From NCBI RefSeq assembly GCF_014701235.1, contig NZ_AP022873.1, forward strand, positions 2,170,001 through 2,234,000: 64,000 nt of DNA, given 5' to 3'. Below are positions 1 through 64,000 of this stretch, one piece after another. The position numbers and the translations under genes are program-made. The notes beneath the pieces are model-generated. The model was not told the DNA's origin, did not search any database, and was given only the letters and a program-made list of their open reading frames with translations. Each line of letters begins with the position of its first letter. Position 1 is the first letter of the stretch. Origin of the DNA: Dissulfurispira thermophila. Its GTDB lineage: Bacteria > Nitrospirota > Thermodesulfovibrionia > Thermodesulfovibrionales > Dissulfurispiraceae.

Positions 1-2
1 GA

Positions 3-509
3 GCCCCTGAACAGCCTACTGAGCAGCCTAATATAACAAAAACAGAAGATAGAAAAACTACAACTGATACAGCTATTACAAAAGAGCCCATGAGAGAATC
101 TATTACTGAAAAACAGATAGCAAAGACACAGCCCTCCGAGGCACAGCCTTCAGTAAAAGAACTTCAAACACAAATTCAGGATATCCACTTTGACTTCGAC
201 AGATACGACATAAGAGAGGATGCAAAACCTATATTAAAAGAGGTATCAACAATACTTTTGAAAAATAAGAATATAAAGGTAATCATAGAAGGACACTGTG
301 ATGAAAGAGGCACTAATGAATACAACCTTGGTCTCGGAGACAGAAGGGCAAACTCTACAAAAGAATACCTTATATCGCTCGGCATCCCATCAAGCAAAAT
401 TGAAACTATAAGCTATGGTGAAGAAAAACCAATCTGCACAAAACAAACAGAAGAGTGTTGGGCAAAAAATAGAAGGGCACATTTTGTATTTATTGAGGAG
501 GGACGATGA
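3..509 (+). CDS. pal: Pal, peptidoglycan-associated lipoprotein (5' end outside window)
   Basis: Only the C-terminal part is present. The frame is open to the left edge, and the Met at 90 is probably internal because Pal needs an upstream lipoprotein signal. A Pro/Thr/Glu-rich linker is followed by an OmpA-C domain: the HFDFD strand, the EGHCDERGT loop, and the GDRRA and NRRA motifs, which in this family bind diaminopimelate of peptidoglycan. Pal tethers the outer membrane to the wall and works with the Tol proteins. Its stop overlaps the start of cpoB (ATGA), the usual tol-pal order; tolB would be expected just upstream of the window. Confidence 0.93.
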   Translation, partial: APEQPTEQPNITKTEDRKTTTDTAITKEPMRESITEKQIAKTQPSEAQPSVKELQTQIQDIHFDFDRYDIREDAKPILKEVSTILLKNKNIKVIIEGHCDERGTNEYNLGLGDRRANSTKEYLISLGIPSSKIETISYGEEKPICTKQTEECWAKNRRAHFVFIEEGR

Positions 510-1522
510 TGAGACAGATCACGGATTTTTATAAGGACAGAAGTCAGAAGTTAGACCTTAAAAGTGTCAAGGGGTCAGCCTTCAGCCTTAAGCCTTCAGC
601 CTTAAGCCTATTCTCTATCTTCTGTCTTCTGGTTTTATCTGGATGTGCATCTACATCCGACGTAGAGAATCTAAAAAACAGTGTCACAAATATTCAAGTA
701 GAATCTATAAATCAGAAAAAAGAAATTGCCCAGATAAAGACAGACATCTCTAATATATTAAAAGACATAACAACCCTTAAAGAGTATTCCCTAAGTGCAA
801 TGAAAGAAAGCCAGTCATCTATTTTAACCCAGACATCTGATTTATCCAAAGAACTGCAGGCGCTAAAAGGTCGTTTTGATGAAAATAAGTATTTTATGGA
901 TAAAACTGTAAAGGACATGCTCGCGGAAAGAGAACTACAGCAAGCCAAAATGACAGCCCTCGAAAATGAATTAAAAGAATTAAAATCAAAGATCAGCAGT
1001 TTGTCATCAGAAAATAAAGAGGCACCTCCAGCGCAACAAGATCATAAGGATACAGGAACATCGCAACCTGATGCAAAAGACCAGAAGGCTGTAAATACAA
1101 CTGATCCCCAGAAACTGTACGATGATGCCCAAATAGACTTCAAAGAAAAACGATTTGCAGATGCAAGACAAAAATTCGAAAAATTCTCAAAAGACTTTCC
1201 AAAACATTTACTAACACCAAACTCTTTTTTCTGGATTGGAGAATCTTACTATGCTGATAAAAAATATGAAGATGCCATACTTGCATATGAGACATTTCTT
1301 AAAAAATATCCGAAGCATGAAAAAACAAAAGGTGCTATGCTGAAACAGGCATTCGCCTTTGTAGAGATAGGTGACAAAAAAACAGGTAAGGTCTTACTCG
1401 AAAAGGTAATAGAAAAATATCCAAACTCTCACGAAGCAGAGCTTGCAGAAAAAAAGATTGCAGAACTGCTCTCTAAAAACAATGCTGGGACTAAAAGTAG
1501 TACAAAGAAAAGGAAAAAGTAG
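506..1522 (+). CDS. cpoB: CpoB/YbgF, Tol-Pal coordinator with TPR domain
   Basis: This 338-residue envelope lipoprotein precursor has a lipobox LSGC (Cys47), a coiled-coil region (about 50-160), a Gln/Asp-rich linker and a C-terminal TPR domain (about 200-330) starting at DPQKLYDDAQIDFKEKRF, typical of YbgF/CpoB. In the family it links Tol-Pal function with peptidoglycan synthesis during division. The start overlaps the pal stop by 4 bp. The odd part is the signal sequence: residues about 11-43 are encoded by 14 consecutive heptanucleotide units (538-635), listed separately. CpoB with a lipobox rather than a plain signal peptide is also less common. Confidence 0.9.
   Translation: MMRQITDFYKDRSQKLDLKSVKGSAFSLKPSALSLFSIFCLLVLSGCASTSDVENLKNSVTNIQVESINQKKEIAQIKTDISNILKDITTLKEYSLSAMKESQSSILTQTSDLSKELQALKGRFDENKYFMDKTVKDMLAERELQQAKMTALENELKELKSKISSLSSENKEAPPAQQDHKDTGTSQPDAKDQKAVNTTDPQKLYDDAQIDFKEKRFADARQKFEKFSKDFPKHLLTPNSFFWIGESYYADKKYEDAILAYETFLKKYPKHEKTKGAMLKQAFAFVEIGDKKTGKVLLEKVIEKYPNSHEAELAEKKIAELLSKNNAGTKSSTKKRKK
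538..635. repeat. Heptamer array encoding the cpoB signal sequence
   Basis: Fourteen 7-bp units sit in one continuous phase: CAGAAGT twice, four degenerate units, then CTTCAGC and CTTAAGC alternating twice, then CTATTCT, CTATCTT, CTGTCTT and CTGGTTT. The left end (CAGAAGT) and the right end (CTGTCTT) are inverted with respect to each other. The array supplies the basic N-region and hydrophobic core before the lipobox. Confidence 0.9.
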
Positions 1523-1529
1523 TAATTAA

Positions 1530-2516
1530 ATGAACCTGATAAAAGACAAATACGATCGCATTATCGATTACATGCGTATATCTATCATAGATCGATGCAA
1601 TCTCAGATGCATCTATTGCATGCCTTCTGAAGGCATAAAACCTATCGAACATAAAGATATTCTCAGTTATGAAGAGATTATCAGGATAGTAAGGATTGGT
1701 GCTGCACTTGGAGTAAGAAAGATAAGACTTACAGGCGGAGAACCCTTAGTAAGAAAAGGGCTAACTTATTTGGTCTCATCAATAAATGGCATAAAAGGTA
1801 TAGAGGATATAAGCCTCACAACAAATGGTCTTTTACTTAAAAAATATGCCCGCTCTCTTGCATCAGCAGGATTAAAGAGAGTCAATGTAAGTCTCGACTC
1901 TCTTCGTCCTGATAGATACAGAGAAATAACAAGGGGAGGAAATATAAATGATGTGCTCGAAGGAATTTATGAATCAGAAACAGTAGGACTCATTCCAATC
2001 AAAATAAATATGGTTCCTATAAGAGGATTCAATGATGACGAAATAGAAGAATTTGCAAGGCTCACATTAAAAACCACATATAATGTGAGATTTATAGAGT
2101 TTATGCCAATAGGCGCAAGAGAGATATGGAGTCATGAAAAATACATATCAACAGAAGAAATAATGGAAAGAGTATCAAAGATTGCACCTCTCAGTCCTGT
2201 GAAGGTCAGGAGATCGGGACCTGCAAGATACTTCAGATTTGAAGGGGCACCTGGTGTTGTAGGATTTATAAGCCCCATAACCCATCATTTCTGTAATTCT
2301 TGCAATCGCTTGAGATTAACATCTTATGGAAAACTCAGACCATGCCTATTTTCTGAGACAGAAATCGATTTAAGATCAGCAATGCGATGCGGTGCATCAG
2401 ACGAAGAAATAGAAAGGCTGATAAGGCTTTCTATAGAGATAAAACCTGAAAAACATTCTATAAATCATGAGAAGTGTTTCACCTATCTAAAACCAATGTC
2501 AAAAATAGGAGGATAG
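1530..2516 (+). CDS. moaA: GTP 3',8-cyclase MoaA (molybdenum cofactor step 1)
   Basis: MoaA is a radical-SAM enzyme converting GTP to 3',8-cyclo-7,8-dihydro-GTP, the first step of molybdopterin synthesis. The N-terminal radical-SAM cluster motif is CNLRCIYC (residues about 23-30), TGGEPL follows, and the C-terminal second [4Fe-4S] motif is CNSCNRLRLTSYGKLRPC. At 328 residues it has the normal family length. The C-terminal GG tail important for MoaA activity appears to be conserved (ends KIGG). It lies 7 bp after cpoB and converges on the sugar dehydrogenase. No other moa genes are in the window. Confidence 0.97.
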   Translation: MNLIKDKYDRIIDYMRISIIDRCNLRCIYCMPSEGIKPIEHKDILSYEEIIRIVRIGAALGVRKIRLTGGEPLVRKGLTYLVSSINGIKGIEDISLTTNGLLLKKYARSLASAGLKRVNVSLDSLRPDRYREITRGGNINDVLEGIYESETVGLIPIKINMVPIRGFNDDEIEEFARLTLKTTYNVRFIEFMPIGAREIWSHEKYISTEEIMERVSKIAPLSPVKVRRSGPARYFRFEGAPGVVGFISPITHHFCNSCNRLRLTSYGKLRPCLFSETEIDLRSAMRCGASDEEIERLIRLSIEIKPEKHSINHEKCFTYLKPMSKIGG

Positions 2517-2525
2517 ATTAGAGAG

Positions 2526-3836
2526 TTAGAGCCTCCAGTACCTAAAACCTGATGACTTAAAGGCATCTCTATCGAAAAATCCCTTCACATCGACAAAAAC
2601 AGGACTGCTGTCCCTGCAGAGCGACTGAAGGTATTGAACAGAAAATCTTTTAAATGCATCATGTTTCACAGTCAAGATAATCCCATCATAAGGAGAAAAA
2701 TCATCAGGACTCTTTATTATATCAATGCCATATTCTGATTGAACCTCTTTGCTGTCAGCCTCTGGATCATAGACAAATGGATTAACACCATAATCTTTAA
2801 GTTCATTATATATATCAATTACCCTCGTATTTCTGATATCTCTAATATTCTCCTTAAATGTAAATCCCATAAGCAATATTTTGCTTCCCTTGACAGCAAT
2901 TTGTGATTTTATCAAGTTTTTTATTGTCTGTTCAGCAATATATTTGCCCATGTAATCATTTATTCGTCTGCCTGCAAGAATGACCTCGGGATGATAGCCA
3001 ACCTCCTGCGACTTGAATGTTAGATAATAAGGGTCAACACCTATGCAATGCCCCCCCACAAGGCCTGGCTCAAAAGGGAGAAAATTCCATTTTGTCCTTG
3101 CAGCATCCAAAACCTCCCGTGTATCAAGACCGAGTTTATGAAAGATTATAGAGAGTTCATTTATCAATGCTATATTAATGTCTCTTTGTATATTTTCTAT
3201 AACCTTTGCTGCCTCTGCTGTTTTTATGTTTTTTGCCTTATAAATCCCAGCCTTTACTACAGCACCATAAATCTCAGAAAGGAGTTCTGTTGTCTCATCA
3301 TCCTGCCCTGCAACAATCTTTACAATATTTTCGAGTGTATGAATTTTATCTCCCGGATTTATCCTCTCAGGCGAGTATCCAAGTTTGAAATCAAGACCTG
3401 CCTTCATACCCGAATGCCTCTCAAGGATACAACTGCATATCTCTTCTGTCACTCCCGGATACACTGTTGATTCATATACAACTATAGTGCCCTTTGACAT
3501 ATTGCTGCCAACTATTTGTGAAGCTGACTCAATAGGTTTAAGATCTGGGATTTTGTGGGAGTTTATTGGTGTGGGAACTGCAATCACTATTACTGCTGCC
3601 TTTTTCAATGTTTGAGGATCATCAGTAAATTCAACAGATGCCTTTTTAATATCTTCTGATGATACCTCAAATGTTTGGTCAATACCTGATTTTAGCTCAT
3701 TTATCCTTGACTTGCTTATATCAAAACCTATCACTCCTCTGAATACCTTTCCAAAACCAATGCAAAGGGGCAGTCCAACATATCCAAGACCTACAACCGC
3801 TATCGTTTTTTTGCCTGAAATAAAATCTTGTATCAT
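2526..3836 (-). CDS. UDP-N-acetylhexosamine/UDP-glucose 6-dehydrogenase family (WbpA/TviB-like)
   Basis: NAD-dependent nucleotide-sugar dehydrogenase, 436 residues, expected to oxidise C6 of a UDP-sugar to the uronic acid for surface polysaccharide. Visible features are the N-terminal Rossmann motif [11 protein letters not shown], the substrate-contact region, and the catalytic cysteine in [13 protein letters not shown] (around residue 263). It is closer to the TviB/WbpA group (UDP-GlcNAc or UDP-GalNAc dehydrogenases) than to short UDP-glucose dehydrogenases, judged by the [11 protein letters not shown] wording; the exact substrate is not decidable here. It is transcribed away from the glycosyltransferase at 3910 and opens the LPS region. 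Confidence 0.9.
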
Positions 3837-3863
3837 AACAATACCTCACATGAGCTAATTTGA

Positions 3864-3869
3864 TATAAT
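3864..3869 (+). promoter_or_regulatory. -10 element (TATAAT) before the GT2 gene
   Basis: A perfect TATAAT lies in the 73-bp gap between two divergent genes, 40 bp before the TTG start at 3910. GGAGA at 3901-3905 is the ribosome-binding site. No convincing -35 hexamer is visible. Confidence 0.45.
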
Positions 3870-3909
3870 AAAGAAATTCAATTTAAAAATCTACTAATCA
3901 GGAGACAAA

Positions 3910-4689
3910 TTGATTCCAGTTTCTGTTGTAATTGTGACAAAAAACGAGGAGAAAAATATTAGTGATGCCCTTGAGAGTGTAAAAGATTTTGAGGATATAG
4001 TTATCGTTGACTCATTTAGCAAAGACAAAACTTTAGAGATATGCAAAAAATACACAGACAGGGTATATCAGCATGAATGGCAGGGATATGCAAAACAAAA
4101 ACAGATAGCTACAGATTATGCAGAAAAATCATGGGTGTTGATACTCGATGCTGATGAACGAGTTACACCCGAGTTAAAAGAAGAAATTCTTATGCATATC
4201 AAACAACAAGATTGCTCTGGATTTTATATACCGAGAAAAAATTTCTTTCTTGGCAAATGGATAAAACATAGCGGATGGTGGCCTGATTATACACTGAGAC
4301 TCTTCAGGAAAGATGTATCATATGTAGAACCAAGAGAAGTCCACGAAAAGATATTTGTCAATGGTGTTGTGGGTTATTTGAAAAATCCCTTTGAGCATTA
4401 TACATATAGGACGATTTCAGATTATATTAAAAAAATGGAAACCTACTCCACACTTTCTGCAAAGGAAATACTCTCAAAAAATCCCCAAATATCATCTCTT
4501 TCTCTGTCCCTTAAAATGCTCTCAAACCCTTTTTTTACTTTTGTCAAGATGTTCTTGATAAAACAGGGCGTTAGAGATGGTATGTATGGATTTATACTGG
4601 CAGTGCTTTACAGTTTTTATACATTCCTAAAATATGTAAAGATATGGGAGATGAAGAGGGCTCAAAACTCAGAGTTCAAAGTAAAATGA
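3910..4689 (+). CDS. Glycosyltransferase family 2 (WaaE/KdtX-like)
   Basis: A 259-residue GT-A fold transferase beginning with SVVIVTKNEEKNI (nucleotide-sugar binding), with the LDADERVTPE DxD-type motif for metal and sugar binding around residues 80-89, and the LPS-type block KWIKHSGWWPDYTLRLFRK. This resembles the WaaE/KdtX group that adds a glucose to the LPS inner core. The C-terminus has an amphipathic or membrane-associating stretch (FILAVLYSFYTFL). The start codon is TTG with an SD of GGAGA. The last codons fall in a heptamer array (4661-4688), and its stop overlaps the next gene (ATGA). Confidence 0.87.
   Translation: MIPVSVVIVTKNEEKNISDALESVKDFEDIVIVDSFSKDKTLEICKKYTDRVYQHEWQGYAKQKQIATDYAEKSWVLILDADERVTPELKEEILMHIKQQDCSGFYIPRKNFFLGKWIKHSGWWPDYTLRLFRKDVSYVEPREVHEKIFVNGVVGYLKNPFEHYTYRTISDYIKKMETYSTLSAKEILSKNPQISSLSLSLKMLSNPFFTFVKMFLIKQGVRDGMYGFILAVLYSFYTFLKYVKIWEMKRAQNSEFKVK
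4661..4688. repeat. Heptamer array at the GT2/GT4 junction
   Basis: Four 7-bp units (CTCAAAA, CTCAGAG, TTCAAAG, TAAAATG) form the last codons of the GT2 gene and reach exactly to the ATG of the next gene. The units resemble those in the array at 4891. Confidence 0.7.
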
Positions 4690-5810
4690 GGCTTGCATTC
4701 ATAAAAAAAAGGTTTTCTATCTACGGCGGTGCCGAGAAATATCTCCAAACACTTATACAACAACTCAAAAACTCTAACTATGAAATCCATGTATTCGCCA
4801 ATCAGTGGTCTGAAGAAAAAGGAATAGCTTTTCACAGAGTAAATATTATCCCTTTTACCTCATTTCTCAGCACATTGACATTTGACAGAAATTCAAAAGT
4901 CAAAATTCAAAAATCAAAATTCGATTGTGTTATAAGTTTTGAAAGAACAACCTGCCAGGATATATATAGGGCAGGAGAAGGATGCCATGCAGAGTGGTTA
5001 AAAATAAGATCTACGGCTGAACGGTACTATAAAAGACTTTCCTTCAAGATCAATCCACTTCATATTTACATGCTTAAACTGGAAAAGGAGATATTTACAA
5101 ACACAAAACTCATAGTTGCTAATTCAGAAATGGTTAAAAAGCAAATAATAGATTACTATGCCGTCCCCAAAGAAAACATAACAGTGATATACAATGGCGT
5201 TGATTTAAAGAGATTCTCTCCGCAAAATAAAGAGAAGTGGCGTAAAGATGTGAGGGACAGCCTTAACATATCCGAAGATACTAAGGTCTTGCTCTTTGTA
5301 GGCTCTGGTTTTAAAAGAAAGGGATTAAAGACATTCATAAACGCTATAGCATCAATAAATGGCCATAATTTAAAGGCACTCATCATCGGTAAAGGTAATA
5401 CAGACAAGTACAAGGCGATTGCCAAAAAGCTCGGGGTCTTGCACCATATCATGTTTTTAGGAATACAAAAGGAGATAGAAAGATTTTATGCATCAGCAGA
5501 TCTCTTTGTGCTTCCAACCCTTTATGACCCTTTCAGCAACGCAACATTAGAGGCAATGGCATCGGGCATCCCTGTTATAACAACAAAAAACAACGGCGCT
5601 GCTGAGCTCATAGACAATGGATGCGAAGGTTTTGTGATGCATGATATGTTTGATGCGCATGAATTAGCCGAAAAGATAAATACCTCCTTGAAGAATCTGA
5701 ATGCTATGGGTGGAAAAGCAAGAGAAAAGGCTGAAGCCTTTCCCATCGAAGTAGCTGCTGAAAAATTTGTAAAGGCAATTGAAACCACACAGTTGACCAA
5801 AATAATCTAA
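4686..5810 (+). CDS. Glycosyltransferase family 4 (LPS core or O-antigen)
   Basis: GT-B fold retaining glycosyltransferase of about 374 residues. The N-terminal donor loop reads YGGAEKYLQ, and the C-terminal GT4 domain contains VIYNGVDLKRFSP, LLFVGSGFKRKGL and the E-x7-E region PFSNATLEAMASGIPVI. The longer frame opens at 4644, but the ATG at 4686 overlapping the GT2 stop gives the canonical beginning MRLAFIKKRF and is preferred. Residues about 69-79 are encoded by a heptamer array (4891-4922), a hydrophilic insertion in the acceptor domain. Sugar specificity is unknown. Confidence 0.9.
   Translation: MRLAFIKKRFSIYGGAEKYLQTLIQQLKNSNYEIHVFANQWSEEKGIAFHRVNIIPFTSFLSTLTFDRNSKVKIQKSKFDCVISFERTTCQDIYRAGEGCHAEWLKIRSTAERYYKRLSFKINPLHIYMLKLEKEIFTNTKLIVANSEMVKKQIIDYYAVPKENITVIYNGVDLKRFSPQNKEKWRKDVRDSLNISEDTKVLLFVGSGFKRKGLKTFINAIASINGHNLKALIIGKGNTDKYKAIAKKLGVLHHIMFLGIQKEIERFYASADLFVLPTLYDPFSNATLEAMASGIPVITTKNNGAAELIDNGCEGFVMHDMFDAHELAEKINTSLKNLNAMGGKAREKAEAFPIEVAAEKFVKAIETTQLTKII
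4891..4922. repeat. Heptamer array inside the GT4 gene
   Basis: Four units in phase, ATTCAAA, AGTCAAA, ATTCAAA and AATCAAA, followed by a partial fifth. In frame they encode the low-complexity peptide NSKVKIQKSKF in an otherwise normal glycosyltransferase. Confidence 0.9.
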
Positions 5811-5828
5811 CCTCGCTTGTAACAAACT

Positions 5829-5864
5829 TGATTTCATTAACTTCTGTGTGATACATTAGTGTAT
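5829..5864 (+). promoter_or_regulatory. Promoter/operator of the toxin-antitoxin pair
   Basis: A perfect inverted repeat ATACA-TTAG-TGTAT (5851-5864) lies 22 bp before the antitoxin start and overlaps a possible -10, with TTGATT (5829-5834) as a weak -35. Type II antitoxins of the ribbon-helix-helix class usually repress their own promoter through such palindromes. A strong SD (GAGGAGGA) follows. Confidence 0.5.
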
Positions 5865-5886
5865 TACAAATAAAGAGGAGGATAGT

Positions 5887-6156
5887 ATGCCTGTAAGTGT
5901 AAGGCTGGATAAAGACACTGAGGAATTGCTCGAAAAAACAGCCAAAAGGCTTGGAACAACAAAAAGCGAAGTGGTGAAAAGCTCGATTAGGCAATACTGT
6001 GAGCCTATTTTGGAAAAAAAGAGCAAGAGCCTTTATGAATTTATCAAGGAGCATATTGATAGTTTACCCTCCAGCGGCAGAAGTGACCTCTCCGTTCGGC
6101 ATGAAGAACTTTTATACGAGATGCTGCAAGAAAAGCGTAGACAGGGACGCTTATGA
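5887..6156 (+). CDS. Ribbon-helix-helix (CopG-type) antitoxin, VapB-like
   Basis: An 89-residue protein. The N-terminal ribbon-helix-helix is clear: PVSVRLDKDTEELLEKTAKR forms the strand and first helix, and TTKSEVVKSSIRQYCEP the second helix. The C-terminal part should wrap the toxin. The gene overlaps the PIN gene by 4 bp (ATGA), the usual translational coupling of antitoxin and toxin, and has a strong SD and a palindromic operator upstream. It sits between two LPS glycosyltransferase genes, where it may stabilise the locus; that role is inference. Confidence 0.88.
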   Translation: MPVSVRLDKDTEELLEKTAKRLGTTKSEVVKSSIRQYCEPILEKKSKSLYEFIKEHIDSLPSSGRSDLSVRHEELLYEMLQEKRRQGRL

Positions 6157-6566
6157 TCCTAATAGATACGGGTCCGTTAGTTGCAGTCTTTGACAAAAAA
6201 GATAAAAGTCACGCTATTTGTCTCGAAATCGTGAAGAATATAAAAACACCGTTTATTACAACTATGCCTGTAGTTACAGAGACATTTTATCTTTTGCGAT
6301 ATTCATGGCATACGCAGAATAAGTTATGGGAAACCATAGAGGAAGGTCTTTTGCGAATTTATAGTATAGACGCAAATATGCTGAGAAGGTGTCGTGAACT
6401 CATGAATAAATATCAAGACCTGCCAATGGATTTTGCAGATGCTTCCCTTGTAGCAGTAGCGGATAAGGAAAATATATCAAAGATATTCACCCTTGATCAC
6501 AAAGACTTCAAGACATATAGAACAAAGTCGGGCAAGTCTTTCAGACTACTTCCATCCATATTATGA
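6153..6566 (+). CDS. PIN-domain ribonuclease toxin, VapC-like
   Basis: A 137-residue PIN domain protein with the acidic metal-binding residues of the family: Asp in LIDTGPLVAVFD, Glu in VVTETFYLLRY, Asp in MDFADASLVAVAD and a last Asp in TLDHKDF. These toxins cleave RNA, often tRNA or rRNA loops, when released from the antitoxin. All catalytic acids appear intact, so the toxin is probably functional. Its stop overlaps the following GT9 gene (ATGA), so the pair is embedded in the LPS operon. Confidence 0.9.
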   Translation: MILIDTGPLVAVFDKKDKSHAICLEIVKNIKTPFITTMPVVTETFYLLRYSWHTQNKLWETIEEGLLRIYSIDANMLRRCRELMNKYQDLPMDFADASLVAVADKENISKIFTLDHKDFKTYRTKSGKSFRLLPSIL

Positions 6567-7714
6567 GCCATACCTTTAAAGACATTCACAGAATCCTTGT
6601 TATAAAGCTCCGTCATATCGGCGATGTGCTTCTTACTGCACCTGTATTTAGGGCATTAAAAGAGAAGTTTCCTGATGCCCAAATAACAGCCCTTGTAAAT
6701 TCTGGCACAGAGGATGTCTTGAAGGGAAATACCCTGATAGATGAAATACTCATCATGGACAGGAGCATAAAAAGACTCTCGATTATACAGCGATATGCAA
6801 AAGAAATATTCTTTCTCAAAGATATCAGGGCAAATGGTTTTGATATGACCATTGATTTAACCGGTGGAGATAGGGCTGCGGTGATATCCTTTGCATCAGG
6901 TGCAAGATATAGACTAGGCTGGAAATCAGATAAGGGTTTCATAGGAAAAAAATATGTCTATACCCATCTATCAGAACCTGATGCCAATAAGCATATAGTA
7001 TTACAGAATCTCGATGTTATCAGCCAGTTTGGAATAACTACAGAAGACCTTACCGTGAATTTTTATATACCAGACGATGATAGAATTTTTATCAAAGACA
7101 TCTTAAGAAAATATAACGCAGATAAAGAAACAAACATCGTACATATACACCCAACATCAAGGTGGCTCTTTAAGTGCTGGAAGGATGAATACATGGCAGA
7201 AGTGATCAGATGGCTGCTTGACAGGGGCAACAGAGTAATAGTTACCTCTTCTCCTGACAAAAAAGAGGTGGAAAAGGCAAAAAAGATATTATCTTTAGTC
7301 GGAAATAGTCGTAGTTCGCTGTTAATAGACCTTTGTGGTAAGACCACTATAAAACAATTAGGTGCAATATCAGAGGTATCAAATCTGTTTTTCGGAGTAG
7401 ATTCTGCACCCATGCACATTGCTGCAGCAGTTGGAACTCCTGTTGTTGCCCTATTTGGTCCAAGCGGTACATTTCATTGGGGACCTTGGGACAACAAGAT
7501 TTCAAATTTCAAATTTCAAATTTCAAATTATTGGAATCCTTACCCCAACAGAAATGGAATACAGACATTTGCAATACATACCGTCATTCAAAGAGATTGG
7601 GATTGCATACCATGCGGAAAAGATGGGTGTAATGGAAGTAAGATAAGTAAATGCCTCGATGATATAAGGCCAGATGAAGTGATAGAAATAATAAAAAATG
7701 TTATTATCAAATGA
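6563..7714 (+). CDS. Glycosyltransferase family 9 (heptosyltransferase WaaF/WaaC-like)
   Basis: A 383-residue GT-B transferase of the ADP-heptose:LPS heptosyltransferase family. The N-terminal motif is ILVIKLRHIGDVLLTAPVFRALKEKFPDA, a central HPTSRWLFKCW block contacts the donor phosphate, and the C-terminal motif is FFGVDSAPMHIAAAVGTPVVALFGPSG. It should act at the cytoplasmic face on lipid A core or O-chain. Residues about 313-323 come from four perfect heptamers (7501-7528) inserted in a loop before the Cys-containing C-terminal segment. The start overlaps the toxin gene by 4 bp. Confidence 0.92.
   Translation: MSHTFKDIHRILVIKLRHIGDVLLTAPVFRALKEKFPDAQITALVNSGTEDVLKGNTLIDEILIMDRSIKRLSIIQRYAKEIFFLKDIRANGFDMTIDLTGGDRAAVISFASGARYRLGWKSDKGFIGKKYVYTHLSEPDANKHIVLQNLDVISQFGITTEDLTVNFYIPDDDRIFIKDILRKYNADKETNIVHIHPTSRWLFKCWKDEYMAEVIRWLLDRGNRVIVTSSPDKKEVEKAKKILSLVGNSRSSLLIDLCGKTTIKQLGAISEVSNLFFGVDSAPMHIAAAVGTPVVALFGPSGTFHWGPWDNKISNFKFQISNYWNPYPNRNGIQTFAIHTVIQRDWDCIPCGKDGCNGSKISKCLDDIRPDEVIEIIKNVIIK
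7501..7528. repeat. Four perfect TTCAAAT heptamers inside the GT9 gene
   Basis: TTCAAAT is repeated four times without a mismatch and encodes the peptide SNFKFQISN in a surface loop near the C-terminus. This is the most regular array in the window, which suggests recent expansion. Confidence 0.95.
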
Positions 7715-7854
7715 CACAGAAAAATAAAGCGATAACAATTCTCAGAAAATATCATGACTATAATTTCAGTTATACAGATACTGTTAGCCTTGCGGCTATG
7801 AAAAGGCATGAAACAAAAAAGAATTCACCTTTGATAACAATTTTAAAGTTATAA
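7711..7854 (+). pseudogene. C-terminal remnant of a PIN-domain toxin
   Basis: A 47-codon frame starts at an ATG overlapping the GT9 stop. Its product contains a stretch like the last helices of PIN toxins: LRKYHDYNFSYTDTVSLAAMKR, where Tyr-Thr-Asp is the usual third acidic site region followed by a helix. The N-terminal two thirds of a PIN domain, with the other metal-binding acids, are missing, and the end is unusual. I read it as a leftover of a second VapC-like gene. It is not similar enough to the intact toxin at 6153 to be a recent duplicate. Confidence 0.55.
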
Positions 7855-7884
7855 AGTTTATAAAATTCATGAGTAAAGATTAAG

Positions 7885-8985
7885 ATGTTCACCATACTAC
7901 ATACAGAATCCTCCACAGGCTGGGGAGGACAAGAAAACAGGACGCTTCAGGAATCCATAGGATTAAAAAAACTTGGTGCAAGGGTAATTATTCTGTGTCA
8001 GTCTGACAGTTCCTTGAGCAAAATAGCTGCTGCAGAAGGCATAGAGGTGCGGACATGTAAGATGAAAAAGAGTTATGATATTTTCGCTATACAATATATT
8101 CTGAAATTAATTAGAGATCAAAACATTGATGTGATAAATACTCATAGCGGAAGAGATAGCTTCCTTGCTGGCATTGCAGGGAGACTCTCAAAGAGAAAAC
8201 CTATAATAGTAAGAACCCGTCACCTTGCCTTACCTATAACATCAAAGTTTACATATAATGTGCTTCCGCATAAGGTTGTTACAGTTAGCGAATATGTGAG
8301 GCAGTATTTAATAAATGCAGGGATACCTAAAGATAAGGTTGTTGCTATTCCCACAGGCATTAATATAACCAGATTTGATTCTAAAAAAGCTCATGGCAGC
8401 TTAAGGCAGGAATTGGGACTAAAAACAAATACCCCGATAGTTGGAACTATTGCAATCTTGAGAAAAAAGAAAGGCCATCATATCTTGCTTGATGCAATTC
8501 CGCTGATACTACAAAAAATCCCAGATGTTGTTTTTGTCTTTGCAGGGGATGGACCTCAAAAAGAAAATATCATGAACAAAATAACAAACATGGGATTATC
8601 AGATAAGGTTTTTATGCTCGGACTCAGAAACGATATTCCCGAGATTCTCAAATCTATAGACCTCTTTGTTCTCCCTACCCTTCAGGAGGCTCTCGGAACA
8701 TCATTTATCGAGGCAATGGCAATGGGAAAACCTGTTGTAGGAACAGATGTAGGAGGAGTAGGTGAAGTTATAAAGGATGGCATAAACGGATACCTTGTAG
8801 AACCGAATAATCCATTAGTATTAGCAGATGCGGTCATTAAAATACTTGAAGACAGAGAAAAGGCAATAGCAATGGGCATAGAAGGGAGAGAAATTGTTGA
8901 GCAAAATTATACTGTAGAAAAGATGTGCGAGAAGATGTATGCCCTTTATTCATCCTTGTTAGCAGCTAAAACAGGAATTGTATAA
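7885..8985 (+). CDS. Glycosyltransferase family 4
   Basis: A 366-residue GT-B transferase. Its N-terminal domain begins TILHTESSTGWGGQENRTLQE, the GGxE loop that binds donor phosphates. The C-terminal GT4 domain carries VVAIPTGINITRF, VFAGDGPQKENI, and LQEALGTSFIEAMAMGKPVVGTDVGG with the two family glutamates. It probably transfers a hexose in LPS core or O-antigen assembly; the substrate is not readable. No heptamer insertion is seen. It follows the PIN remnant, and its end overlaps the longest frame of the deacetylase gene. Confidence 0.92.
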   Translation: MFTILHTESSTGWGGQENRTLQESIGLKKLGARVIILCQSDSSLSKIAAAEGIEVRTCKMKKSYDIFAIQYILKLIRDQNIDVINTHSGRDSFLAGIAGRLSKRKPIIVRTRHLALPITSKFTYNVLPHKVVTVSEYVRQYLINAGIPKDKVVAIPTGINITRFDSKKAHGSLRQELGLKTNTPIVGTIAILRKKKGHHILLDAIPLILQKIPDVVFVFAGDGPQKENIMNKITNMGLSDKVFMLGLRNDIPEILKSIDLFVLPTLQEALGTSFIEAMAMGKPVVGTDVGGVGEVIKDGINGYLVEPNNPLVLADAVIKILEDREKAIAMGIEGREIVEQNYTVEKMCEKMYALYSSLLAAKTGIV

Positions 8986-8989
8986 ATAT

Positions 8990-9862
8990 ATGCAAAACAG
9001 AAAACCTTTCGGATTGTTGGGGTTTCCAAAAGAGGGACACAAGTCCCCCTTTTGCCCCAGACCTATACCTGTTTTGATGTATCACCACATCAATCCACAT
9101 AAAGGAGATATGGTCACCGTAACCCCTGAGGTCTTTGAAGGACAAATGGAGTTTTTGCATAAATCAAGATACAGGACATTAAAGATAGACGATTTGCTGG
9201 ATATTATAAATGGAAAACTAATTATTAAAGAAAAATCAGTAGTTGTTACATTTGACGACGGCTGGCTCGATAATTATGTCTATGCCTATCCTGTGCTTAA
9301 GAGGTATAAGATCAATGCCGCAATCTTCTTAATAACAGACAGGGTTGAAATGGCATCTAATATAGTCAGGAGTCAAGAGTCAAAAATCAAAGGTCAGGAG
9401 ATAACAATTCCAGCCCATAGCGAAAGCAAAAATCTTATAGCAAATGGCCAGTCACATAAGGTCAGCATTAACTGGGATATGGCAAAAGAGATGCAGGACA
9501 GTGGTCTTGTAGAGTTTTATTCCCATACAAAGAGTCATGCAAAATGCGACCGCTTATCTGAAAAAGAACTGTGGGAAGAACTTCACGAATCCAAAAAAAT
9601 CATTGAAGAAAAACTTAGTAAACCATGCCCATACCTTTGCTGGCCTTATGGCAAATACAATGAAACTGCAATGCAAATTGCAAAAGATATTGGCTATAAA
9701 GCTATATTTACAACAAGGCACGGTGTTGTAGAAAAAAATCCCAATCCATTTTCGATTAAAAGAATAGTAGTTAAAGATAATATTGCATGGTTTAAGAAAA
9801 GGATGGTAATATATACAAATCCAATTATTTCAGAACTTTATTTAAAAATAAAGAAGAAATAA
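8990..9862 (+). CDS. Polysaccharide deacetylase (NodB-type, CE4)
   Basis: This protein has the metal-dependent deacetylase motifs VVVTFDDGWLDNY (motif 1), SHTKSHAKC (the HxxxH metal motif) and CWPYGKYNETA (motif 3). It is probably cytoplasmic because no signal peptide is seen, and it may deacetylate a lipid-linked sugar during LPS synthesis. The longer frame starts at 8978; I prefer the ATG at 8990. The first 22 residues precede the domain (which begins at RPIPVLMYHHINP) and derive from a sequence with a 12-bp inverted repeat (9028-9055). A heptamer array (9365-9399) encodes residues about 126-137 within the domain. Confidence 0.9.
   Translation: MQNRKPFGLLGFPKEGHKSPFCPRPIPVLMYHHINPHKGDMVTVTPEVFEGQMEFLHKSRYRTLKIDDLLDIINGKLIIKEKSVVVTFDDGWLDNYVYAYPVLKRYKINAAIFLITDRVEMASNIVRSQESKIKGQEITIPAHSESKNLIANGQSHKVSINWDMAKEMQDSGLVEFYSHTKSHAKCDRLSEKELWEELHESKKIIEEKLSKPCPYLCWPYGKYNETAMQIAKDIGYKAIFTTRHGVVEKNPNPFSIKRIVVKDNIAWFKKRMVIYTNPIISELYLKIKKK
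9028..9055. repeat. Inverted repeat in the deacetylase N-terminal codons
   Basis: CAAAAGAGGGAC and GTCCCCCTTTTG are inverted copies with one mismatch, separated by ACAA. The hairpin-forming stretch is translated ahead of the conserved domain, so it looks like an inserted palindrome. It does not show the 7-bp period of the other arrays. Confidence 0.7.
9365..9399. repeat. Heptamer array inside the deacetylase gene
   Basis: Five units in phase: GTCAGGA, GTCAAGA, GTCAAAA, ATCAAAG, GTCAGGA. They encode VRSQESKIKGQE and extend a loop between the catalytic motifs. Confidence 0.92.
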
Positions 9863-9895
9863 TTGAATACCTAAAAATCAATAGTTGAATAATAC

Positions 9896-10504
9896 ATGGC
9901 TTATCCCCAGAAAAAAGAGGCAGGAAAAAAATACACATGGCAGGATTACCTCACATGGCCTGACGAAAAAAGATGGGAGGTAATTGATGGAGAGGCATAT
10001 CCATGGCATGGAGAAACAGCAAATATGAGTCCATCGCCATCATTGCAGCACCAGATTGCAACTGGAAACTTTTATGGAATCTTAAGGACTAAACTATTGA
10101 AACATCGGTGCAGAGTTTTTGTTGCTCCGTTAGATGTCTATTTTGATGATTACAATTTTGTTCAACCAGATGTTTTTATAGTCTGTGATAGAAATAAAAT
10201 AAGAGATAAGATTTATGGGGCGCCAGATCTGACTATCGAGGTAATTTCCCCATATACAGCTTTAAAAGACAAAAGAACCAAGAAGATGCTCTATGAACGT
10301 TTTGGTGTAAGGGAATATATTCTGGTTTATCCCGAAGAGTTATTTGTTGAGAGGTACTGTCTTATAGACAATAGATACGGTGACTCAGAGGTATTTGGTC
10401 CACAGGAGATATTGCCCCTCTGCTCATTAGAAGGCATTGAGGTGGCATTGTGGGAGGTATTTGAAGTAGAGCAACCTCAATCAGAACAAGCATCTAATAA
10501 ATAA
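9896..10504 (+). CDS. Uma2 family (DUF820) putative PD-(D/E)xK nuclease
   Basis: A 202-residue protein of the Uma2 family, restriction-endonuclease-like proteins of unknown role that are often present in many copies. Recognisable parts are the YTWQDYLTWPDEKRWEVIDGEAY opening, FVQPDVFIV (the metal-site Asp) and APDLTIEVISPYTALKDKRTKK (the Glu and Lys of the nuclease core). It is not an LPS enzyme and sits as cargo between a deacetylase and a GT9 stub. The annotation rests on family wording; activity is not established. Confidence 0.85.
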   Translation: MAYPQKKEAGKKYTWQDYLTWPDEKRWEVIDGEAYPWHGETANMSPSPSLQHQIATGNFYGILRTKLLKHRCRVFVAPLDVYFDDYNFVQPDVFIVCDRNKIRDKIYGAPDLTIEVISPYTALKDKRTKKMLYERFGVREYILVYPEELFVERYCLIDNRYGDSEVFGPQEILPLCSLEGIEVALWEVFEVEQPQSEQASNK

Positions 10505-10644
10505 TGAGACTTCATCCTGCTGATACAATCCTATACCTCACAATGAGAATTTTAAAGTTCTTTGATAAAAGACAAACAGATATAAAATATTTTAATCCTG
10601 ATGAGGTTAAAAACATTCTGGTAGTCTCATCAACTGCAAAATGA
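10504..10644 (+). pseudogene. N-terminal stub of a GT9 glycosyltransferase
   Basis: The 46-codon frame starts at an ATG overlapping the Uma2 stop. Its end, DEVKNILVVSSTAK, matches the beginning of a GT9 Rossmann domain: the next gene reads FLVISSTAMGDTILSTPAI at the same place. The stub stops exactly where the GD motif should follow, and its TGA overlaps the ATG of the intact GT9 gene. The two sequences differ too much for a recent duplication, so this is probably the remnant of a paralogue replaced by recombination within the conserved motif. Confidence 0.6.
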
Positions 10645-11744
10645 ATAGATTTTTTCACAGATTGTTAGATTTCACTATAAGAAAATACATAAAGAGACAT
10701 CCAGACCAGATAAAAAAAATTGAAAAGTTAAATTTCGAGCCAAAAAGATTTCTGGTTATCTCTTCAACGGCAATGGGAGACACTATTCTTTCAACCCCTG
10801 CTATAAAAAGTCTTAGAAAATCCTTTCCAAAAACCAAAATAACAGTTCTTATGAATAAGAATATAGCTCCTTTATTTAAAAACTTCCGGTATATTAATAA
10901 CATAATCCTCTATCATGGGGGGTATAAAAAGTTTTTTAAGACTGTAGCTGAAATTAGGAAGGAGCGTCCAGATGTCGTTCTAATTTTTCATGGAAATGGG
11001 CCCCAAGATATTGCATTTGCAGTTTTTAGCGGTGCAAGTGTTATATTAAAGCACCCCACAAAAAGCCTATACAGAAAGTATCTGTCTTTTGATTTTAAAC
11101 AAAAATATCAGCACACTATAGAAGATAGGCTCGACTTGATAAGAAAAATAGGGGGAACAATCATTGATAAAACCATGGAAATACCTCCTTTAAACGACAA
11201 AATAAAAGAGGATAAAGTTAAAAACTATTTAAATAATGACGGAAATAATCTTATTGGATTCCAAATCGGGGCATCCCATTTTTATAATATGTGGCCTATT
11301 GAGAACTTTATAGAATTGGCAAAAAGAATATTATCCTTAGATTCTGATACTCGAATAGTAGTTACAGGGATAAAAAAAGAATATGCACTGGGAGAAAAAA
11401 TTGTAAAATCCTGCGGCAAAAAAGTGATAAACTGCTGCGGAAAATTTAGAATTGATGAATTGCCCTATCTAATAAAAAGATTCAAACTTCTAATTACAGG
11501 TGATACGGGTCCGATGCATCTTGCTATCGCGATAAATGTTCCAACAATTTCTCTCTTCTCTGCAGCTGACAGCAAAATTACAGGTGCATATCAGGATCAT
11601 CAAATACATAGAATTATTCAGAAAAATGGCAGATTTATAGCTGGTTTGCCAAAGAAAAAAAGAGATGACAGCGCTATGAGGCTTATAACTGTTGAAGAGG
11701 TCTTTAGTCAGTATGAAGATTTTATGCATAACAGACCAATTTGA
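10641..11744 (+). CDS. Glycosyltransferase family 9 (heptosyltransferase-like)
   Basis: A 367-residue GT-B enzyme of the LPS heptosyltransferase family. It has a basic N-terminal helix (about 1-30), SSTAMGDTILSTPAIKSLRKSFP, the donor-site block IGFQIGASHFYNMWP, and the C-terminal GDTGPMHLAIAINVPTISLFS. The start overlaps the stub stop. It shares a 52-bp overlap with the longest frame of the next gene, resolved by using a later start for that gene. Specificity (heptose or another sugar) cannot be read from the sequence. Confidence 0.9.
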   Translation: MNRFFHRLLDFTIRKYIKRHPDQIKKIEKLNFEPKRFLVISSTAMGDTILSTPAIKSLRKSFPKTKITVLMNKNIAPLFKNFRYINNIILYHGGYKKFFKTVAEIRKERPDVVLIFHGNGPQDIAFAVFSGASVILKHPTKSLYRKYLSFDFKQKYQHTIEDRLDLIRKIGGTIIDKTMEIPPLNDKIKEDKVKNYLNNDGNNLIGFQIGASHFYNMWPIENFIELAKRILSLDSDTRIVVTGIKKEYALGEKIVKSCGKKVINCCGKFRIDELPYLIKRFKLLITGDTGPMHLAIAINVPTISLFSAADSKITGAYQDHQIHRIIQKNGRFIAGLPKKKRDDSAMRLITVEEVFSQYEDFMHNRPI

Positions 11745-12828
11745 AAATTCAAATCACTCTTCCATAGAAGGCATCTTCGGCACATATCTTAAGGAGTGGT
11801 GCAAAGAAGTGTATATAGTTTATTTTATAAAAACTTCCACCAATGTTAGCATAAAAGAAAATAAAATTTATATCCCATATTCATATAAGAGGAAGAATAT
11901 AACAAGAGAATTGGATAAAATCATTGGCCTGAATCAAATAGACAGTATTATTGTAAGAAATTTTTTTCCAGTACTAAAAAATGTCTTGAAAAATAAAATC
12001 CGCTACAATTATCGTGTTGGTTTCTGGCATTCATTCCCTCACACCTTCAGACGATTATTTGAAGCAAAAGAAGAAAATAGGGCTGTCTTCAGAAAAACTA
12101 TAGAATATAAGCTAAAAACCTATTTTGAAAAAAACCTTGTTAAGAAATGCGACTTCCTTATTGTCATGTCCAGAGAGTTTAAAAATACATTTTACCCAGA
12201 TATAGACATCAATTATTTGTCCCTTCCAATGGGTGTTTGTTTTAATAACCTGCCATCATATAAGCCGAATAGCGACCACTTAAAAAAATTCATTTATACA
12301 GGGACTGTTGATCATCTCAGAAAGACAGATATAATCGTTGAAGCTATTTCAGAATTAAAAGAAGAATTTATCTTCGATATATTTACACAAAGCAGCAACA
12401 AAACAACTAAAAAAATAAAAAATATCGGTGATGGAAGGATAAACATTTATCCTGCAATTCCAAGAAATGAGCTTTTTAAACGGATAGCAGACTATGATAT
12501 TGGTATCGGATTGATTCCCGAAAATGATCTATATAGTGTCTCTTCGCCAACAAAAACACTTGAGTATTACAGCATTGGAGTGCCTGTTATTGTTAATTAT
12601 TTGCCAGAATATGTTTCACTTTTTGACAATATGAGTGCCTTTTTTTGCGATTTTACAAAGGAGAGCATACGTGAAACAGTACAAAAAGTCTTAAATATTC
12701 CAAAAGAGAAACTTTTTGCAATGGGACTTAAAGGGAAGCAGATCGTAAAAGAGCAACGGGATTACAGAGTCTTAAGTGAAAAATTGTATAATTTCATAAA
12801 AGATGCATATAAACAACAAAAATCATAA
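11713..12828 (+). CDS. Glycosyltransferase (GT-B, GT4/GT1-like)
   Basis: About 371 residues, beginning MKILCITDQFENSNHSS at 11713. The longer frame from 11692 would extend further into the upstream GT9 and lacks support. The C-terminal half has the usual GT4 shape: KKFIYTGTVDHLRKTDIIVEA, GIGLIPENDLYSVSSPTKTLEYYSIGVPVI, in which the second family Glu (TLEYYS) is present, and a C-terminal helix. The N-terminal half is diverged. Base composition is very AT-rich, like the next two genes, which is common for O-antigen genes acquired by transfer. Confidence 0.85.
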   Translation: MKILCITDQFENSNHSSIEGIFGTYLKEWCKEVYIVYFIKTSTNVSIKENKIYIPYSYKRKNITRELDKIIGLNQIDSIIVRNFFPVLKNVLKNKIRYNYRVGFWHSFPHTFRRLFEAKEENRAVFRKTIEYKLKTYFEKNLVKKCDFLIVMSREFKNTFYPDIDINYLSLPMGVCFNNLPSYKPNSDHLKKFIYTGTVDHLRKTDIIVEAISELKEEFIFDIFTQSSNKTTKKIKNIGDGRINIYPAIPRNELFKRIADYDIGIGLIPENDLYSVSSPTKTLEYYSIGVPVIVNYLPEYVSLFDNMSAFFCDFTKESIRETVQKVLNIPKEKLFAMGLKGKQIVKEQRDYRVLSEKLYNFIKDAYKQQKS

Positions 12829-13881
12829 ATGGGAAATTTTCCTAAAATAATTGTAAGCTATTTTTTTGGACATAACAGTATCCCGCTTGGTGCATCATGT
12901 GTAAGAGCATTACAAGCTCTCAACTATGAAGTGCTTTGTTTTAACAGCGGCATAAACAATCCATTAGAGAAATATTTTTTCAAACCTATCAATAAAATAT
13001 TCTGGAACGTTGGCCTAAAAAAAATTGATATATCAAAAAATTCTCCTTGGAATAATCAAAAATTCATCCAAAAACTTTTGGAAAATGCAGTAGCCGAATT
13101 TAAACCTGACATACTTTTTATTTTAAGAGGGCATGGATTTGATGGAGAATATCTGCAATATCTAAAAAAACAATATAAAATCAATAAAATTGTCGGTTGG
13201 TGGGTCAAGGGTCCTAAATGGTTCGACCTAATGCTTTACGAGGCAAAATTTTATGACCACTTTTTTTGTATTCACAAGGAAGGGTACACCGCCGAGGACA
13301 AAATAGAGTATCTACCTGCTATAGCCGTGGATGACATCCTCTACAGGCCGCTCCATACTGGTTCCAATAAGCAATATACGAATAATGTTGTGTTTGTAGG
13401 AAGCTGGACACAAAGAAGACAGGACATCATAGAAGAATTAACAGGTTATCCAATTTCAATTTATGGCCCAAAATGGTTAAGAAAAAATATATTAAATTTT
13501 AAGATGTGCAAGATGATAAAAAGCAATAGCATCTGGGGCGAAAAGCTTATAGAGTTGTATAATAAAACAAAGATAGTAATAAATATATCTCAATGGGATA
13601 CATCAAATTTATCCGGACTCAACCTGAGGATCTTTGATATCCCTGCATGCGGTACTTTTTTAATTACAGATTATTCCGATGACCTAAAGGAATTTTTTAG
13701 GCTTGGAAAAGAAATCGAGACTTTTAAAGACAAAGAGGAATTAAAAGATAAAATAGCATACTATCTCAGAAATGACGATGAGCGTGAAAGAATTGCGATG
13801 AATGGATATAAAAAAGTCTTGAGACTTGGAACCTATAAGGATAAAATGGCTGAACTATTACGCAGAATAAGCTTTACATAA
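12829..13881 (+). CDS. CgeB-like glycosyltransferase
   Basis: A 350-residue protein of the CgeB/'glycosyl transferases group 1' type. It opens with a Rossmann-like strand (KIIVSYFFGHNSIPLGASCVRALQ) and has the family pattern VVFVGSWTQRRQDIIEEL followed by INISQWDTSNLSGLNLRIFDIPACGTFLITDY, where the GLNLRxFDIPACG segment is the hallmark. A C-terminal helix with YLRNDDERERIAMNGYKKVL is also typical. It starts directly after the preceding gene's stop with no spacing, so the two are co-translated. It probably has an O-antigen role. Confidence 0.85.
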   Translation: MGNFPKIIVSYFFGHNSIPLGASCVRALQALNYEVLCFNSGINNPLEKYFFKPINKIFWNVGLKKIDISKNSPWNNQKFIQKLLENAVAEFKPDILFILRGHGFDGEYLQYLKKQYKINKIVGWWVKGPKWFDLMLYEAKFYDHFFCIHKEGYTAEDKIEYLPAIAVDDILYRPLHTGSNKQYTNNVVFVGSWTQRRQDIIEELTGYPISIYGPKWLRKNILNFKMCKMIKSNSIWGEKLIELYNKTKIVINISQWDTSNLSGLNLRIFDIPACGTFLITDYSDDLKEFFRLGKEIETFKDKEELKDKIAYYLRNDDERERIAMNGYKKVLRLGTYKDKMAELLRRISFT

Positions 13882-13896
13882 TTATATGAGAATAAG

Positions 13897-14874
13897 GTGA
13901 AACAAAATATTTCATGTAACATATGCGGAAGCAACAACTATAAACTTATCTTCAGGGTAAAGGATTTAAATTACCGGACTACTGACGAAGAGTTTAGCAT
14001 TGTCAAATGCAAAAAGTGCGGACTCGTATACATAAATCCTCAACCTGTCAATCTCGAACAGTATTACCCTAAAACCTATATTCCCTATAACTCTATCACC
14101 AAAGACGCTGTTTTTAAGTTGCCTCTACGCAAGGCACTAGAGCTTTTCTACGGCTATCCATGCAAAGAATTTGTCTCGGTAAATTTGATGGCAAAACTGA
14201 GACACATCCATAGATTGTTCGAAATAAACTCCAAAGACAATTTTTTTCTTTACAGGATACCGTACAACAGGACTAAAAAAATATTAGATGTTGGTTGTGG
14301 GAATGGCAGCTATTTGTTGTCCCTTAAGTCCCTTGGATGGGATGCACGCACACAGCTTTATGGCATCGACTTCCCCAATGAAACGCTCAAATATTTAAGG
14401 GATATTGAACATATAAATATAATAGAAGGCAATTTTTTTGAAACAGATCTGCCAGAAAATTTTTTTGAAGTTGTTACACTACGCCATGTATTGGAACATT
14501 TCTCTGCCCCCGCATCTACACTAAAAAAGATTTTCAATATACTAAAGCATGGAGGGGTTGTCTTGATAAATGTTCCAAATTTTAAAAGCATAGAAGCACT
14601 GCTTATTTTTAAGGAAAAATGGCGTCATATAGATGCTCCAAGACATCTATTTCATTTTTCGCCAAAAGTGCTTAAGAGACTTCTAACAGATGCTGGATTC
14701 TCTATAAAACATATGTCTTTAAAAATAGCCAGCAGTCCATTTATAAAAAGCTTGGAACATTGTGGCTACCATGCCCCTAAATCTGTGGAAAAATATATAA
14801 TAAAAAATATGCTCAAGCTGGCAAAGCTTTTTGGATTTAGCGGAGAGATTTTATGTATCGCAATAAAAAAATAA
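13897..14874 (+). CDS. SAM-dependent methyltransferase with N-terminal zinc ribbon
   Basis: A 325-residue class I methyltransferase, GTG start. An N-terminal treble-clef zinc motif (CNICGS, then [13 protein letters not shown]) precedes the SAM-binding fold with motif [16 protein letters not shown], a later [11 protein letters not shown] and VLINVPNF. This combination is frequent in sugar or O-antigen methyltransferases of LPS clusters. The substrate is unknown. It lies between the CgeB-like transferase and the rhamnose genes. Confidence 0.87.
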
Positions 14875-14896
14875 AATATTTTGTGAAAGGACTGCA

Positions 14897-15784
14897 ATGA
14901 AAGGGATTATATTAGCAGGCGGTAGCGGAACAAGACTATATCCCATAACAATGGCTGTCTGTAAACAGTTATTGCCTGTTTATGATAAGCCTATGATTTA
15001 CTACCCTCTCTCCGTACTTATGCTCGCGGGGATAAGAGACATTTTAATAATCTCAAGGCCTCAGGATTTATCGAGGTTCAAAGATATATTAGGCGATGGC
15101 TCCCATATAGGACTTAATTTATCCTACAAAGAACAATTATATCCCAATGGTATTGCAGAGGCATTCATAATAGGAAAAAATTTTATAGGTAGCAATAATG
15201 TCTGCCTCATACTAGGAGATAACATATTTTATGGTCAAGGATTAACCAAGCTGCTCAAAAAAGCAATTGTAGATATAGAGACAAAAGGTGGGGCCACAAT
15301 TTTTGGTTATTGTGTAAATAATCCTGAGAGATATGGAGTTGTTGAGTTTGATAAAAATGGAAAGGCATTATCCATAGAAGAAAAACCAAAAGTTCCTAAA
15401 TCAAAATATGCAATAACTGGCTTATACTTCTATGATAACAATGTTATAGAAATTGCCAAAAATATTAAGCCATCACGGAGGGGTGAACTCGAGATAACGG
15501 ATGTAAATAATGAATACCTCAAAAAAAATAAACTCATGATTGAAATACTTGGAAGGGGATATGCATGGCTCGATACAGGAACTCACGACAGCCTTTTGGA
15601 AGCTGGTGAATTCATAGCAACTATCGAAAAAAGGCAAGGACTGAAGATAGCTTGCATAGAGGAAATCGCATATCGGATGGGTTATATCGATCAAGAACAG
15701 TTATTAAGGCTTGTAGAACCTTTAAAAAAAAGCGGATATGGCAAGTACCTTTTAAATGTTATCTGTTACGAACATAATCTGTAA
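14897..15784 (+). CDS. rfbA: RfbA, glucose-1-phosphate thymidylyltransferase
   Basis: A 295-residue enzyme forming dTDP-glucose from dTTP and glucose-1-phosphate, the first step of dTDP-L-rhamnose synthesis. The nucleotidyltransferase signature is [16 protein letters not shown], then [30 protein letters not shown], and [20 protein letters not shown]. Length and motifs are normal for RfbA/RmlA. It is the first of four contiguous genes A-C-D-B that make the full pathway. Confidence 0.97.
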
Positions 15785-15801
15785 AAAGGGGGATAAGATT
15801 T

Positions 15802-16365
15802 ATGCCCTTTAATTTCAAGAGACTCTATTTTCCTGAGGTTGTACTTATTGAACCAAAAATCTTTGAAGACAATAGGGGGTTCTTCATGGAGATATACAAA
15901 TATTCAGATTTTAGCAAGTTTGGAATAAGAGAATCCTTTGTTCAGGATAACTATTCCAAATCTGCAAAAGATGTCTTGAGGGGACTTCATTACCAAAAAA
16001 ACCCCATGGCACAGGGTAAACTAGTTCGTTGTTTCAAAGGAGAAATCTTTGATGTAGTAGTGGATATCAGAAAAGACTCTCCAACCTATAGTCAGTGGAT
16101 AAGCATCATCCTATCTGAAGAAAATAATCTCATGCTTTATATTCCGCCTGTATTTGCCCATGGATTTGTTGTCTTAAGCGACTATGCAGAGGTGGTTTAT
16201 AAATGTAGTAAAGAATATTCTCCGGATCATGAAAAGGGAATTATATGGAACGATCCTGATATTAATATCAAGTGGCCCGTTGAGAATCCTATACTTTCCG
16301 AGAAGGACAAAAAGCGTCCTCCTCTAAAATTTGCTGAAAATAATTTTAGATATTTGCCTAAGTGA
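15802..16365 (+). CDS. rfbC: RfbC, dTDP-4-dehydrorhamnose 3,5-epimerase
   Basis: A 187-residue cupin-fold epimerase. The active-site His is in RGLHYQKNP and the Asp in VVVDIRKDSP; FAHGFVVLSDYAEVVYKCS supplies the Tyr. It produces dTDP-4-dehydro-L-rhamnose, the substrate of RfbD. The SD is GGGGGATAAG-like (AAGGGGGAT before the ATG at 15802). It lies between rfbA and rfbD. Confidence 0.97.
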   Translation: MPFNFKRLYFPEVVLIEPKIFEDNRGFFMEIYKYSDFSKFGIRESFVQDNYSKSAKDVLRGLHYQKNPMAQGKLVRCFKGEIFDVVVDIRKDSPTYSQWISIILSEENNLMLYIPPVFAHGFVVLSDYAEVVYKCSKEYSPDHEKGIIWNDPDINIKWPVENPILSEKDKKRPPLKFAENNFRYLPK

Positions 16366-16366
16366 T

Positions 16367-17206
16367 ATGAAGTTTTTAATTACAGGAGCAAATGGACAAC
16401 TTGCAAGAGAGTTTCTGATGACTCTAAATACGCATGATGTAATTGCACTGAGTAAAGAGCATCTGGATATATCCAATCCAAATGCTGTATCAAATGCTAT
16501 TTCACAACATAAACCTGATGTTGTTTTAAACTGTGCAGCATATAATTCTGTAGACAGAGCAGAAGATGATTTTGATTCAGCATTCAGGACAAACGCTATA
16601 GGGGTTAGAAATTTAGCAACTGCCTGCAAAATGCATAATACTCTTATAGTCCATTACAGCACCGATTATGTATTTGACGGAGAAAAAAATGATTTCTATA
16701 CAGAGGAAGACAAGCCTAATCCAATAAACAAATATGGGGAAAGCAAATTATTGGGTGAAAAATACTTAACAGAAGAAACAGATAATTTTTTATTATTTAG
16801 GGTTAGCTGGGTATTTGGTAAAGGCAAGCAGAATTTCCTTTATAAACTATCGGAATGGGCAAAGAAAAACAATGTGCTGACGATAGTATGCGACCAAATC
16901 TCTGTGCCGACTTATACCGTAGACATTGTAAAATTTACACTTCTTTCAATAAAAGAAGGACTCAGAGGAACATATCACTTGACAAACAGCGGGTGCGCAT
17001 CAAGATATGAAGTTGCACGATATTATTTAGAAAAAATAGGTCTTACTAATTTAATTCTTCCTGTTAACTCTGAGGATTTTCATGAAAAGGCCAATAGACC
17101 TCATTTTTCTGTCATGTCAAATGTAAAACTCTCAAAGGCATTAAAACTTTCCATCCCTTCATGGAAAGAAGGTATCGAAAAATTTATTAAAAGGGGTATG
17201 AAGTGA
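16367..17206 (+). CDS. rfbD: RfbD, dTDP-4-dehydrorhamnose reductase
   Basis: A roughly 280-residue NAD(P)H-dependent short-chain/extended reductase. It starts MKFLITGANGQLAREF at 16367; an upstream start at 16331 in the same frame lies inside rfbC and is unlikely. Motifs: GANGQLARE (cofactor), STDYVFDG, and the catalytic YGESK. It reduces the keto sugar to dTDP-L-rhamnose. The stop overlaps the rfbB GTG start. Confidence 0.96.
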   Translation: MKFLITGANGQLAREFLMTLNTHDVIALSKEHLDISNPNAVSNAISQHKPDVVLNCAAYNSVDRAEDDFDSAFRTNAIGVRNLATACKMHNTLIVHYSTDYVFDGEKNDFYTEEDKPNPINKYGESKLLGEKYLTEETDNFLLFRVSWVFGKGKQNFLYKLSEWAKKNNVLTIVCDQISVPTYTVDIVKFTLLSIKEGLRGTYHLTNSGCASRYEVARYYLEKIGLTNLILPVNSEDFHEKANRPHFSVMSNVKLSKALKLSIPSWKEGIEKFIKRGMK

Positions 17207-18207
17207 AAAGGCTCTTAGTTACAGGTGGTGCTGGTTTTATCGGAAGTGAATTTGTAAGACAGGGAGTAAAAAGAGGATATAGAATTGCTGTTGTGGATAA
17301 AATCACCTATGCAGGTGATTTTATGAGAATAAATGACATTAAAAAGGAAATAGACATTTACATAGGGGATATTACAGACAGAAAGTTTATGGAAAGTGTC
17401 TTTAAGACAGCAAAACCGTATGCGGTTATCCATTGGGCAGCAGAGAGCCATGTTGATAGAAGCATTATAGACGCATCACCATTTTTCGATACAAATGTAA
17501 AGGGAACCCAAATTCTGCTGGATATTTCAAAAGCCTATGAAATAGAAAGGTTTATAAATATATCAACAGATGAGGTATATGGCGAACTTGGAGAAGAAGG
17601 ACAATTTTATGAAACAACACCTTTAAATCCTAATTCTCCTTATTCAGTCAGCAAAGCATCTGCAGATATGCTCGGAAGAGCATATTACAGGACATATGGA
17701 GTGCCTGTGCTAACAGTAAGACCATGTAATAATTATGGTCCATGGCAGTATCCTGAGAAACTCATCCCAATGGTAATACTAAAGGCAATAAATAATAAGA
17801 AAATCCCTATTTTTGGAACTGGGCAAAATATTAGAGAATGGCTATTTGTTTCTGATTGTGTAGATGCTGTATTTAAAATCATGGAAAAGGGTAAGATAGG
17901 AGAAACATATAACATTGGTAGTAGTGAAGAGAAAAAAAATATTGAAGTCGTTAAAATAATTTTAAAATTATTAAAAAAATCTGAAGATTTAATCGAATAT
18001 ACCAGTGACAGACTAGGCCATGATTTCAGGTATTCTTTAAATTCAGATAAAATAAACAAACAACTAAAATGGAAGGCTAAAACCGCATTCAATAAAGGAA
18101 TCGAAAGAACCGTAAAGTGGTACATAGACAATATGGTATGGACAAACACTAAACTTGCTCATCTGGAGAAGTATTGGAATACTGTTTATAAGAAAAATAA
18201 CAAATAG
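17203..18207 (+). CDS. rfbB: RfbB, dTDP-glucose 4,6-dehydratase
   Basis: A 334-residue extended short-chain dehydrogenase. The NAD site is TGGAGFIGSEF, the active site ISTDEVYGEL, and the catalytic Tyr-Lys is in YSVSKASADML; RPCNNYGPWQYPEKLIP is also typical. It converts dTDP-glucose to the 4-keto-6-deoxy sugar. It starts with GTG overlapping the rfbD stop by 4 bp. With rfbA, rfbC and rfbD it makes the rhamnose donor for the glycosyltransferases upstream. Confidence 0.97.
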   Translation: MKRLLVTGGAGFIGSEFVRQGVKRGYRIAVVDKITYAGDFMRINDIKKEIDIYIGDITDRKFMESVFKTAKPYAVIHWAAESHVDRSIIDASPFFDTNVKGTQILLDISKAYEIERFINISTDEVYGELGEEGQFYETTPLNPNSPYSVSKASADMLGRAYYRTYGVPVLTVRPCNNYGPWQYPEKLIPMVILKAINNKKIPIFGTGQNIREWLFVSDCVDAVFKIMEKGKIGETYNIGSSEEKKNIEVVKIILKLLKKSEDLIEYTSDRLGHDFRYSLNSDKINKQLKWKAKTAFNKGIERTVKWYIDNMVWTNTKLAHLEKYWNTVYKKNNK

Positions 18208-18210
18208 GCT

Positions 18211-19515
18211 ATGAAAAAAATAATGAAAAAAGACCAAAGTGAAAAATCAATACAAATTGAATATGCTGCCTTAATCTGCCTCAGCATTTTAATCTTTATT
18301 CTCCCCATTGCCCATACAGCAACTATTAGGTCTTTTGCTCTTTTCACTCCTCTTGTGTTATTAATTTTAAAATACTGGCATGATAAAGATTTTAAATGGA
18401 TCAAAACTTCCTTTGAATTACCTTTTCTTGCATTTTTTATAATTGCATTAGCTTCTCTACCAACTTCCGTAGATTTTCATGAGAGTTTTAAAGAAATAAG
18501 AGGAGAATTAATTAAACCCATAGTGCTTTTTTATTTAACATATTTTGCAATTAAGAAAGAAACCGACGGATTATTACTGCTAAAAGTACTTTTTTTAGGG
18601 AGTCTCATATTTAGTCTTTATTCTTTTTACGACTTCTACAAAAATGGTGGCACATGGTTTTCTGTAACATATAAGGCAGGAGGATTAAGAGACCCAGGTG
18701 GTGGTGAGGTTGCTGCCGTATATCATACAATGGTCATGCCATTTCTTTTCTGGGGATTATTTTATGTAAAAGATATATGGCAACGCATTGGATTATCTGC
18801 TTTGCTTGCGATTAATCTTTTAGCATTTCATATAACATTTGTTCGTGCAGGCATGCTGGCAATAGCATTTCAAATGGTTTTAATAATCGTTTTGTTAATA
18901 CTCCAAAAGCGATGGGTATGGAGTTTTATACTATTAATCTTTGCAGTTACTGTAAGTTTTGTATATATTGAAAATAAAATGTTTCGTGAGATGCATACAG
19001 AAAAAATACCTTCACTGAGAGAATATATGATGATGCCACCTGAAGACATAGCAGGGACCTCTCCATCTTCTATGAAGCAGCGATTGGCAATGTGGAAGGT
19101 CGCAATTGATAAAATATCTGAAAATCCTTTTTATCCTCATGGTTATGGAAGATTCCTATTTGGCAAGACAGTAAGAAATGAAAAAAACAAGTATTTTATA
19201 TATCCACAGACTCACAACACTTTTATAGGTATTGCTTTTGAACTTGGCATACAGGGCTTAATTATATTTCTATGGATGATAGGGACATTCTTCTTTGTTT
19301 GCTGGAGATACTGGCACAAATCCAAAGAAGACAACACCACTGGATATCTGTCAGCGTCTTTACTTACAATGATGGCAGGATACTGGATAAATAATTTCTT
19401 TGGAAGTTTTGACGGTGATGACAGTAAGCTGCTTTTTATGATGCTACTTGGCATAGGCATGGCTGTTATGCACAGGCTCCCAAAAGAAAAGAAACTATTA
19501 ATCCAAAAACAATGA
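18211..19515 (+). CDS. O-antigen ligase/polymerase family membrane protein (WaaL-like)
   Basis: A 434-residue polytopic inner-membrane protein with about ten hydrophobic segments and a large periplasmic loop (about 245-330). The Wzy_C signature is present: PQTHNTFIGIAFELGIQGLIIFL, with the His and Gly pattern used by WaaL-type ligases to attach O-antigen to lipid A core. It could also be a Wzy polymerase. Its stop overlaps the GT9 stub at 19512 by 4 bp. No flippase or O-antigen ABC exporter is seen in the window. Confidence 0.85.
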   Translation: MKKIMKKDQSEKSIQIEYAALICLSILIFILPIAHTATIRSFALFTPLVLLILKYWHDKDFKWIKTSFELPFLAFFIIALASLPTSVDFHESFKEIRGELIKPIVLFYLTYFAIKKETDGLLLLKVLFLGSLIFSLYSFYDFYKNGGTWFSVTYKAGGLRDPGGGEVAAVYHTMVMPFLFWGLFYVKDIWQRIGLSALLAINLLAFHITFVRAGMLAIAFQMVLIIVLLILQKRWVWSFILLIFAVTVSFVYIENKMFREMHTEKIPSLREYMMMPPEDIAGTSPSSMKQRLAMWKVAIDKISENPFYPHGYGRFLFGKTVRNEKNKYFIYPQTHNTFIGIAFELGIQGLIIFLWMIGTFFFVCWRYWHKSKEDNTTGYLSASLLTMMAGYWINNFFGSFDGDDSKLLFMMLLGIGMAVMHRLPKEKKLLIQKQ

Positions 19516-19631
19516 AAAAGATCCTCTTTATTCGCCGTGACAATATTGGTGACCTTGTATGCACAACATCTGCAATTTATGCAGTTAGAGGGATGATTGA
19601 AAAAAAATCGGTTTTAAATTATAATAATTAG
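19512..19631 (+). pseudogene. Duplicated 5' fragment of the GT9 gene at 21026
   Basis: The 39-codon frame reads [19 protein letters not shown], then AIYAVR, then unrelated residues. Its first 78 bp match the first 78 bp of the intact GT9 gene at 21026 with 6 differences by my count. The DUF234 ATPase gene lies exactly between the two copies. The pattern is that of an insertion or recombination which left a broken gene start upstream and an intact gene downstream. Confidence 0.85.
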
Positions 19632-19638
19632 AAACCGA
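19603..19638. other. Inverted repeat between the GT9 fragment and the ATPase gene
   Basis: ATCGGTTT and AAACCGAT (8-bp arms, about 18 bases apart, ending at the ATPase start codon) flank an AT-only loop. It may be an operator of the ATPase gene or the left end of the inserted unit. No matching copy is seen at the right junction near 21026. Confidence 0.5.
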
Positions 19639-21029
19639 TGAATATATTTGCAAATCGGAAATCAGAACTACACACCCTTGAGTCAGAATACGCCAAGGAG
19701 TCTGCACGGTTTGTCGTTATTTATGGCAGGCGCAGAATTGGCAAAACAACACTAATCAAAGAATTCCTGAAAAATAAGCCCTACATATATTTTCTTGCAG
19801 ACAGACAGATTGAAATAGAATTAATCGATAGGTTTCGAGATGTAGTCTCTGAATATCTTAAATATCCGCATATTAAAGAAATTGATTTCAAGACATGGGA
19901 CAGCATTATTGACTACTGGATAAGACATTCAGATTTTTCCACAAAAGTGGTTGTTGTGATTGATGAGTTTCAGTATATAGCAAGGGTAAATAGTGCCTTT
20001 CCGTCTATATTGCAAAGAATCTGGGATGAGAAACTCAAAAGCAAAAACATTATGCTTATCTTATGCGGCTCTTTGATAAACATGATGTATTCAACTACCC
20101 TGAGTTACAACAGCCCTCTATATGGCAGACGCACAGGACAGTTAAAAGTAGAGCCTATCAGTTTTAATGCCTTTTCAGAGTTTTTCCCGAATCTCAGAAC
20201 AGAAAGGCTTATAGAGTTTTACAGCGTAATTGGCGGGGTTCCTAAATACATGGAAATATTCAATCCCAAAAAAGATGTATTTCATAACATCCGTGAATAC
20301 ATCTTAAATAAAACAGGCTATCTTTATGCTGAGCCGAGATTTATCCTTTCTGATGAGTTGACAGAGACTACAACATATTTTTCTATTCTAAAAACCATTG
20401 CGCAGGGTGAAAGAAAGATGGGCAATATCGCAGCACGACTTATGACACCAACGCAAAACCTCACAGGATATTTTAATGTGCTGATAGATCTTGATATACT
20501 TGAAAGAAGAGTGCCTGTCACAGAAGAAATGCCTGAAAAAAGCAAGATGGGTTTATACTTTATAAAAGACAATTTCTTTCGTTTCTGGTTCAGGTATGTA
20601 TTTGCCAATCAAAATTATCTTGAGCTTGAAAATACGGACTATGTTTTGCAAAAAATCAAAGATGATTTCGATGAGTTTGTAAGCATCACCTTTGAAGATA
20701 TTGCACCATACATTCTCTTTAGCAAAGAAATGATAAAAAAACTGCCTTTTGAACCCGACAAGTGGGGGAGGTGGTGGGATAGAAATGATGAGATTGACCT
20801 CATAGCACTTAATAAAAAGGAAAAAAAGGCTCTTTTCGTGGAATGCAAGTGGAGCAAAAGACCTGTTGATGTTGATGTCATGGAAAACCTTAAAAGAAAA
20901 GCTAACAGAGTTGAGTGGTTTAAAGAAAAACGAAAAGACTATTTTGCAATTATAAGCAGAAAGGGGTTTACAAAAAGACTGCATGATTATTCTGAAAAAT
21001 ATGGAGTTATCCTTATAAGCATCTCATGA
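19638..21029 (+). CDS. DUF234-type AAA ATPase with nuclease-like C-terminus
   Basis: A 463-residue protein of the archaeal-ATPase/DUF234 family. The N-terminal P-loop domain carries Walker A GRRRIGKTTLI (about residues 30-40) and Walker B VVVIDEFQYI. The middle has a winged-helix part, and the C-terminal DUF234 domain contains WWDRNDEIDLIALNKK and LFVECKWSKRP, resembling the Asp/Glu/Lys core of PD-(D/E)xK nucleases. These genes are frequently mobile and patchy, and their role is unknown. This one lies precisely between a duplicated GT9 gene start (19512) and the complete GT9 gene (21026), and its stop overlaps that gene's ATG. Confidence 0.88.
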   Translation: MNIFANRKSELHTLESEYAKESARFVVIYGRRRIGKTTLIKEFLKNKPYIYFLADRQIEIELIDRFRDVVSEYLKYPHIKEIDFKTWDSIIDYWIRHSDFSTKVVVVIDEFQYIARVNSAFPSILQRIWDEKLKSKNIMLILCGSLINMMYSTTLSYNSPLYGRRTGQLKVEPISFNAFSEFFPNLRTERLIEFYSVIGGVPKYMEIFNPKKDVFHNIREYILNKTGYLYAEPRFILSDELTETTTYFSILKTIAQGERKMGNIAARLMTPTQNLTGYFNVLIDLDILERRVPVTEEMPEKSKMGLYFIKDNFFRFWFRYVFANQNYLELENTDYVLQKIKDDFDEFVSITFEDIAPYILFSKEMIKKLPFEPDKWGRWWDRNDEIDLIALNKKEKKALFVECKWSKRPVDVDVMENLKRKANRVEWFKEKRKDYFAIISRKGFTKRLHDYSEKYGVILISIS

Positions 21030-22039
21030 AAAAAATCCTCTTTATTCGCCGTGACAATATTGGTGACCTTATATGCACAACACCTGCAATTTATGCTGTG
21101 AGGCAAAAATATCCTGATGCAAAGATAGGAATACTGGTCAACAGCTATAATGCTGATGCAATAATAAACAATCCTGACATTGACGAAATATATGTCTATG
21201 AAAAGGCAAAGCATGTGCCTGAGAAAAATAAGCTTTCTGTATGGTGGAGCAATCTAAAAGTCCTTATGAGAATAAGAAAAGAGCAGTATGATGTTGCCAT
21301 CGGGTGCGGCTCTTATTCTCCGAGACTTGTAAGATATACCTATATGACAGGTGCAGCAGTGAGAATAGGATATTTGTCGAAAAATGTTGACAAGTCTAAA
21401 TCCTACAATATGCCTATATGCGAACCAGAAAAGCCTTTGCATGAGGTAGAGATGGTCTTTAATCTCTTATCTCCCCTTGACATAAACAATACGCCATCAC
21501 CATTAAGAATTTTCCCATTATCCGATGAAACACAAAAGGTTAAAAATTTTTTAAATATCTCAGACATTAAGGAAGGAAAGCCGCTTATAACCTTTCACAT
21601 AAGCAGCAGACGTCCTGAAAACAGATGGCCTATTGATAAATTTATAGAGCTTGCAAGGCTTATTATCAGCCGATATGATGCCAATATCTTGCTTTTGTGG
21701 TCCCCAGGAAGTGAAAAAAATCCTTATCATCCCGGAGACGATGAAAAGGCAGAGTTAATTATTAAATCAGTGCCTCAAATTATTCCATACAGAACAAATC
21801 ATTTAAGAGAACTTATTGCTGTCCTTAGCTTTGCCAATCTGGTTGTCTGTCTTGATGGAGGAGCAATGCATATAGCAGCAGCACTTGGAAAACCAATTGT
21901 AACAATATGGGGATCTACAAACCCCGACAGATGGAGGCCATGGGGAGTAAAACATATAATTCTTCAGGATGAAAACAAAAAGGCTGAGAATATAAGCATT
22001 GAGGCAGTTTTTAATGCAGTGGAAAAACTTTTAGCTTAA
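21026..22039 (+). CDS. Glycosyltransferase family 9 (heptosyltransferase-like)
   Basis: A 337-residue GT-B enzyme. N-terminal [31 protein letters not shown], mid-protein [13 protein letters not shown] (donor contact), and C-terminal [25 protein letters not shown] are family motifs. It is the third complete GT9 gene here and the last gene of the LPS region. Its first 78 bp are duplicated upstream of the ATPase gene. The start codon overlaps the ATPase stop, so expression may now depend on read-through from that gene. Confidence 0.92.
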
Positions 22040-22055
22040 ATGTTACTTTATTTTT

Positions 22056-22424
22056 ATGCGTTACGGCACTAAGGCAATAAAAAAGGCAAAACTTGAGGTT
22101 TGGGACAATCCTAATCCTGAAAGGGATTATGAGATCAATATCTCATTTCCTGAATTCACCTGCCTCTGTCCTCGTTCAGGCTATCCAGACTTTGCAACCA
22201 TCAAGATAAACTATGTCCCTGACAAAAAAATTGTGGAATTAAAGGCATTAAAGCTCTATCTGAATTCATTCAGAGATGTTCACATCTCCCATGAGGAGAT
22301 AACAAACAGGATATATTCAGAACTCGAAAAAGCTCTTAAACCAAGATTTCTTGAGGTGGTAGGGGATTTTAACCCGAGAGGAAATGTAAAGACAATTATC
22401 CGTGTGGTGTCAAAGCAGCCTTAG
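22056..22424 (+). CDS. queF: QueF, NADPH-dependent preQ0 reductase
   Basis: A 122-residue type I (YkvM-like) QueF, which reduces 7-cyano-7-deazaguanine (preQ0) to preQ1 for queuosine in tRNA. The catalytic Cys is in [16 protein letters not shown], where the Asp also serves catalysis, and the QueF motif is [21 protein letters not shown]. Length fits the single-domain form. Its 3' end overlaps the 3' end of trpF on the other strand by 29 bp. No other queuosine genes are nearby. Confidence 0.95.
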
Positions 22425-23019
22425 CCTTCTCAATGAACTCTCTCATTTTTCTCAAATCCTTCTTTCCTTTTTCCTCCTCTATCCCACTGCTGACATCAAC
22501 TGCATATGGCCTGACCCATCTGATGGCCTTTTCGATATTATCAGGATTAAGGCCACCTGAAAGTATAATCCTGCCAAATCTCTTTGCTTCTACAGCGATA
22601 TCCCAGTTGAATATTTGGCCTGTGCCTCCAAATGATTCAGGGGAATAAGTATCAAGCAAAAATGCAGAACATCTGTATTTTTCGAGTGGTTTTAAATCTG
22701 TAAAATCCCTCAATCTAAATGCCTTTATGACTTTGTGCCAGATGCTGCACATATCAGGACCCTCATCTCCATGCAGTTGAAGGACATTTATACCTGTGAA
22801 GTTCATTATTTCCTTTATCTTTTCTGTATCTTCATTCACAAATACACCGATAGTTGTCACAAATGGCGGCAGAAGAGATATTATTTCTCTCGCCTTCTCA
22901 GGAGAGACACATCTTGGACTTTTTTCAAAAAATATAAATCCAAGGGCATCTGCACCATAATCCACTGCAGATAGCGCATCCTCAATATTTGTTATTCCGC
23001 AAATCTTAACACGAATCAT
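22396..23019 (-). CDS. trpF: TrpF, phosphoribosylanthranilate isomerase
   Basis: A 207-residue TIM-barrel enzyme of tryptophan synthesis (Amadori rearrangement of PRA to CdRP). Motifs: [12 protein letters not shown] with the catalytic Cys, [16 protein letters not shown] with the catalytic Asp, and [14 protein letters not shown] for phosphate binding. It is on the minus strand directly downstream of the TrpB2 gene. The other early trp genes (E, G, D, C) are not in this window. Confidence 0.96.
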
Positions 23020-23070
23020 ATTTAAACTTAAATAACGAAAGTATTGGTTACTTGATATGCTTTTTATAAA

Positions 23071-24423
23071 TTATACCACGGGCAACTTTGCCAGTGATTC
23101 CCTAATCATCTCGTCAGGATATTCATAATCTACAAGTCTTCCAGCAAGATAATCAGAATATGCAGCAAGGTCAAGGTATCCATGTCCGCTGAGGTTAAAT
23201 AAAATACACTTGCTTTTGCCTTCTTCTCTACATAACAATGCATCATCAATAGCAGCCCTTATAGCATGAGAGCTTTCAGGTGCAGGAATTATAGCCTCTG
23301 TTTTTGCAAATGTTATCGCAGCCTCAAATACAGAAAGCTGACCATATGCCCTCGCCTCAATAAGACCATCTTTATAAAGCTGAGAAACCAAAGGAGACTC
23401 TCCATGATACCTCAACCCTCCTGCGTGAATTCCAGGAGGTATAAAGTCATGACCAAGTGTGTACATCATCAAGAGAGGGGTAAGCCCTGCTGTATCACCA
23501 AAGTCATATCTGTACTCTCCTTTTGTCAGGGTTGGACAAGATACTGGCTCTACAGCAATAGCCTTTATATCTCTGCCATGAATTTTATCATATATAAATG
23601 GAAAGCTTATTCCTCCAAAATTGCTCCCTCCACCACTGCACGCAATCACTATATCAGGATACTCACCAATCAGCTCTAATTGTCTTTTTGCCTCAAGCCC
23701 AATAACCGTCTGGTGCAGCAGGACATGATTCAATACAGAACCAAGGGCATAATTTGTATCATCATGAGTTGCTGCATCTTCAACAGCCTCTGAAATTGCT
23801 ATGCCAAGGCTCCCGGGATTATCAGGATTTGCTTCGAGTATTTTTCTACCTGAATTGGTAACAGCAGATGGGCTTGCATGGACATTTGCGCCCCATGTCT
23901 CCATTGCAATTCTTCGATATGGTTTTTGATTATAGCTCACTCTGACCATATAAACAGTCACATCAAGACCAAACAAACTTCCAGCCAATGCCATTGAAGA
24001 ACCCCATTGACCGGCTCCTGTCTCTGTTGCAATCCTTTTTATTCCTGCTTTTTTATTATAATAAGCCTGTGGAATTGCTGTATTTGGTTTATGACTGCCT
24101 GCAGGGCTCACGCCTTCATATTTGTAATAAATCCTTGCTGGTGTCTTTAATGCATCCTCCAATCTCTTGGCCCTATAAAGAGGAGAGGGTCTCCAAAGTG
24201 CATATATGTCAAGGACTTCGTCAGGGATGTCAATCCACCTTTCTGAAGTCATCTCCTGTTCTATCAATGCCATGGGGAAAATAGCTTTTAAATCATCTGG
24301 TCCTGCTGGTTTTTTGGTACCCGGATGAAGTGGTGGGTTGGGAAGATTTGGCATATCAGCCATAATGTTATACCACTGCCTTGGTATCTCTTTTTCTGAT
24401 AAAAGAATCTTTGTTTCCTGCAT
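23071..24423 (-). CDS. TrpB2-type tryptophan synthase beta chain
   Basis: A 450-residue PLP enzyme of the TrpB2 group, longer than classical TrpB. The PLP lysine is in [19 protein letters not shown], and the glycine-rich phosphate loop is [10 protein letters not shown]. TrpB2 proteins condense indole or phosphoserine-type substrates with serine and usually lack the helix that docks TrpA. It is divergent from the standard trpB at 24505, separated by 81 bp, so the organism keeps both types. It could work as a stand-alone indole salvage enzyme. Confidence 0.93.
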
Positions 24424-24462
24424 TTTTTCTCCTCCTTACCATAATCCGTAATGATTCACAAC

Positions 24463-24486
24463 TCACATTAATGAATGTGATATAAT
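24463..24486 (+). promoter_or_regulatory. trpB promoter with palindrome (possible operator)
   Basis: The palindrome TCACATT-AATG-AATGTGA (24463-24480) abuts a perfect -10, TATAAT (24481-24486). The likely transcription start is about 12 bp before the trpB ATG, so the leader is very short and has no SD. The palindrome may bind a regulator of both divergent trpB genes. A nearby 7-bp repetition (ATTCACA, ACTCACA) means it could instead be a decayed heptamer array. Confidence 0.5.
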
Positions 24487-24504
24487 ACCAAAACTCGAAA
24501 TATT

Positions 24505-25713
24505 ATGCAGAAAATAAAGATTATTAGAAAATTACCTGACAAAAACGGATACTTCGGGCAATACGGTGGAAGATTTATCCCCGAAACCCTTATGCCTGCA
24601 CTTCAGGAACTTGAAGAAGCATATTCAAAGACTAAAAAAGATATATCATTTCAAAACGAACTAAAACATCTTCAGGAAACATATATTGGGAGACCAACGC
24701 CTCTTTACTTTGCAAAGAGGCTTACAAGACATCTCGGGGGAGCAAAGATATATCTAAAGCGTGAAGATTTGGCACACACAGGCGCACATAAAATAAATAA
24801 TGCACTTGGACAGGCACTTCTTGCAAAAAAAATGGGTAAAAAAAGATTAATTGCAGAAACAGGTGCAGGACAGCATGGCGTGGCCACTGCTACAGGCGCT
24901 GCCCTTGTTGGATTAGAATGTGAGATATACATGGGTTCAGAAGATGTGCAGAGACAGTCTTTGAATGTGTTCAGAATGAAATTGCTCGGTGCAAATGTTA
25001 ATGAAGTCAATATAGGTTCAAAGACATTAAAAGATGCTATAAACGAAGCATTGAGAGATTGGACAACAAATGTGAGAAACACCCATTATGTGATGGGAAC
25101 AGTATTTGGTCCACATCCTTTTCCTATGCTGGTAAGAGACTTCCAGTCTGTAATAGGCAGAGAGGCAAAAAAACAGATACTCAAAATAGAGGGCAAACTA
25201 CCTGATTATCTGATAGCATGTGTAGGCGGCGGCAGCAATGCTATGGGCTTGTTCTATGAATTCCTTTACGATAATGTAAAAATGATTGGGGTAGAAGCAG
25301 GAGGAAAAGGAATAGAATCAGGAGAACATGCTGCAAGATTCGCAGGAGGTTCTATCGGTGTTTTTCAGGGATGTAAAAGCTATCTGCTTCAGGATGACAA
25401 TGGTAACGTGCTTGGTACACATTCAGTATCAGCAGGGCTGGATTATGCCTCCATAGGTCCTGAACATCCTTATTTAAGAGATATAAAAAGGGTACAATAC
25501 ACATATGCCACAGATAAAGAGGCATTGTCAGCATTTGAACTCCTCTCAAAAACAGAGGGCATAATACCTGCACTTGAGTCAGCACATGCCATTGCAGAGG
25601 CTGTGAAACTTGCACAATCACTGCCTAAACATAAAATCATCATAGTTAATTTATCAGGACGAGGAGATAAGGATGTACAGCAGGTAGCAAGGATTAAAGG
25701 AATAGAATTATGA
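24505..25713 (+). CDS. trpB: TrpB, tryptophan synthase beta chain
   Basis: A 402-residue classical TrpB1. It starts with a short extension before [21 protein letters not shown]. The PLP lysine is in [22 protein letters not shown], then [18 protein letters not shown], and the phosphate loop [10 protein letters not shown]. It makes L-tryptophan from indole and serine in complex with TrpA, encoded immediately downstream. trpB and trpA overlap by 4 bp. Confidence 0.97.
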
Positions 25714-26510
25714 ATAGAATTATAAGGGGAGATTCTTTGAATAAAATAGAAACCACATTTAAACGGTTGAAGGCTGAAAACAAAAAGGCATTTATCCCAT
25801 ATATCATGGCAGGAGACCCAGACCTCGAAAAGACTATAGAACATGTCATGCTTTTAACAGAATGTGGTGCAGACATTATAGAACTCGGAGTGCCTTTTTC
25901 AGACCCCCTCGCGGATGGACCGACAATACAGAGGGCTGCTGAAAGGGCATTAAAGGCTGGAGTTACATTAAGAAGAATAATCCAGTTTGTCAAAAATATT
26001 AGGCAGTATACACAGATACCAATAGTTCTGATGACATATTATAACCCTGTATTTAAATATGGAGAACTACCTTTTATAAAAGATTCTGTGGCTGCAGGTA
26101 TTGACGGAGTAATAATCCCTGACCTGCCGCCAGAAGAAGGGATAGACTTTATCAAACTGGCACAAGATGCGGATCTTAGCACAATATTTCTTGTTGCACC
26201 AACATCTACAAGAGAAAGGATAAAATATATCACATCTGTTTCAAGCGGCTTTATATATTATGTTTCTATGACTGGAATAACAGGTTCTAAACTTGATATG
26301 GACAGGACATTCAAAAGTCATATAGCACATGTAAAAAAGGTTGCTGATAAGCCTGTAGCCGTTGGTTTTGGTGTTTCAACTCCTGAAGATGCAAAAACAA
26401 TTGCACAGATTGCTGACGGTGTGATTATAGGAAGTGCAATAGTAAAAAGATTATATGAACACCCCTTGAGTGCAAAGGATTTTATAAAAAAACTGAGGGA
26501 GGCGATTTAA
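25710..26510 (+). CDS. trpA: TrpA, tryptophan synthase alpha chain
   Basis: A 266-residue TIM barrel that cleaves indole-3-glycerol phosphate. The catalytic Glu and Asp are in [19 protein letters not shown], and phosphate binding is by [11 protein letters not shown] and [12 protein letters not shown]. Two starts are possible: the ATG at 25710 overlapping the trpB stop, or a TTG at 25737 after a better SD (AAGGGGAGA); the latter gives a more usual N-terminus. The next gene is accD, as in many trpBA-accD-folC arrangements. Confidence 0.96.
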
Positions 26511-26538
26511 TCTGAAGTTTCAAATTTGAAATTTCAGA
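26511..26538. repeat. Heptamer array between trpA and accD
   Basis: Four units in phase (TCTGAAG, TTTCAAA, TTTGAAA, TTTCAGA) begin directly after the trpA stop and form the spacer before accD. The middle is also a palindrome. If translation began at 26526 the array would be read, but the AccD family start is later. Confidence 0.85.
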
Positions 26539-26549
26539 TACCTGATATT

Positions 26550-27404
26550 ATGGCATGGTTTAAAAAAACAAAGGAAATAAAAGCAGAAAAAAAGGTAAAG
26601 ATACCCGAAGGATTATGGGTAAAATGTGACAGTTGCAAGGAGATTATTTACAAAAAAGAGATAGAAAAAAACCTTCAGGTATGCCCTAAATGCAACTATC
26701 ATTTCAGGATAAGTGCTTCAGAGCGTATTAAGCTCATAGCAGATGAGGGGAGTTTTGTTGAAATGGATGCTGACCTTTCTACTACTGATCCACTTGATTT
26801 TAAGGATACAATCCCATATAAAGATAGACTTGAAGAAAATAAAAAGAAAACAGGATTAAAAGAAGCTGCTATATATGGCAATGCTACAATAAATCAAAGA
26901 CCTGTTGTCCTTGCAATCATGGATTTCTCATTCATGGGTGGTAGCATGGGGTCTGTTGTTGGAGAGAAGATATCAAGGGCTGCAGAAAGAGCACTGGAAG
27001 ATAAGATACCTCTTATAGTCGTCTCATCATCAGGTGGTGCAAGGATGCAAGAAGGCATGTTCTCTTTAATGCAAATGGCAAAAGTATCTGCTGCTATTTC
27101 AAAACTCAAAGAATCGGGTATCCTTTATATCACAATACTTGCAGATCCAACATTCGGAGGGGTGACTGCAAGTTTTGCAATGCTTGGAGATATAATCATA
27201 GCAGAACCTAAAAGCCTTATAGGTTTTGCAGGACCAAGAGTAATAGAACAGACAATAAAACAACAACTGCCTGAGAATTTCCAGAGGGCTGAGTTCCTCC
27301 TTGAGCATGGGATGATAGATATTGTAGTCGAGAGAAAGGAACTCAAAAACACCATCTACAAGTTAATCGAACACTTTATGCCGCAACCTCTAAATGAGGG
27401 ATAG
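26550..27404 (+). CDS. accD: AccD, acetyl-CoA carboxylase carboxyltransferase subunit beta
   Basis: About 284 residues. I place the start at 26550 (MAWFKK, the usual AccD opening) and not at 26526, which would translate part of the heptamer spacer. An N-terminal zinc ribbon (CDSCKEIIYKKEIEKNLQ, then CPKCNYHF) and the crotonase fold with MGGSMGSVVGEKISRA and SSSGGARMQEGM are visible. With AccA it transfers carboxyl from biotin to acetyl-CoA, giving malonyl-CoA for fatty acids; accA is not in this window. Confidence 0.96.
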   Translation: MAWFKKTKEIKAEKKVKIPEGLWVKCDSCKEIIYKKEIEKNLQVCPKCNYHFRISASERIKLIADEGSFVEMDADLSTTDPLDFKDTIPYKDRLEENKKKTGLKEAAIYGNATINQRPVVLAIMDFSFMGGSMGSVVGEKISRAAERALEDKIPLIVVSSSGGARMQEGMFSLMQMAKVSAAISKLKESGILYITILADPTFGGVTASFAMLGDIIIAEPKSLIGFAGPRVIEQTIKQQLPENFQRAEFLLEHGMIDIVVERKELKNTIYKLIEHFMPQPLNEG

Positions 27405-27429
27405 GAAAAGTGCGCTTGCAGGATAAACT

Positions 27430-28833
27430 ATGAGCTATTATGATGCGATTAATTATTTATACAGCCTTCAAAAATATGGCATCAAGCTTGGCATTGAAAA
27501 AACAAAGACAATATTATCACAATTAGGGAATCCACATAAAGATTTCTCTTCTATACATATTGCCGGTACAAATGGAAAAGGTTCTGTATCAGCAATGATT
27601 GCCTCGATTTTAGCAGCACATGGTTTTAAGGTCGGCTTGTTCACATCGCCTCATCTTGTTAGTTTTACAGAAAGGATAAAAATTAATAATCACCAGATTT
27701 CAGAATCAGATGTAGTAAGCCTGACAGAAGAAATAAAAGAACGGATTTTAGACCAGCGGGAAGGTACTACTGCGATACTGCGATACTGCGATACTGCTCC
27801 CACATTTTTTGAATTTGTTACTGCAATGGCATTTCTGTATTTCTCAAGGAATAATGTAGATTGGGCAGTAATAGAGACAGGCATGGGGGGAAGGCTTGAT
27901 GCTACAAATATAATTATACCCAAAGTTTCTGTTATAACAAAGATAGGATATGATCATAAAGAATTTCTTGGAGAAACATTAACAGCCATAGCAAGCGAGA
28001 AAGCTGGAATAATAAAATCAGAAATCCCTGTTGTTTCTGCATATCAGGAAAAAGAAGCAGAAGATGTGATTATAAAGGTTGCAAAAGAAAAATCATCTCC
28101 ATTCTTTATATATGGAAAAGATTTTAGCGGTAAACTAAAATCATCAGATATTAAAGGGATTACATTTGACTATTTAGATAATTCACATATAATTACAGAC
28201 TTGCATACTCCTTTAGCAGGAGAACACCAACTCTTTAATGCTTGTGTAGCAGTAAAAGCTACAATGACTGCACTACAAAGAACTCCATTGCACATAGACC
28301 TTTTAAAAGATGGTCTTGCTGCTACAGAATGGCATGGACGGCTTGAAATAGTAAGCAAAGAACCATTGATAATGATTGACGGTGCTCACAATCCCGATGC
28401 TGCAAAAGCACTCTCAGAATTCATAAAAAAATATTTGAATGATTATAAAATTATCCTTATAATCGGTATAATGTCAGATAAAGATATGCAAGGTATCATG
28501 TCTCCTCTCTTGCCACTTGCATCTAAAATAATATTTACTGCTCCGAACTACGGTAGGGCTGCATCCCCTGAAAACCTTGCTGGGATAGCCTTACAAATGG
28601 GATTTTCTTCAATGGTGGCAAATTCTGTGAAAGAGGCTATTGACATGGCAAAGGAGTTAGTCAATCGTCAAGGGTTAAGCATCAAGAGTCAAACAATGAC
28701 AGAAGTTAGAAGTCAGAGCATTATGCACAACGTTCAACTTATTCTAATCACTGGTTCTTTCTATACTATAGGAGAAGCTTTGGAAATACTCGGTGAAAAA
28801 GCAACTCTCGGAAGCCTGAGGGAAACGGTATGA
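27430..28833 (+). CDS. folC: FolC, dihydrofolate/folylpolyglutamate synthase
   Basis: A 467-residue Mur-ligase-family enzyme that adds glutamate to dihydropteroate or folates. The P-loop is HIAGTNGKGSVSAMIASIL, the substrate region GLFTSPHLVSFTERI, and ETGMGGRLDATN and DGAHNPDAAKAL are also family motifs. Two repeat insertions are in frame: an octamer array around residues 114-123 and a heptamer array around 410-430. The protein is somewhat longer than typical because of them. The end overlaps lptD by 4 bp. Confidence 0.95.
   Translation: MSYYDAINYLYSLQKYGIKLGIEKTKTILSQLGNPHKDFSSIHIAGTNGKGSVSAMIASILAAHGFKVGLFTSPHLVSFTERIKINNHQISESDVVSLTEEIKERILDQREGTTAILRYCDTAPTFFEFVTAMAFLYFSRNNVDWAVIETGMGGRLDATNIIIPKVSVITKIGYDHKEFLGETLTAIASEKAGIIKSEIPVVSAYQEKEAEDVIIKVAKEKSSPFFIYGKDFSGKLKSSDIKGITFDYLDNSHIITDLHTPLAGEHQLFNACVAVKATMTALQRTPLHIDLLKDGLAATEWHGRLEIVSKEPLIMIDGAHNPDAAKALSEFIKKYLNDYKIILIIGIMSDKDMQGIMSPLLPLASKIIFTAPNYGRAASPENLAGIALQMGFSSMVANSVKEAIDMAKELVNRQGLSIKSQTMTEVRSQSIMHNVQLILITGSFYTIGEALEILGEKATLGSLRETV
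27771..27797. repeat. Octamer array (TGCGATAC x3) in folC
   Basis: TGCGATAC is repeated three times perfectly, followed by TGC. It encodes AILRYCDTA, a loop before helix TFFEFVTAM. The period is 8 bp, unlike most arrays here. Confidence 0.92.
28657..28719. repeat. Degenerate heptamer array near the folC 3' end
   Basis: Nine units in constant 7-bp phase (TTAGTCA, ATCGTCA, AGGGTTA, AGCATCA, AGAGTCA, AACAATG, ACAGAAG, TTAGAAG, TCAGAGC). They encode a hydrophilic stretch, NRQGLSIKSQTMTEVRSQS, before the last strand of the protein. Confidence 0.75.
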
Positions 28834-30845
28834 GATGGGCGAGAGGCTATAGGCAAAAGGCTATAGGGGATTATTTACTGTTTCTCACCTTTATCCTATT
28901 GCCTATTGCCTATTGCCTATTGCCTGCCTCAATTTGGGCTACCACAATTACAGCAGACCATCTCGAACACTTCAAAGACGAAGATAAGTATGTGGCAACA
29001 GGCAATGTAAGAATAGAGGGAGAAGATTCTGTATTGATTGCTGACAGAGCCGTCTTATATCAAAAAACATCTGACGCAGAGGCAATCGGAAATGTAATTT
29101 ATGAAGACAACGAGACATTCATAAACACAGAAAAGGCAGAACTAAATATAAAAACTAAAACAGGCAAGCTATACAATGCCCTCATTTTCTTCAAAAAGGG
29201 AAATTACTGGATCAATGGCAACAATGTATCAAAAATAAAAGAAGACCACTATTACGCAGATAGTGCAACATTCACAACCTGTGATGCTGATGCATCTTCA
29301 AATCCTGACTGGTGTTTTAAAGGAAGTAATGTCGATATAGTGATAGGCAAAAAATTTACTGCACAGAATGTAACATACAGGGTTAAGGGAGTGCCTGTTT
29401 TGTATTCTCCATATATGTGGGCTCCTGTGAAAACAGAACGAGAAACAGGTTTCTTATTTCCTGTTATTGGCAGTAGTTCAAGAAAGGGCTTTCAGTTTAG
29501 TCCTGCATTTTTCTGGGCAATAGATGAAAATAAGGATGCAACCTTTTATCTCGATTACTACAGTAATCGTGGAATAGGAAAAGGTGTTGAGTATAGATAC
29601 CTCGATTTCTACGATAGAGGAAGATGGTATATTTACCACCTTAAAGACAGTGAACTAAAAAAAACATTCTATGAATTTAAAGGCACGCATGAACAGGAGT
29701 TAGGTGATATAAAAGGATATGTTGACATAAACTATGTGAATCAAGAGGACTTTTACAAGGAATATGGTTATAAAAAAAACTTGAGGATCCAGAGATTCCT
29801 TCAGTCATCTGGAGAAGTTACCCTGCCTCTTCAGAATGCCCGCTTCTATCTTCTGGGGCAGCAGTGGATAGACCTTAAAGAAGGGCATAGCGCAGTGCCC
29901 AAAAGACTGCCTGAAATCGGATATGTAATTAATCCTGTGAACATAGGTCCTCTAATGTTCACAATGAATTCAAGCATTGCAAATTTTTACAGGCAAAGAG
30001 ACGAAAAAGGACAGCGCATGGACATTAATCCCACAGTTTCATATTCATTCGGAGAAACAGTCCCGATATTTCAGTCTCTATCTCTAAGAGAAACTGCTTA
30101 TAATCTCGAAAATGCACCATCTTATAAGTCATCTGCACATAGAGAAACCTTCCAATACAAGGCAAATGCATTAACAAGATTCATTAAACGTTATGAGTCA
30201 TTTACACATGTTATAGAACCTTCTGTTTCTTATACCTTTATCCCAGAGACTCATTCATTACCACTTTTTGATTCAACAGAACTGTTCGACAAGACTTCTA
30301 TCGCAACCTTTTCAATATATAACAGTCTTGCATTTAGGCATCTTACTCTTTCAGCAAGTCTGTCTCAGTCTTTAAACTTTAATGCTGGTGACAGACCTTT
30401 GTCACTCACAACGATAAATGCAGCAATGAGTGGTCCGTTCAGTCTGAATTTTGACATGACATATGACCCTAATAAAGGGAGAGCTGAAACAGTCAACTCT
30501 TCAGTCGGTTTTACTATAATAGATAAAACATCAATAAGCTTTGGAGAAAGGTATACCAATGTAGACGAAAGATATTATTACACATTTGGAGTCAATTCTG
30601 TTATCTCTAAGAAATGGTCTGCAAATGCAAATATAGTATATGATTCGCAGGCAGGTCTGAGAGATTCCTCTGCAAGTGTCATATACACAGAGCAGTGCTG
30701 GGCAGTCAATATATCAGCAATAAGAAGACCCGGTGATAACAAAAGACCTGCAGAGTATGGATTTATGCTATTAATTGAATTAAAAGGAGTTGGTCAGCCA
30801 ATCAGACTATATCAATACCAAACGCATTCAACGCCGAGTAGTTGA
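28830..30845 (+). CDS. lptD: LptD, LPS-assembly outer membrane protein
   Basis: A 671-residue outer-membrane beta-barrel that inserts LPS into the outer leaflet with LptE. The periplasmic OstA-like domain (about 38-190; e.g. GNVRIEGEDSVLIADRAVLY) is followed by LPTD-type barrel strands, with typical MWAPVKTERETGFLFPVIGSS. Cys residues (150s-160s and near the C-terminus, EQCWAV) could form the disulfides known in LptD. Signal peptide residues 6-33 are encoded by an inverted heptamer array, with probable cleavage after SIWA (residue 37). It starts within the folC stop region. Confidence 0.94.
   Translation: MRWARGYRQKAIGDYLLFLTFILLPIAYCLLPASIWATTITADHLEHFKDEDKYVATGNVRIEGEDSVLIADRAVLYQKTSDAEAIGNVIYEDNETFINTEKAELNIKTKTGKLYNALIFFKKGNYWINGNNVSKIKEDHYYADSATFTTCDADASSNPDWCFKGSNVDIVIGKKFTAQNVTYRVKGVPVLYSPYMWAPVKTERETGFLFPVIGSSSRKGFQFSPAFFWAIDENKDATFYLDYYSNRGIGKGVEYRYLDFYDRGRWYIYHLKDSELKKTFYEFKGTHEQELGDIKGYVDINYVNQEDFYKEYGYKKNLRIQRFLQSSGEVTLPLQNARFYLLGQQWIDLKEGHSAVPKRLPEIGYVINPVNIGPLMFTMNSSIANFYRQRDEKGQRMDINPTVSYSFGETVPIFQSLSLRETAYNLENAPSYKSSAHRETFQYKANALTRFIKRYESFTHVIEPSVSYTFIPETHSLPLFDSTELFDKTSIATFSIYNSLAFRHLTLSASLSQSLNFNAGDRPLSLTTINAAMSGPFSLNFDMTYDPNKGRAETVNSSVGFTIIDKTSISFGERYTNVDERYYYTFGVNSVISKKWSANANIVYDSQAGLRDSSASVIYTEQCWAVNISAIRRPGDNKRPAEYGFMLLIELKGVGQPIRLYQYQTHSTPSS
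28845..28928. repeat. Inverted heptamer arrays encoding the lptD signal peptide
   Basis: The left array is GGCTATA, GGCAAAA, GGCTATA. The right array in the same 7-bp phase is TCCTATT, then GCCTATT three times, then GCCTGCC. The two halves are reverse complements and could pair as a long hairpin. Left codons give the basic N-region; right codons give the repeating hydrophobic PIAYCLL core. The element is 84 bp (12 units). Confidence 0.92.
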
Positions 30846-30848
30846 TTG

Positions 30849-31748
30849 ATGCAAGATTTAAATTTAATGAACATAATTATAAATCTCAATAAAGATTATG
30901 GTATTACATCGCATGATGCTGTCACTTCTGTAAAAAAACTTTTCAAGGTCAGAAAGGCAGGTCATGCAGGAACGCTTGATCCGATTGCAACAGGTGTCCT
31001 CCTTATCTGCCTGAATGAAGCAACAAAGATTTCTCCTTTTCTTTCTAATATGGACAAGGAATACATTATGACTACAAAGTTAGGTGAAACTACTGACACA
31101 TACGACACCGAGGGCAGGGTAATCAGAAAAGTTCAAAGTTCACATCTGAATGTCCAAATAAAAGAAATAAAAGAGATTATTCAGAGATTCATAGGCGAGA
31201 TAGAGCAAGTGCCTCCAATGTACTCTGCAATAAAGGTTTCAGGGGAACCCCTTTATAAATTAGCCAGAAAGGGCATTGAAATCGAAAGAAGACCACGGAA
31301 AGTAATCATCAACTCTATAGAGATTATAAGCTTTAAATCACCATTCCTTAAATTGAAGGTATCATGCTCAAAAGGTACATATATGCGCTCATTGTGCAAT
31401 GACATTGGTAATGCCATTGGTGTGGGCGCACACATGGTAGAACTTATTCGCACTAAAATAGGACATTTTCATATAGAGAATTCAGCAAAGATAAGCGAGT
31501 TGCCTCATAAAATCCATGCGATGTATTCGATTGATTCAGCATTGAATTACCTGCCTGAGATAATATTAGAGGGAGATAATTTAAGAAAGGCAAAAAATGG
31601 AAATCCGATTACTTATGTGTCAGATTCACCCATTCACCAATTCACCCATTCACCATTTATTAGGCTGAAAAATCCTGAAGGAAGACTCTTTGGAATTGGA
31701 AAAGTTTTAAGAAATTCAATTAAGATAGAAAGACTGCTTAAACTATAA
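30849..31748 (+). CDS. truB: TruB, tRNA pseudouridine-55 synthase
   Basis: About 299 residues. TruB makes pseudouridine 55 in the T-loop of most tRNAs. Motif II with the catalytic Asp is GHAGTLDPIATGVLLICL, and IEQVPPMYSAIKVSGEPLYKLARKG is also typical. Three starts are close together: TTG 30846, ATG 30849 and ATG 30870 (MNIIINLNKDYG); the last fits family alignment best. An octamer array sits around residues 259-270, before the C-terminal PUA-like part. Confidence 0.95.
   Translation: MQDLNLMNIIINLNKDYGITSHDAVTSVKKLFKVRKAGHAGTLDPIATGVLLICLNEATKISPFLSNMDKEYIMTTKLGETTDTYDTEGRVIRKVQSSHLNVQIKEIKEIIQRFIGEIEQVPPMYSAIKVSGEPLYKLARKGIEIERRPRKVIINSIEIISFKSPFLKLKVSCSKGTYMRSLCNDIGNAIGVGAHMVELIRTKIGHFHIENSAKISELPHKIHAMYSIDSALNYLPEIILEGDNLRKAKNGNPITYVSDSPIHQFTHSPFIRLKNPEGRLFGIGKVLRNSIKIERLLKL
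31624..31655. repeat. Octamer array (ATTCACCC/ATTCACCA) in truB
   Basis: Four 8-bp units alternate ATTCACCC and ATTCACCA. They encode SPIHQFTHSPF in a loop near the C-terminus of TruB. Confidence 0.92.
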
Positions 31749-31761
31749 ATATGGAGGCACT

Positions 31762-33057
31762 ATGATACCAAGATATACACGCACTGAAATGGGAAGACTC
31801 TGGGAGCCTGAAAACAGATTCCAGAAATGGCTTGATGTAGAAATAGCAGTATGTGAGGCATGGGCAGAATTAGGAGAAATTCCTGAAGACGCCTTAATTG
31901 CAATAAAAAGAAAAGCAAGGTTTGATATAGCACGAATCGATGAAATTGAAAAGACAGTAAAACATGATGTTATTGCATTTTTGACATCAGTTTCAGAGTT
32001 TGTAGGACCTGAATCGCGATTCATACACAAAGGGCTCACATCATCAGATGTAGTAGATACAGCTCTTTCAATTCTCATGAGAGAGGCAGCAGACATTATT
32101 ATAAAAGACATTAAAGAATTGATGGACATTTTAAAAGAACAGGCATTTAGATATAAAAATACTCCTTGCATAGGCAGGAGCCATGGGGTCCATGCTGAAC
32201 CAATGACTTTTGGCCTTAAATTTGCCCTCTGGTATGAAGATGCAAAGAGAAGCCTGAGACGAATAGAGACTGCAAAAGAAGTTATAAGCATCGGCAAACT
32301 CTCAGGTGCAGTAGGAACTTTTTCAAATGTCCCAACAAAACTGGAAGAAATAGTCTGCAAAAAGCTTGGGCTTAAACCAGAGCCAGTAGCCACACAAGTA
32401 GTTCAAAGAGACAGGCATGCAGAGTATATGACTACCCTTGCCCTTATTGCAGCATGTGTCGAAAAAATAGCCACTGAGATAAGACACCTGCAGAGAACAG
32501 AGGTATTAGAGGCTGAAGAGCCTTTCAGTGAAGGACAAAAAGGTTCATCTGCAATGCCTCATAAGAGGAATCCTGTTGGATGTGAAAACCTTTCTGGCCT
32601 TGCAAGAATTGTTCGTTCCAATGCAATTGCTGCAATAGAAAATATTGCACTCTGGCATGAGAGGGATATATCCCATTCTTCTGTTGAAAGGGTTATCATC
32701 CCTGACAGCACAATACTCGTTGACTATATGTTGAACAGATTAAAAGGGATACTGAAAGACATGCATGTATATCCTGAACGAATGAAGGCAAATATGGATA
32801 AGAGCTACGGCCTTTATAATTCCCAGAGGGTTATGCTCGCCCTTACAGGAAAGGGCTTAAGTCGTGAAGATGCATATGCAATAGTGCAAAAAAATGCCAT
32901 GAAGAGTTGGAAAGATGGTGTGAGTTTTATGGAACTTCTTAAAGAAGACCCTGAAATTACAAAATACCTCTCGCATAATGAGATAAAAGAAATATTCAAC
33001 CTAAATTATTATTTAAGAAATGTAGATTACATATTCAGCAGGGTGTTTAAGATGTGA
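31762..33057 (+). CDS. purB: PurB, adenylosuccinate lyase
   Basis: A 431-residue fumarase-fold lyase for two steps of purine synthesis (SAICAR to AICAR and adenylosuccinate to AMP). The signature loop is GQKGSSAMPHKRNPVGCENLSG. The catalytic His is in GRSHGVHAEPMTFG, and the early GLTSSDVVDTALS is also conserved. The SD is GGAGG, 9 bp before the ATG. Its 3' end is overlapped by 31 bp by the decayed kinase fragment on the other strand. Confidence 0.97.
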   Translation: MIPRYTRTEMGRLWEPENRFQKWLDVEIAVCEAWAELGEIPEDALIAIKRKARFDIARIDEIEKTVKHDVIAFLTSVSEFVGPESRFIHKGLTSSDVVDTALSILMREAADIIIKDIKELMDILKEQAFRYKNTPCIGRSHGVHAEPMTFGLKFALWYEDAKRSLRRIETAKEVISIGKLSGAVGTFSNVPTKLEEIVCKKLGLKPEPVATQVVQRDRHAEYMTTLALIAACVEKIATEIRHLQRTEVLEAEEPFSEGQKGSSAMPHKRNPVGCENLSGLARIVRSNAIAAIENIALWHERDISHSSVERVIIPDSTILVDYMLNRLKGILKDMHVYPERMKANMDKSYGLYNSQRVMLALTGKGLSREDAYAIVQKNAMKSWKDGVSFMELLKEDPEITKYLSHNEIKEIFNLNYYLRNVDYIFSRVFKM

Positions 33058-33518
33058 TTTATGGCTTTAAAACAACTTTTATTTCCTCTCTGCTTAGTAG
33101 TGAAATAGGGATCAAATATCTTCTGTAAATTTTTCCTTGGTATGCCATGCCCTTGATCTTCTATAGAAATCTTTATATATTTCCCTTCCCTCAAAGGAAG
33201 ACCATCTTTTGTGCTAATATGTGTATTTTCAGCATTAATCTTAATTGTTCCGCCTCGCGGCATGGCTTCTTTTGCATTTATAATTAGATTATGAAATACT
33301 CGACTCATCTGTCCTTTATCAACATCTACAAACCATAGGTTATCGGGCATAAAAACCTCACAGTTTGCCTTAAAATCAGTTGGGGTAAGGTTTGCTGCAT
33401 CTTTTATGATTTCATTAATAGAAGTTACTTTCTTTACAGGCTCTCCAATTTTTGCAAAAGTAAATAGCTGATGCGTTAAGTCCTTTGCAAGTCGAGATGC
33501 CTTTTCTGCTATTGTCAA
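33027..33518 (-). pseudogene. Histidine-kinase fragment (dimerisation helix and half HATPase domain)
   Basis: A 163-codon fragment similar to the part of a sensor kinase after the phosphorylated His: ASRLAKDLTHQLFTFAKIGEPVKK, then N-box NLIINAKEAMPRGGTIKI, G1 SIEDQGHGIPRKNLQKIFDPYFTTKQRG. After FTTKQRG the required GTGLGL (G2 box) is missing and replaced by unrelated residues that run into the purB 3' end. The H-box is also absent. It begins with TTG overlapping the stop of the CBS gene upstream, so the two may be parts of one former CBS-kinase gene joined by a deletion with frameshift. Confidence 0.8.
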
Positions 33519-34129
33519 ACTCTCAAATACCTTAAACTATCTATATCCACACCAGCCCTGAACAGACGTACAACATCGCGTTCGGTCAATATACCAACAG
33601 GACTTCTGTCCTTCTCAACAACTATGCAACTGATAGAATATTCTGCCATCTTTGATATAGCGTTTCTGAGCAGAAAATTTCTCTCGACAGTCACAACATT
33701 CTTTGTCATGATCCTTGATATATTTTTTATCTCAACAAAATACTCAAGTCCCAGATTTTTCATGATATCAGACTGTGTAATCACTCCTGCAAGCTCACCA
33801 TTTGAATCCACGATAATCAAATGTCTTATCCTATTTATTTCCAGCAAACTGTACGCCTCGTATATATTTGTATCAATATTTGCGGTAATTGGTTGCACTG
33901 TCATCAGTTTCCCTATTTCTGTACTATCCAGATGATTTTGACGATGCACTGCAACAACAAAGTCTCGCTCTGTAAAAATACCAACTGGTTTCTTACCCTG
34001 AACAACTACAATACAGCTTATTTTATTTTTTTCCATAAGAGAGGCAGCTTCTGAAACAGACACATCAGGAGTAACTGATATGACATTAGAGGTAAAAATT
34101 TTTCTTATAGATTTATCCTTCATTGCCAT
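33515..34129 (-). CDS. CBS-domain protein (three CBS modules), probably truncated
   Basis: A 204-residue protein with CBS modules at about 8-62 (IRKIFTSNVISVTPDVSVSEA), 72-128 (IGKLMTVQPITANIDTN) and 137-195 (ISRIMTKNVVTVERNFLL). CBS modules normally pair, binding adenosyl ligands, so an odd third one and an abrupt end (FRAGVDIDSLRYLRV) suggest that a fourth CBS and further domains are lost. The gene overlaps the kinase fragment by 4 bp in another frame. A plausible ancestor is a CBS-PAS-kinase. Function is now uncertain. Confidence 0.75.
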   Translation of the reverse strand: MAMKDKSIRKIFTSNVISVTPDVSVSEAASLMEKNKISCIVVVQGKKPVGIFTERDFVVAVHRQNHLDSTEIGKLMTVQPITANIDTNIYEAYSLLEINRIRHLIIVDSNGELAGVITQSDIMKNLGLEYFVEIKNISRIMTKNVVTVERNFLLRNAISKMAEYSISCIVVEKDRSPVGILTERDVVRLFRAGVDIDSLRYLRV

Positions 34130-34226
34130 CTATAATCTATATTATTTATGGCTATTATATCAAATGATATTTTTACCTGCAGCTTTACTTTTTATCGATT
34201 TTTCCTGTATTCTTTTAGATTACAAT

Positions 34227-34880
34227 ATGATCGACCTGCATACACATAGCATATTTAGCGATGGAGAACTTATCCCTGCAGAACTCGTAAGAAGGGCATT
34301 TACAATGGGATATGAGGCCATTGCTATTACAGACCACATGGACCATTCAAATATTGACCTTATAATCCCAAGGATTGTCAAGGCAGTAAATAAAATAAGG
34401 GACTACACTCCGATAAATGTCTTGCCGGGAGCAGAAATAACGCATGTCCCTCCGCCATTGATACCTGATATAGTAAAAGAAGCAAGAAAGCTCGGTGCTA
34501 AAATAGTTGTAGTACATGGAGAGTCTATTGTAGAGCCTGTTAAAGAAGGCACTAACAGGGCTGCTATAGAGGCAGATGCAGATATACTCGCACATCCAGG
34601 TTTGATTACATATGATGATCTCCTTTTTGCAAAAGAGAAAAAAGTTACCCTTGAAATCACTGCCCGGAAAGGTCACAGCCTTTCTAATGGCTATGTGGCA
34701 AAATTGGCAATGCAGCTTGGTATTCCACTAACAATAAATACTGACGCTCATTCTCCATCAGATCTCATAACAAAAGACTTTGCACATCAGATACTGCTAT
34801 CTGCAGGCATTGATAATAAAACAATAGAGTCTATATTTAATCATGCAAGAAAACTTGTTGAAAGAGCACATGGAGGTTAA
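34227..34880 (+). CDS. PHP-domain phosphoesterase
   Basis: About 217 residues, starting at MIDLHTHSIFSDGELIPAEL (34227). The longer frame from 34080 would overlap the divergent CBS gene and add an unlikely hydrophobic leader. PHP metal-binding residues are visible: DLHTHS, AITDHMD, GAEITH, VVVHGES, ILAHPGLIT and NTDAHSPSDL. Relatives include histidinol phosphatases and other small phosphoesterases; the substrate cannot be decided. The TPR gene follows 3 bp downstream. Confidence 0.87.
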   Translation: MIDLHTHSIFSDGELIPAELVRRAFTMGYEAIAITDHMDHSNIDLIIPRIVKAVNKIRDYTPINVLPGAEITHVPPPLIPDIVKEARKLGAKIVVVHGESIVEPVKEGTNRAAIEADADILAHPGLITYDDLLFAKEKKVTLEITARKGHSLSNGYVAKLAMQLGIPLTINTDAHSPSDLITKDFAHQILLSAGIDNKTIESIFNHARKLVERAHGG

Positions 34881-34883
34881 TAT

Positions 34884-35570
34884 ATGCCAAAACCAATAAA
34901 GAAACGTACCGAGAAAAAAATTACTACCACAGAAGAAAATTTAAAAGAAACAGTGGGCGACATAAGACAGCGATTAAAGCAAAGACAGCGCACCCTGATC
35001 TATGCTTTCACTATTTTCATTGCACTGACAATATCAATTACAGGTTTTGTTGTATATAAAAAGACTTCTTCAGATAGAGCAGCAGAACTCGAGTTAGAGG
35101 GATATAGATTATTCTATGGAGACTACAATACTCAAATCATTCCATCTGCAGAAAGGTACAAAAGGGCACTTGAGATATTCAAAAAATCTTATACATCAAG
35201 GAAAAAATCAGATGTTCTCTTGTACATTGCAAACTGCTATTACGAATTAGGAAACTATGACGAATCAATTAAGACACTTAAAGAGCTTGTCAACCAGTTC
35301 TCAGATCCAAAAATTCTTTCCCTCGCCTATTATAAGATGAGCTTTGCATATATTAAAAAAGGGGATATGAGCAGTGCTATTGATTCACTAAATAATATCC
35401 TTAATATCAAGGATATTCCTCTTCAAGACATGGCATTGCTTGAAACAGCAAAAATGCTTGAACTATCAGGAAAAACTGAAGATGCTAAAAATAAATATAA
35501 GGAGCTAATAAACAAATTCCCAAAATCAGCTTTATTGAATGAAGCAAGGGCCAGGCTAGAGAATTCATAA
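34884..35570 (+). CDS. Membrane-anchored TPR protein (YfgM-like)
   Basis: A 228-residue protein with a basic N-terminus, one transmembrane helix (about 38-58, LIYAFTIFIALTISITGFVVY) and TPR repeats in the remaining, probably periplasmic, part (for example LLYIANCYYELGNYDESIKTL and YYKMSFAYIKKGDMSSAID). The layout resembles YfgM/ancillary SecYEG proteins, but orthology is not shown. It converges with the lytic transglycosylase gene. Confidence 0.75.
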   Translation: MPKPIKKRTEKKITTTEENLKETVGDIRQRLKQRQRTLIYAFTIFIALTISITGFVVYKKTSSDRAAELELEGYRLFYGDYNTQIIPSAERYKRALEIFKKSYTSRKKSDVLLYIANCYYELGNYDESIKTLKELVNQFSDPKILSLAYYKMSFAYIKKGDMSSAIDSLNNILNIKDIPLQDMALLETAKMLELSGKTEDAKNKYKELINKFPKSALLNEARARLENS

Positions 35571-35655
35571 ATCATGTATTGACCGCAAACGGAAAGCAAC
35601 GACTTTTAAAGGCTTTAAAATAGACCTACTATATAGAGCCTTGTGTAATCTGAGA

Positions 35656-37164
35656 TTAAATCTTTTTAGTCTTATTTTTATGCTTTGTAGTATTAACCTT
35701 TCGAATGGATTTTTTATCTGACTTGCCTGACTTCTTCTTTGATGCTTTTTTAGTATGAGAAGCCTTTCTGGCGGACACCTTATCATCCATATCAGCATAA
35801 TACTTTTCCTTTGGTGGTATCCTTATCTCTTCTCCCACATTAAGAGACTCTATGCCTGACAAGGAATTCATTGCAAGAATAACATTAACAGGCACACCTG
35901 TCTTTTTAGCTATCTTTTTCAGATTATCCCCTTTTTTAACTCTGTATATATCTATACTAAATCTGTCTTTTTCTGAGACCTTATCCAGATTTGCAATAAA
36001 TGTATCCTTGCTTCCTGCTGGAATCCTGATAGTATAATTTGTGACATTCGGAGGAGTACTCCATCTTCTCAATTCAGGATTTAACTCCCTTATTTCCTGG
36101 ACAGTTGCCTCAGCACATTTTGCTATTATCTCTATATCAACAGGAGAGTTCAGAGTAACTTCATCATATTCCAGTGGTTCATGATATACAAGATCATGGA
36201 ATCCATATTCCTCGGGTGTAGAGGCTATTATAGAGGCAGCAATATATCTCGGTACATACTCTTTTGTCTCATTCCTTATCTGCTTTGTATTCAAAAGCGC
36301 CCAGTAATCTTCAGCGCCTGTCCTCTTAAGTGCCTTCATAATTTTCCCCTCACCTGCATTATATGCGGCGAGGGCGAGTTTCCATGAACCAAACATGTTA
36401 TATAGGTCCTTAAGATATTCCGCTGCCGCATATGTAGATTTTACAGGGTCTTTTCTCTCATCTCGCCACCAATCGATTACAAGTCCATATCTTTTTGCAG
36501 TAGATGCAATAAACTGCCATGGACCAACTGCCCGTGCAGGTGAATAGGCATTAAGATTGAATCCGCTCTCAACTATTGGGAGGAACACCAGTTCCTCGGG
36601 CATTCCCTTTTCTTTCAATATATCCTGCATTATTTCTATATATTTTGCAGACCGTTCGAGCCAAATAGAAAACCTTTTTTTAATTCTGTCTTTAAATAAT
36701 ATAATATTTCTCTCTATTGCCTTTATTGCTGTGTCATTAGATTTATACAATATACCAAGAGGAAGAGTTGTATTAGGCGGTATCAACGAAATCTGATCTT
36801 CTTCAGTATCGCCCTGCGATTTATTATTTTTAGATTGACTGGTATTATCTAAGGACACCGAGGTCTCCTGATTAGCATTATGCTTGTCGTCTGACGATAA
36901 ATCCATTGCTGTTAATAGACTATCAGATGCTTTGGCAAATTGGGGGTCAGGCTTCTGATCTTTTAGTTCCGTGTTCTTGTTCGAGGCACTATCACTATTT
37001 ATATTATTGGCATAAGCCGAGACAACCAGAAAACAAAAAACAGAAAACAAAAGACAGAAAACAGCCAGAGAGAATCTGTGTTTTATTTTCTTAAGGTCTG
37101 ACCTCTGTTTTTTGTTTTCTAACTTCTGGCCTCGCCCATTCATACAGGTATATTTGTAACCCAT
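35656..37164 (-). CDS. MltD-like lytic transglycosylase with LysM domain
   Basis: About 500 residues. The SLT domain (about 180-320) has the catalytic Glu in LVFLPIVESGFNLNAYSPARAVGPWQF and the AAYNAGEGK motif. LysM follows near 405-455 (YRVKKGDNLKKIAKKTG), and a Lys-rich tail ends the protein. It cleaves murein in the periplasm. The frame extends to a TTG at 37197 overlapping the rnfB stop; ATG 37164 or 37143 is a more likely start. The signal peptide (cleavage after SAYA) is made by inverted heptamer arrays. Confidence 0.88.
   Translation of the reverse strand: MGYKYTCMNGRGQKLENKKQRSDLKKIKHRFSLAVFCLLFSVFCFLVVSAYANNINSDSASNKNTELKDQKPDPQFAKASDSLLTAMDLSSDDKHNANQETSVSLDNTSQSKNNKSQGDTEEDQISLIPPNTTLPLGILYKSNDTAIKAIERNIILFKDRIKKRFSIWLERSAKYIEIMQDILKEKGMPEELVFLPIVESGFNLNAYSPARAVGPWQFIASTAKRYGLVIDWWRDERKDPVKSTYAAAEYLKDLYNMFGSWKLALAAYNAGEGKIMKALKRTGAEDYWALLNTKQIRNETKEYVPRYIAASIIASTPEEYGFHDLVYHEPLEYDEVTLNSPVDIEIIAKCAEATVQEIRELNPELRRWSTPPNVTNYTIRIPAGSKDTFIANLDKVSEKDRFSIDIYRVKKGDNLKKIAKKTGVPVNVILAMNSLSGIESLNVGEEIRIPPKEKYYADMDDKVSARKASHTKKASKKKSGKSDKKSIRKVNTTKHKNKTKKI
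37027..37068. repeat. Heptamer array for the signal-peptide core of the MltD-like gene
   Basis: Six units in phase on the plus strand: CAGAAAA, CAAAAAA, CAGAAAA, CAAAAGA, CAGAAAA, CAGCCAG. Read on the coding (minus) strand they encode the hydrophobic core AVFCLLFSVFCFL. Confidence 0.93.
37098..37132. repeat. Inverted partner array, N-region of the MltD-like signal peptide
   Basis: Five units on the plus strand: CTGACCT, CTGTTTT, TTGTTTT, CTAACTT, CTGGCCT. They are the reverse-complement type of the array at 37027 and encode the polar, basic QKLENKKQRSD segment before the core. Confidence 0.9.
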
Positions 37165-37193
37165 ATCAAATAAAAAGTCAAGGATTTCTATTC

Positions 37194-38408
37194 TCAAGCT
37201 GCCTCTACCTTTTTCTTTTTCGCAGCAGCAGCCGCAAAGACCTCTGCTGCATTGAATGTACCGTCAATTGCCTGAACAGGACACTTTGCCGTACAAATTC
37301 CACAGCCAATGCACTTATTCTTATCAATTGAGTGTATCTTCTTTGGTTCACCAGAGGCTGCATTTACAGGGCACACCTTCATGCATATCTGACAGCCTAT
37401 GCATTTATCTGTAACAAATGCCTTTGACCTATGAGGTATAAAATCTACAATAGCATTTGTAGGGCACACCCCTACACACAGACTGCATACCCTGCATTTA
37501 TTAATATCTATCCTTGAAAGGTTGTTAGAAATAGACGGTGCATCAAATGGGCAGACCTTCACACATTTGCCACAAGCAATACAACCTACCTGACAATGTT
37601 TCTTTACATCTACGCCTTTATCTTTCGAATGGCAGGTTACAAGCACTGCCTTTGAAGCAGGCAGCACCTCTATAACTTTTTTAGGGCATGCTGCTTCACA
37701 CTTTCTACACCCTGTACATTTTTTTATATCAACAACAGGAAGGTGGTCATCATTCATGGTTATAGCACCAAATGGACAAACCTTTGCACATGTTCCATAT
37801 CCAAGACAGCCATAGACGCAGGATTTATCGCCGCCTCCAGCAAGAACTGCTGCCCTGCAATCTTCAACACCCTCATATCTAAACCTTTTTGTAGATTTAC
37901 TCCACCCACCCTGGCACATTATCCTTGCAAACTGAGGTTCTTTAATTTCAGCCTTTTTACCTGTAATCAATGCTACCGCCTCTGCTCCCTTTGCACCTGC
38001 TGGAATGCAAAGATTTGGTGGTACATCGGGATTATTAACAACAGCCTCTGCATATTGTTCGCACCCTGCATATCCGCATGCACCACAGTGTGCATGGGCA
38101 AGGACATCCTTAACCTGCTCAACTCTTGGATCAATCTTAACAGAGAACCTTTTTGCAGCAAATGCAAGACCAAGACCAAATATGGTGCCAACACCTGCAA
38201 GAAAAATTAATGTGAACTTTAAAAGAGGCATCAATTCAACATGTTCTTTTGCCTCAACTCCGCCACCAACACCTGCATAAAGAACAGAAGGCAAAAAAAG
38301 CAATAGAGCAGTAAAACAACAATACAACAAAAGACCATGCTTCTGCTCTACAGTTCCTTTATTTGATTTTCTCATCCTCCAATTCCTAATCACAGTTATA
38401 TATAACAT
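37194..38408 (-). CDS. rnfB: RnfB, electron transport complex subunit with extra ferredoxin motifs
   Basis: RnfB accepts electrons from ferredoxin in the Na+/H+-pumping Rnf complex. This 404-residue form has a membrane helix (LLKFTLIFLAGVG, about 61-80), the four-Cys cluster domain HCGACGYAGCEQYAEAV, and six CxxC-type ferredoxin motifs (CAKVCP, CRKCEAACP, CGKCVKVCP, CSLCVGVCP, CQICMKVCP, CGICTAKCP). E. coli RsxB is about half as long. An additional N-terminal signal-like segment (residues about 18-45) is encoded by a degenerate inverted repeat. It is the last gene of the rnfCDGEAB order. Confidence 0.95.
   Translation of the reverse strand: MLYITVIRNWRMRKSNKGTVEQKHGLLLYCCFTALLLFLPSVLYAGVGGGVEAKEHVELMPLLKFTLIFLAGVGTIFGLGLAFAAKRFSVKIDPRVEQVKDVLAHAHCGACGYAGCEQYAEAVVNNPDVPPNLCIPAGAKGAEAVALITGKKAEIKEPQFARIMCQGGWSKSTKRFRYEGVEDCRAAVLAGGGDKSCVYGCLGYGTCAKVCPFGAITMNDDHLPVVDIKKCTGCRKCEAACPKKVIEVLPASKAVLVTCHSKDKGVDVKKHCQVGCIACGKCVKVCPFDAPSISNNLSRIDINKCRVCSLCVGVCPTNAIVDFIPHRSKAFVTDKCIGCQICMKVCPVNAASGEPKKIHSIDKNKCIGCGICTAKCPVQAIDGTFNAAEVFAAAAAKKKKVEAA
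38285..38355. repeat. Degenerate inverted repeat encoding the rnfB N-terminal hydrophobic segment
   Basis: TAGAGCAG (38304-38311) and CTGCTCTA (38343-38350) are perfect inverted copies. Between and around them are words with a loose 7-bp rhythm (GTAAAAC, AACAATA, CAACAAA). On the coding strand it gives TVEQKHGLLLYCCFTALLLFL. It looks like a decayed member of the same family as the arrays in cpoB, lptD and the MltD-like gene. Confidence 0.6.
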
Positions 38409-38421
38409 AAACTCACTCCTT

Positions 38422-39015
38422 TTAAAGCGTAATCAGTCCTGAAAAACCTGTAAATGCAAGTGCAATTAAGCCTGTGATAACAAACGCCATTGGCAGCCCC
38501 TTAAAAGGAGCAGGCACATCTGCGAGTTCTATCTTCTCACGAATACTCGCCATTATTATCAGTGCAAGGGCAAAACCAAGACCCGATCCAAGACCAAAGG
38601 CAAGACTCTGAATAAAACTGTAATGCTCCCCTGCATTAATCAATGGAACTGCAAGAATAATACAGTTTGTAGAAATAAGCGCCAGGTAAATTCCAAGTTT
38701 ATAATAAAGCCCAGGGGCAACTTTTCTCATAATTGTATCAGATGCCTGCACCAGACCTGCAACAACTCCAATAAAAACAATAATCTTTAAAAATGTTATA
38801 TCCAACGGCACCATTACATAATTAAAGACAAGCCAGCTTACCGATGCGCTTATCATCATAACCGCTGTAAAAGTAATGCTCATGCCAACAGCTGTCTCCA
38901 TTTTCTTTGAGACCCCAAAAAATATGCAGAGCCCAAGAAATCTTGTGAAGACAAAATTATTTATCAATGATGCAGATATAATCAATTCAAAAAGTTTTGT
39001 GAATTCGCTGCTCAT
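38422..39015 (-). CDS. rnfA: RnfA, electron transport complex membrane subunit
   Basis: A 197-residue polytopic protein (six hydrophobic segments) homologous to RnfE. It opens LFELIISASLINNFVFTRFLGLCIFFGVSKK, the family signature containing the cysteine that ligates the intramembrane FeS cluster, with a second conserved segment STNCIILAVPLINAGE. It forms, with RnfE, the core that carries electrons across the membrane. It lies between rnfE and rnfB. Confidence 0.97.
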   Translation of the reverse strand: MSSEFTKLFELIISASLINNFVFTRFLGLCIFFGVSKKMETAVGMSITFTAVMMISASVSWLVFNYVMVPLDITFLKIIVFIGVVAGLVQASDTIMRKVAPGLYYKLGIYLALISTNCIILAVPLINAGEHYSFIQSLAFGLGSGLGFALALIIMASIREKIELADVPAPFKGLPMAFVITGLIALAFTGFSGLITL

Positions 39016-39029
39016 ATATAACCTCCTTA

Positions 39030-39671
39030 TCAGTGGTGTACTGATGCGCTCTTTTTAAAGAACTTTATATCTATCCAGTTAAAAAAAGCCATCAGTATCC
39101 CAACTGCGAAAAAACCTCCTGCCGGTAAAATCATTATCAGAAGTGGTTTTGCATTAATTATAGGCATACCCCATAGTGAACCCTTGCCAATCAGTTCCCT
39201 GAAGAAACTTATAACCGTAAGTGCAAATAAAAATCCTATACCCATTCCTATTCCATCTGCCATAGACGGAGCAATTTTATTTTTGCTTGCAAACATCTCT
39301 GCCCTTGCAAGAATAGATGCAAAAGCAACTATCAATTGTATGTACAATCCCATCTGTTTATATACATCAGGAACTGCTGCAGCCATAGACATATCAGTAA
39401 CAGTAACCCAGCCAGATATGACAAGCATGAAAATAGGAAGTCTTATCCTTGGATGTATTATTTTTCTCATCAATGAAATTGTTATATTAACCATAACCTG
39501 AACAAATAAAACAGCCACTCCCATCAATACACCGTTTTTCAGGTTATTTGTCACTGCAATTGATGGACATAGACTCAATGCGAGTTTGAATATAGTGTTT
39601 TCCTTAATTATTCCATTTGTTATAAGCTCAAAATAATTAACCTTTCCTGTCTGCACTGCCATTTTCTGCAC
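39030..39671 (-). CDS. rnfE: RnfE, electron transport complex membrane subunit
   Basis: A 213-residue polytopic protein of the NqrD/RnfE family. The family segment NTIFKLALSLCPSIAVTNNLKNGVLMG includes the conserved Cys of the shared intramembrane cluster with RnfA. The C-terminus is charged. Its start overlaps the end of rnfG by 35 bp in the long frame; a later Met (39668 region) may be used. Confidence 0.95.
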   Translation of the reverse strand: MQKMAVQTGKVNYFELITNGIIKENTIFKLALSLCPSIAVTNNLKNGVLMGVAVLFVQVMVNITISLMRKIIHPRIRLPIFMLVISGWVTVTDMSMAAAVPDVYKQMGLYIQLIVAFASILARAEMFASKNKIAPSMADGIGMGIGFLFALTVISFFRELIGKGSLWGMPIINAKPLLIMILPAGGFFAVGILMAFFNWIDIKFFKKSASVHH

Positions 39672-40230
39672 CTCCCTTTATTGTCTTCATAAGGAAGTCA
39701 ACTCCACTTTTTACAGCATCCTCTGTAACGGCTCTGCTCGAAATAGTTGCCCCAGATATTGCCTGAATATACTCTGTTGTTTCTGTTTTTAGAACTTTTA
39801 AATGGTCGAAGTCCTTTCCTTTAAACTGTCCCTTAAATGAGTCTGTCTCTATCTCATCTCCAAGCCCAGGTGTTTCTGCATGATGGAGAATGTTTATCTT
39901 CTGTACTTTAAAATCCTTATCTACAGCAATAAGGGTATCAATATAACTCGAATACCCCTTTCCAAAAGATTGGACAATATAGCCAACAATATCATCTCCT
40001 TTTTTAGCAACAAAATATTCAGCATGTTTTTCATGTATTGTCCAGTCACCCATTTTTTTTATATCATCTGCCTCTGGCATAAGTGCCCTGAGTGCTTGCT
40101 TCTTTGCTTCCTCATTGTTTTTGAATATCACAGGTGATGTCGTGGCATAAACAGCTGCGAGAATAGCTCCCCCGATCAAATATATAACAACAAGATTTAT
40201 AGTTATCTTTATGATGTCCTTTCCTGTCAT
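39637..40230 (-). CDS. rnfG: RnfG, FMN-binding subunit
   Basis: A 197-residue protein with one N-terminal membrane helix (about 9-29) and an extracytoplasmic FMN-binding domain. The flavinylation motif is QAISGATISSRAV, in which FMN is attached to Thr by ApbE. GYIVQSFGKGYSSYIDTLIAVD and HHAETPGLGDE are further family segments. It overlaps rnfD by 4 bp. No apbE gene is in the window. Confidence 0.96.
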   Translation of the reverse strand: MTGKDIIKITINLVVIYLIGGAILAAVYATTSPVIFKNNEEAKKQALRALMPEADDIKKMGDWTIHEKHAEYFVAKKGDDIVGYIVQSFGKGYSSYIDTLIAVDKDFKVQKINILHHAETPGLGDEIETDSFKGQFKGKDFDHLKVLKTETTEYIQAISGATISSRAVTEDAVKSGVDFLMKTIKGGAENGSADRKG

Positions 40231-41237
40231 TTATTGCCCTCCTTTCTGGCGCCAAAGACCTTTGTCTTAAAACCTCTGTCTATAAGAGGAGAAAAACAGT
40301 TCATAATAAGTATTGCAAACATCACGCCCTCAGGATATCCTCCTTTCAATCTTATCAGCATAGTCAGGAAACCACATCCTATTCCAAAAAGTATCTGACC
40401 CTTCTTTACAGAAGGGCATGTAACATAGTCTGTTGCCATAAAAAATGCACCTAAGAGCATCCCACCACTTAAAAGATGGACTATCGGATCTCCTGCAAAT
40501 AATGTCCCTTTTGCACCAAATATCCACGCAATTATGGCAGCAGTCCCAAGAAATGACACAGGTATATGCCATGAAATATAGCCTCTATACAAAAGGAAAG
40601 CTGCACCTATAAGAAGAGCAATTGATGATGTCTCCCCTATAGAACCCGCCCTGTGCCCTACAAGAAGTTGTGTATAAAGATTAATCTTATCTCCAAATAC
40701 CTCCATTAATTTTGACAGCCCTTCTTCCTTTAATATTCCAAGTGGTGTTGCTGTAGTCTTTGCATCAAGCTGCACAAATGCTGCAGTGGGTTCTTTCCAT
40801 ATAGTCATTAACTTTGGAAATGAAATAAGAAGGAATGCTCTTCCAATTAGTGCAGGATTAAAAACATTAAAACCCAATCCTCCAAACAACTGTTTTGTAA
40901 TGACTACAGCTACAAAAGAACCAATAACAGGTATGTAAAACGGAACAGATGGGGGTAGATTCATACCCAGAAGCAAACCCGTAAGAAAAGCACTGCCATC
41001 GTTTACAGCAATCTTTCTTTTAAGAGCCTTTTGAAATATATATTCAGAAAGCACAGCCGTTATTATTGAGATTGCCACTGTGAATACAGCCCTTGGACCA
41101 AAAAAATACGCCCCCATTACAACTGCAGGAAGCAGCGATGCATTCACACTCCACATAATCCTGCTTGTAGTCTCCTCACTTTTTATGTGCGGACTTACTG
41201 ATACTATCAATTGGTGTTCTTTCTTTATATCAGCCAT
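40227..41237 (-). CDS. rnfD: RnfD, flavin-binding membrane subunit
   Basis: A 336-residue polytopic protein of the NqrB/RnfD family. The covalent-FMN region is DAKTTATPLGIL. Conserved segments are NDGSAFLTGLLLGMNLPPSVPFYIPVIGS and FFMATDYVTCPSVKKGQILFGIG. It carries electrons and is linked to ion translocation with RnfG and RnfE. It is placed between rnfC and rnfG. Confidence 0.97.
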   Translation of the reverse strand: MADIKKEHQLIVSVSPHIKSEETTSRIMWSVNASLLPAVVMGAYFFGPRAVFTVAISIITAVLSEYIFQKALKRKIAVNDGSAFLTGLLLGMNLPPSVPFYIPVIGSFVAVVITKQLFGGLGFNVFNPALIGRAFLLISFPKLMTIWKEPTAAFVQLDAKTTATPLGILKEEGLSKLMEVFGDKINLYTQLLVGHRAGSIGETSSIALLIGAAFLLYRGYISWHIPVSFLGTAAIIAWIFGAKGTLFAGDPIVHLLSGGMLLGAFFMATDYVTCPSVKKGQILFGIGCGFLTMLIRLKGGYPEGVMFAILIMNCFSPLIDRGFKTKVFGARKEGNK

Positions 41238-41262
41238 ATAGCCTCCAATACCCTTTTACTCT

Positions 41263-42585
41263 TCATGGTTTTACCAGTGATTTTGCAAGTCTAATCAACT
41301 GCACAATCGGTCTCTTTGATGGGCATACATATGTACAAGAGCCGCACTCGAAGCAATCAAAAAGATTATAATCTTTTGTCTCTTCATAAAAGCCCTTTTC
41401 AGACAGTACACTAAGCATTGACGGCATCAATCCCATAGGACATATATCAATACATCTTCCACACCTGATACATGGGCCAAAACCATCAGTATGGACAATA
41501 TCCTCCTCAGGAAGTACAAGAATCCCTGATGTGCCTTTAGTTACAGGCACTTCAAGAGAATACATTGCAAAGCCCATCATCGGCCCTCCTGATATTACCT
41601 TTGCAGCATCAGACTTAAATCCTCCACACTCCTCTATCAGATCAGAGACGAGTGTACCAATTTTAACCATAAGATTCTTTGGCTCTTTTATTCCTTCACC
41701 TGTTACTGTAACAACCCTCTCAATAAGTGGTTTACCATACCTTGCTGCCTCATAAATTGCCACTGCTGTGCCAATATTATGCACAACAACTCCCACATCC
41801 ATTGGTAGCCCCCTCGGAGGAACTTCCCGTCCAATAGTCGCTTTTATTAGCATCTTCTCTGCACCCTGCGGATACTTTACTTCAAGTTCACATACCTGAA
41901 TATTCGGCTCTCCTGAGACTGCATTTTTCATAATCTCTATTGCATCAGGCTTATTATTTTCTATTCCTATAAAGCCTTTGTTAACGCCAAGAATTTTCAT
42001 CAATATTTTAAGGCCTTCAACAACCTCCTGCGTCCTTTCTATCATAAGCCTGTAATCAGCAGTAAGATACGGCTCGCACTCAGCACCATTGAGAATAACC
42101 ACATCAACAGGTTTTTCCTTTGGAGGCGACAATTTCACATGGGCAGGAAATGCTGCCCCACCCATTCCAACTATTCCTGCATCTCTTACCTTTGCCTTTA
42201 ATTCATCAGGAGATAGTTTTATATAATCAGGATTATCCTTTAAAGATGTCCACTCCTCTCTGTTATTATTCTCGATCACAACAGATGTAACCATCCTTCC
42301 TGTAGCAAGCGGGAAGTCCCCGATAGCTATAACCTTCCCGGAAACGGATGAATGAACAGGGGCAGAAACAAATCCCTCAGGAGTGCCTACAACATCCCCT
42401 TTTTTTACCTCCTGTCCAACACTTACAGCTAATTTACATGGTGCTCCTATATGCTGGACTAATGGAATAACAACTCTCTTTGGAGGTTTTGTGGGTAAGA
42501 TGTTTTTATCTTTTGAAAGCTCCTTCTTATCAGGTGGATGAATTCCTCCCTTAAATGTTGCAGTAGCCATCGAACTTTCCTCCAT
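41263..42585 (-). CDS. rnfC: RnfC, NADH-binding FeS subunit
   Basis: A 440-residue peripheral subunit that exchanges electrons with NAD(H). It has a biotin-carrier-like N-terminal domain (GGIHPPDKKELSKDK, about 10-90), a flavin/NAD-binding domain (GMGGAAFPAHVKL and NGAECEPYLTADYRLM), and two C-terminal ferredoxin motifs (CIRCGRCIDICPMGLMPS and CFECGSCTYVCPSKRP). It is the first gene of the operon, with a consensus-type promoter upstream (42692-42721). Confidence 0.97.
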   Translation of the reverse strand: MEESSMATATFKGGIHPPDKKELSKDKNILPTKPPKRVVIPLVQHIGAPCKLAVSVGQEVKKGDVVGTPEGFVSAPVHSSVSGKVIAIGDFPLATGRMVTSVVIENNNREEWTSLKDNPDYIKLSPDELKAKVRDAGIVGMGGAAFPAHVKLSPPKEKPVDVVILNGAECEPYLTADYRLMIERTQEVVEGLKILMKILGVNKGFIGIENNKPDAIEIMKNAVSGEPNIQVCELEVKYPQGAEKMLIKATIGREVPPRGLPMDVGVVVHNIGTAVAIYEAARYGKPLIERVVTVTGEGIKEPKNLMVKIGTLVSDLIEECGGFKSDAAKVISGGPMMGFAMYSLEVPVTKGTSGILVLPEEDIVHTDGFGPCIRCGRCIDICPMGLMPSMLSVLSEKGFYEETKDYNLFDCFECGSCTYVCPSKRPIVQLIRLAKSLVKP

Positions 42586-42619
42586 TAACCACAGTAACGA
42601 GTAAAAAGACGATATCTTG

Positions 42620-42647
42620 ATTTCTAATTTCCTATTTGTTATTTGTT
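42620..42647. repeat. Heptamer array in the rnfC leader
   Basis: Four units (ATTTCTA, ATTTCCT, ATTTGTT, ATTTGTT) lie between the predicted promoter and rnfC. They would be transcribed as part of the 5' untranslated region. Confidence 0.85.
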
Positions 42648-42691
42648 ACTGCAGTTATGCTGTTTTCGCTTTAGGCCAAAAAAGCCTATAA

Positions 42692-42721
42692 GTAATAACA
42701 TGGGATAATAAAATATGTCAA
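42692..42721 (-). promoter_or_regulatory. Sigma-70-type promoter of the rnf operon
   Basis: On the minus strand, TTGACA (42716-42721) and TATTAC (42692-42697) are 18 bp apart. Just downstream, TAGGC and GCCTA (42672-42688) can pair as a small hairpin near the transcript start. The leader to rnfC is about 100 bases and includes the heptamer array. Confidence 0.6.
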
Positions 42722-42758
42722 GCCTGAAATTTAGACGAGTCGGAGAGAAGAGAAAAGA

Positions 42759-43091
42759 CTATCCCTTTCTGACGAGGTCTGCCATCCTGCTTCTTTCTAT
42801 TAAAAGCTCATTAAGGACATCCCTCATCAAGGCACATGCCTGAACTACTTTGGGGTTGGCTATGCTGTAATAGATATTCACACCATCTCTTCTGCTTTTC
42901 AGTATCCCCTTTAGCCTCATAACAGCAAGGTGCTGAGAGACATTAGCCTTTGGTGTCTCAAGAATATCTACAAGTTCTGTAACAGTCTTTTCTCCATCCT
43001 TTAATGCACTGATTATTTCTATCCTCTTAGGACTGGAGAGAATCTTACAGATTTCTGCCTGCAGTTCATATATTGATTTTTCTTTTTTCAT
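42759..43091 (-). CDS. ArsR-family winged-helix regulator
   Basis: A 110-residue protein with the ArsR fold: LSSPKRIEIISALKDGEKTVTELVDIL, recognition helix TPKANVSQHLAVMRLKGIL and wing SRRDGVNIYYSI. The classic CxCD metal motif is absent; only one Cys (VQACALM) is seen, so it may sense something other than metal, or be a redox-type (SqrR/BigR-like) regulator; this is inference. It has a probable own promoter giving a leaderless message and sits between pcm and the rnf operon. Confidence 0.85.
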   Translation of the reverse strand: MKKEKSIYELQAEICKILSSPKRIEIISALKDGEKTVTELVDILETPKANVSQHLAVMRLKGILKSRRDGVNIYYSIANPKVVQACALMRDVLNELLIERSRMADLVRKG

Positions 43092-43099
43092 GATTAAAC

Positions 43100-43128
43100 A
43101 TTTTATTGATTTAAAAGAAAAAGGTCAA
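43100..43128 (-). promoter_or_regulatory. Promoter of the ArsR-family gene, leaderless transcript likely
   Basis: On the minus strand, TTGACC (43123-43128) and TAAAAT (43100-43105) are 17 bp apart. The expected transcription start lies within a few bases of the ATG (43091), leaving no room for an SD. Confidence 0.5.
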
Positions 43129-43158
43129 GAACTTTTTTATTAAGAAACTAAATAACTC

Positions 43159-43803
43159 TTACCCCTTCCATCCATATTCTCCAATAAGTGGGACAAAGAC
43201 ACACGGAGTATGGTATTCCTCAATGAGCATCCCTTTTTCTTTCTTACATTTTATCAATACCTGAGAGAATCTCTCTCCAACAGGTGCTACGATAATCCCT
43301 CCTTCTTTTAATTGATTTATTAAAGGTTCAGGAATTTTAGGAGTTGCAGCAGTTATTATAATCCTATCAAAAGGTGACTTTTCCTCGAAGCCCTTTGTGC
43401 CATCACCAACTATTACACACACATTTTCATATCCGAGCGTTGTCAGTCTTTTTCTTGCCTCTTCTGCAAGGGTAAAGATTCTTTCTATTGTATAAACCTC
43501 TCTTGATAGTTCTGCCAATATCGCTGCCTGATAGCCTGAGCCTGTCCCGATCTCCAGGATCTTTTCATCTCCCTTTAATTCCAGGAGTTCTGTCATTACA
43601 GCAACCATATATGGCTGTGATATTGTCTGATCATCTCCGATTGGTAGTGCCATATCATCATATGCACTGTGCCTTACAAAATCAGGCACAAACAAATGAC
43701 GCGGAACCTTCCTCATAGCAGCAAGTACGCGTTCATCTTTTATTCCTCTCGGAATTAGTTGATAGTCAACCATCATATCTCTGAGTCGCTTATACTCGTC
43801 CAT
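43159..43803 (-). CDS. pcm: Pcm, protein-L-isoaspartate O-methyltransferase
   Basis: A 214-residue SAM-dependent enzyme that repairs isoaspartyl residues. Motifs: PIGDDQTISQPYMVAVMTELL, SAM-binding motif I ILEIGTGSGYQAAILAEL, and DRIIITAATPKIPEPLINQLKEGG. It is downstream of the FAD protein and surE; surE and pcm neighbour each other in many genomes. It overlaps the FAD gene by 14 bp. Confidence 0.97.
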   Translation of the reverse strand: MDEYKRLRDMMVDYQLIPRGIKDERVLAAMRKVPRHLFVPDFVRHSAYDDMALPIGDDQTISQPYMVAVMTELLELKGDEKILEIGTGSGYQAAILAELSREVYTIERIFTLAEEARKRLTTLGYENVCVIVGDGTKGFEEKSPFDRIIITAATPKIPEPLINQLKEGGIIVAPVGERFSQVLIKCKKEKGMLIEEYHTPCVFVPLIGEYGWKG

Positions 43804-45187
43804 ATCTTCTTAATATTTCCCCTGCTGCTATTACCCCTGAAGCCGATGCATGAATAAGTCCTCTGCTAACACCTGCCCCATCACCTATAGCAAATAAATT
43901 CTTTATCTCTGTTTCAAGGGCATTTGAAAGTTTAATTTGCATGGAATAAAATTTCACTTCGACCCCGTAAAGGAGCGTGTGGCGAGAATTAATGCCTGGA
44001 GCAATTTTATCCATAGCCTCAAGCATTTCCATAATATCAGAGAGATAACGATATGGAAGGACAAAGCTTAAGTCTCCCGGGGTTGCATCTTTTAATGTTG
44101 GCTCAACTATTCCCTTTGATATCCTCTCATGGGTTGAGCGTCTTCCCTTTAAAAGATCACCTAATCTCTGAACAATGACTCCTCCGCCAAGAAAATTAGC
44201 AAGCCTTGCAATATAAGTGCCGTATGATATTGGTTCATCGAATGGCTCTGTAAAAAATGTGCTTACAAGGATTGCAAAATTTGTATTATTTGTCTTTCTT
44301 TCTGCATAGCTGTGACCATTCACAGTCCATATATCCTTTATATGCTCTTTTACTACCTCTCCATATGGATTAACACAGAATGTCCTTACCTTGTCATCAA
44401 ATTTCTTTGAATAAAATATTAACTTTGGCTCATAAGTAATGCTCGTAAGAGGCTCAAGCACAGGAGCCGGCACCTCAACCCTTACCCCAATATCCACAGG
44501 GTTCTTAAGCAGTGTCAGTTTGAGCCTTCTGGACTCTGTTTCAAGCCACCTGGCTGATGCCCTTCCGGGTGCAAGGATAACATAATCAGAAAATATCTCG
44601 TGTCCATCTTTAAGTTTTATGCCAACTGCTTTTTTCTTTTCTACAAGTATATGCTGAACATCTGTATTAAACATTGTCGCAATTTTTCCATTAACAATGT
44701 CTCTCATCTTCTTCAGCACATCCCTGCATCTGTCTGTGCCTATATGCCTTATCTTTGAAGGAATGAATGTAAGGTCATTCTTTGCTGAGATGTCTTTTAT
44801 TCTCAAAATATCTTTTTCATCTCCCCCATAAAGCTTCTCAGGAGCACCAAATCTTACATATATGCTGTCAACATAATCTATTAATGATTGTAAGACGTTT
44901 ATGTCTATATATCTCGAAAGAAATCCTCCTATCTCCGGCGAAAGGTTGAGCTTTCCGTCACTAAATGCACCTGCACCACCCCATCCGCTTACAAGGTCAC
45001 ACTCAGGGCATGACATGCACGGTACTCCCTGTATATCCATTGGGCATTGTCTTTTGTCAATGTCTTTTCCTTTCTCTACAATAAGGATTTTCAGTTCAGG
45101 TGCCTTTCCTATAATCTCCAGTGCAGAAAATATTCCAGCAGGTCCGGCACCAACAATAATGACATCGTATTTCATGACTGTTTCCAA
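43790..45187 (-). CDS. FAD-dependent oxidoreductase (COG2509-like)
   Basis: A 465-residue flavoprotein with an N-terminal dinucleotide-binding motif YDVIIVGAGPAGIFSALEI, a Cys-rich loop (CPMDIQGVPCMSCPECDLVSG WGGAGAFSDGKL in two adjacent parts), and a C-terminal FAD motif LFAIGDGAGVSRGLIHASASGVIAA. Such proteins are common in anaerobes, and their substrates are not established. It is translationally coupled to surE (16-bp overlap) and pcm (14-bp overlap). Confidence 0.85.
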   Translation of the reverse strand: METVMKYDVIIVGAGPAGIFSALEIIGKAPELKILIVEKGKDIDKRQCPMDIQGVPCMSCPECDLVSGWGGAGAFSDGKLNLSPEIGGFLSRYIDINVLQSLIDYVDSIYVRFGAPEKLYGGDEKDILRIKDISAKNDLTFIPSKIRHIGTDRCRDVLKKMRDIVNGKIATMFNTDVQHILVEKKKAVGIKLKDGHEIFSDYVILAPGRASARWLETESRRLKLTLLKNPVDIGVRVEVPAPVLEPLTSITYEPKLIFYSKKFDDKVRTFCVNPYGEVVKEHIKDIWTVNGHSYAERKTNNTNFAILVSTFFTEPFDEPISYGTYIARLANFLGGGVIVQRLGDLLKGRRSTHERISKGIVEPTLKDATPGDLSFVLPYRYLSDIMEMLEAMDKIAPGINSRHTLLYGVEVKFYSMQIKLSNALETEIKNLFAIGDGAGVSRGLIHASASGVIAAGEILRRYGRV

Positions 45188-45927
45188 ATCTTTTTTAAAT
45201 ACTCCAGTGCCTCATAATTAGTTAGATCAAGATGAATCGGCGTTACAGAGACATAATTATCAAGCACTGCCTGAATATCCATATCCTCTCCGTGCTCCCA
45301 GTAAGGCTTTCCACCACCAATCCAGTAATGCTTATCACCCCACGGAGAATATATTTCTTGTATAGCACTGTCATACACCCTTTTACCCTGCCTTGTAATC
45401 TTTATTCCATTAATCATATCCCTTTTCTGTGCATTAGGAACATTTACATTAAGAAGTGTATCATATGGCAGAGACTTATCAAGAATATATCTACCAATTT
45501 CAACAGCAAAAGAGGCAGCAGTCTCATAATGAAATGGTTTATCACCTACAAGAGAGATGGCAAATGATGGCACACTCAAAATAGTCCCTTCTATTGCAGC
45601 AGAAACAGTACCTGAGTATGTTATATCATCCCCGAGATTTGCACCTCTATTTATTCCTGATGCAACAAGGTCAGGCCTTTTCGGCAATATCTTATGAATA
45701 GCAAGGGCAACGCAATCAGTTGGTGTGCCGTTTACACTGAAGACATTTTCACGAAGTTCCTCGACTTTTAACGGCCTGTGGAGCGTGAGCGCATGGCCTA
45801 CTGCACTCCTTTCCCTGTCAGGTGCAACAATATATGCATCGCCTATTTCCTTCATTGCCTTAAAAAGGGCAATTATTCCCGGTGAATGGACACCGTCATC
45901 GTTTGTAACAAGAATAAGAGGGGTCAT
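45172..45927 (-). CDS. surE: SurE, 5'/3'-nucleotidase
   Basis: A 251-residue metal-dependent nucleoside monophosphatase of stationary-phase survival. The N-terminal signature LVTNDDGVHSPGI holds the metal-binding DD, then APDRERSAVGHALTLHRPL and GINRGANLGDDITYSGTVSAA. Normal length. It is followed by the overlapping FAD gene and pcm in the same direction. Confidence 0.97.
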   Translation of the reverse strand: MTPLILVTNDDGVHSPGIIALFKAMKEIGDAYIVAPDRERSAVGHALTLHRPLKVEELRENVFSVNGTPTDCVALAIHKILPKRPDLVASGINRGANLGDDITYSGTVSAAIEGTILSVPSFAISLVGDKPFHYETAASFAVEIGRYILDKSLPYDTLLNVNVPNAQKRDMINGIKITRQGKRVYDSAIQEIYSPWGDKHYWIGGGKPYWEHGEDMDIQAVLDNYVSVTPIHLDLTNYEALEYLKKIWKQS

Positions 45928-45939
45928 GAATTAAGTTTA

Positions 45940-46935
45940 TCACATCATACAAGGTAATCCCATAGCATCTCTTACAAGCTTCATTGTCTCCTCAGCCACT
46001 TTTCCTGCCTTTTCAGATCCTTTTTGGGCAATTTCCAATACAGAATCAGGATTTGAAATCAACTCATTCCTCTTCTTCCATATCGGCTCCATATATGCAA
46101 AGACATTTTTTATAAGAATCTTCTTACAATCGATGCAGCCTATACCTGCAGTTTTACAACCGTGTGCTATTTCATCAAGCTCTTCTTTTGAAGAGAATAT
46201 TTTATGAAGATGATAAACAGGAGATAGCTCGGGCTCTCCTTTATCTGTTCTTCTTTTTCTTGCTGGGTCTGTCATCATTGTCCTTATCTTCTGTTCGACA
46301 ATTTCAGGGGAATCGCTCAGATATATAGCATTATCATAACTCTTTGACATCTTTCTACCATCAAGTCCAAGAACCTTTGGAAATTCTGTAAGTAAGCCTT
46401 CAGGTTCAGGAAAGACCTCTTTATAGAGATAATTGAATCTCCTTGCAATTTCTCTTGATATTTCAAGATGTGGAAACTGATCAATCCCAACAGGTACAAA
46501 CTTTGCTCTATAAATGATTATGTCAGCAGTCTGTAAAACTGGATAACCAAGAAAGCCGTATGTTGAAAGGTCTCTATCTTTTAATTGCTCTTGTTTTTCT
46601 TTATATGTTGGAACCCTTTCAAGCCAGCCAATCGGGGTAATCATCGACAAAAGGAGGTGAAGTTCTGCATGTTGAGGAACCATAGATTGAATAAAGATTG
46701 TTGATTTGTCGGGATTTAGACCTGCAGCAATAAAATTTATCAGCAAATCATTTGTATTTTCTTTTATCGAAGCCGGATTTGCATAGCCTGTTGTAAGCGC
46801 ATGCCAGTCAGCGACAAAATAAAAACAGTCATATTTATCTTGAAGGTCTACCCAGTTTTTTAAAGCTCCCACAAGATTTCCTAAATGAAGTTTTCCGCTT
46901 GCCTGCATGCCGCTAAGCACACGCTCTCTATTCAT
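45940..46935 (-). CDS. trpS: TrpS, tryptophanyl-tRNA synthetase
   Basis: A 331-residue class I synthetase. The HIGH-type motif is SGKLHLGNLVGALKNW, and the KMSKS motif is GLDGRKMSKSYDNAI. GIDQFPHLEISREIARRFN is also typical. A Cys cluster (CKTAGIGCIDCKK) is present in the C-terminal domain, as in FeS- or zinc-containing TrpRS forms; metal content is inferred. It is 10 bp downstream of the site-2 protease gene. Confidence 0.97.
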   Translation of the reverse strand: MNRERVLSGMQASGKLHLGNLVGALKNWVDLQDKYDCFYFVADWHALTTGYANPASIKENTNDLLINFIAAGLNPDKSTIFIQSMVPQHAELHLLLSMITPIGWLERVPTYKEKQEQLKDRDLSTYGFLGYPVLQTADIIIYRAKFVPVGIDQFPHLEISREIARRFNYLYKEVFPEPEGLLTEFPKVLGLDGRKMSKSYDNAIYLSDSPEIVEQKIRTMMTDPARKRRTDKGEPELSPVYHLHKIFSSKEELDEIAHGCKTAGIGCIDCKKILIKNVFAYMEPIWKKRNELISNPDSVLEIAQKGSEKAGKVAEETMKLVRDAMGLPCMM

Positions 46936-46945
46936 GATTCCTCCA

Positions 46946-47614
46946 TTAAATCATATCAATCAATCCCAGAAACAATTTTACCAATGGCATTATTATATAA
47001 CCTGCCATGCCTGTCATCACAAGTATCAATATAATAATCATCCCAAACGGCTCAAGCCTTCCGATGGCATTCGCCTGTCTCTCTGGCAGAAAACCCATTA
47101 AAACTCTCCCACCGTCAAGAGGTAGAATTGGCATCAAATTAAAAGATGCCAGTATCACATTTATGGTTACGCTTGCAGTGAGCATCATTACCAGTGGTTT
47201 TATCACCTTTACCACTATATCTTCGGATACAAAGGCAGATGCAGGGATCATCGCATATTTCAAAACCAATACGCTTAAAATGGCAAGCAGTATATTTGTG
47301 GCAGGGCCTCCTGCTGCTGATATTGCCATATCACGCCTTGGATTTTTGAAATTGTGTGGATTTATTGGGACAGGTTTTGCATAGCCGAATACAAACTGTC
47401 CATTTGTAACAACAAATAAGAGTAAAGGCATGATGATTGTGCCAAACATGTCAATATGGGCTATTGGATTCAATGTCAGTCTGCCCAACATCTTTGCAGT
47501 AGGGTCTCCGAGTTTGTAGGCAACAAAGCCGTGGGCAACCTCATGCAGTATGATGGCTATGAGAATCGGTACAGCAGTAATCGCAATCTGTCTTATTATA
47601 TGTGCAAAATCCAA
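46946..47614 (-). CDS. Site-2 protease family (M50) membrane metalloprotease
   Basis: A 222-residue polytopic protein with zinc motif HEVAHGFVAYKLGD (HExxH), GGPATNILLAIL and the third zinc-ligand segment FNLMPILPLDGGRVLMG. This is the short form without PDZ domain often found next to trpS in many bacteria (FtsH-unrelated, substrate unknown). It is the first gene of the trpS-surE-FAD-pcm string. Confidence 0.93.
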   Translation of the reverse strand: MDFAHIIRQIAITAVPILIAIILHEVAHGFVAYKLGDPTAKMLGRLTLNPIAHIDMFGTIIMPLLLFVVTNGQFVFGYAKPVPINPHNFKNPRRDMAISAAGGPATNILLAILSVLVLKYAMIPASAFVSEDIVVKVIKPLVMMLTASVTINVILASFNLMPILPLDGGRVLMGFLPERQANAIGRLEPFGMIIILILVMTGMAGYIIMPLVKLFLGLIDMI

Positions 47615-47648
47615 GTCATTACCCCGGGTAAAACTATCAGAAATGAAA

Positions 47649-47665
47649 TAAGTTGTTCCAACTTA
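47649..47665. other. Perfect 17-bp inverted repeat
   Basis: TAAGTTG-TTC-CAACTTA lies between the metal ATPase gene and the site-2 protease gene, 35 bp before the latter on the minus strand. It could be an operator for the protease operon. No T-run follows on the minus strand, so a terminator is less likely. Confidence 0.45.
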
Positions 47666-47705
47666 ATTTGTTATTATCCCAAATCATACAGATAAAATGC
47701 AAAGA

Positions 47706-49796
47706 TTACTTAAGAAGTCTCAATGAATTTAAGAATACAAGCACATCGGGCATCACATGGGCAACTGCTGCCATTGCAGGAGAAAGGATACCCGTTGAGG
47801 CAAGGGCGATGCCGACTAAATTAAAGATTATTCCAACTGCAAGATTTTGCTTTATTATGCTGAAGGTCTTTCTTCCAATCATCACCGCCTCGGGAATCTG
47901 CTTCCACTCATCCCGCATCAATGCCACATCCGATGCCTCGATTGCAGCATCAGAGCCAACTGCGCCCATTGCTATCCCAACATAAGCCCGGGCAAGAGCA
48001 GGTGCATCGTTTATACCATCGCCCACCATCAGGACTTTTCTGCCGCTTGATTCTAAATTCTTTATGGCCTCAAGCTTGTCTTCAGGCAGTAGTTGTGCCA
48101 TAACATTTTTAATCCCGAGAGATGATGCGATAGCATTGGCTGTTCGGGGATTGTCGCCTGTGAGCATAATAGGATCATCGAAGCCAAGCCTTTTCAGAGA
48201 TGCTATAGCCTCGATGCTTTCTTCCCTTATAATATCCGCTACGCATATAACTCCGCAGAGTATGCTATCATGGGACAAAAGGAGAGCTGTCTTTCCTTCC
48301 TCCTCTTTCTCAATAATATATTTTTCTATACCCTCCGAAAGTATAATGTTTTTGTCTCTGAGCATCTCCCTGCTGCCAACGATTATTGTTTTGTCATTTA
48401 CAACAGCCTGAATGCCCATTCCAGGAATAACTTTATATTGCTCAGGCTCAGGAACAGCTACTCCCATCTCCGATGCCTTTTTAATTATCGCCTTTGCAAG
48501 GGGATGATCTGAATACCTCTCCACTCCTGCAGCGTATGAGATTATCTCTTTATCGTCATGCTCTGCAAAGCCCTTTATGTTTGTCACAACAGGGTCTCCC
48601 ATTGTGACTGTCCCTGTCTTGTCCATAACTATAGTATCCACTTTTGCAAGGGCCTCGAGATATCGCCCTCCTTTTATGATGATGCCCCTCTTTGCAGCCT
48701 TGCCCATACTCGCTACAACTGCAAGGGGCGTTGCTATGGCAACTGTGCATGGACAGGCAACAACAATGACAGCAATGGCATTTGTTATCTTCCATGTAAT
48801 TAAAAATGTAAGCACAGAAATGGCGAGTATAGCAGGAGTAAAGTATGCTGCGAATTTATCTGCTACCCTCTGGACTGGCGCCTTTGATGATTCTGCCTCC
48901 TCGACAAGCTTTATAATCCTCGCATATGTTGTGTCCTGTCCTGTATGCGTAACCTTTATGAATAAAACACCCAGTTGATTGATGGTTGCTGCATATACTA
49001 TGTCTCCTTCTTTTTTCTCCACAGGTATTGATTCACCTGTAATAGTCGCCTGATTTACAGAACCCCTGCCAGAGATTATAACCCCTTCAACAGGTATTTT
49101 CTCTCCCGGTTTGACAACTACAATATCGCCTTTCTTTACTTCTTCAACAGGAATTTCTACTTCTGTGTCACCTATCTTCACTCTCGCTGTTTTGGGAGCC
49201 ATGTCGATTAGGTCCTTTATGGCCTTTCTTGACTTCTCCATGGTAAAGGAATCGATGAATTCGGATATAAGCATAAAAAATGCTATTATTGCAGCAGAGC
49301 GGAATTCTCCTATGACTGTAGCAGCAACAACGCCCAGAGCCATGAAGACATTGGCAGTAATAGCCTTTTCTCTCAAGTCTATATATGCATGTTTTATAAG
49401 TGGATAACCTCCGACTACAATGGCAATTATTGAAAAAATATCGATTGGTGAAAGCCTCTTTGTTATCCCGGTAAGACTCAGTACAATCAGGAGAAACACA
49501 AATCCTATCCTCAATAAATCAAATGTCCGCTCACCTTTTAAGAAATTTTTTTGGAGAGCTTCTTCCTTTTCTGTTAAGACTTTGTATCCCAAACTATTAA
49601 TTGCATCTATTATTAATTTTTCCTTGATTAAGAAAGGATCAAACTGCACATCTGCTTTCTCAGCGCCGAGATATACTGTAATACCTTTAACCCCTTCATG
49701 ACGCATCAGCACCTTTTCTATCTTCTCTGCACAGGCTGCACAGTCAAGTCCTTTTACTGTAAGACTAATTGTTTTAACGTCTCCAAGTTTAGTCAT
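47706..49796 (-). CDS. Heavy-metal P1B-type ATPase (Zn/Cd exporter likely)
   Basis: A 696-residue membrane pump. The N-terminal HMA domain has GLDCAACAEKIEKVL (CxxC); the actuator has ATITGESIPVEKKEGD; membrane helix 6 carries VVACPCTVAIATPLA (CPC); phosphorylation site is DKTGTVTMGD; ATP binding VERYSDHPLAKAI (the HP motif), and GDGINDAPALARAYVG hinge. The last helix lacks a clear copper signature. Zinc or cadmium is inferred from the regulator just upstream, which has SmtB-type metal sites. The start overlaps the regulator by 8 bp. Confidence 0.92.
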   Translation of the reverse strand: MTKLGDVKTISLTVKGLDCAACAEKIEKVLMRHEGVKGITVYLGAEKADVQFDPFLIKEKLIIDAINSLGYKVLTEKEEALQKNFLKGERTFDLLRIGFVFLLIVLSLTGITKRLSPIDIFSIIAIVVGGYPLIKHAYIDLREKAITANVFMALGVVAATVIGEFRSAAIIAFFMLISEFIDSFTMEKSRKAIKDLIDMAPKTARVKIGDTEVEIPVEEVKKGDIVVVKPGEKIPVEGVIISGRGSVNQATITGESIPVEKKEGDIVYAATINQLGVLFIKVTHTGQDTTYARIIKLVEEAESSKAPVQRVADKFAAYFTPAILAISVLTFLITWKITNAIAVIVVACPCTVAIATPLAVVASMGKAAKRGIIIKGGRYLEALAKVDTIVMDKTGTVTMGDPVVTNIKGFAEHDDKEIISYAAGVERYSDHPLAKAIIKKASEMGVAVPEPEQYKVIPGMGIQAVVNDKTIIVGSREMLRDKNIILSEGIEKYIIEKEEEGKTALLLSHDSILCGVICVADIIREESIEAIASLKRLGFDDPIMLTGDNPRTANAIASSLGIKNVMAQLLPEDKLEAIKNLESSGRKVLMVGDGINDAPALARAYVGIAMGAVGSDAAIEASDVALMRDEWKQIPEAVMIGRKTFSIIKQNLAVGIIFNLVGIALASTGILSPAMAAVAHVMPDVLVFLNSLRLLK

Positions 49797-50061
49797 ATTC
49801 TTCTACATGCCGTAAGCATTCGCTAAAAAGATTGGTTATATGCTCATCATCAAGGGGATAGAAGACCATCTTCCCTTCTTTCCTGTTCTTTACAAGCCGC
49901 ATGTTTCTCAGTATTCTCAACTGATGGGAGACTGCAGACTTTGTTGCACCCAAAAGATTGGCAATGTCACATATACAGAGTTCCTCTTGCGACAATGCAA
50001 AAATTATCTTTGTCCTCATAGAGTCTCCGAGAACTTTAAAGGTCTCTGCAAGACGCTGCAT
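49789..50061 (-). CDS. SmtB/ArsR-family metal sensor for the ATPase
   Basis: A 90-residue winged-helix repressor. It has a helix-3 metal motif ELCICDI and recognition helix GATKSAVSHQLRILR. The C-terminal helix DDEHITNLFSECLRHVEEYD has the Asp-x-His and His-x2-Glu spacing of the zinc site of SmtB/CzrA (Asp104, His106, His117, Glu120). Having both sites suggests a Zn/Cd/Pb sensor. It presumably controls the overlapping P-type ATPase gene. Confidence 0.92.
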   Translation of the reverse strand: MQRLAETFKVLGDSMRTKIIFALSQEELCICDIANLLGATKSAVSHQLRILRNMRLVKNRKEGKMVFYPLDDEHITNLFSECLRHVEEYD

Positions 50062-50095
50062 AGTAGTCTCATGCTCTATCTTAATTCATAAGACA

Positions 50096-50776
50096 TCAGA
50101 GGAAATAAGGGCATTTAGTCTCTCTGCAGCCATGAGGATGCTTGAGACTGTGGTTGCAGACAACATCTTTTCCTAAAAACAAATTAATTCCCAGACGCTC
50201 CCTTAAGTAATCAACTGCTACTTCTAAGGATGTCCTGACATATGCCTTACAACAACTTGGCCCTGTTATCTCAGTAATTGCCATTGAAACCCTTGTAACT
50301 GCTTCCATGGTTATTCTCTGCTCTTCGTCCTTGCCACATTTTGAGCCTGTTAGCACTGCAAAGCACGCCCCGATGCCCGGAGTAATACCACATACGCCTG
50401 TAAGGCCACAATATCCACCTATTGCCTGTTTCTCTGCACGGCTAAAAACCTCCTTTATTTCTTCATTGGTAATCCCTTTAGAACCATCATTTTTAATGGC
50501 AGCCATCAATGCCCCGCCAGCGATATATGCATGCTGGCATCCAAGCATCGGAAGCATGGGATAACTCATCATCAGTTCTGATATTTCGACAGGGTCTTTT
50601 GATTTAGTGCTGAAGGCGATATCCTCAATTATCCCCATTGCATCTCTGTTGTGGCATATATCGCATATGTAATGCCTGTTCGGACATCTGATATGTCCAC
50701 GCTCTATTTTCCCGCAATATGAGCAGGTTAAGTCACAGGCATGGTCGAGGTATTCGAGAGTCGAGCTGCAGACCAT
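50096..50776 (-). CDS. DUF5714 protein (Cys-rich, function unknown)
   Basis: A 226-codon frame with an N-terminal zinc-ribbon-like part (VCSSTLEYLDHACDLTCSYCGK, then CPNRHYICDICH) and a Cys-rich body (GCQHAYIAGGALMAAIKN; GGYCGLTGVCGITPGIGACFAVLTGSKCG; GPSCCKAYVRTSLEVA), typical of DUF5714. The first Met at 50776 follows the first expected zinc Cys: in the same frame the preceding codons read TEHC before MVC. The true start therefore may lie upstream, where only non-standard codons occur before an in-frame TGA (50852-50854). The gene is in the same direction as the metal sensor and ATPase. Confidence 0.85.
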   Translation of the reverse strand: MVCSSTLEYLDHACDLTCSYCGKIERGHIRCPNRHYICDICHNRDAMGIIEDIAFSTKSKDPVEISELMMSYPMLPMLGCQHAYIAGGALMAAIKNDGSKGITNEEIKEVFSRAEKQAIGGYCGLTGVCGITPGIGACFAVLTGSKCGKDEEQRITMEAVTRVSMAITEITGPSCCKAYVRTSLEVAVDYLRERLGINLFLGKDVVCNHSLKHPHGCRETKCPYFL

Positions 50777-50780
50777 GCAA

Positions 50781-50872
50781 TGCTCGGTCTGGATGGAATT
50801 CCGAGCAAAACTCTGAATTGGCTGGTGCTGCCCGGCACCGGAGGAGGGCTGTCAACAGCCACCGTTTTTTAT
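50781..50872. ncRNA. GC-rich structured region between DUF5714 and ubiX genes
   Basis: Three consecutive hairpins can form on either strand: TGCTCGG-N13-CCGAGCA (50781-50807), GGTGC-N6-GCACC (50824-50839) and GGCTG-N4-CAGCC (50847-50860). On the plus strand the last is soon followed by a T-run (50865-50870). The region is far more GC-rich than its surroundings. It could be a cis-regulatory RNA or terminator upstream of ubiX, or a leader of the DUF5714 gene on the minus strand. I do not recognise it as a known riboswitch. Confidence 0.4.
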
Positions 50873-50924
50873 TTCCCTACTTTCATCCATAACATAATTT
50901 TAACATTTTTAGTATACTAAACTT

Positions 50925-51548
50925 ATGAAAAAGTATATCCTTGCCATCACTGGCGCAAGCGGCTCCATATTCGGCGTAAGACTCCTTGAAGAACTCCTTA
51001 AGGTTGCAGAAGTTCATCTTGCAATATCAGCAAATACATTTCCCATAATTAAAGACGAGACAGGCATTGACTGGACAAAAGGAAAAAGGTCAGGGGTCAA
51101 GGATCAAAGGTCAAAGCAAAAAAGAACACAAGACACAATTAGAAAATATTTCAAAACAGAGAGGCTCTTTTTCTATGAAGACAAACAGATAGAGGCGCCA
51201 ATAGCGAGCGGTTCATTTAAGACGGACGGGATGCTTGTTGTACCATGCTCCATGAAAACCCTTTCAGGCATTGCCAATGGATATGCAAACAATCTCATTG
51301 AAAGGGCTGCTGATGTTGTGATAAAAGAAGGCAGGCCCCTTCTTCTTTCTCCGAGGGAAATGCCTTTTAGTGCAATACATCTTGAAAATATGCTGAAACT
51401 TGCTCGACTCGGCGTAAAAATAGCCCCACCTATTTCTGCCTTTTATCATCAGCCAAAGAGTCTGGATGATATGGTAAACTTTATTGTTGGAAAAATATTA
51501 GATGTCTTTGGTGTCCAGCACTCGTTATTTAAAAGGTGGGGTAATTAA
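50925..51548 (+). CDS. ubiX: UbiX, flavin prenyltransferase
   Basis: A 207-residue enzyme producing prenylated FMN, the cofactor of UbiD-type decarboxylases. The flavin-binding opening is AITGASGSIFGVRLLEEL, then GSFKTDGMLVVPCSMKTLSGIANGYANNLIERAADV and LLSPREMPFSAIHLENM. Residues about 54-66 are encoded by heptamers (51088-51122), a hydrophilic insertion in a loop before RKYFKTERLFFYEDKQ. No ubiD is in the window. Confidence 0.95.
   Translation: MKKYILAITGASGSIFGVRLLEELLKVAEVHLAISANTFPIIKDETGIDWTKGKRSGVKDQRSKQKRTQDTIRKYFKTERLFFYEDKQIEAPIASGSFKTDGMLVVPCSMKTLSGIANGYANNLIERAADVVIKEGRPLLLSPREMPFSAIHLENMLKLARLGVKIAPPISAFYHQPKSLDDMVNFIVGKILDVFGVQHSLFKRWGN
51088..51122. repeat. Heptamer array inside ubiX
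   Basis: Five units in phase: GGTCAGG, GGTCAAG, GATCAAA, GGTCAAA, GCAAAAA. They encode RSGVKDQRSKQK within a surface loop. Confidence 0.93.
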
Positions 51549-51600
51549 GCATATGATTTATCTCATATATTCACTATATCTCTTTTGCTAAAATAAAGTT

Positions 51601-51849
51601 ATGAAAGAGAGTTGCCCGGGAAGCAAAGAAATAAGAAATCCTTACCCTGAAGAGCTAACCTGCGCATATTGTATGCACAAAAACGAGATATGGACAGATG
51701 AGCCTGATACTGTGTGCAAGCAATGTGGGAAAACCATAACCAGAGACATGAAGCCTTCGTGCCTGCAGTGGTGTCCCGCAGCTAAGGAATGCGTCGGTGC
51801 TGAGAAATATGAGAGATTAATGAAAAAACTCAGCGAACAAAGCTCTTAA
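51601..51849 (+). CDS. Small Cys-rich zinc-ribbon protein
   Basis: An 82-residue protein with ten cysteines-rich spacing: LTCAYCMHKNEIW, then VCKQCGKTI (a two-knuckle zinc ribbon), and CLQWCPAAKECVG. Similar small proteins occur in anaerobes, and I know of no function. It lies between ubiX and hemH, all on the plus strand, with ATG directly after TAAAGTT and no clear SD. Confidence 0.75.
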   Translation: MKESCPGSKEIRNPYPEELTCAYCMHKNEIWTDEPDTVCKQCGKTITRDMKPSCLQWCPAAKECVGAEKYERLMKKLSEQSS

Positions 51850-51915
51850 GACCAGCTTCTTAAAAACAGGTTGAGGTTGTTGAATTTTTCGCTCTAATTC
51901 AGTATCCTTAACTTT

Positions 51916-52884
51916 GTGATAGGTGTTATCCTTTTAAATATGGGGGGACCTGATTCGCTTGATTCAGTCAAACCCTTCCTGCGCAATCTTTTCTCTGACA
52001 GGGATATAATAAAGCTCGGCCCATCCTTTCTCCAGAAGCCAATTGCATCCCTCATTATTCGCAAACGGTTGGAGAGCGTGAGAAAAGCCTACAGCCTGAT
52101 CGGCGGTAAGTCTCCCCTTCTTGATATTACAAAAGCACAGGCAAAGGCACTTGAAGAATCACTCAACAGTTCACAGTTCGCGGTTCATGGTTCACGGTTA
52201 TTTAAAGTTTATGTAGGAATGAGATACTGGCATCCCTTTATAGAGGATGCCGTTGACCATGCAATAAGAGATGGTATAAGCAGAATACTTGCATTAAGCC
52301 TTTATCCACACTATTCAATTGCCACTACAGGTTCTTCTCTGAAGAAGTTCGAAGATGCAATAAAAAAATATCATGTGGATTATTCCTCTGTGACATCATG
52401 GTTTAATCACCCGCTTTACATTAATGCACTTGTTGAAAATATCCAGAAGGGATTGAAGGCTTTTGACAAAAAACCTGTTGTCCTCTTCAGCGCCCACAGC
52501 CTTCCGCAAAAATTTATCGATAATGGTGACCCTTATGTCAATGAGATACAGGGAACAATAAATACAATCCTAAAAAAGATTGACATACAGTGGTATCTTT
52601 CTTACCAGAGTAAGACAGGTCCCGTGAAATGGCTTGAGCCAACAACCGAACATATGCTCCATGAACTTTCAGAAAAAGGTGTAAAAAACTTGCTCGTTGT
52701 GCCAATCAGTTTTGTGTCGGACCACATTGAAACTCTCTATGAAATAGATATACTTTATAAAGGCATGGCAAAGGAACTCGGGATGAATCTAAAAAGGATA
52801 GAATCACTGAATACATCTTCTAAGTTCATTGAGGCGCTTGCAGATATTGTAATAAAGGGTGTCAAAGATATAGGATGGATATAA
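51916..52884 (+). CDS. hemH: HemH, ferrochelatase
   Basis: A 322-residue ferrochelatase, which inserts Fe2+ into protoporphyrin IX or, in some lineages, coproporphyrin III. It has a GTG start, opening IGVILLNMGGPDSLDSVKPFLRNLFSD. The catalytic His is in LFSAHSLPQKFI, and SYQSKTGPVKWLEPTTEHML and PISFVSDHIETLYEID are conserved. Residues about 84-96 come from a heptamer array. It is followed by a HemY-like oxidase in an overlapping frame. Confidence 0.95.
   Translation: MIGVILLNMGGPDSLDSVKPFLRNLFSDRDIIKLGPSFLQKPIASLIIRKRLESVRKAYSLIGGKSPLLDITKAQAKALEESLNSSQFAVHGSRLFKVYVGMRYWHPFIEDAVDHAIRDGISRILALSLYPHYSIATTGSSLKKFEDAIKKYHVDYSSVTSWFNHPLYINALVENIQKGLKAFDKKPVVLFSAHSLPQKFIDNGDPYVNEIQGTINTILKKIDIQWYLSYQSKTGPVKWLEPTTEHMLHELSEKGVKNLLVVPISFVSDHIETLYEIDILYKGMAKELGMNLKRIESLNTSSKFIEALADIVIKGVKDIGWI
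52167..52201. repeat. Heptamer array inside hemH
   Basis: Five units: CAGTTCA, CAGTTCG, CGGTTCA, TGGTTCA, CGGTTAT. They encode SSQFAVHGSRLF, between the conserved N-terminal part and KVYVGMRYWHP. Confidence 0.92.
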
Positions 52885-54095
52885 AAATGACTTACTACGA
52901 CATTATCATAATAGGAGCTGGCATTAGCGGACTGAGTCTTGCACATTATTGTGCAAAGGAAGGGCTTAAGACATTAGTAATCGAAAAAAGTAAAAGGGTT
53001 GGCGGCACACTTCACTCTCACTGCTTTGAGGATATTGACTTTTGGGTCGAGATGGGTGCTCATACCTGCTACAATTCTTATCGCAACTTAATCCAAATCA
53101 TGGAAGATTGCACAACAATCAGCAGACTTGTAAAGCGCGAGAAGGTTCCTTTCAAAATGCTCGTGGATGGTCATATAAGGTCAATCCTATCCCAGCTTAA
53201 TTTTCTGGAACTCATGATATCAATACCAAATATTTTTAGCTTAAAAAAACAAGGGCAGAGTGTAAGGTCTTATTATTCAAAGGTCATCGGAAATAAGAAT
53301 TTCCAGAGGGTGCTATCCCCTGCATTTAATGCAGTAATATCTCAAGATGCAAGTAATTTCCCTGCAGATATGCTTTTTAAAAAACGTAACAGAAGAAAAG
53401 ACATTATAAAAAAATTTACGCTTACTAATGGAATTCAGTCTATCACAGATTCTATATCTTCCCAGAAAACAATCGAGATTATAATAGGCAAAGAAGTCCT
53501 TTCAATAGAGCATAACAGCGGCATTTTCAAGGCAGTAACAGACAGTGATGTATATAAATCAGATAGTCTGGCTGTTGCCGTTCCTGCATCAGTAGCATCG
53601 AAACTTCTCAGGAACTCGTTTCCACAAACAGCAGAAAGTTTGGCGGCAATCAGTGTAAAAAGTGTAGAGTCTGTTGGTGTTGCTGTTAAAAAAGACATAA
53701 CAGCCTCAATACCACCTGTTGCAGGAATAATCCCTCTCTCAGACAGCTTTTATTCAATAGTGTCAAGAGATACTGTTAAACACGATAAATATCGAGGATT
53801 CACATTCCATTTTAAGCCCGGTATCCTAAATAACGATGCCAAATTGAAACAGATTGCCGAAGTACTTGGAATTAAGACAGCCCAAATCGAACATATGGCT
53901 GCTAAAGAGAACTTTGTACCTTCCCTCAAAGTTGGACATGATGCATTGGTCAGCAAAATAGAGCAATCAATTTCAGCAAGTCCTCTCCTACTGACCGGGA
54001 ATTATTTCGACGGCATGGCTATAGAGGACTGTGTTACAAGGTCTCTAAGAGAGTTTTTGCGTCTGAAAAAACTGCTCGCCTCCCACGGAGGCTAA
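52875..54095 (+). CDS. Protoporphyrinogen/coproporphyrinogen oxidase, HemY-like
   Basis: A 406-residue FAD amine-oxidase-fold protein. The FAD motif is DIIIIGAGISGLSLAHYCAKEGLKTLVIEKSKRVGGTLHS. Mid-protein KKQGQSVRSYYSKVIG and the C-terminal LLLTGNYFDGMAIEDCVTRS fit HemY/HemG2-type oxidases. Its position right after hemH (10-bp overlap) supports a heme role. It is shorter than typical HemY (about 450). A start at 52887 (MTYYDIII) is as plausible as 52875. Confidence 0.83.
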   Translation: MDIKMTYYDIIIIGAGISGLSLAHYCAKEGLKTLVIEKSKRVGGTLHSHCFEDIDFWVEMGAHTCYNSYRNLIQIMEDCTTISRLVKREKVPFKMLVDGHIRSILSQLNFLELMISIPNIFSLKKQGQSVRSYYSKVIGNKNFQRVLSPAFNAVISQDASNFPADMLFKKRNRRKDIIKKFTLTNGIQSITDSISSQKTIEIIIGKEVLSIEHNSGIFKAVTDSDVYKSDSLAVAVPASVASKLLRNSFPQTAESLAAISVKSVESVGVAVKKDITASIPPVAGIIPLSDSFYSIVSRDTVKHDKYRGFTFHFKPGILNNDAKLKQIAEVLGIKTAQIEHMAAKENFVPSLKVGHDALVSKIEQSISASPLLLTGNYFDGMAIEDCVTRSLREFLRLKKLLASHGG

Positions 54096-54103
54096 CATGT
54101 TCT

Positions 54104-54622
54104 TCAAAGACTACTTGCAACTATTCGCTTTGTATCCTCTGCAATCAGATGACAATCAACACGGATGGAATGATTTTTTAGATGTGTTTCCATCTGCTTT
54201 TTTGCCTTGTGGCAGAGCTTTCTGAGAATATCAAATCTCTTTCCATAATAAAGCCATGGGAATATATCATTTAAATCAGAAGTCCTAAAAGGTTGAAGCT
54301 CATGAGAACCTACACCTATATTTTTCAGTAGAGTAAAGATATCCCCCTGTGTTGGCTTTTCTGCCCGCCAGAGAGAGACCTTCAAAAGATTAAGCCAATT
54401 AAGGACTAAGTGGATCTTTGATGGGCATGAATTTGACTCTGCATTACATAAATTGACTGTGTTAGAAATTGCGTCAAAGACATTCTCTGTATTATCAACA
54501 GTTACATAGGCATTGTCTTTATAGCGGAACAGCTCCTTGTGTGCATGTTTTGCCACTGCACTATCGCATATTATGATTTCATGATTTTCATTCAGGTTGT
54601 CTATCAGACACAAAAGCGACAT
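54104..54622 (-). CDS. Unrecognised protein
   Basis: A 172-codon frame that I do not recognise. The composition looks like a real protein: mixed charged and hydrophobic residues, Trp/Tyr-rich patches (HLVLNWLNLLKVSLWRA; DIFPWLYYGKRFDILRKLCHK). No signal peptide or membrane helix is seen. A possible helical C-terminus ends IRVDCHLIAEDTKRIVASSL. It follows rlmD by 12 bp in the same direction, so it is probably co-transcribed with it. It could be a truncated piece of a larger protein. Confidence 0.55.
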   Translation of the reverse strand: MSLLCLIDNLNENHEIIICDSAVAKHAHKELFRYKDNAYVTVDNTENVFDAISNTVNLCNAESNSCPSKIHLVLNWLNLLKVSLWRAEKPTQGDIFTLLKNIGVGSHELQPFRTSDLNDIFPWLYYGKRFDILRKLCHKAKKQMETHLKNHSIRVDCHLIAEDTKRIVASSL

Positions 54623-54634
54623 GGATAATTATTA

Positions 54635-55885
54635 TTACTTCATTCTCAAAAATGCAAGCGACTCGATGTGGTATGTATGTGGGAAGAAGTCTATCATCCT
54701 TATAGATTGCAGTTCGTATCCAGCCAAAAGTTTCCTCAAATCCCTTGCAAAAGTTGCTGGATTGCATGATATGTATGCAATCTTTTTAGGCGCCATAGCG
54801 AGTATTTTATATATTGCTGCATTTGTTAGTCCAGATCGCGGAGGGTCTAATATCAAAATGTCAACAGATTCTTTGATATTTAAATTTTCAATAGATGAAA
54901 GAATAAATCTGTAACCTTTTATACCATTTATTTGCAGATTTCTCTTGCCATCCTCTATCGCAAATGGGTTTTCCTCAACAGCAATCACCTCTCCTGCTTC
55001 ATGAGCAATTGGGAGAGAGAAATTTCCTGCACCTGAATAAAGATCTAATATTCGTTTACCATCAAACGGTTGAAGATTATCTCTTATAAACCTGACAACC
55101 TTTTGATTCAATCTCCAGTGGCTCTGAAAAAAGCTCATTGGTGATATAGTATATTTTAAATCTTCAAGATCAAATGTTATATAATGCCTCCCGTATTTAA
55201 ACAACCTTCTTCCCGAATCGATAAACACGCCGTGAAAACCTTCCTGCATAAGTTCACTGGCAAGTTTATCCCATTTCAATAGATGATTTGCCCTTACTTT
55301 TATCAATACAACAACTTTATCTTTACAAGATATATGCATCTCTCTAATTACAGCGGCATATTGTCTGTTTTTTAATATATTATGAGCTTTTAAGAGATAT
55401 TCATTTATCTCATCTATCATAAGAAGACAGTTATCAATCTCAACAACTTCTGTTGTCTTTTTCTTATAAAATCCTATCTTCCCGTTTGAGACCTTAAACT
55501 GTCCCCTGTGTCTGTAATAAAATGGATTGCTATCAAAAAGGGATTCTGATAACTGCATATTTATCTTTCCTATTCTCTTCAAGGAATCTTTGAGTACTTT
55601 TTCTTTTAAGACTATCTGTCTTGGGTAAGAAATATACTGAAGCTGGCAGCCGCCACATATGCCAAAAAATTTACAATCAGGCTTTACTCTATCTGGAGAG
55701 GGTTCTAATATTTTTATAGTTGAAGCATTATAATAATCTCCCTTTTCTTCTAATCTTGCTTCTATGGTTTCACCGGGGATACTATTTTTTATAAATACAA
55801 TCTTTCCATTGCATCTGCCAATAGAAAAACCACCGTATGCAGGGAGTTCAGCTTTAAGAGTTATTACCTTATTTTCTGCCTTCAA
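54635..55885 (-). CDS. rlmD: RlmD-type 23S rRNA uracil-C5 methyltransferase
   Basis: A 416-residue class I methyltransferase of the TrmA/RlmD family. It has an N-terminal TRAM domain (about 1-60), a [4Fe-4S] motif CKFFGICGGCQLQYISYPRQ, SAM motif LDLYSGAGNFSLPIAHEAGEV, and the catalytic Cys in AYISCNPATFARDL. Specificity for U1939 is by family resemblance; RlmC or TrmFO-like roles are less likely. The response-regulator gene overlaps its start. Confidence 0.92.
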   Translation of the reverse strand: MKAENKVITLKAELPAYGGFSIGRCNGKIVFIKNSIPGETIEARLEEKGDYYNASTIKILEPSPDRVKPDCKFFGICGGCQLQYISYPRQIVLKEKVLKDSLKRIGKINMQLSESLFDSNPFYYRHRGQFKVSNGKIGFYKKKTTEVVEIDNCLLMIDEINEYLLKAHNILKNRQYAAVIREMHISCKDKVVVLIKVRANHLLKWDKLASELMQEGFHGVFIDSGRRLFKYGRHYITFDLEDLKYTISPMSFFQSHWRLNQKVVRFIRDNLQPFDGKRILDLYSGAGNFSLPIAHEAGEVIAVEENPFAIEDGKRNLQINGIKGYRFILSSIENLNIKESVDILILDPPRSGLTNAAIYKILAMAPKKIAYISCNPATFARDLRKLLAGYELQSIRMIDFFPHTYHIESLAFLRMK

Positions 55886-56222
55886 TTATTTGCTTTATAG
55901 TGGCTTTAAGATTGCTCAGGTCAGATGACTTAACCACATATGCATCAGATACCCAGACAGAGAAATCATCCCTGTAATCATAGGCTGTAAGCATTATTAT
56001 TGGCGTATCAGGCTTTTTTTCCTTCATCTGCCTCAATACCTGTATGCCGTCTATATCCGGCATCAGAATATCAAGAGTAACAAGGTCAGGATTTTCGCTT
56101 TCAAAAATATCCATAGCCTCTTTTCCTGAATTAGCCGTAACAACTGTATATCCTTCATCCTCAAGCTCTGCCTGATAAAGTTTCAATATATTCTTCTCAT
56201 CATCCACAACCAGTATCTTCAT
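55869..56222 (-). CDS. Single-domain response regulator (CheY-like)
   Basis: About 117 residues from MKILVVDDEKNILKLY. The longer frame from 56285 lies inside the kinase gene and is not used. The acidic pocket is VVDDE, the phospho-Asp is in LVTLDILMPDIDG, the conserved Thr in IIMLTAYDYRDD, and the Lys in YVVKSSDL. It has no output domain. It starts 2 bp after the kinase stop, so both form a two-component pair. Confidence 0.92.
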   Translation of the reverse strand: MKILVVDDEKNILKLYQAELEDEGYTVVTANSGKEAMDIFESENPDLVTLDILMPDIDGIQVLRQMKEKKPDTPIIMLTAYDYRDDFSVWVSDAYVVKSSDLSNLKATIKQIIEGRK

Positions 56223-56223
56223 A

Positions 56224-58965
56224 TCATTCCTCCTCCAAAGGTAGATATATTTTAAACTTCGTACCTTTGCCCCAAACACTTTCAACTTCTATTTTACCAC
56301 CGTGCTCTTCAATAATCCTCTTTGTTATAGAAAGACCAAGACCTGTCCCTGTGGGACGAGTAGTAAAAAATGGATCAAAGACACGATCTATATCTTCCTT
56401 TCTGATGCCACATCCCGTGTCCTCTACCTCAATTACAGCCTCCTTTTTCTCTCTCCTATGTTCAAAGAGATCGGTCTCTGAGTCTGAATATGTCTTTCTA
56501 ACATATGCCCTTATCATTATACTCCCGTTGTCTGTTGCTTGATTAGCATTGTTAACTATATTCAGTACAGCTTCTTTTATTCTATCATAGTCTATGAATG
56601 CCTCTACAGGATATTCTATTTCTTTTATTAGTGCATTGCCTCTGTCGTACACAGTTGGCTCCATAAGGTTGATAATGCCATCGATGATTTCGTTTATATC
56701 AACCAATTTCTTGTTTAACCTCGCACTTTTTACAAAACTCAGGGTATCATTCAATATACCTTCCAGTCTCTGCACCTCATTGACTATTATCCTTGCATTC
56801 TCCTTTAAATCTCCATCAAGTCTTTTCTCAAGCCTTCTCGCAAAGCCACCTATTGAAAGAAGTGGATTCCTTATTTCATGAGCCACTTTTGCTGCCATCT
56901 CTCCAAGAGCAGCCATTCTCTGAGCCGATGCAACCTTTTCTCTTAATACCTTCATCTCGGTTATATCTTTTATGAGATGAACAGACCCTATCACATCTCT
57001 TGACTTATTCAGTACAGGAGAACATGAAATAAGATAGGTCTTTCCTGTCTTTGGGTCAAAGAGTTCCTGCGTAACAGTACCTTTTATCTCCTCTTTATAA
57101 GCACATAGTGACCACTGCTCTGATACATCCCTGAAAACCTCAAAACTCTTCTTCCCTACTATCTCATCTACTGGCCTATTCAGTAGTTCTACCACTGCCT
57201 TATTGACCTTCCTCACTGTAAAATTGATATCTGTCACATAAAGGTAGTCAGAAATAGATTCAAATATATTTTCGAGTTCCTGCTCTGCCTGTGCTACATG
57301 CTCAAAGAGTCGAGCATTCTCTATTGCCGATGCTATCTGGTCAGTAAAGCCCTTTAAAAATTCCATATCATGCTCTGTTATAGGTCTCCTTGAAAAGAGG
57401 TTATCTACCCATAAAATACCTATTACCCTATCTCTTGATATTAATGGAACAACCGCATATGCCATTGTTCCGAGTTGCTGGATGAGAACAGGGTCAGAAA
57501 GAGGCTCTGAATGAACATCTGTAACATTGAAAGCTTTCTTTTCTTTAACAGCCCTTGTAAGAATCGTATCTTCGTCAAGTGAGATCTCTATCCCGCAACA
57601 GAGCCTATCTATAAAAGAGTCTTTTCTAAGTGGGCTGTCGTCTATCTCGTTTATTAGGGAATGGAGATTCTTGTGTTCCATAGATAATCTTGACCATATC
57701 TGCCATGCTTCTTCATGACTCGAAGGACCAACCCCCATTGCCCCTTTTAAAAGATTTTTATTATCATCCAGAAGAAAGAGCATTGCCCGGTTAAACCCAA
57801 GGCCATCTCCCATAGTAACTGCTGTAAGAACCATCCTGAGGAGTTTGTCAAGTTCGAGTGTCCCCCTCATAGCAGAACTTATAAAAAATAGCCTTGACAG
57901 TTCATTATTTTTTCTCAGCAATTCTTTTTCTATTCTCTTTTTCTCTGTTATATCTCGAGCTATCCCACTTACACCAATGACATTTCCATTGGAGTCCTTA
58001 ATTGGAGAAAGGGTGAGACTAACATCAATAAGCCTTCCATCTTTTGTCCTTCGCACAGTCTCTATGTCCTTTAATGTTTCTCCCCTTTTTACCCTTTCGG
58101 TATAACTCTTTTCTGTTTCGACAAGAAAGTCGGGAATAAATGGAAGAAACATGCCAATAGCCTCTTGTTTTTTATAACCGTATATCTTTTCTGCTCCTAT
58201 ATTCCACGATGTAACAATACCTTTTAAATCAGAGGTTACTATTGCATCAGCACTGTTTTCTATCAGACCCTGAAGATAATCCTTTAATTCCTCTATTCGA
58301 TTTTTTGCCTCAATAGCCTCTCTTTCTTGTCTCAGGGCATTTTCATAAAGAATTGATTTATCTATTACAATAGCAACAATGGATGCAAGACCTTCAAGCG
58401 TTATAATATCATCCTGTGTAAATGAGACTATGTTGCCGTCAGGTGACATTTTATCGAAGATGCCAAATGTCCCTATTATCTGAGAACCTATCTTTAAAGG
58501 TGTGCATATTGCTGTCTGTATCTTTATATTTGGGGCAATAGCACCAAATTCTTCAGGATTTTTTGCAAGTATTGTCTTTCCTTCTAATGCTGCCTTCCCT
58601 GCTATTCCCTCCCCTATACGCACTGTTATTGCATCTTTGACATCTTCGGGAAAACCAAAAGACGCCCTGATTTTTAGCTCGTCTCCCTCTATAAGCCGTA
58701 TCATGCATCCTGTTGCATTAAATAGTTTTGTGGCGTCTTCAGAGATTTTTCTTAGAAGTTCATCAAAATCGCCTATAGATATTATTGCCTTTGTTAATTC
58801 ATAAATAACAGTAATCCTGTTAAGCTGTTCCTTTGTAATCTTATAAAGTTCTATATTCCTTTCAACTGTTTCTTGAAGCTTTTTGAGTACTTCTCTATCA
58901 GTGCCAAGAAAACTCTCCATTGAAATGTCCTGCATATCCGTTGCCCCTAAAGCACCTTCTGTCAT
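56224..58965 (-). CDS. Sensor histidine kinase with GAF and PAS domains
   Basis: A 913-residue cytoplasmic kinase without membrane helices. Order by inspection: an N-terminal coiled coil, GAF (about 50-200; GEGIAGKAALEGK), PAS with PAC (about 225-350; VTSWNIGAEKIYGYKKQEAIG), a second GAF (about 370-550; PLISRDRVIGILWVDNLF), PAS (about 560-680), HisKA with the phosphorylated His in AALGEMAAKVAHEIRNPLLS, and HATPase with NIVNNANQATDN, DTGCGIRKED and TGTGLGLSITKRIIEEHGG. The signal is unknown. Its partner is the downstream response regulator. Confidence 0.93.
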   Translation of the reverse strand: MTEGALGATDMQDISMESFLGTDREVLKKLQETVERNIELYKITKEQLNRITVIYELTKAIISIGDFDELLRKISEDATKLFNATGCMIRLIEGDELKIRASFGFPEDVKDAITVRIGEGIAGKAALEGKTILAKNPEEFGAIAPNIKIQTAICTPLKIGSQIIGTFGIFDKMSPDGNIVSFTQDDIITLEGLASIVAIVIDKSILYENALRQEREAIEAKNRIEELKDYLQGLIENSADAIVTSDLKGIVTSWNIGAEKIYGYKKQEAIGMFLPFIPDFLVETEKSYTERVKRGETLKDIETVRRTKDGRLIDVSLTLSPIKDSNGNVIGVSGIARDITEKKRIEKELLRKNNELSRLFFISSAMRGTLELDKLLRMVLTAVTMGDGLGFNRAMLFLLDDNKNLLKGAMGVGPSSHEEAWQIWSRLSMEHKNLHSLINEIDDSPLRKDSFIDRLCCGIEISLDEDTILTRAVKEKKAFNVTDVHSEPLSDPVLIQQLGTMAYAVVPLISRDRVIGILWVDNLFSRRPITEHDMEFLKGFTDQIASAIENARLFEHVAQAEQELENIFESISDYLYVTDINFTVRKVNKAVVELLNRPVDEIVGKKSFEVFRDVSEQWSLCAYKEEIKGTVTQELFDPKTGKTYLISCSPVLNKSRDVIGSVHLIKDITEMKVLREKVASAQRMAALGEMAAKVAHEIRNPLLSIGGFARRLEKRLDGDLKENARIIVNEVQRLEGILNDTLSFVKSARLNKKLVDINEIIDGIINLMEPTVYDRGNALIKEIEYPVEAFIDYDRIKEAVLNIVNNANQATDNGSIMIRAYVRKTYSDSETDLFEHRREKKEAVIEVEDTGCGIRKEDIDRVFDPFFTTRPTGTGLGLSITKRIIEEHGGKIEVESVWGKGTKFKIYLPLEEE

Positions 58966-58966
58966 G

Positions 58967-60385
58967 CTATCTCCTGCTGAATTCCCTGTAAAGTTTTAGA
59001 TAGCGGGCAGCAGATCTCTGCCATGAAAAATCTCTGTCCATAGCATTTTTTATCATTCTTTGCCACACTCCCTTATCTTCATAAACCTTTAACGCTCTAT
59101 TTATGCAGCTTATAAGACTTGATGAAGAATATTCATCAAAAAGAAAACCTGTCTCTCCATCCTCTATGGTATCTGTAAGCCCTCCTGTCCTTCTCCCTAT
59201 AGGTATTGTTCCATAGCGCATTGCTATCATCTGCCCCAGACCGCAAGGCTCATATCTCGAAGGCATGAGGAACATATCCGAGCCAGCATATACAATGTGT
59301 GCTATAGCTTCATCAAATCCTGAGTAGAAAAAAATCCTTTCAGCAAATTGTTTTTTTATAGAGTCAAGCAGTTTATGAAAATAATCCTCTCCTTTTCCAA
59401 GTATAACAATATTTACACCCTTTGCAACTATATCAGGAATTGCATCTGCAAATATATCTATCCCTTTCTGACTGGAGAGCCTACCCACAAATGACAATAA
59501 AGGTGCATCAACATTATCCAAGGTGCAATGCTTTATTAACTTTAGTTTACACTTTCTCTTTCCAGATAGCCTATTTCTGTCATAAGTATATGGAAGGAAT
59601 CTATCAGCAGAAGGATTCCACTCATCATAGTCTATGCCATTGAGTATGCCGAATATGCGGTCTGCCCTCTTTCTCAGTATGCCATCAAGTCCAAAACCTG
59701 ATTTTGAAGTCAGTATTTCTTTTGCATAAGTCATGCTCACAGTAGTAATAATGTCTGCTCCAACTATACCTGCCTTAAGAAAGTTTACATTGCCGTAAAA
59801 CTCCACTGCTTCCATATTAAAAAACTCCCAACCAAGTCCTGTTATATCCATTGTCTGCGGTGGAAATATTCCTTGATAACCCAGATTATGTATGGTTATG
59901 ACAGATATTGTTTTTCTAAATACATCTGCTTTGCTATAAATAGTCTTTAAATAAAGCGGGATAAGTCCTGTTTGCCAGTCATTACAATGTATGACATCAA
60001 CAGCTATATTCAACCTTTTAAATGCCTCGAGAACACTTTTAGAAAAAAATGAAAATCTCTGGTCATTATCAGGATAATCGCCATATGGAGTTCCATAAAG
60101 CTCATCCCTGCCAAAATATGCTTCATTGCTTATAAAAAAAACATTGGATAGGGCGGAAAACACCTTACACTTTCTTGTGGCTTTTCCAAGAGGGATGTCA
60201 AACTCTATGCCAGTATCAGTTATCCGTTCCTTGAACATCTCCCATGTCTTCTTATAGAGCGGAACAAATAAAAAAGCCTCTATCCCCATTTTTAAGTATT
60301 CCTTAAAAAGAGCGCCTGTTACATCAGCAAGCCCCCCTGTTTTTGAAAAAGGGACAGCCTCTGATGTTATTATAGCGATTGTCAT
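58967..60385 (-). CDS. glgA: GlgA, glycogen synthase (GT5)
   Basis: A 472-residue starch/glycogen synthase, making alpha-1,4-glucan from ADP- or UDP-glucose. The donor-binding KTGGL motif is SEAVPFSKTGGLADVTGAL, then HCNDWQTGLIPLYLK, GILNGIDYDEWNPS, and the C-terminal MPSRYEPCGLGQMIAMRYGTIPIGRRTGGLTDT with the catalytic Glu. Length is normal. The gene overlaps galT, a pairing that links sugar-phosphate and glycogen metabolism. Confidence 0.96.
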   Translation of the reverse strand: MTIAIITSEAVPFSKTGGLADVTGALFKEYLKMGIEAFLFVPLYKKTWEMFKERITDTGIEFDIPLGKATRKCKVFSALSNVFFISNEAYFGRDELYGTPYGDYPDNDQRFSFFSKSVLEAFKRLNIAVDVIHCNDWQTGLIPLYLKTIYSKADVFRKTISVITIHNLGYQGIFPPQTMDITGLGWEFFNMEAVEFYGNVNFLKAGIVGADIITTVSMTYAKEILTSKSGFGLDGILRKRADRIFGILNGIDYDEWNPSADRFLPYTYDRNRLSGKRKCKLKLIKHCTLDNVDAPLLSFVGRLSSQKGIDIFADAIPDIVAKGVNIVILGKGEDYFHKLLDSIKKQFAERIFFYSGFDEAIAHIVYAGSDMFLMPSRYEPCGLGQMIAMRYGTIPIGRRTGGLTDTIEDGETGFLFDEYSSSSLISCINRALKVYEDKGVWQRMIKNAMDRDFSWQRSAARYLKLYREFSRR

Positions 60386-61383
60386 TATATCTTTGCTTCC
60401 CTGAGAAATTTTGTTGCTTCTTCTGGAGGAGTGGGATTAATAAAAAATCCCGAGCCCCATTCAAAGCCTGCTCTCCTTGTGAGTCTCGGAAGAATCTCAA
60501 GATGCCAGTGATAATAGTCATTCATCTCTTCTTTAAATGGAGAAGTATGAAGTATAAAATTGTATGGAGGCATGTCAAGAACTTTGTCTATCTGTTTGAG
60601 AATTCTCTGTAATATCTCTGCAAGGCTTGCAAAGCTTTTATCAGGTGGATAAAAATAAGACTCATGATTTTTTGGCAATATCCATGTTTCGAAAGGATCT
60701 CTTGGTGCAAAGGGAGAAAGTGCTACATACCTATCATTTTCATATATAACCCTTTTCCCTGAATCCAGTTCCTGGCTGATTATGTCGCAGAATATACAAC
60801 GTTCTTTGCTATCGTAATATTTCTTCGATGATTCCATTTCCTCCCTTACAGTTTTTGGGACAATCGGCAGAGCTATCAGCTGACTGTGACTGTGTTCAAG
60901 AGATGCTCCAGCAACTTCGCCTTCATTTTTGAAAATCAGAACATACTTAAACCTTATGTCCTTCTTTAAATCCGTCAGTCTGAAATAATATGCCCATAGC
61001 ACATCTTCCACCGCACGCTGTGACATCGTAGAGAGAGATAACTGATGGTCAGGTGTTTCTATAATTACTTCATGAGCGCCGATACCATTCATCATATCAA
61101 ACACCCCTTCGCCCCTTTTATTAAGGTCTCCATGTATCTGAAGTGCAGGGAATTTATTTGGCAATACCCTGAGTGTCCATCCCGGAGAATTCGGGGGTGT
61201 ACTTGCAGGTCTAAAAGCTATAATCTCAGGCGGTGTTGTATGTTCATTGCCAGGGCAGAAAGGACAAAATCCACCGGCCTTTCTTTTTTGTGAGGGTGAT
61301 ATAAAGTCTGTAGGTCTTTTCCCTCTCTCAACCGATATGATTACCCATCTCCCAGATATAGGGTCTTTTCTTAATTCAGGCAT
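60385..61383 (-). CDS. galT: GalT, galactose-1-phosphate uridylyltransferase
   Basis: A 332-residue HIT-superfamily enzyme. It opens ELRKDPISGRWVIISVERGKRP. Zinc Cys pairs are CPFCPG and CIFCDI. The catalytic HxHxQ is in LEHSHSQLIALPIVPKTV. A second His pair, YYHWHLEILPRLTRRAGFEWG, is also typical. It exchanges UMP between sugar-phosphates and may provide UDP-sugars for the LPS or glycogen pathways. Confidence 0.96.
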   Translation of the reverse strand: MPELRKDPISGRWVIISVERGKRPTDFISPSQKRKAGGFCPFCPGNEHTTPPEIIAFRPASTPPNSPGWTLRVLPNKFPALQIHGDLNKRGEGVFDMMNGIGAHEVIIETPDHQLSLSTMSQRAVEDVLWAYYFRLTDLKKDIRFKYVLIFKNEGEVAGASLEHSHSQLIALPIVPKTVREEMESSKKYYDSKERCIFCDIISQELDSGKRVIYENDRYVALSPFAPRDPFETWILPKNHESYFYPPDKSFASLAEILQRILKQIDKVLDMPPYNFILHTSPFKEEMNDYYHWHLEILPRLTRRAGFEWGSGFFINPTPPEEATKFLREAKI

Positions 61384-61400
61384 ATATCCTCCAAAAATAA

Positions 61401-61470
61401 ATTCAAAGTTTAAGATGCAAAATTATGCAATCCCTTAATTTTGATTTTTGCACTTTACATTTTCCATTTA
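61401..61470. repeat. Inverted heptamer-type arrays between galT and the RNase Z-like gene
   Basis: The left side has ATTCAAA, GTTTAAG, ATGCAAA. The right side has TTTTGAT, TTTTGCA, CTTTACA, TTTTCCA, the reverse-complement type. The two sides could pair across a short centre (AATCCCTTAA). It is non-coding and lies between divergent genes, and would be the 5' flank of both. Confidence 0.75.
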
Positions 61471-61488
61471 AGTTATAATTATACCACT

Positions 61489-62481
61489 ATGAAACCAAGT
61501 TTTCATGCAAGACCTGTCAACGGACCGTTTGAGGACCCGTGCGTTTATGTAAGAATCTTGAGAGAAAAAAGGGCTTTACTCTTTGACTTAGGATATATAG
61601 GAAGACTCGAACTCGGCAATCTCTTAAAGATAACAGATATTTTTGTAACCCATATGCATATGGATCACTTTGCAGGATTCGATATTATCTTAAGAAATAT
61701 CCTTCGAAGAGCTATTCCCCTTAGAATTTTTGGACCTGAAAATATAACCTCATGTGTAGAAGGAAAATTAAAAGGATATACATGGAATTTGATAAAAGAT
61801 TATCCCTTAAAAATAGAAGTCTTTGAAATAAAGGACAACTCAATATTACAAACAAATTTTTATGCTGAAAATGCATTTGAAAAAATAGTGCATGATGAGA
61901 AAAAATTTAATGGGATACTTATAGACGATCCACTATTTAAAGCAACAGGGCTTATCTTATCTCACCAGATCCCTGTTATGGCTTTCTCTTTAGAAGAAGA
62001 TTTTCATATAAACATTAACAAAGCTATGATAGAAGATAGAAAATTGCCTGTTGGCCCATGGCTGTCAAGTCTGAAAAAAGCAATCAGGGAAAAGCAGAAG
62101 TCAGAAAACAGAAGTCAGAAGACAGAAAAAAAGATATTTGAGATAAGCAATAAAGTTTACAGTCTGGAGGAGTTAATGGATATTGCCACAATCACAAAGG
62201 GACAAAAAATATCTTATGTAATGGATATTTCTCCTGTGGATGAAAATGTCGAAAAGATAATTCCTTTTGTAAGGGACTCTGACATATTATTCTGCGAGGC
62301 ATATTTCTTAGAAAAGGACCGTGATAGGGCTGAGGAAAGACACCACCTTACAGCAGCCATTGCAGGAAGGATCGCAAGGGAGGCAAATGTAGGAAGCCTC
62401 GAAATCATGCACTTTTCTCCAAAGTATAGGCATTGTATAGATGAGTTATATAATGAGGCAATGAGGGAGTTTAGGGGATGA
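61489..62481 (+). CDS. Ribonuclease Z-like metallo-beta-lactamase-fold protein
   Basis: About 330 residues from MKPSFHARPVNGPFEDPC. The upstream frame to 61441 lies in the repeat flank. The metal motif is THMHMDHFAGFDIILRN (HxHxDH), and the later AITKGQKISYVMD and HHLTAAIAGRIAREAN contain the family C-terminal His. RNase Z trims tRNA 3' ends; here the function is inferred by motif and is not certain because the family is diverse. Residues about 203-214 come from a heptamer array. Confidence 0.8.
   Translation: MKPSFHARPVNGPFEDPCVYVRILREKRALLFDLGYIGRLELGNLLKITDIFVTHMHMDHFAGFDIILRNILRRAIPLRIFGPENITSCVEGKLKGYTWNLIKDYPLKIEVFEIKDNSILQTNFYAENAFEKIVHDEKKFNGILIDDPLFKATGLILSHQIPVMAFSLEEDFHININKAMIEDRKLPVGPWLSSLKKAIREKQKSENRSQKTEKKIFEISNKVYSLEELMDIATITKGQKISYVMDISPVDENVEKIIPFVRDSDILFCEAYFLEKDRDRAEERHHLTAAIAGRIAREANVGSLEIMHFSPKYRHCIDELYNEAMREFRG
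62095..62129. repeat. Heptamer array inside the RNase Z-like gene
   Basis: Five units in phase: CAGAAGT, CAGAAAA, CAGAAGT, CAGAAGA, CAGAAAA. They encode QKSENRSQKTEK. The unit CAGAAGT is the same as at the start of the cpoB array (538-551). Confidence 0.94.
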
Positions 62482-63872
62482 ATATGAACTATCTTGAAGA
62501 GATAAAAAAATTAGAGGAATTAGATAAAAAATATATCTGGCATCCATTTACACAGATGAAAGACTGGCTCGAGGAAAAACCGATAATAATAACAGAGGGA
62601 AGAGATTGTTTTATAAAAGATATTCATGGTAAATGGTATATTGACGGTGTTTCATCGATATGGGTAAATATTCACGGACATAGGAAAAAAGAGATAGATG
62701 ATGCAATAAAAAAACAGCTTGACAAAATAGCACACTCTACCCTGCTCGGACTTGCTAATATACCATCAATCAAACTGGCAGAAAAGCTTATCCAGATTGC
62801 ACCAAAACCTTTAGCCTTTAAGTCTCGACATTTTGCCTTAACTAAGGTTTTTTATTCTGACAATGGTTCCACTGCTGTTGAAGTTGCTTTAAAAATGGCA
62901 TTTCAATACTGGATTCATAAAGGTGTAAAGAACAAGCATTCATTCTTATCACTAAAAAATGCATACCATGGAGATACCATTGGTGCAATGAGTGTTGGGG
63001 GTATTGACATATTCCACAAAACATTTGAACCACTGTTTTTCAAGACATTCAAAGCACCTTCCCCTTATTGTTACAGATGTGAATTAGAAAAAACTCCTTC
63101 AGAGTGTTCTTTTGAATGCCTTACAGAAATGGAAGACATATTAGAAAAGCATTCAGACAAAATTGCTGCTGTTATTGTTGAACCCATTGTTCAGGCAGCA
63201 GGCGGAATGATTGTATGGCCAGAAGGATATTTAAAAAGAGTGAGAGAGCTTTGCAATAAACATAATGTGCTACTAATTGCTGATGAAATAGCAACAGGCT
63301 TTGGCAGGACAGGAAAGATGTTTGCGTGCGAACATGAAGATGTAGTACCTGATATTATGTGTCTATCAAAAGGCATAACAAATGGCTATATGCCATTGGC
63401 TGCCACGCTGTCAACAGATGAGATTTATGATACATTTTTAGGCGAATTTAAGGATCTAAAAACCTTCTTTCACGGGCATTCTTATACAGGTAATCCTTTA
63501 GCATGCGCTGCTGCGATTGCAAGTATTGATTTGTTTGAAAAAGAAGGGACTTTAAAAAGCATACAGCCAAAAATTGCACTCCTTGAAAAAAAATTGAAAG
63601 AGATCGCTGATTTACCGAATGTAGGCAATGTAAGAAACAAAGGTCTCATTGCAGGCATTGAACTTGTAAGAGACAAATTCTCAAAAGAGCCTTATCCATG
63701 GGAAGAAAAAATAGGATGGAAGGTTGCTTACAAAGCAAGGGAAGATGGGGTTTTGATAAGGCCGTTAGGCAATATAATCGTTGTAATGCCTCCGCTTGCA
63801 ATCAGTGTGGAAAATCTCAACCGCTTGATGAATGTGATAAAAAAGGCTATACTTTCGGTAACAAATAATTAG
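62478..63872 (+). CDS. bioA: BioA, adenosylmethionine-8-amino-7-oxononanoate aminotransferase
   Basis: A 464-residue class III PLP aminotransferase of biotin synthesis (KAPA to DAPA). The N-terminal IWHPFTQMKDWLEEKPIIITEGRD is the BioA opening. The PLP region is YHGDTIGAMSVGGID, then ADEIATGFGRTGKMFACEHE, with the PLP lysine in CLSKGITNGYMPLAATL and the FFHGHSYTGNPLACAAA motif. It starts within the stop of the RNase Z-like gene. No other bio genes are in the window. Confidence 0.96.
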   Translation: MNMNYLEEIKKLEELDKKYIWHPFTQMKDWLEEKPIIITEGRDCFIKDIHGKWYIDGVSSIWVNIHGHRKKEIDDAIKKQLDKIAHSTLLGLANIPSIKLAEKLIQIAPKPLAFKSRHFALTKVFYSDNGSTAVEVALKMAFQYWIHKGVKNKHSFLSLKNAYHGDTIGAMSVGGIDIFHKTFEPLFFKTFKAPSPYCYRCELEKTPSECSFECLTEMEDILEKHSDKIAAVIVEPIVQAAGGMIVWPEGYLKRVRELCNKHNVLLIADEIATGFGRTGKMFACEHEDVVPDIMCLSKGITNGYMPLAATLSTDEIYDTFLGEFKDLKTFFHGHSYTGNPLACAAAIASIDLFEKEGTLKSIQPKIALLEKKLKEIADLPNVGNVRNKGLIAGIELVRDKFSKEPYPWEEKIGWKVAYKAREDGVLIRPLGNIIVVMPPLAISVENLNRLMNVIKKAILSVTNN

Positions 63873-63891
63873 AAAAGGAGTAGGAGGAGCA

Positions 63892-64000
63892 ATGAAGATT
63901 TATACATCAAATAATCTTTTCAGGTTTCTTGTCATTTCAGTTCTCGCTCTATTTCCAGCCATACTTTTTGCGGGCGAATACATCATAAAAAAGGGCGATA
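63892..64000 (+). CDS. N-terminus of a secreted LysM protein (cut by window end)
   Basis: The first 36 codons begin KIYTSNNLFRFLVISVL, a basic start followed by a hydrophobic signal peptide (cleavage probably after LFAG or LFA), and then EYIIKKGD, the beginning of a LysM domain. The SD GGAGTAGGAGGAGC precedes the ATG. The rest lies outside, so function beyond peptidoglycan binding cannot be given. Unlike cpoB and lptD, its signal peptide shows no heptamer array. Confidence 0.75.
   Translation, partial: MKIYTSNNLFRFLVISVLALFPAILFAGEYIIKKGD

Follow-up and report, generated by a model that had tools for sequence, protein, structure and literature searches.

An accessory ATPase gene inserted at a ligase/GT9 junction of Dissulfurispira thermophila is flanked by a duplicated GT9 gene start

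Introduction

It is poorly understood how genomes acquire accessory and candidate defence genes that carry no transposase. One pattern, termed 'insertion with long target duplication', was drawn from two H. pylori genomes and often concerns restriction–modification (R-M) genes (Nobusato et al. 2000, as cited in PMC1643837). Later papers (PMC3874152, PMC3031569) likewise describe R-M systems that are unlinked to any mobile element and have long, variable target duplications of the order of 100 bp. A 64,000-nt stretch of the Dissulfurispira thermophila genome, called the window throughout, raises the question for a different kind of gene: how did a lone ATPase gene come to lie between two copies of the start of a GT9 gene?

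Results

Layout of the locus

The left neighbour on the + strand is an intact O-antigen ligase gene (Wzy_C; 18211..19515; Pfam PF04932, E = 2.3e-19), and the right neighbour is an intact, heptosyltransferase-like GT9 gene encoding 337 aa (21026..22039, +; PF01075, E = 5.2e-30). Comparison of the flanks by blastn returned a repeat with E ~1e-30. This direct repeat is ungapped, and 72 of its 77 positions (94%; 5 differences) are identical between 19512-19588 and 21026-21102. A preliminary description of this DNA had counted six differences over 78 bp, in agreement with the present count, as a sixth mismatch falls at position 78. The downstream copy is the first 77 nt of the complete GT9 gene. 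The upstream copy (19512..19588, +) is a non-functional remnant, a dead short frame in which a stop is reached after 39 codons. It directly follows the ligase gene, as had been described, and the ligase TGA shares the sequence ATGA with the ATG of the copy.

The two copies delimit an inserted unit of 1,437 nt (19589..21025, +), which consists of a 49-nt leader and an ATPase_2-DUF234 gene of the PDC-S27 type (19638..21029, +; 463 aa; PF01637 and PF03008). The TGA of this gene is built from the GT9 start, forming the same ATGA overlap as that between the ligase gene and the upstream copy. The earlier statement that the ATPase gene lies between the copies with its stop overlapping the intact GT9 ATG is borne out by the ORFs (19638-21029 and 21026-22039), and the host gene, earlier read as functional, is complete. 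In the ORF list, no transposase, integrase or IS was present within 19589-21025, where the ATPase gene is the only plausible gene and the others are short shadow ORFs. No inverted repeat pairing the two insert ends was found, and inspection of the ORFs of 12000-30000 revealed neither an integrase nor a related integrative element.

Within the inserted unit, an 8-bp inverted repeat, ATCGGTTT / AAACCGAT (19607..19639, +; arms at 19607-19614 and 19632-19639), overlaps the ATPase start codon; RNA folding gave z = -2.3. This element is a candidate operator, possibly autoregulatory, or a candidate start-codon hairpin.

The inserted ATPase gene

The PADLOC PDC-S27 profile matches residues 2-440 of the ATPase, which is most of the protein (E = 1.3e-47). 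The protein contains Walker A (GRRRIGKTT) and Walker B (DEF) motifs together with a nuclease-type PD-(D/E)XK motif, EID(385-387)...E402-x-K404. Across 15 related proteins the Walker motifs, E385-I386-D387 and K404 are invariant, and E402 is nearly so. According to PMC12988326, PDC-S27 and PDC-S01 (PADLOC) are candidate single-gene defence ATPases fused to PD-(D/E)XK members, and the majority of PDCs await experimental proof. The window protein resembles these families in its profile match and in being an ATPase with, by its motifs, a PD-(D/E)XK-type domain. That paper covers the distribution and phylogeny of the PDCs; flanking duplications are not mentioned in its accessible text. The family assignment makes a single-gene antiphage ATPase-nuclease the most likely cargo.

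The window genome contains one DUF234 gene. The nearest ATPase relatives found are fusobacterial, at 46.8-48.5%, and those from the phylum and archaeal surveys described below reach ~44% or less; fusobacterial nearest relatives are consistent with a horizontal gain of the gene. Convincing flanking repeats were not found around the plasmid-borne fusobacterial relatives.

The extent of the unit could be examined in four DUF234 ATPases (loci L089, L094, L095 and L110, in genomes G002, G227, G282 and G357) that stand at unrelated loci and share 81-90% identical DNA. Their homology extends from -47..-51 of the start codon to approximately the stop codon, with little outside, and at one of the four loci it runs 52 nt past the stop codon. 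As homology of leader plus gene is common to four unrelated loci, the moving unit is the gene with its leader. In each of the four a palindromic leader of the TTACTTT...AAAGTAA type adjoins the ATPase start codon. At L094, in a bacterium, and L169, in an archaeon, the ATPase leader is repeated ~155 nt past the ATPase stop, and at L169 there is additionally a truncated ATPase start upstream.

Empty sites in relatives

In five relatives (G001, G002, G036, G023 and G014) the ligase gene is followed by a single intact GT9 gene with no ATPase gene between them, and the target is therefore single-copy at the orthologous, insert-free locus. The GT9 orthologues at these five sites are 59-78% identical to the window GT9; within the genus the range is 76-78%. 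In G003 the contig ends at the GT9 gene, and in G015 a different gene precedes it. The empty sites indicate insertion, as opposed to a decayed tandem paralogue: the ATPase gene was inserted at the ligase/GT9 junction, and both neighbours are intact. The preliminary description had proposed a search for relatives with the ligase gene directly before GT9, and these five, each with one complete GT9 gene, are what that search yielded. It had named an empty site with a pair of complete GT9 genes as a sign of paralogue decay, and no such arrangement was seen in the relatives examined. It had also spoken of insertion by recombination; the insertion is upheld by the empty sites, with recombination a putative molecular step.

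A decayed tandem GT9 paralogue might have been expected in a genome that holds several further GT9 genes. However, only one GT9 gene follows the ligase gene in relatives, and the remnant is 94% identical to the adjoining GT9 start, whereas the remaining GT9 proteins listed for this genome reach at most 30%. Decay of a tandem paralogue was rejected on account of the single GT9 at the empty sites. A chance repeat is countered by the control genes described below, which are almost without such repeats, and an assembly error by the placement of the window within a single-contig genome. These explanations, even taken together, are extremely improbable.

Origin of the duplication in the window

The two window copies match one another at 72/77 positions, and the nearest other genome matches the GT9 copy at 69/77. 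Because the GT9 copy has its closest counterpart in the upstream copy and not in the nearest orthologue, the duplication most likely happened in this lineage. Import of the GT9 start from another known species was rejected, both copies being nearer to each other than to any congener. Where the copies differ at positions 9, 46, 58 and 75, the majority of seven relatives side with the GT9 copy; the window differences are mostly derived in the upstream copy, and other loci are mixed. This distribution fits a duplication in place that would have been followed by decay of the redundant upstream copy.

The probable explanation is that an accessory gene with its 49-nt leader was inserted at the ligase/GT9 junction and that the insertion generated a 77-nt target duplication. 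Incoming DNA would have been sealed into a break whose strand ends lay far apart, giving rise to the duplication; alternatively, repair synthesis may have copied ~80 nt of the target. The joining could have been carried out by host or donor functions and need not have involved the ATPase. The right-hand copy has kept the GT9 gene complete, with the left-hand copy now decaying. The right-hand ATGA gives the ATPase gene a stop with the 4-nt overlap that the ligase gene has in relatives, and the operon should thus stay translatable. No donor or intermediate molecule was found.

The main rival is that the incoming DNA, whether a small circle or a piece of chromosome from a relative, carried the ATPase gene together with a GT9 5' end and underwent a crossover with the resident GT9 gene within the shared stretch. 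Such an event would resemble att-site integration, or that of a cis-mobilizable element that has lost its integrase. A pre-formed ATPase-GT9 unit would explain the ATGA overlap of the ATPase stop and the GT9 start. However, with the window copies nearest each other, only a close strain could have supplied the carried end, and no integrase or related integrative element was found among the ORFs of 12000-30000. Moreover, the four related ATPases occupy unrelated loci and so show no attachment to a particular gene end. A carried gene end is consequently judged unlikely for the window, and target duplication is favoured.

Direct repeats around accessory genes

In one comparison, flanking repeats were present at 5/25 DUF234 ATPases, and at an identical cut-off 0/297 other ORFs (at least 250 aa, from comparable regions of at most 20 kb) had a flanking repeat of 25 nt or longer. 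In a larger survey, the 500 nt upstream of each gene were compared with the 500 nt downstream, and direct repeats scoring at least 22 were counted. It combined 29 DUF234 genes from the phylum of the window with 77 from the archaeal phylum around a Thermoplasmata genome. Here repeats flanked 18/106 DUF234 ATPases as against 5/588 other ORFs of the same DNA (p ~1e-11). All the surveys rely on draft genomes in which ORFs were taken from the first start codon, and on a score threshold that was chosen; the numbers of loci are modest. The repeats around the 18 ATPases are mostly gene ends, and among the five repeat-flanked controls one (L070) also encodes an ATPase from the wider family. Once leader repeats, one repeat array and one inverted-repeat element were set aside, 13/106 DUF234 loci remained (p ~6e-8), and an additional archaeal draw gave 2/25. 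At ~80% or more of the DUF234 loci there is no such repeat; repeats at older insertions may have decayed.

Flanking repeats were also present at 4/28 DUF4143 ATPases, one of which (in G056) has a 97-nt copy of a uvrA 3' end, and at 6/52 Fic loci in the same phyla. The Fic rate is similar to that of DUF234 (p = 0.26 against 18/106) and far above that of ordinary ORFs (p ~7e-5). The similar rates in DUF4143 and Fic genes mean that the repeat signature is not special to DUF234, and the Fic result suggests that it belongs to accessory single-gene insertion in general. As the control ORFs are mainly ordinary genes, the enrichment reflects accessory status as much as any other property. The earlier proposal that host-gene duplications be sought beside other DUF234 genes was productive in that they are enriched there, but they do not serve as a mark of DUF234. 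At five Fic genes (L306, L340, L351, L361 and L362) direct repeats of ~33-100 nt lie on both sides.

Host gene ends are duplicated, with the gene left intact, at L093, L068, L102, L165, L168, L162 and, for uvrA, L257. The duplicates at L093 are the last bases of both convergent neighbours, and at L068, L102, L165, L168 and L162 they are 3' gene ends. Duplication lengths at comparable loci are ~30-190 nt, with 217 nt at L269 and 77 nt in the window. Both bacterial and archaeal genomes show long duplications around genes of this kind.

Divergence between the copies at other loci

Summed over the duplicates, differences by codon position were 19, 8 and 30 (positions 1, 2 and 3); this test is not decisive because the functional copy also adds third-position changes. 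At L068 and L102 the copy differences resemble ordinary decay, which argues against a carried gene end at those loci. At L168 (4, 0, 10) and L093 (2, 0, 4), by contrast, the differences are mainly synonymous, mostly at the third position with none at the second, and at L257 the core of the copy is identical and its edges have diverged. Such a synonymous-site bias and such diverged edges would not be predicted from a fresh duplication and neutral decay, and the former is in keeping with a carried end.

In G056 the uvrA copies share an identical 77-nt core with synonymous differences at the edges; the upstream, functional uvrA copy has a tail unlike that of congeners, and the native uvrA 3' flank comes after the downstream copy. 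This arrangement looks like, and hints at, a crossover with an incoming gene end. A tRNA-like gene duplicated around the ATPase at L185, read by hand only, would also suit a carried end.

The L185 duplication (in G508) is 144 nt long and was hand-read as an archaeal intron-bearing tRNA gene, Trp-like; neither ARAGORN nor Rfam detected it as a tRNA gene. The uvrA 3' end has received two DUF4143 ATPases that are unrelated to each other, at L285 (G056) and L284 (G137), which suggests that some gene ends are hot spots. At L285 the native end of uvrA has been displaced to a position downstream of the ATPase.

Movement by the ATPase itself

A third route would have the ATPase-nuclease move itself, its PD-(D/E)XK domain nicking the target with a wide stagger so that the duplication is a target-site duplication. 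The catalytic motif is conserved, the ATPase domain is weakly similar to TnsC (E = 0.0017), and the unit comprises the leader and the gene and nothing more, all of which would suit such a route. Against this, the Fic family lacks such a nuclease and yet has a similar repeat rate (6/52 as against 18/106, p = 0.26), and the single DUF234 copy gives no sign of multiplication in this genome. Self-movement is hence considered very improbable; transposition specific to DUF234 is weakened by the Fic control.

A broader proposal is that DUF234/DUF4143-type ATPase-nuclease genes form minimal mobile elements, each a leader and a single ORF, that would pass from gene end to gene end by a dedicated recombination route, the host end being duplicated or replaced and the insertion harmless. 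This proposal is speculative and improbable. A literature search linking DUF234, PF01637 or PF03008 to mobility found nothing relevant.

Discussion

The window locus fits 'insertion with long target duplication', a pattern that is known and mechanistically unexplained. The points in common are a defence-type accessory gene that is missing from the empty allele, a direct target duplication of the order of 100 bp (77 nt in the window), preserved host genes and the lack of a transposase or IS. The differences are that a lone ATPase-nuclease gene takes the place of the R-M system as cargo, and that the host is another organism. Cis-mobilizable elements (CIMEs), which are remnants of integrase-bearing elements, and integrative elements that restore gene ends (PMC5704250) resemble the locus in that direct repeats containing the end of a host gene enclose the cargo and leave that gene intact. 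They differ from it in that no integrase and no related ICE or IME was seen here (ORFs 12000-30000), and in that the inserted unit is a single 1.4 kb gene.

Because five relatives retain the empty site, the locus provides a clean example of such an entry. Judging by the survey, approximately one-ninth to one-sixth of insertions of this kind may be marked by long gene-end duplications, across three gene families and at least two phyla. Gene-end duplications are thus a simple, computable handle by which insertions may be collected, polarised by their empty sites and used to probe the recombination route.

Such repeats also occur on viral contigs. At L298 (IMGVR_UViG_3300024268_003777) a DUF234 ATPase lies between 48-nt copies with a terminator-like hairpin, and a viral-contig relative, L302, has a 25-nt flanking repeat.
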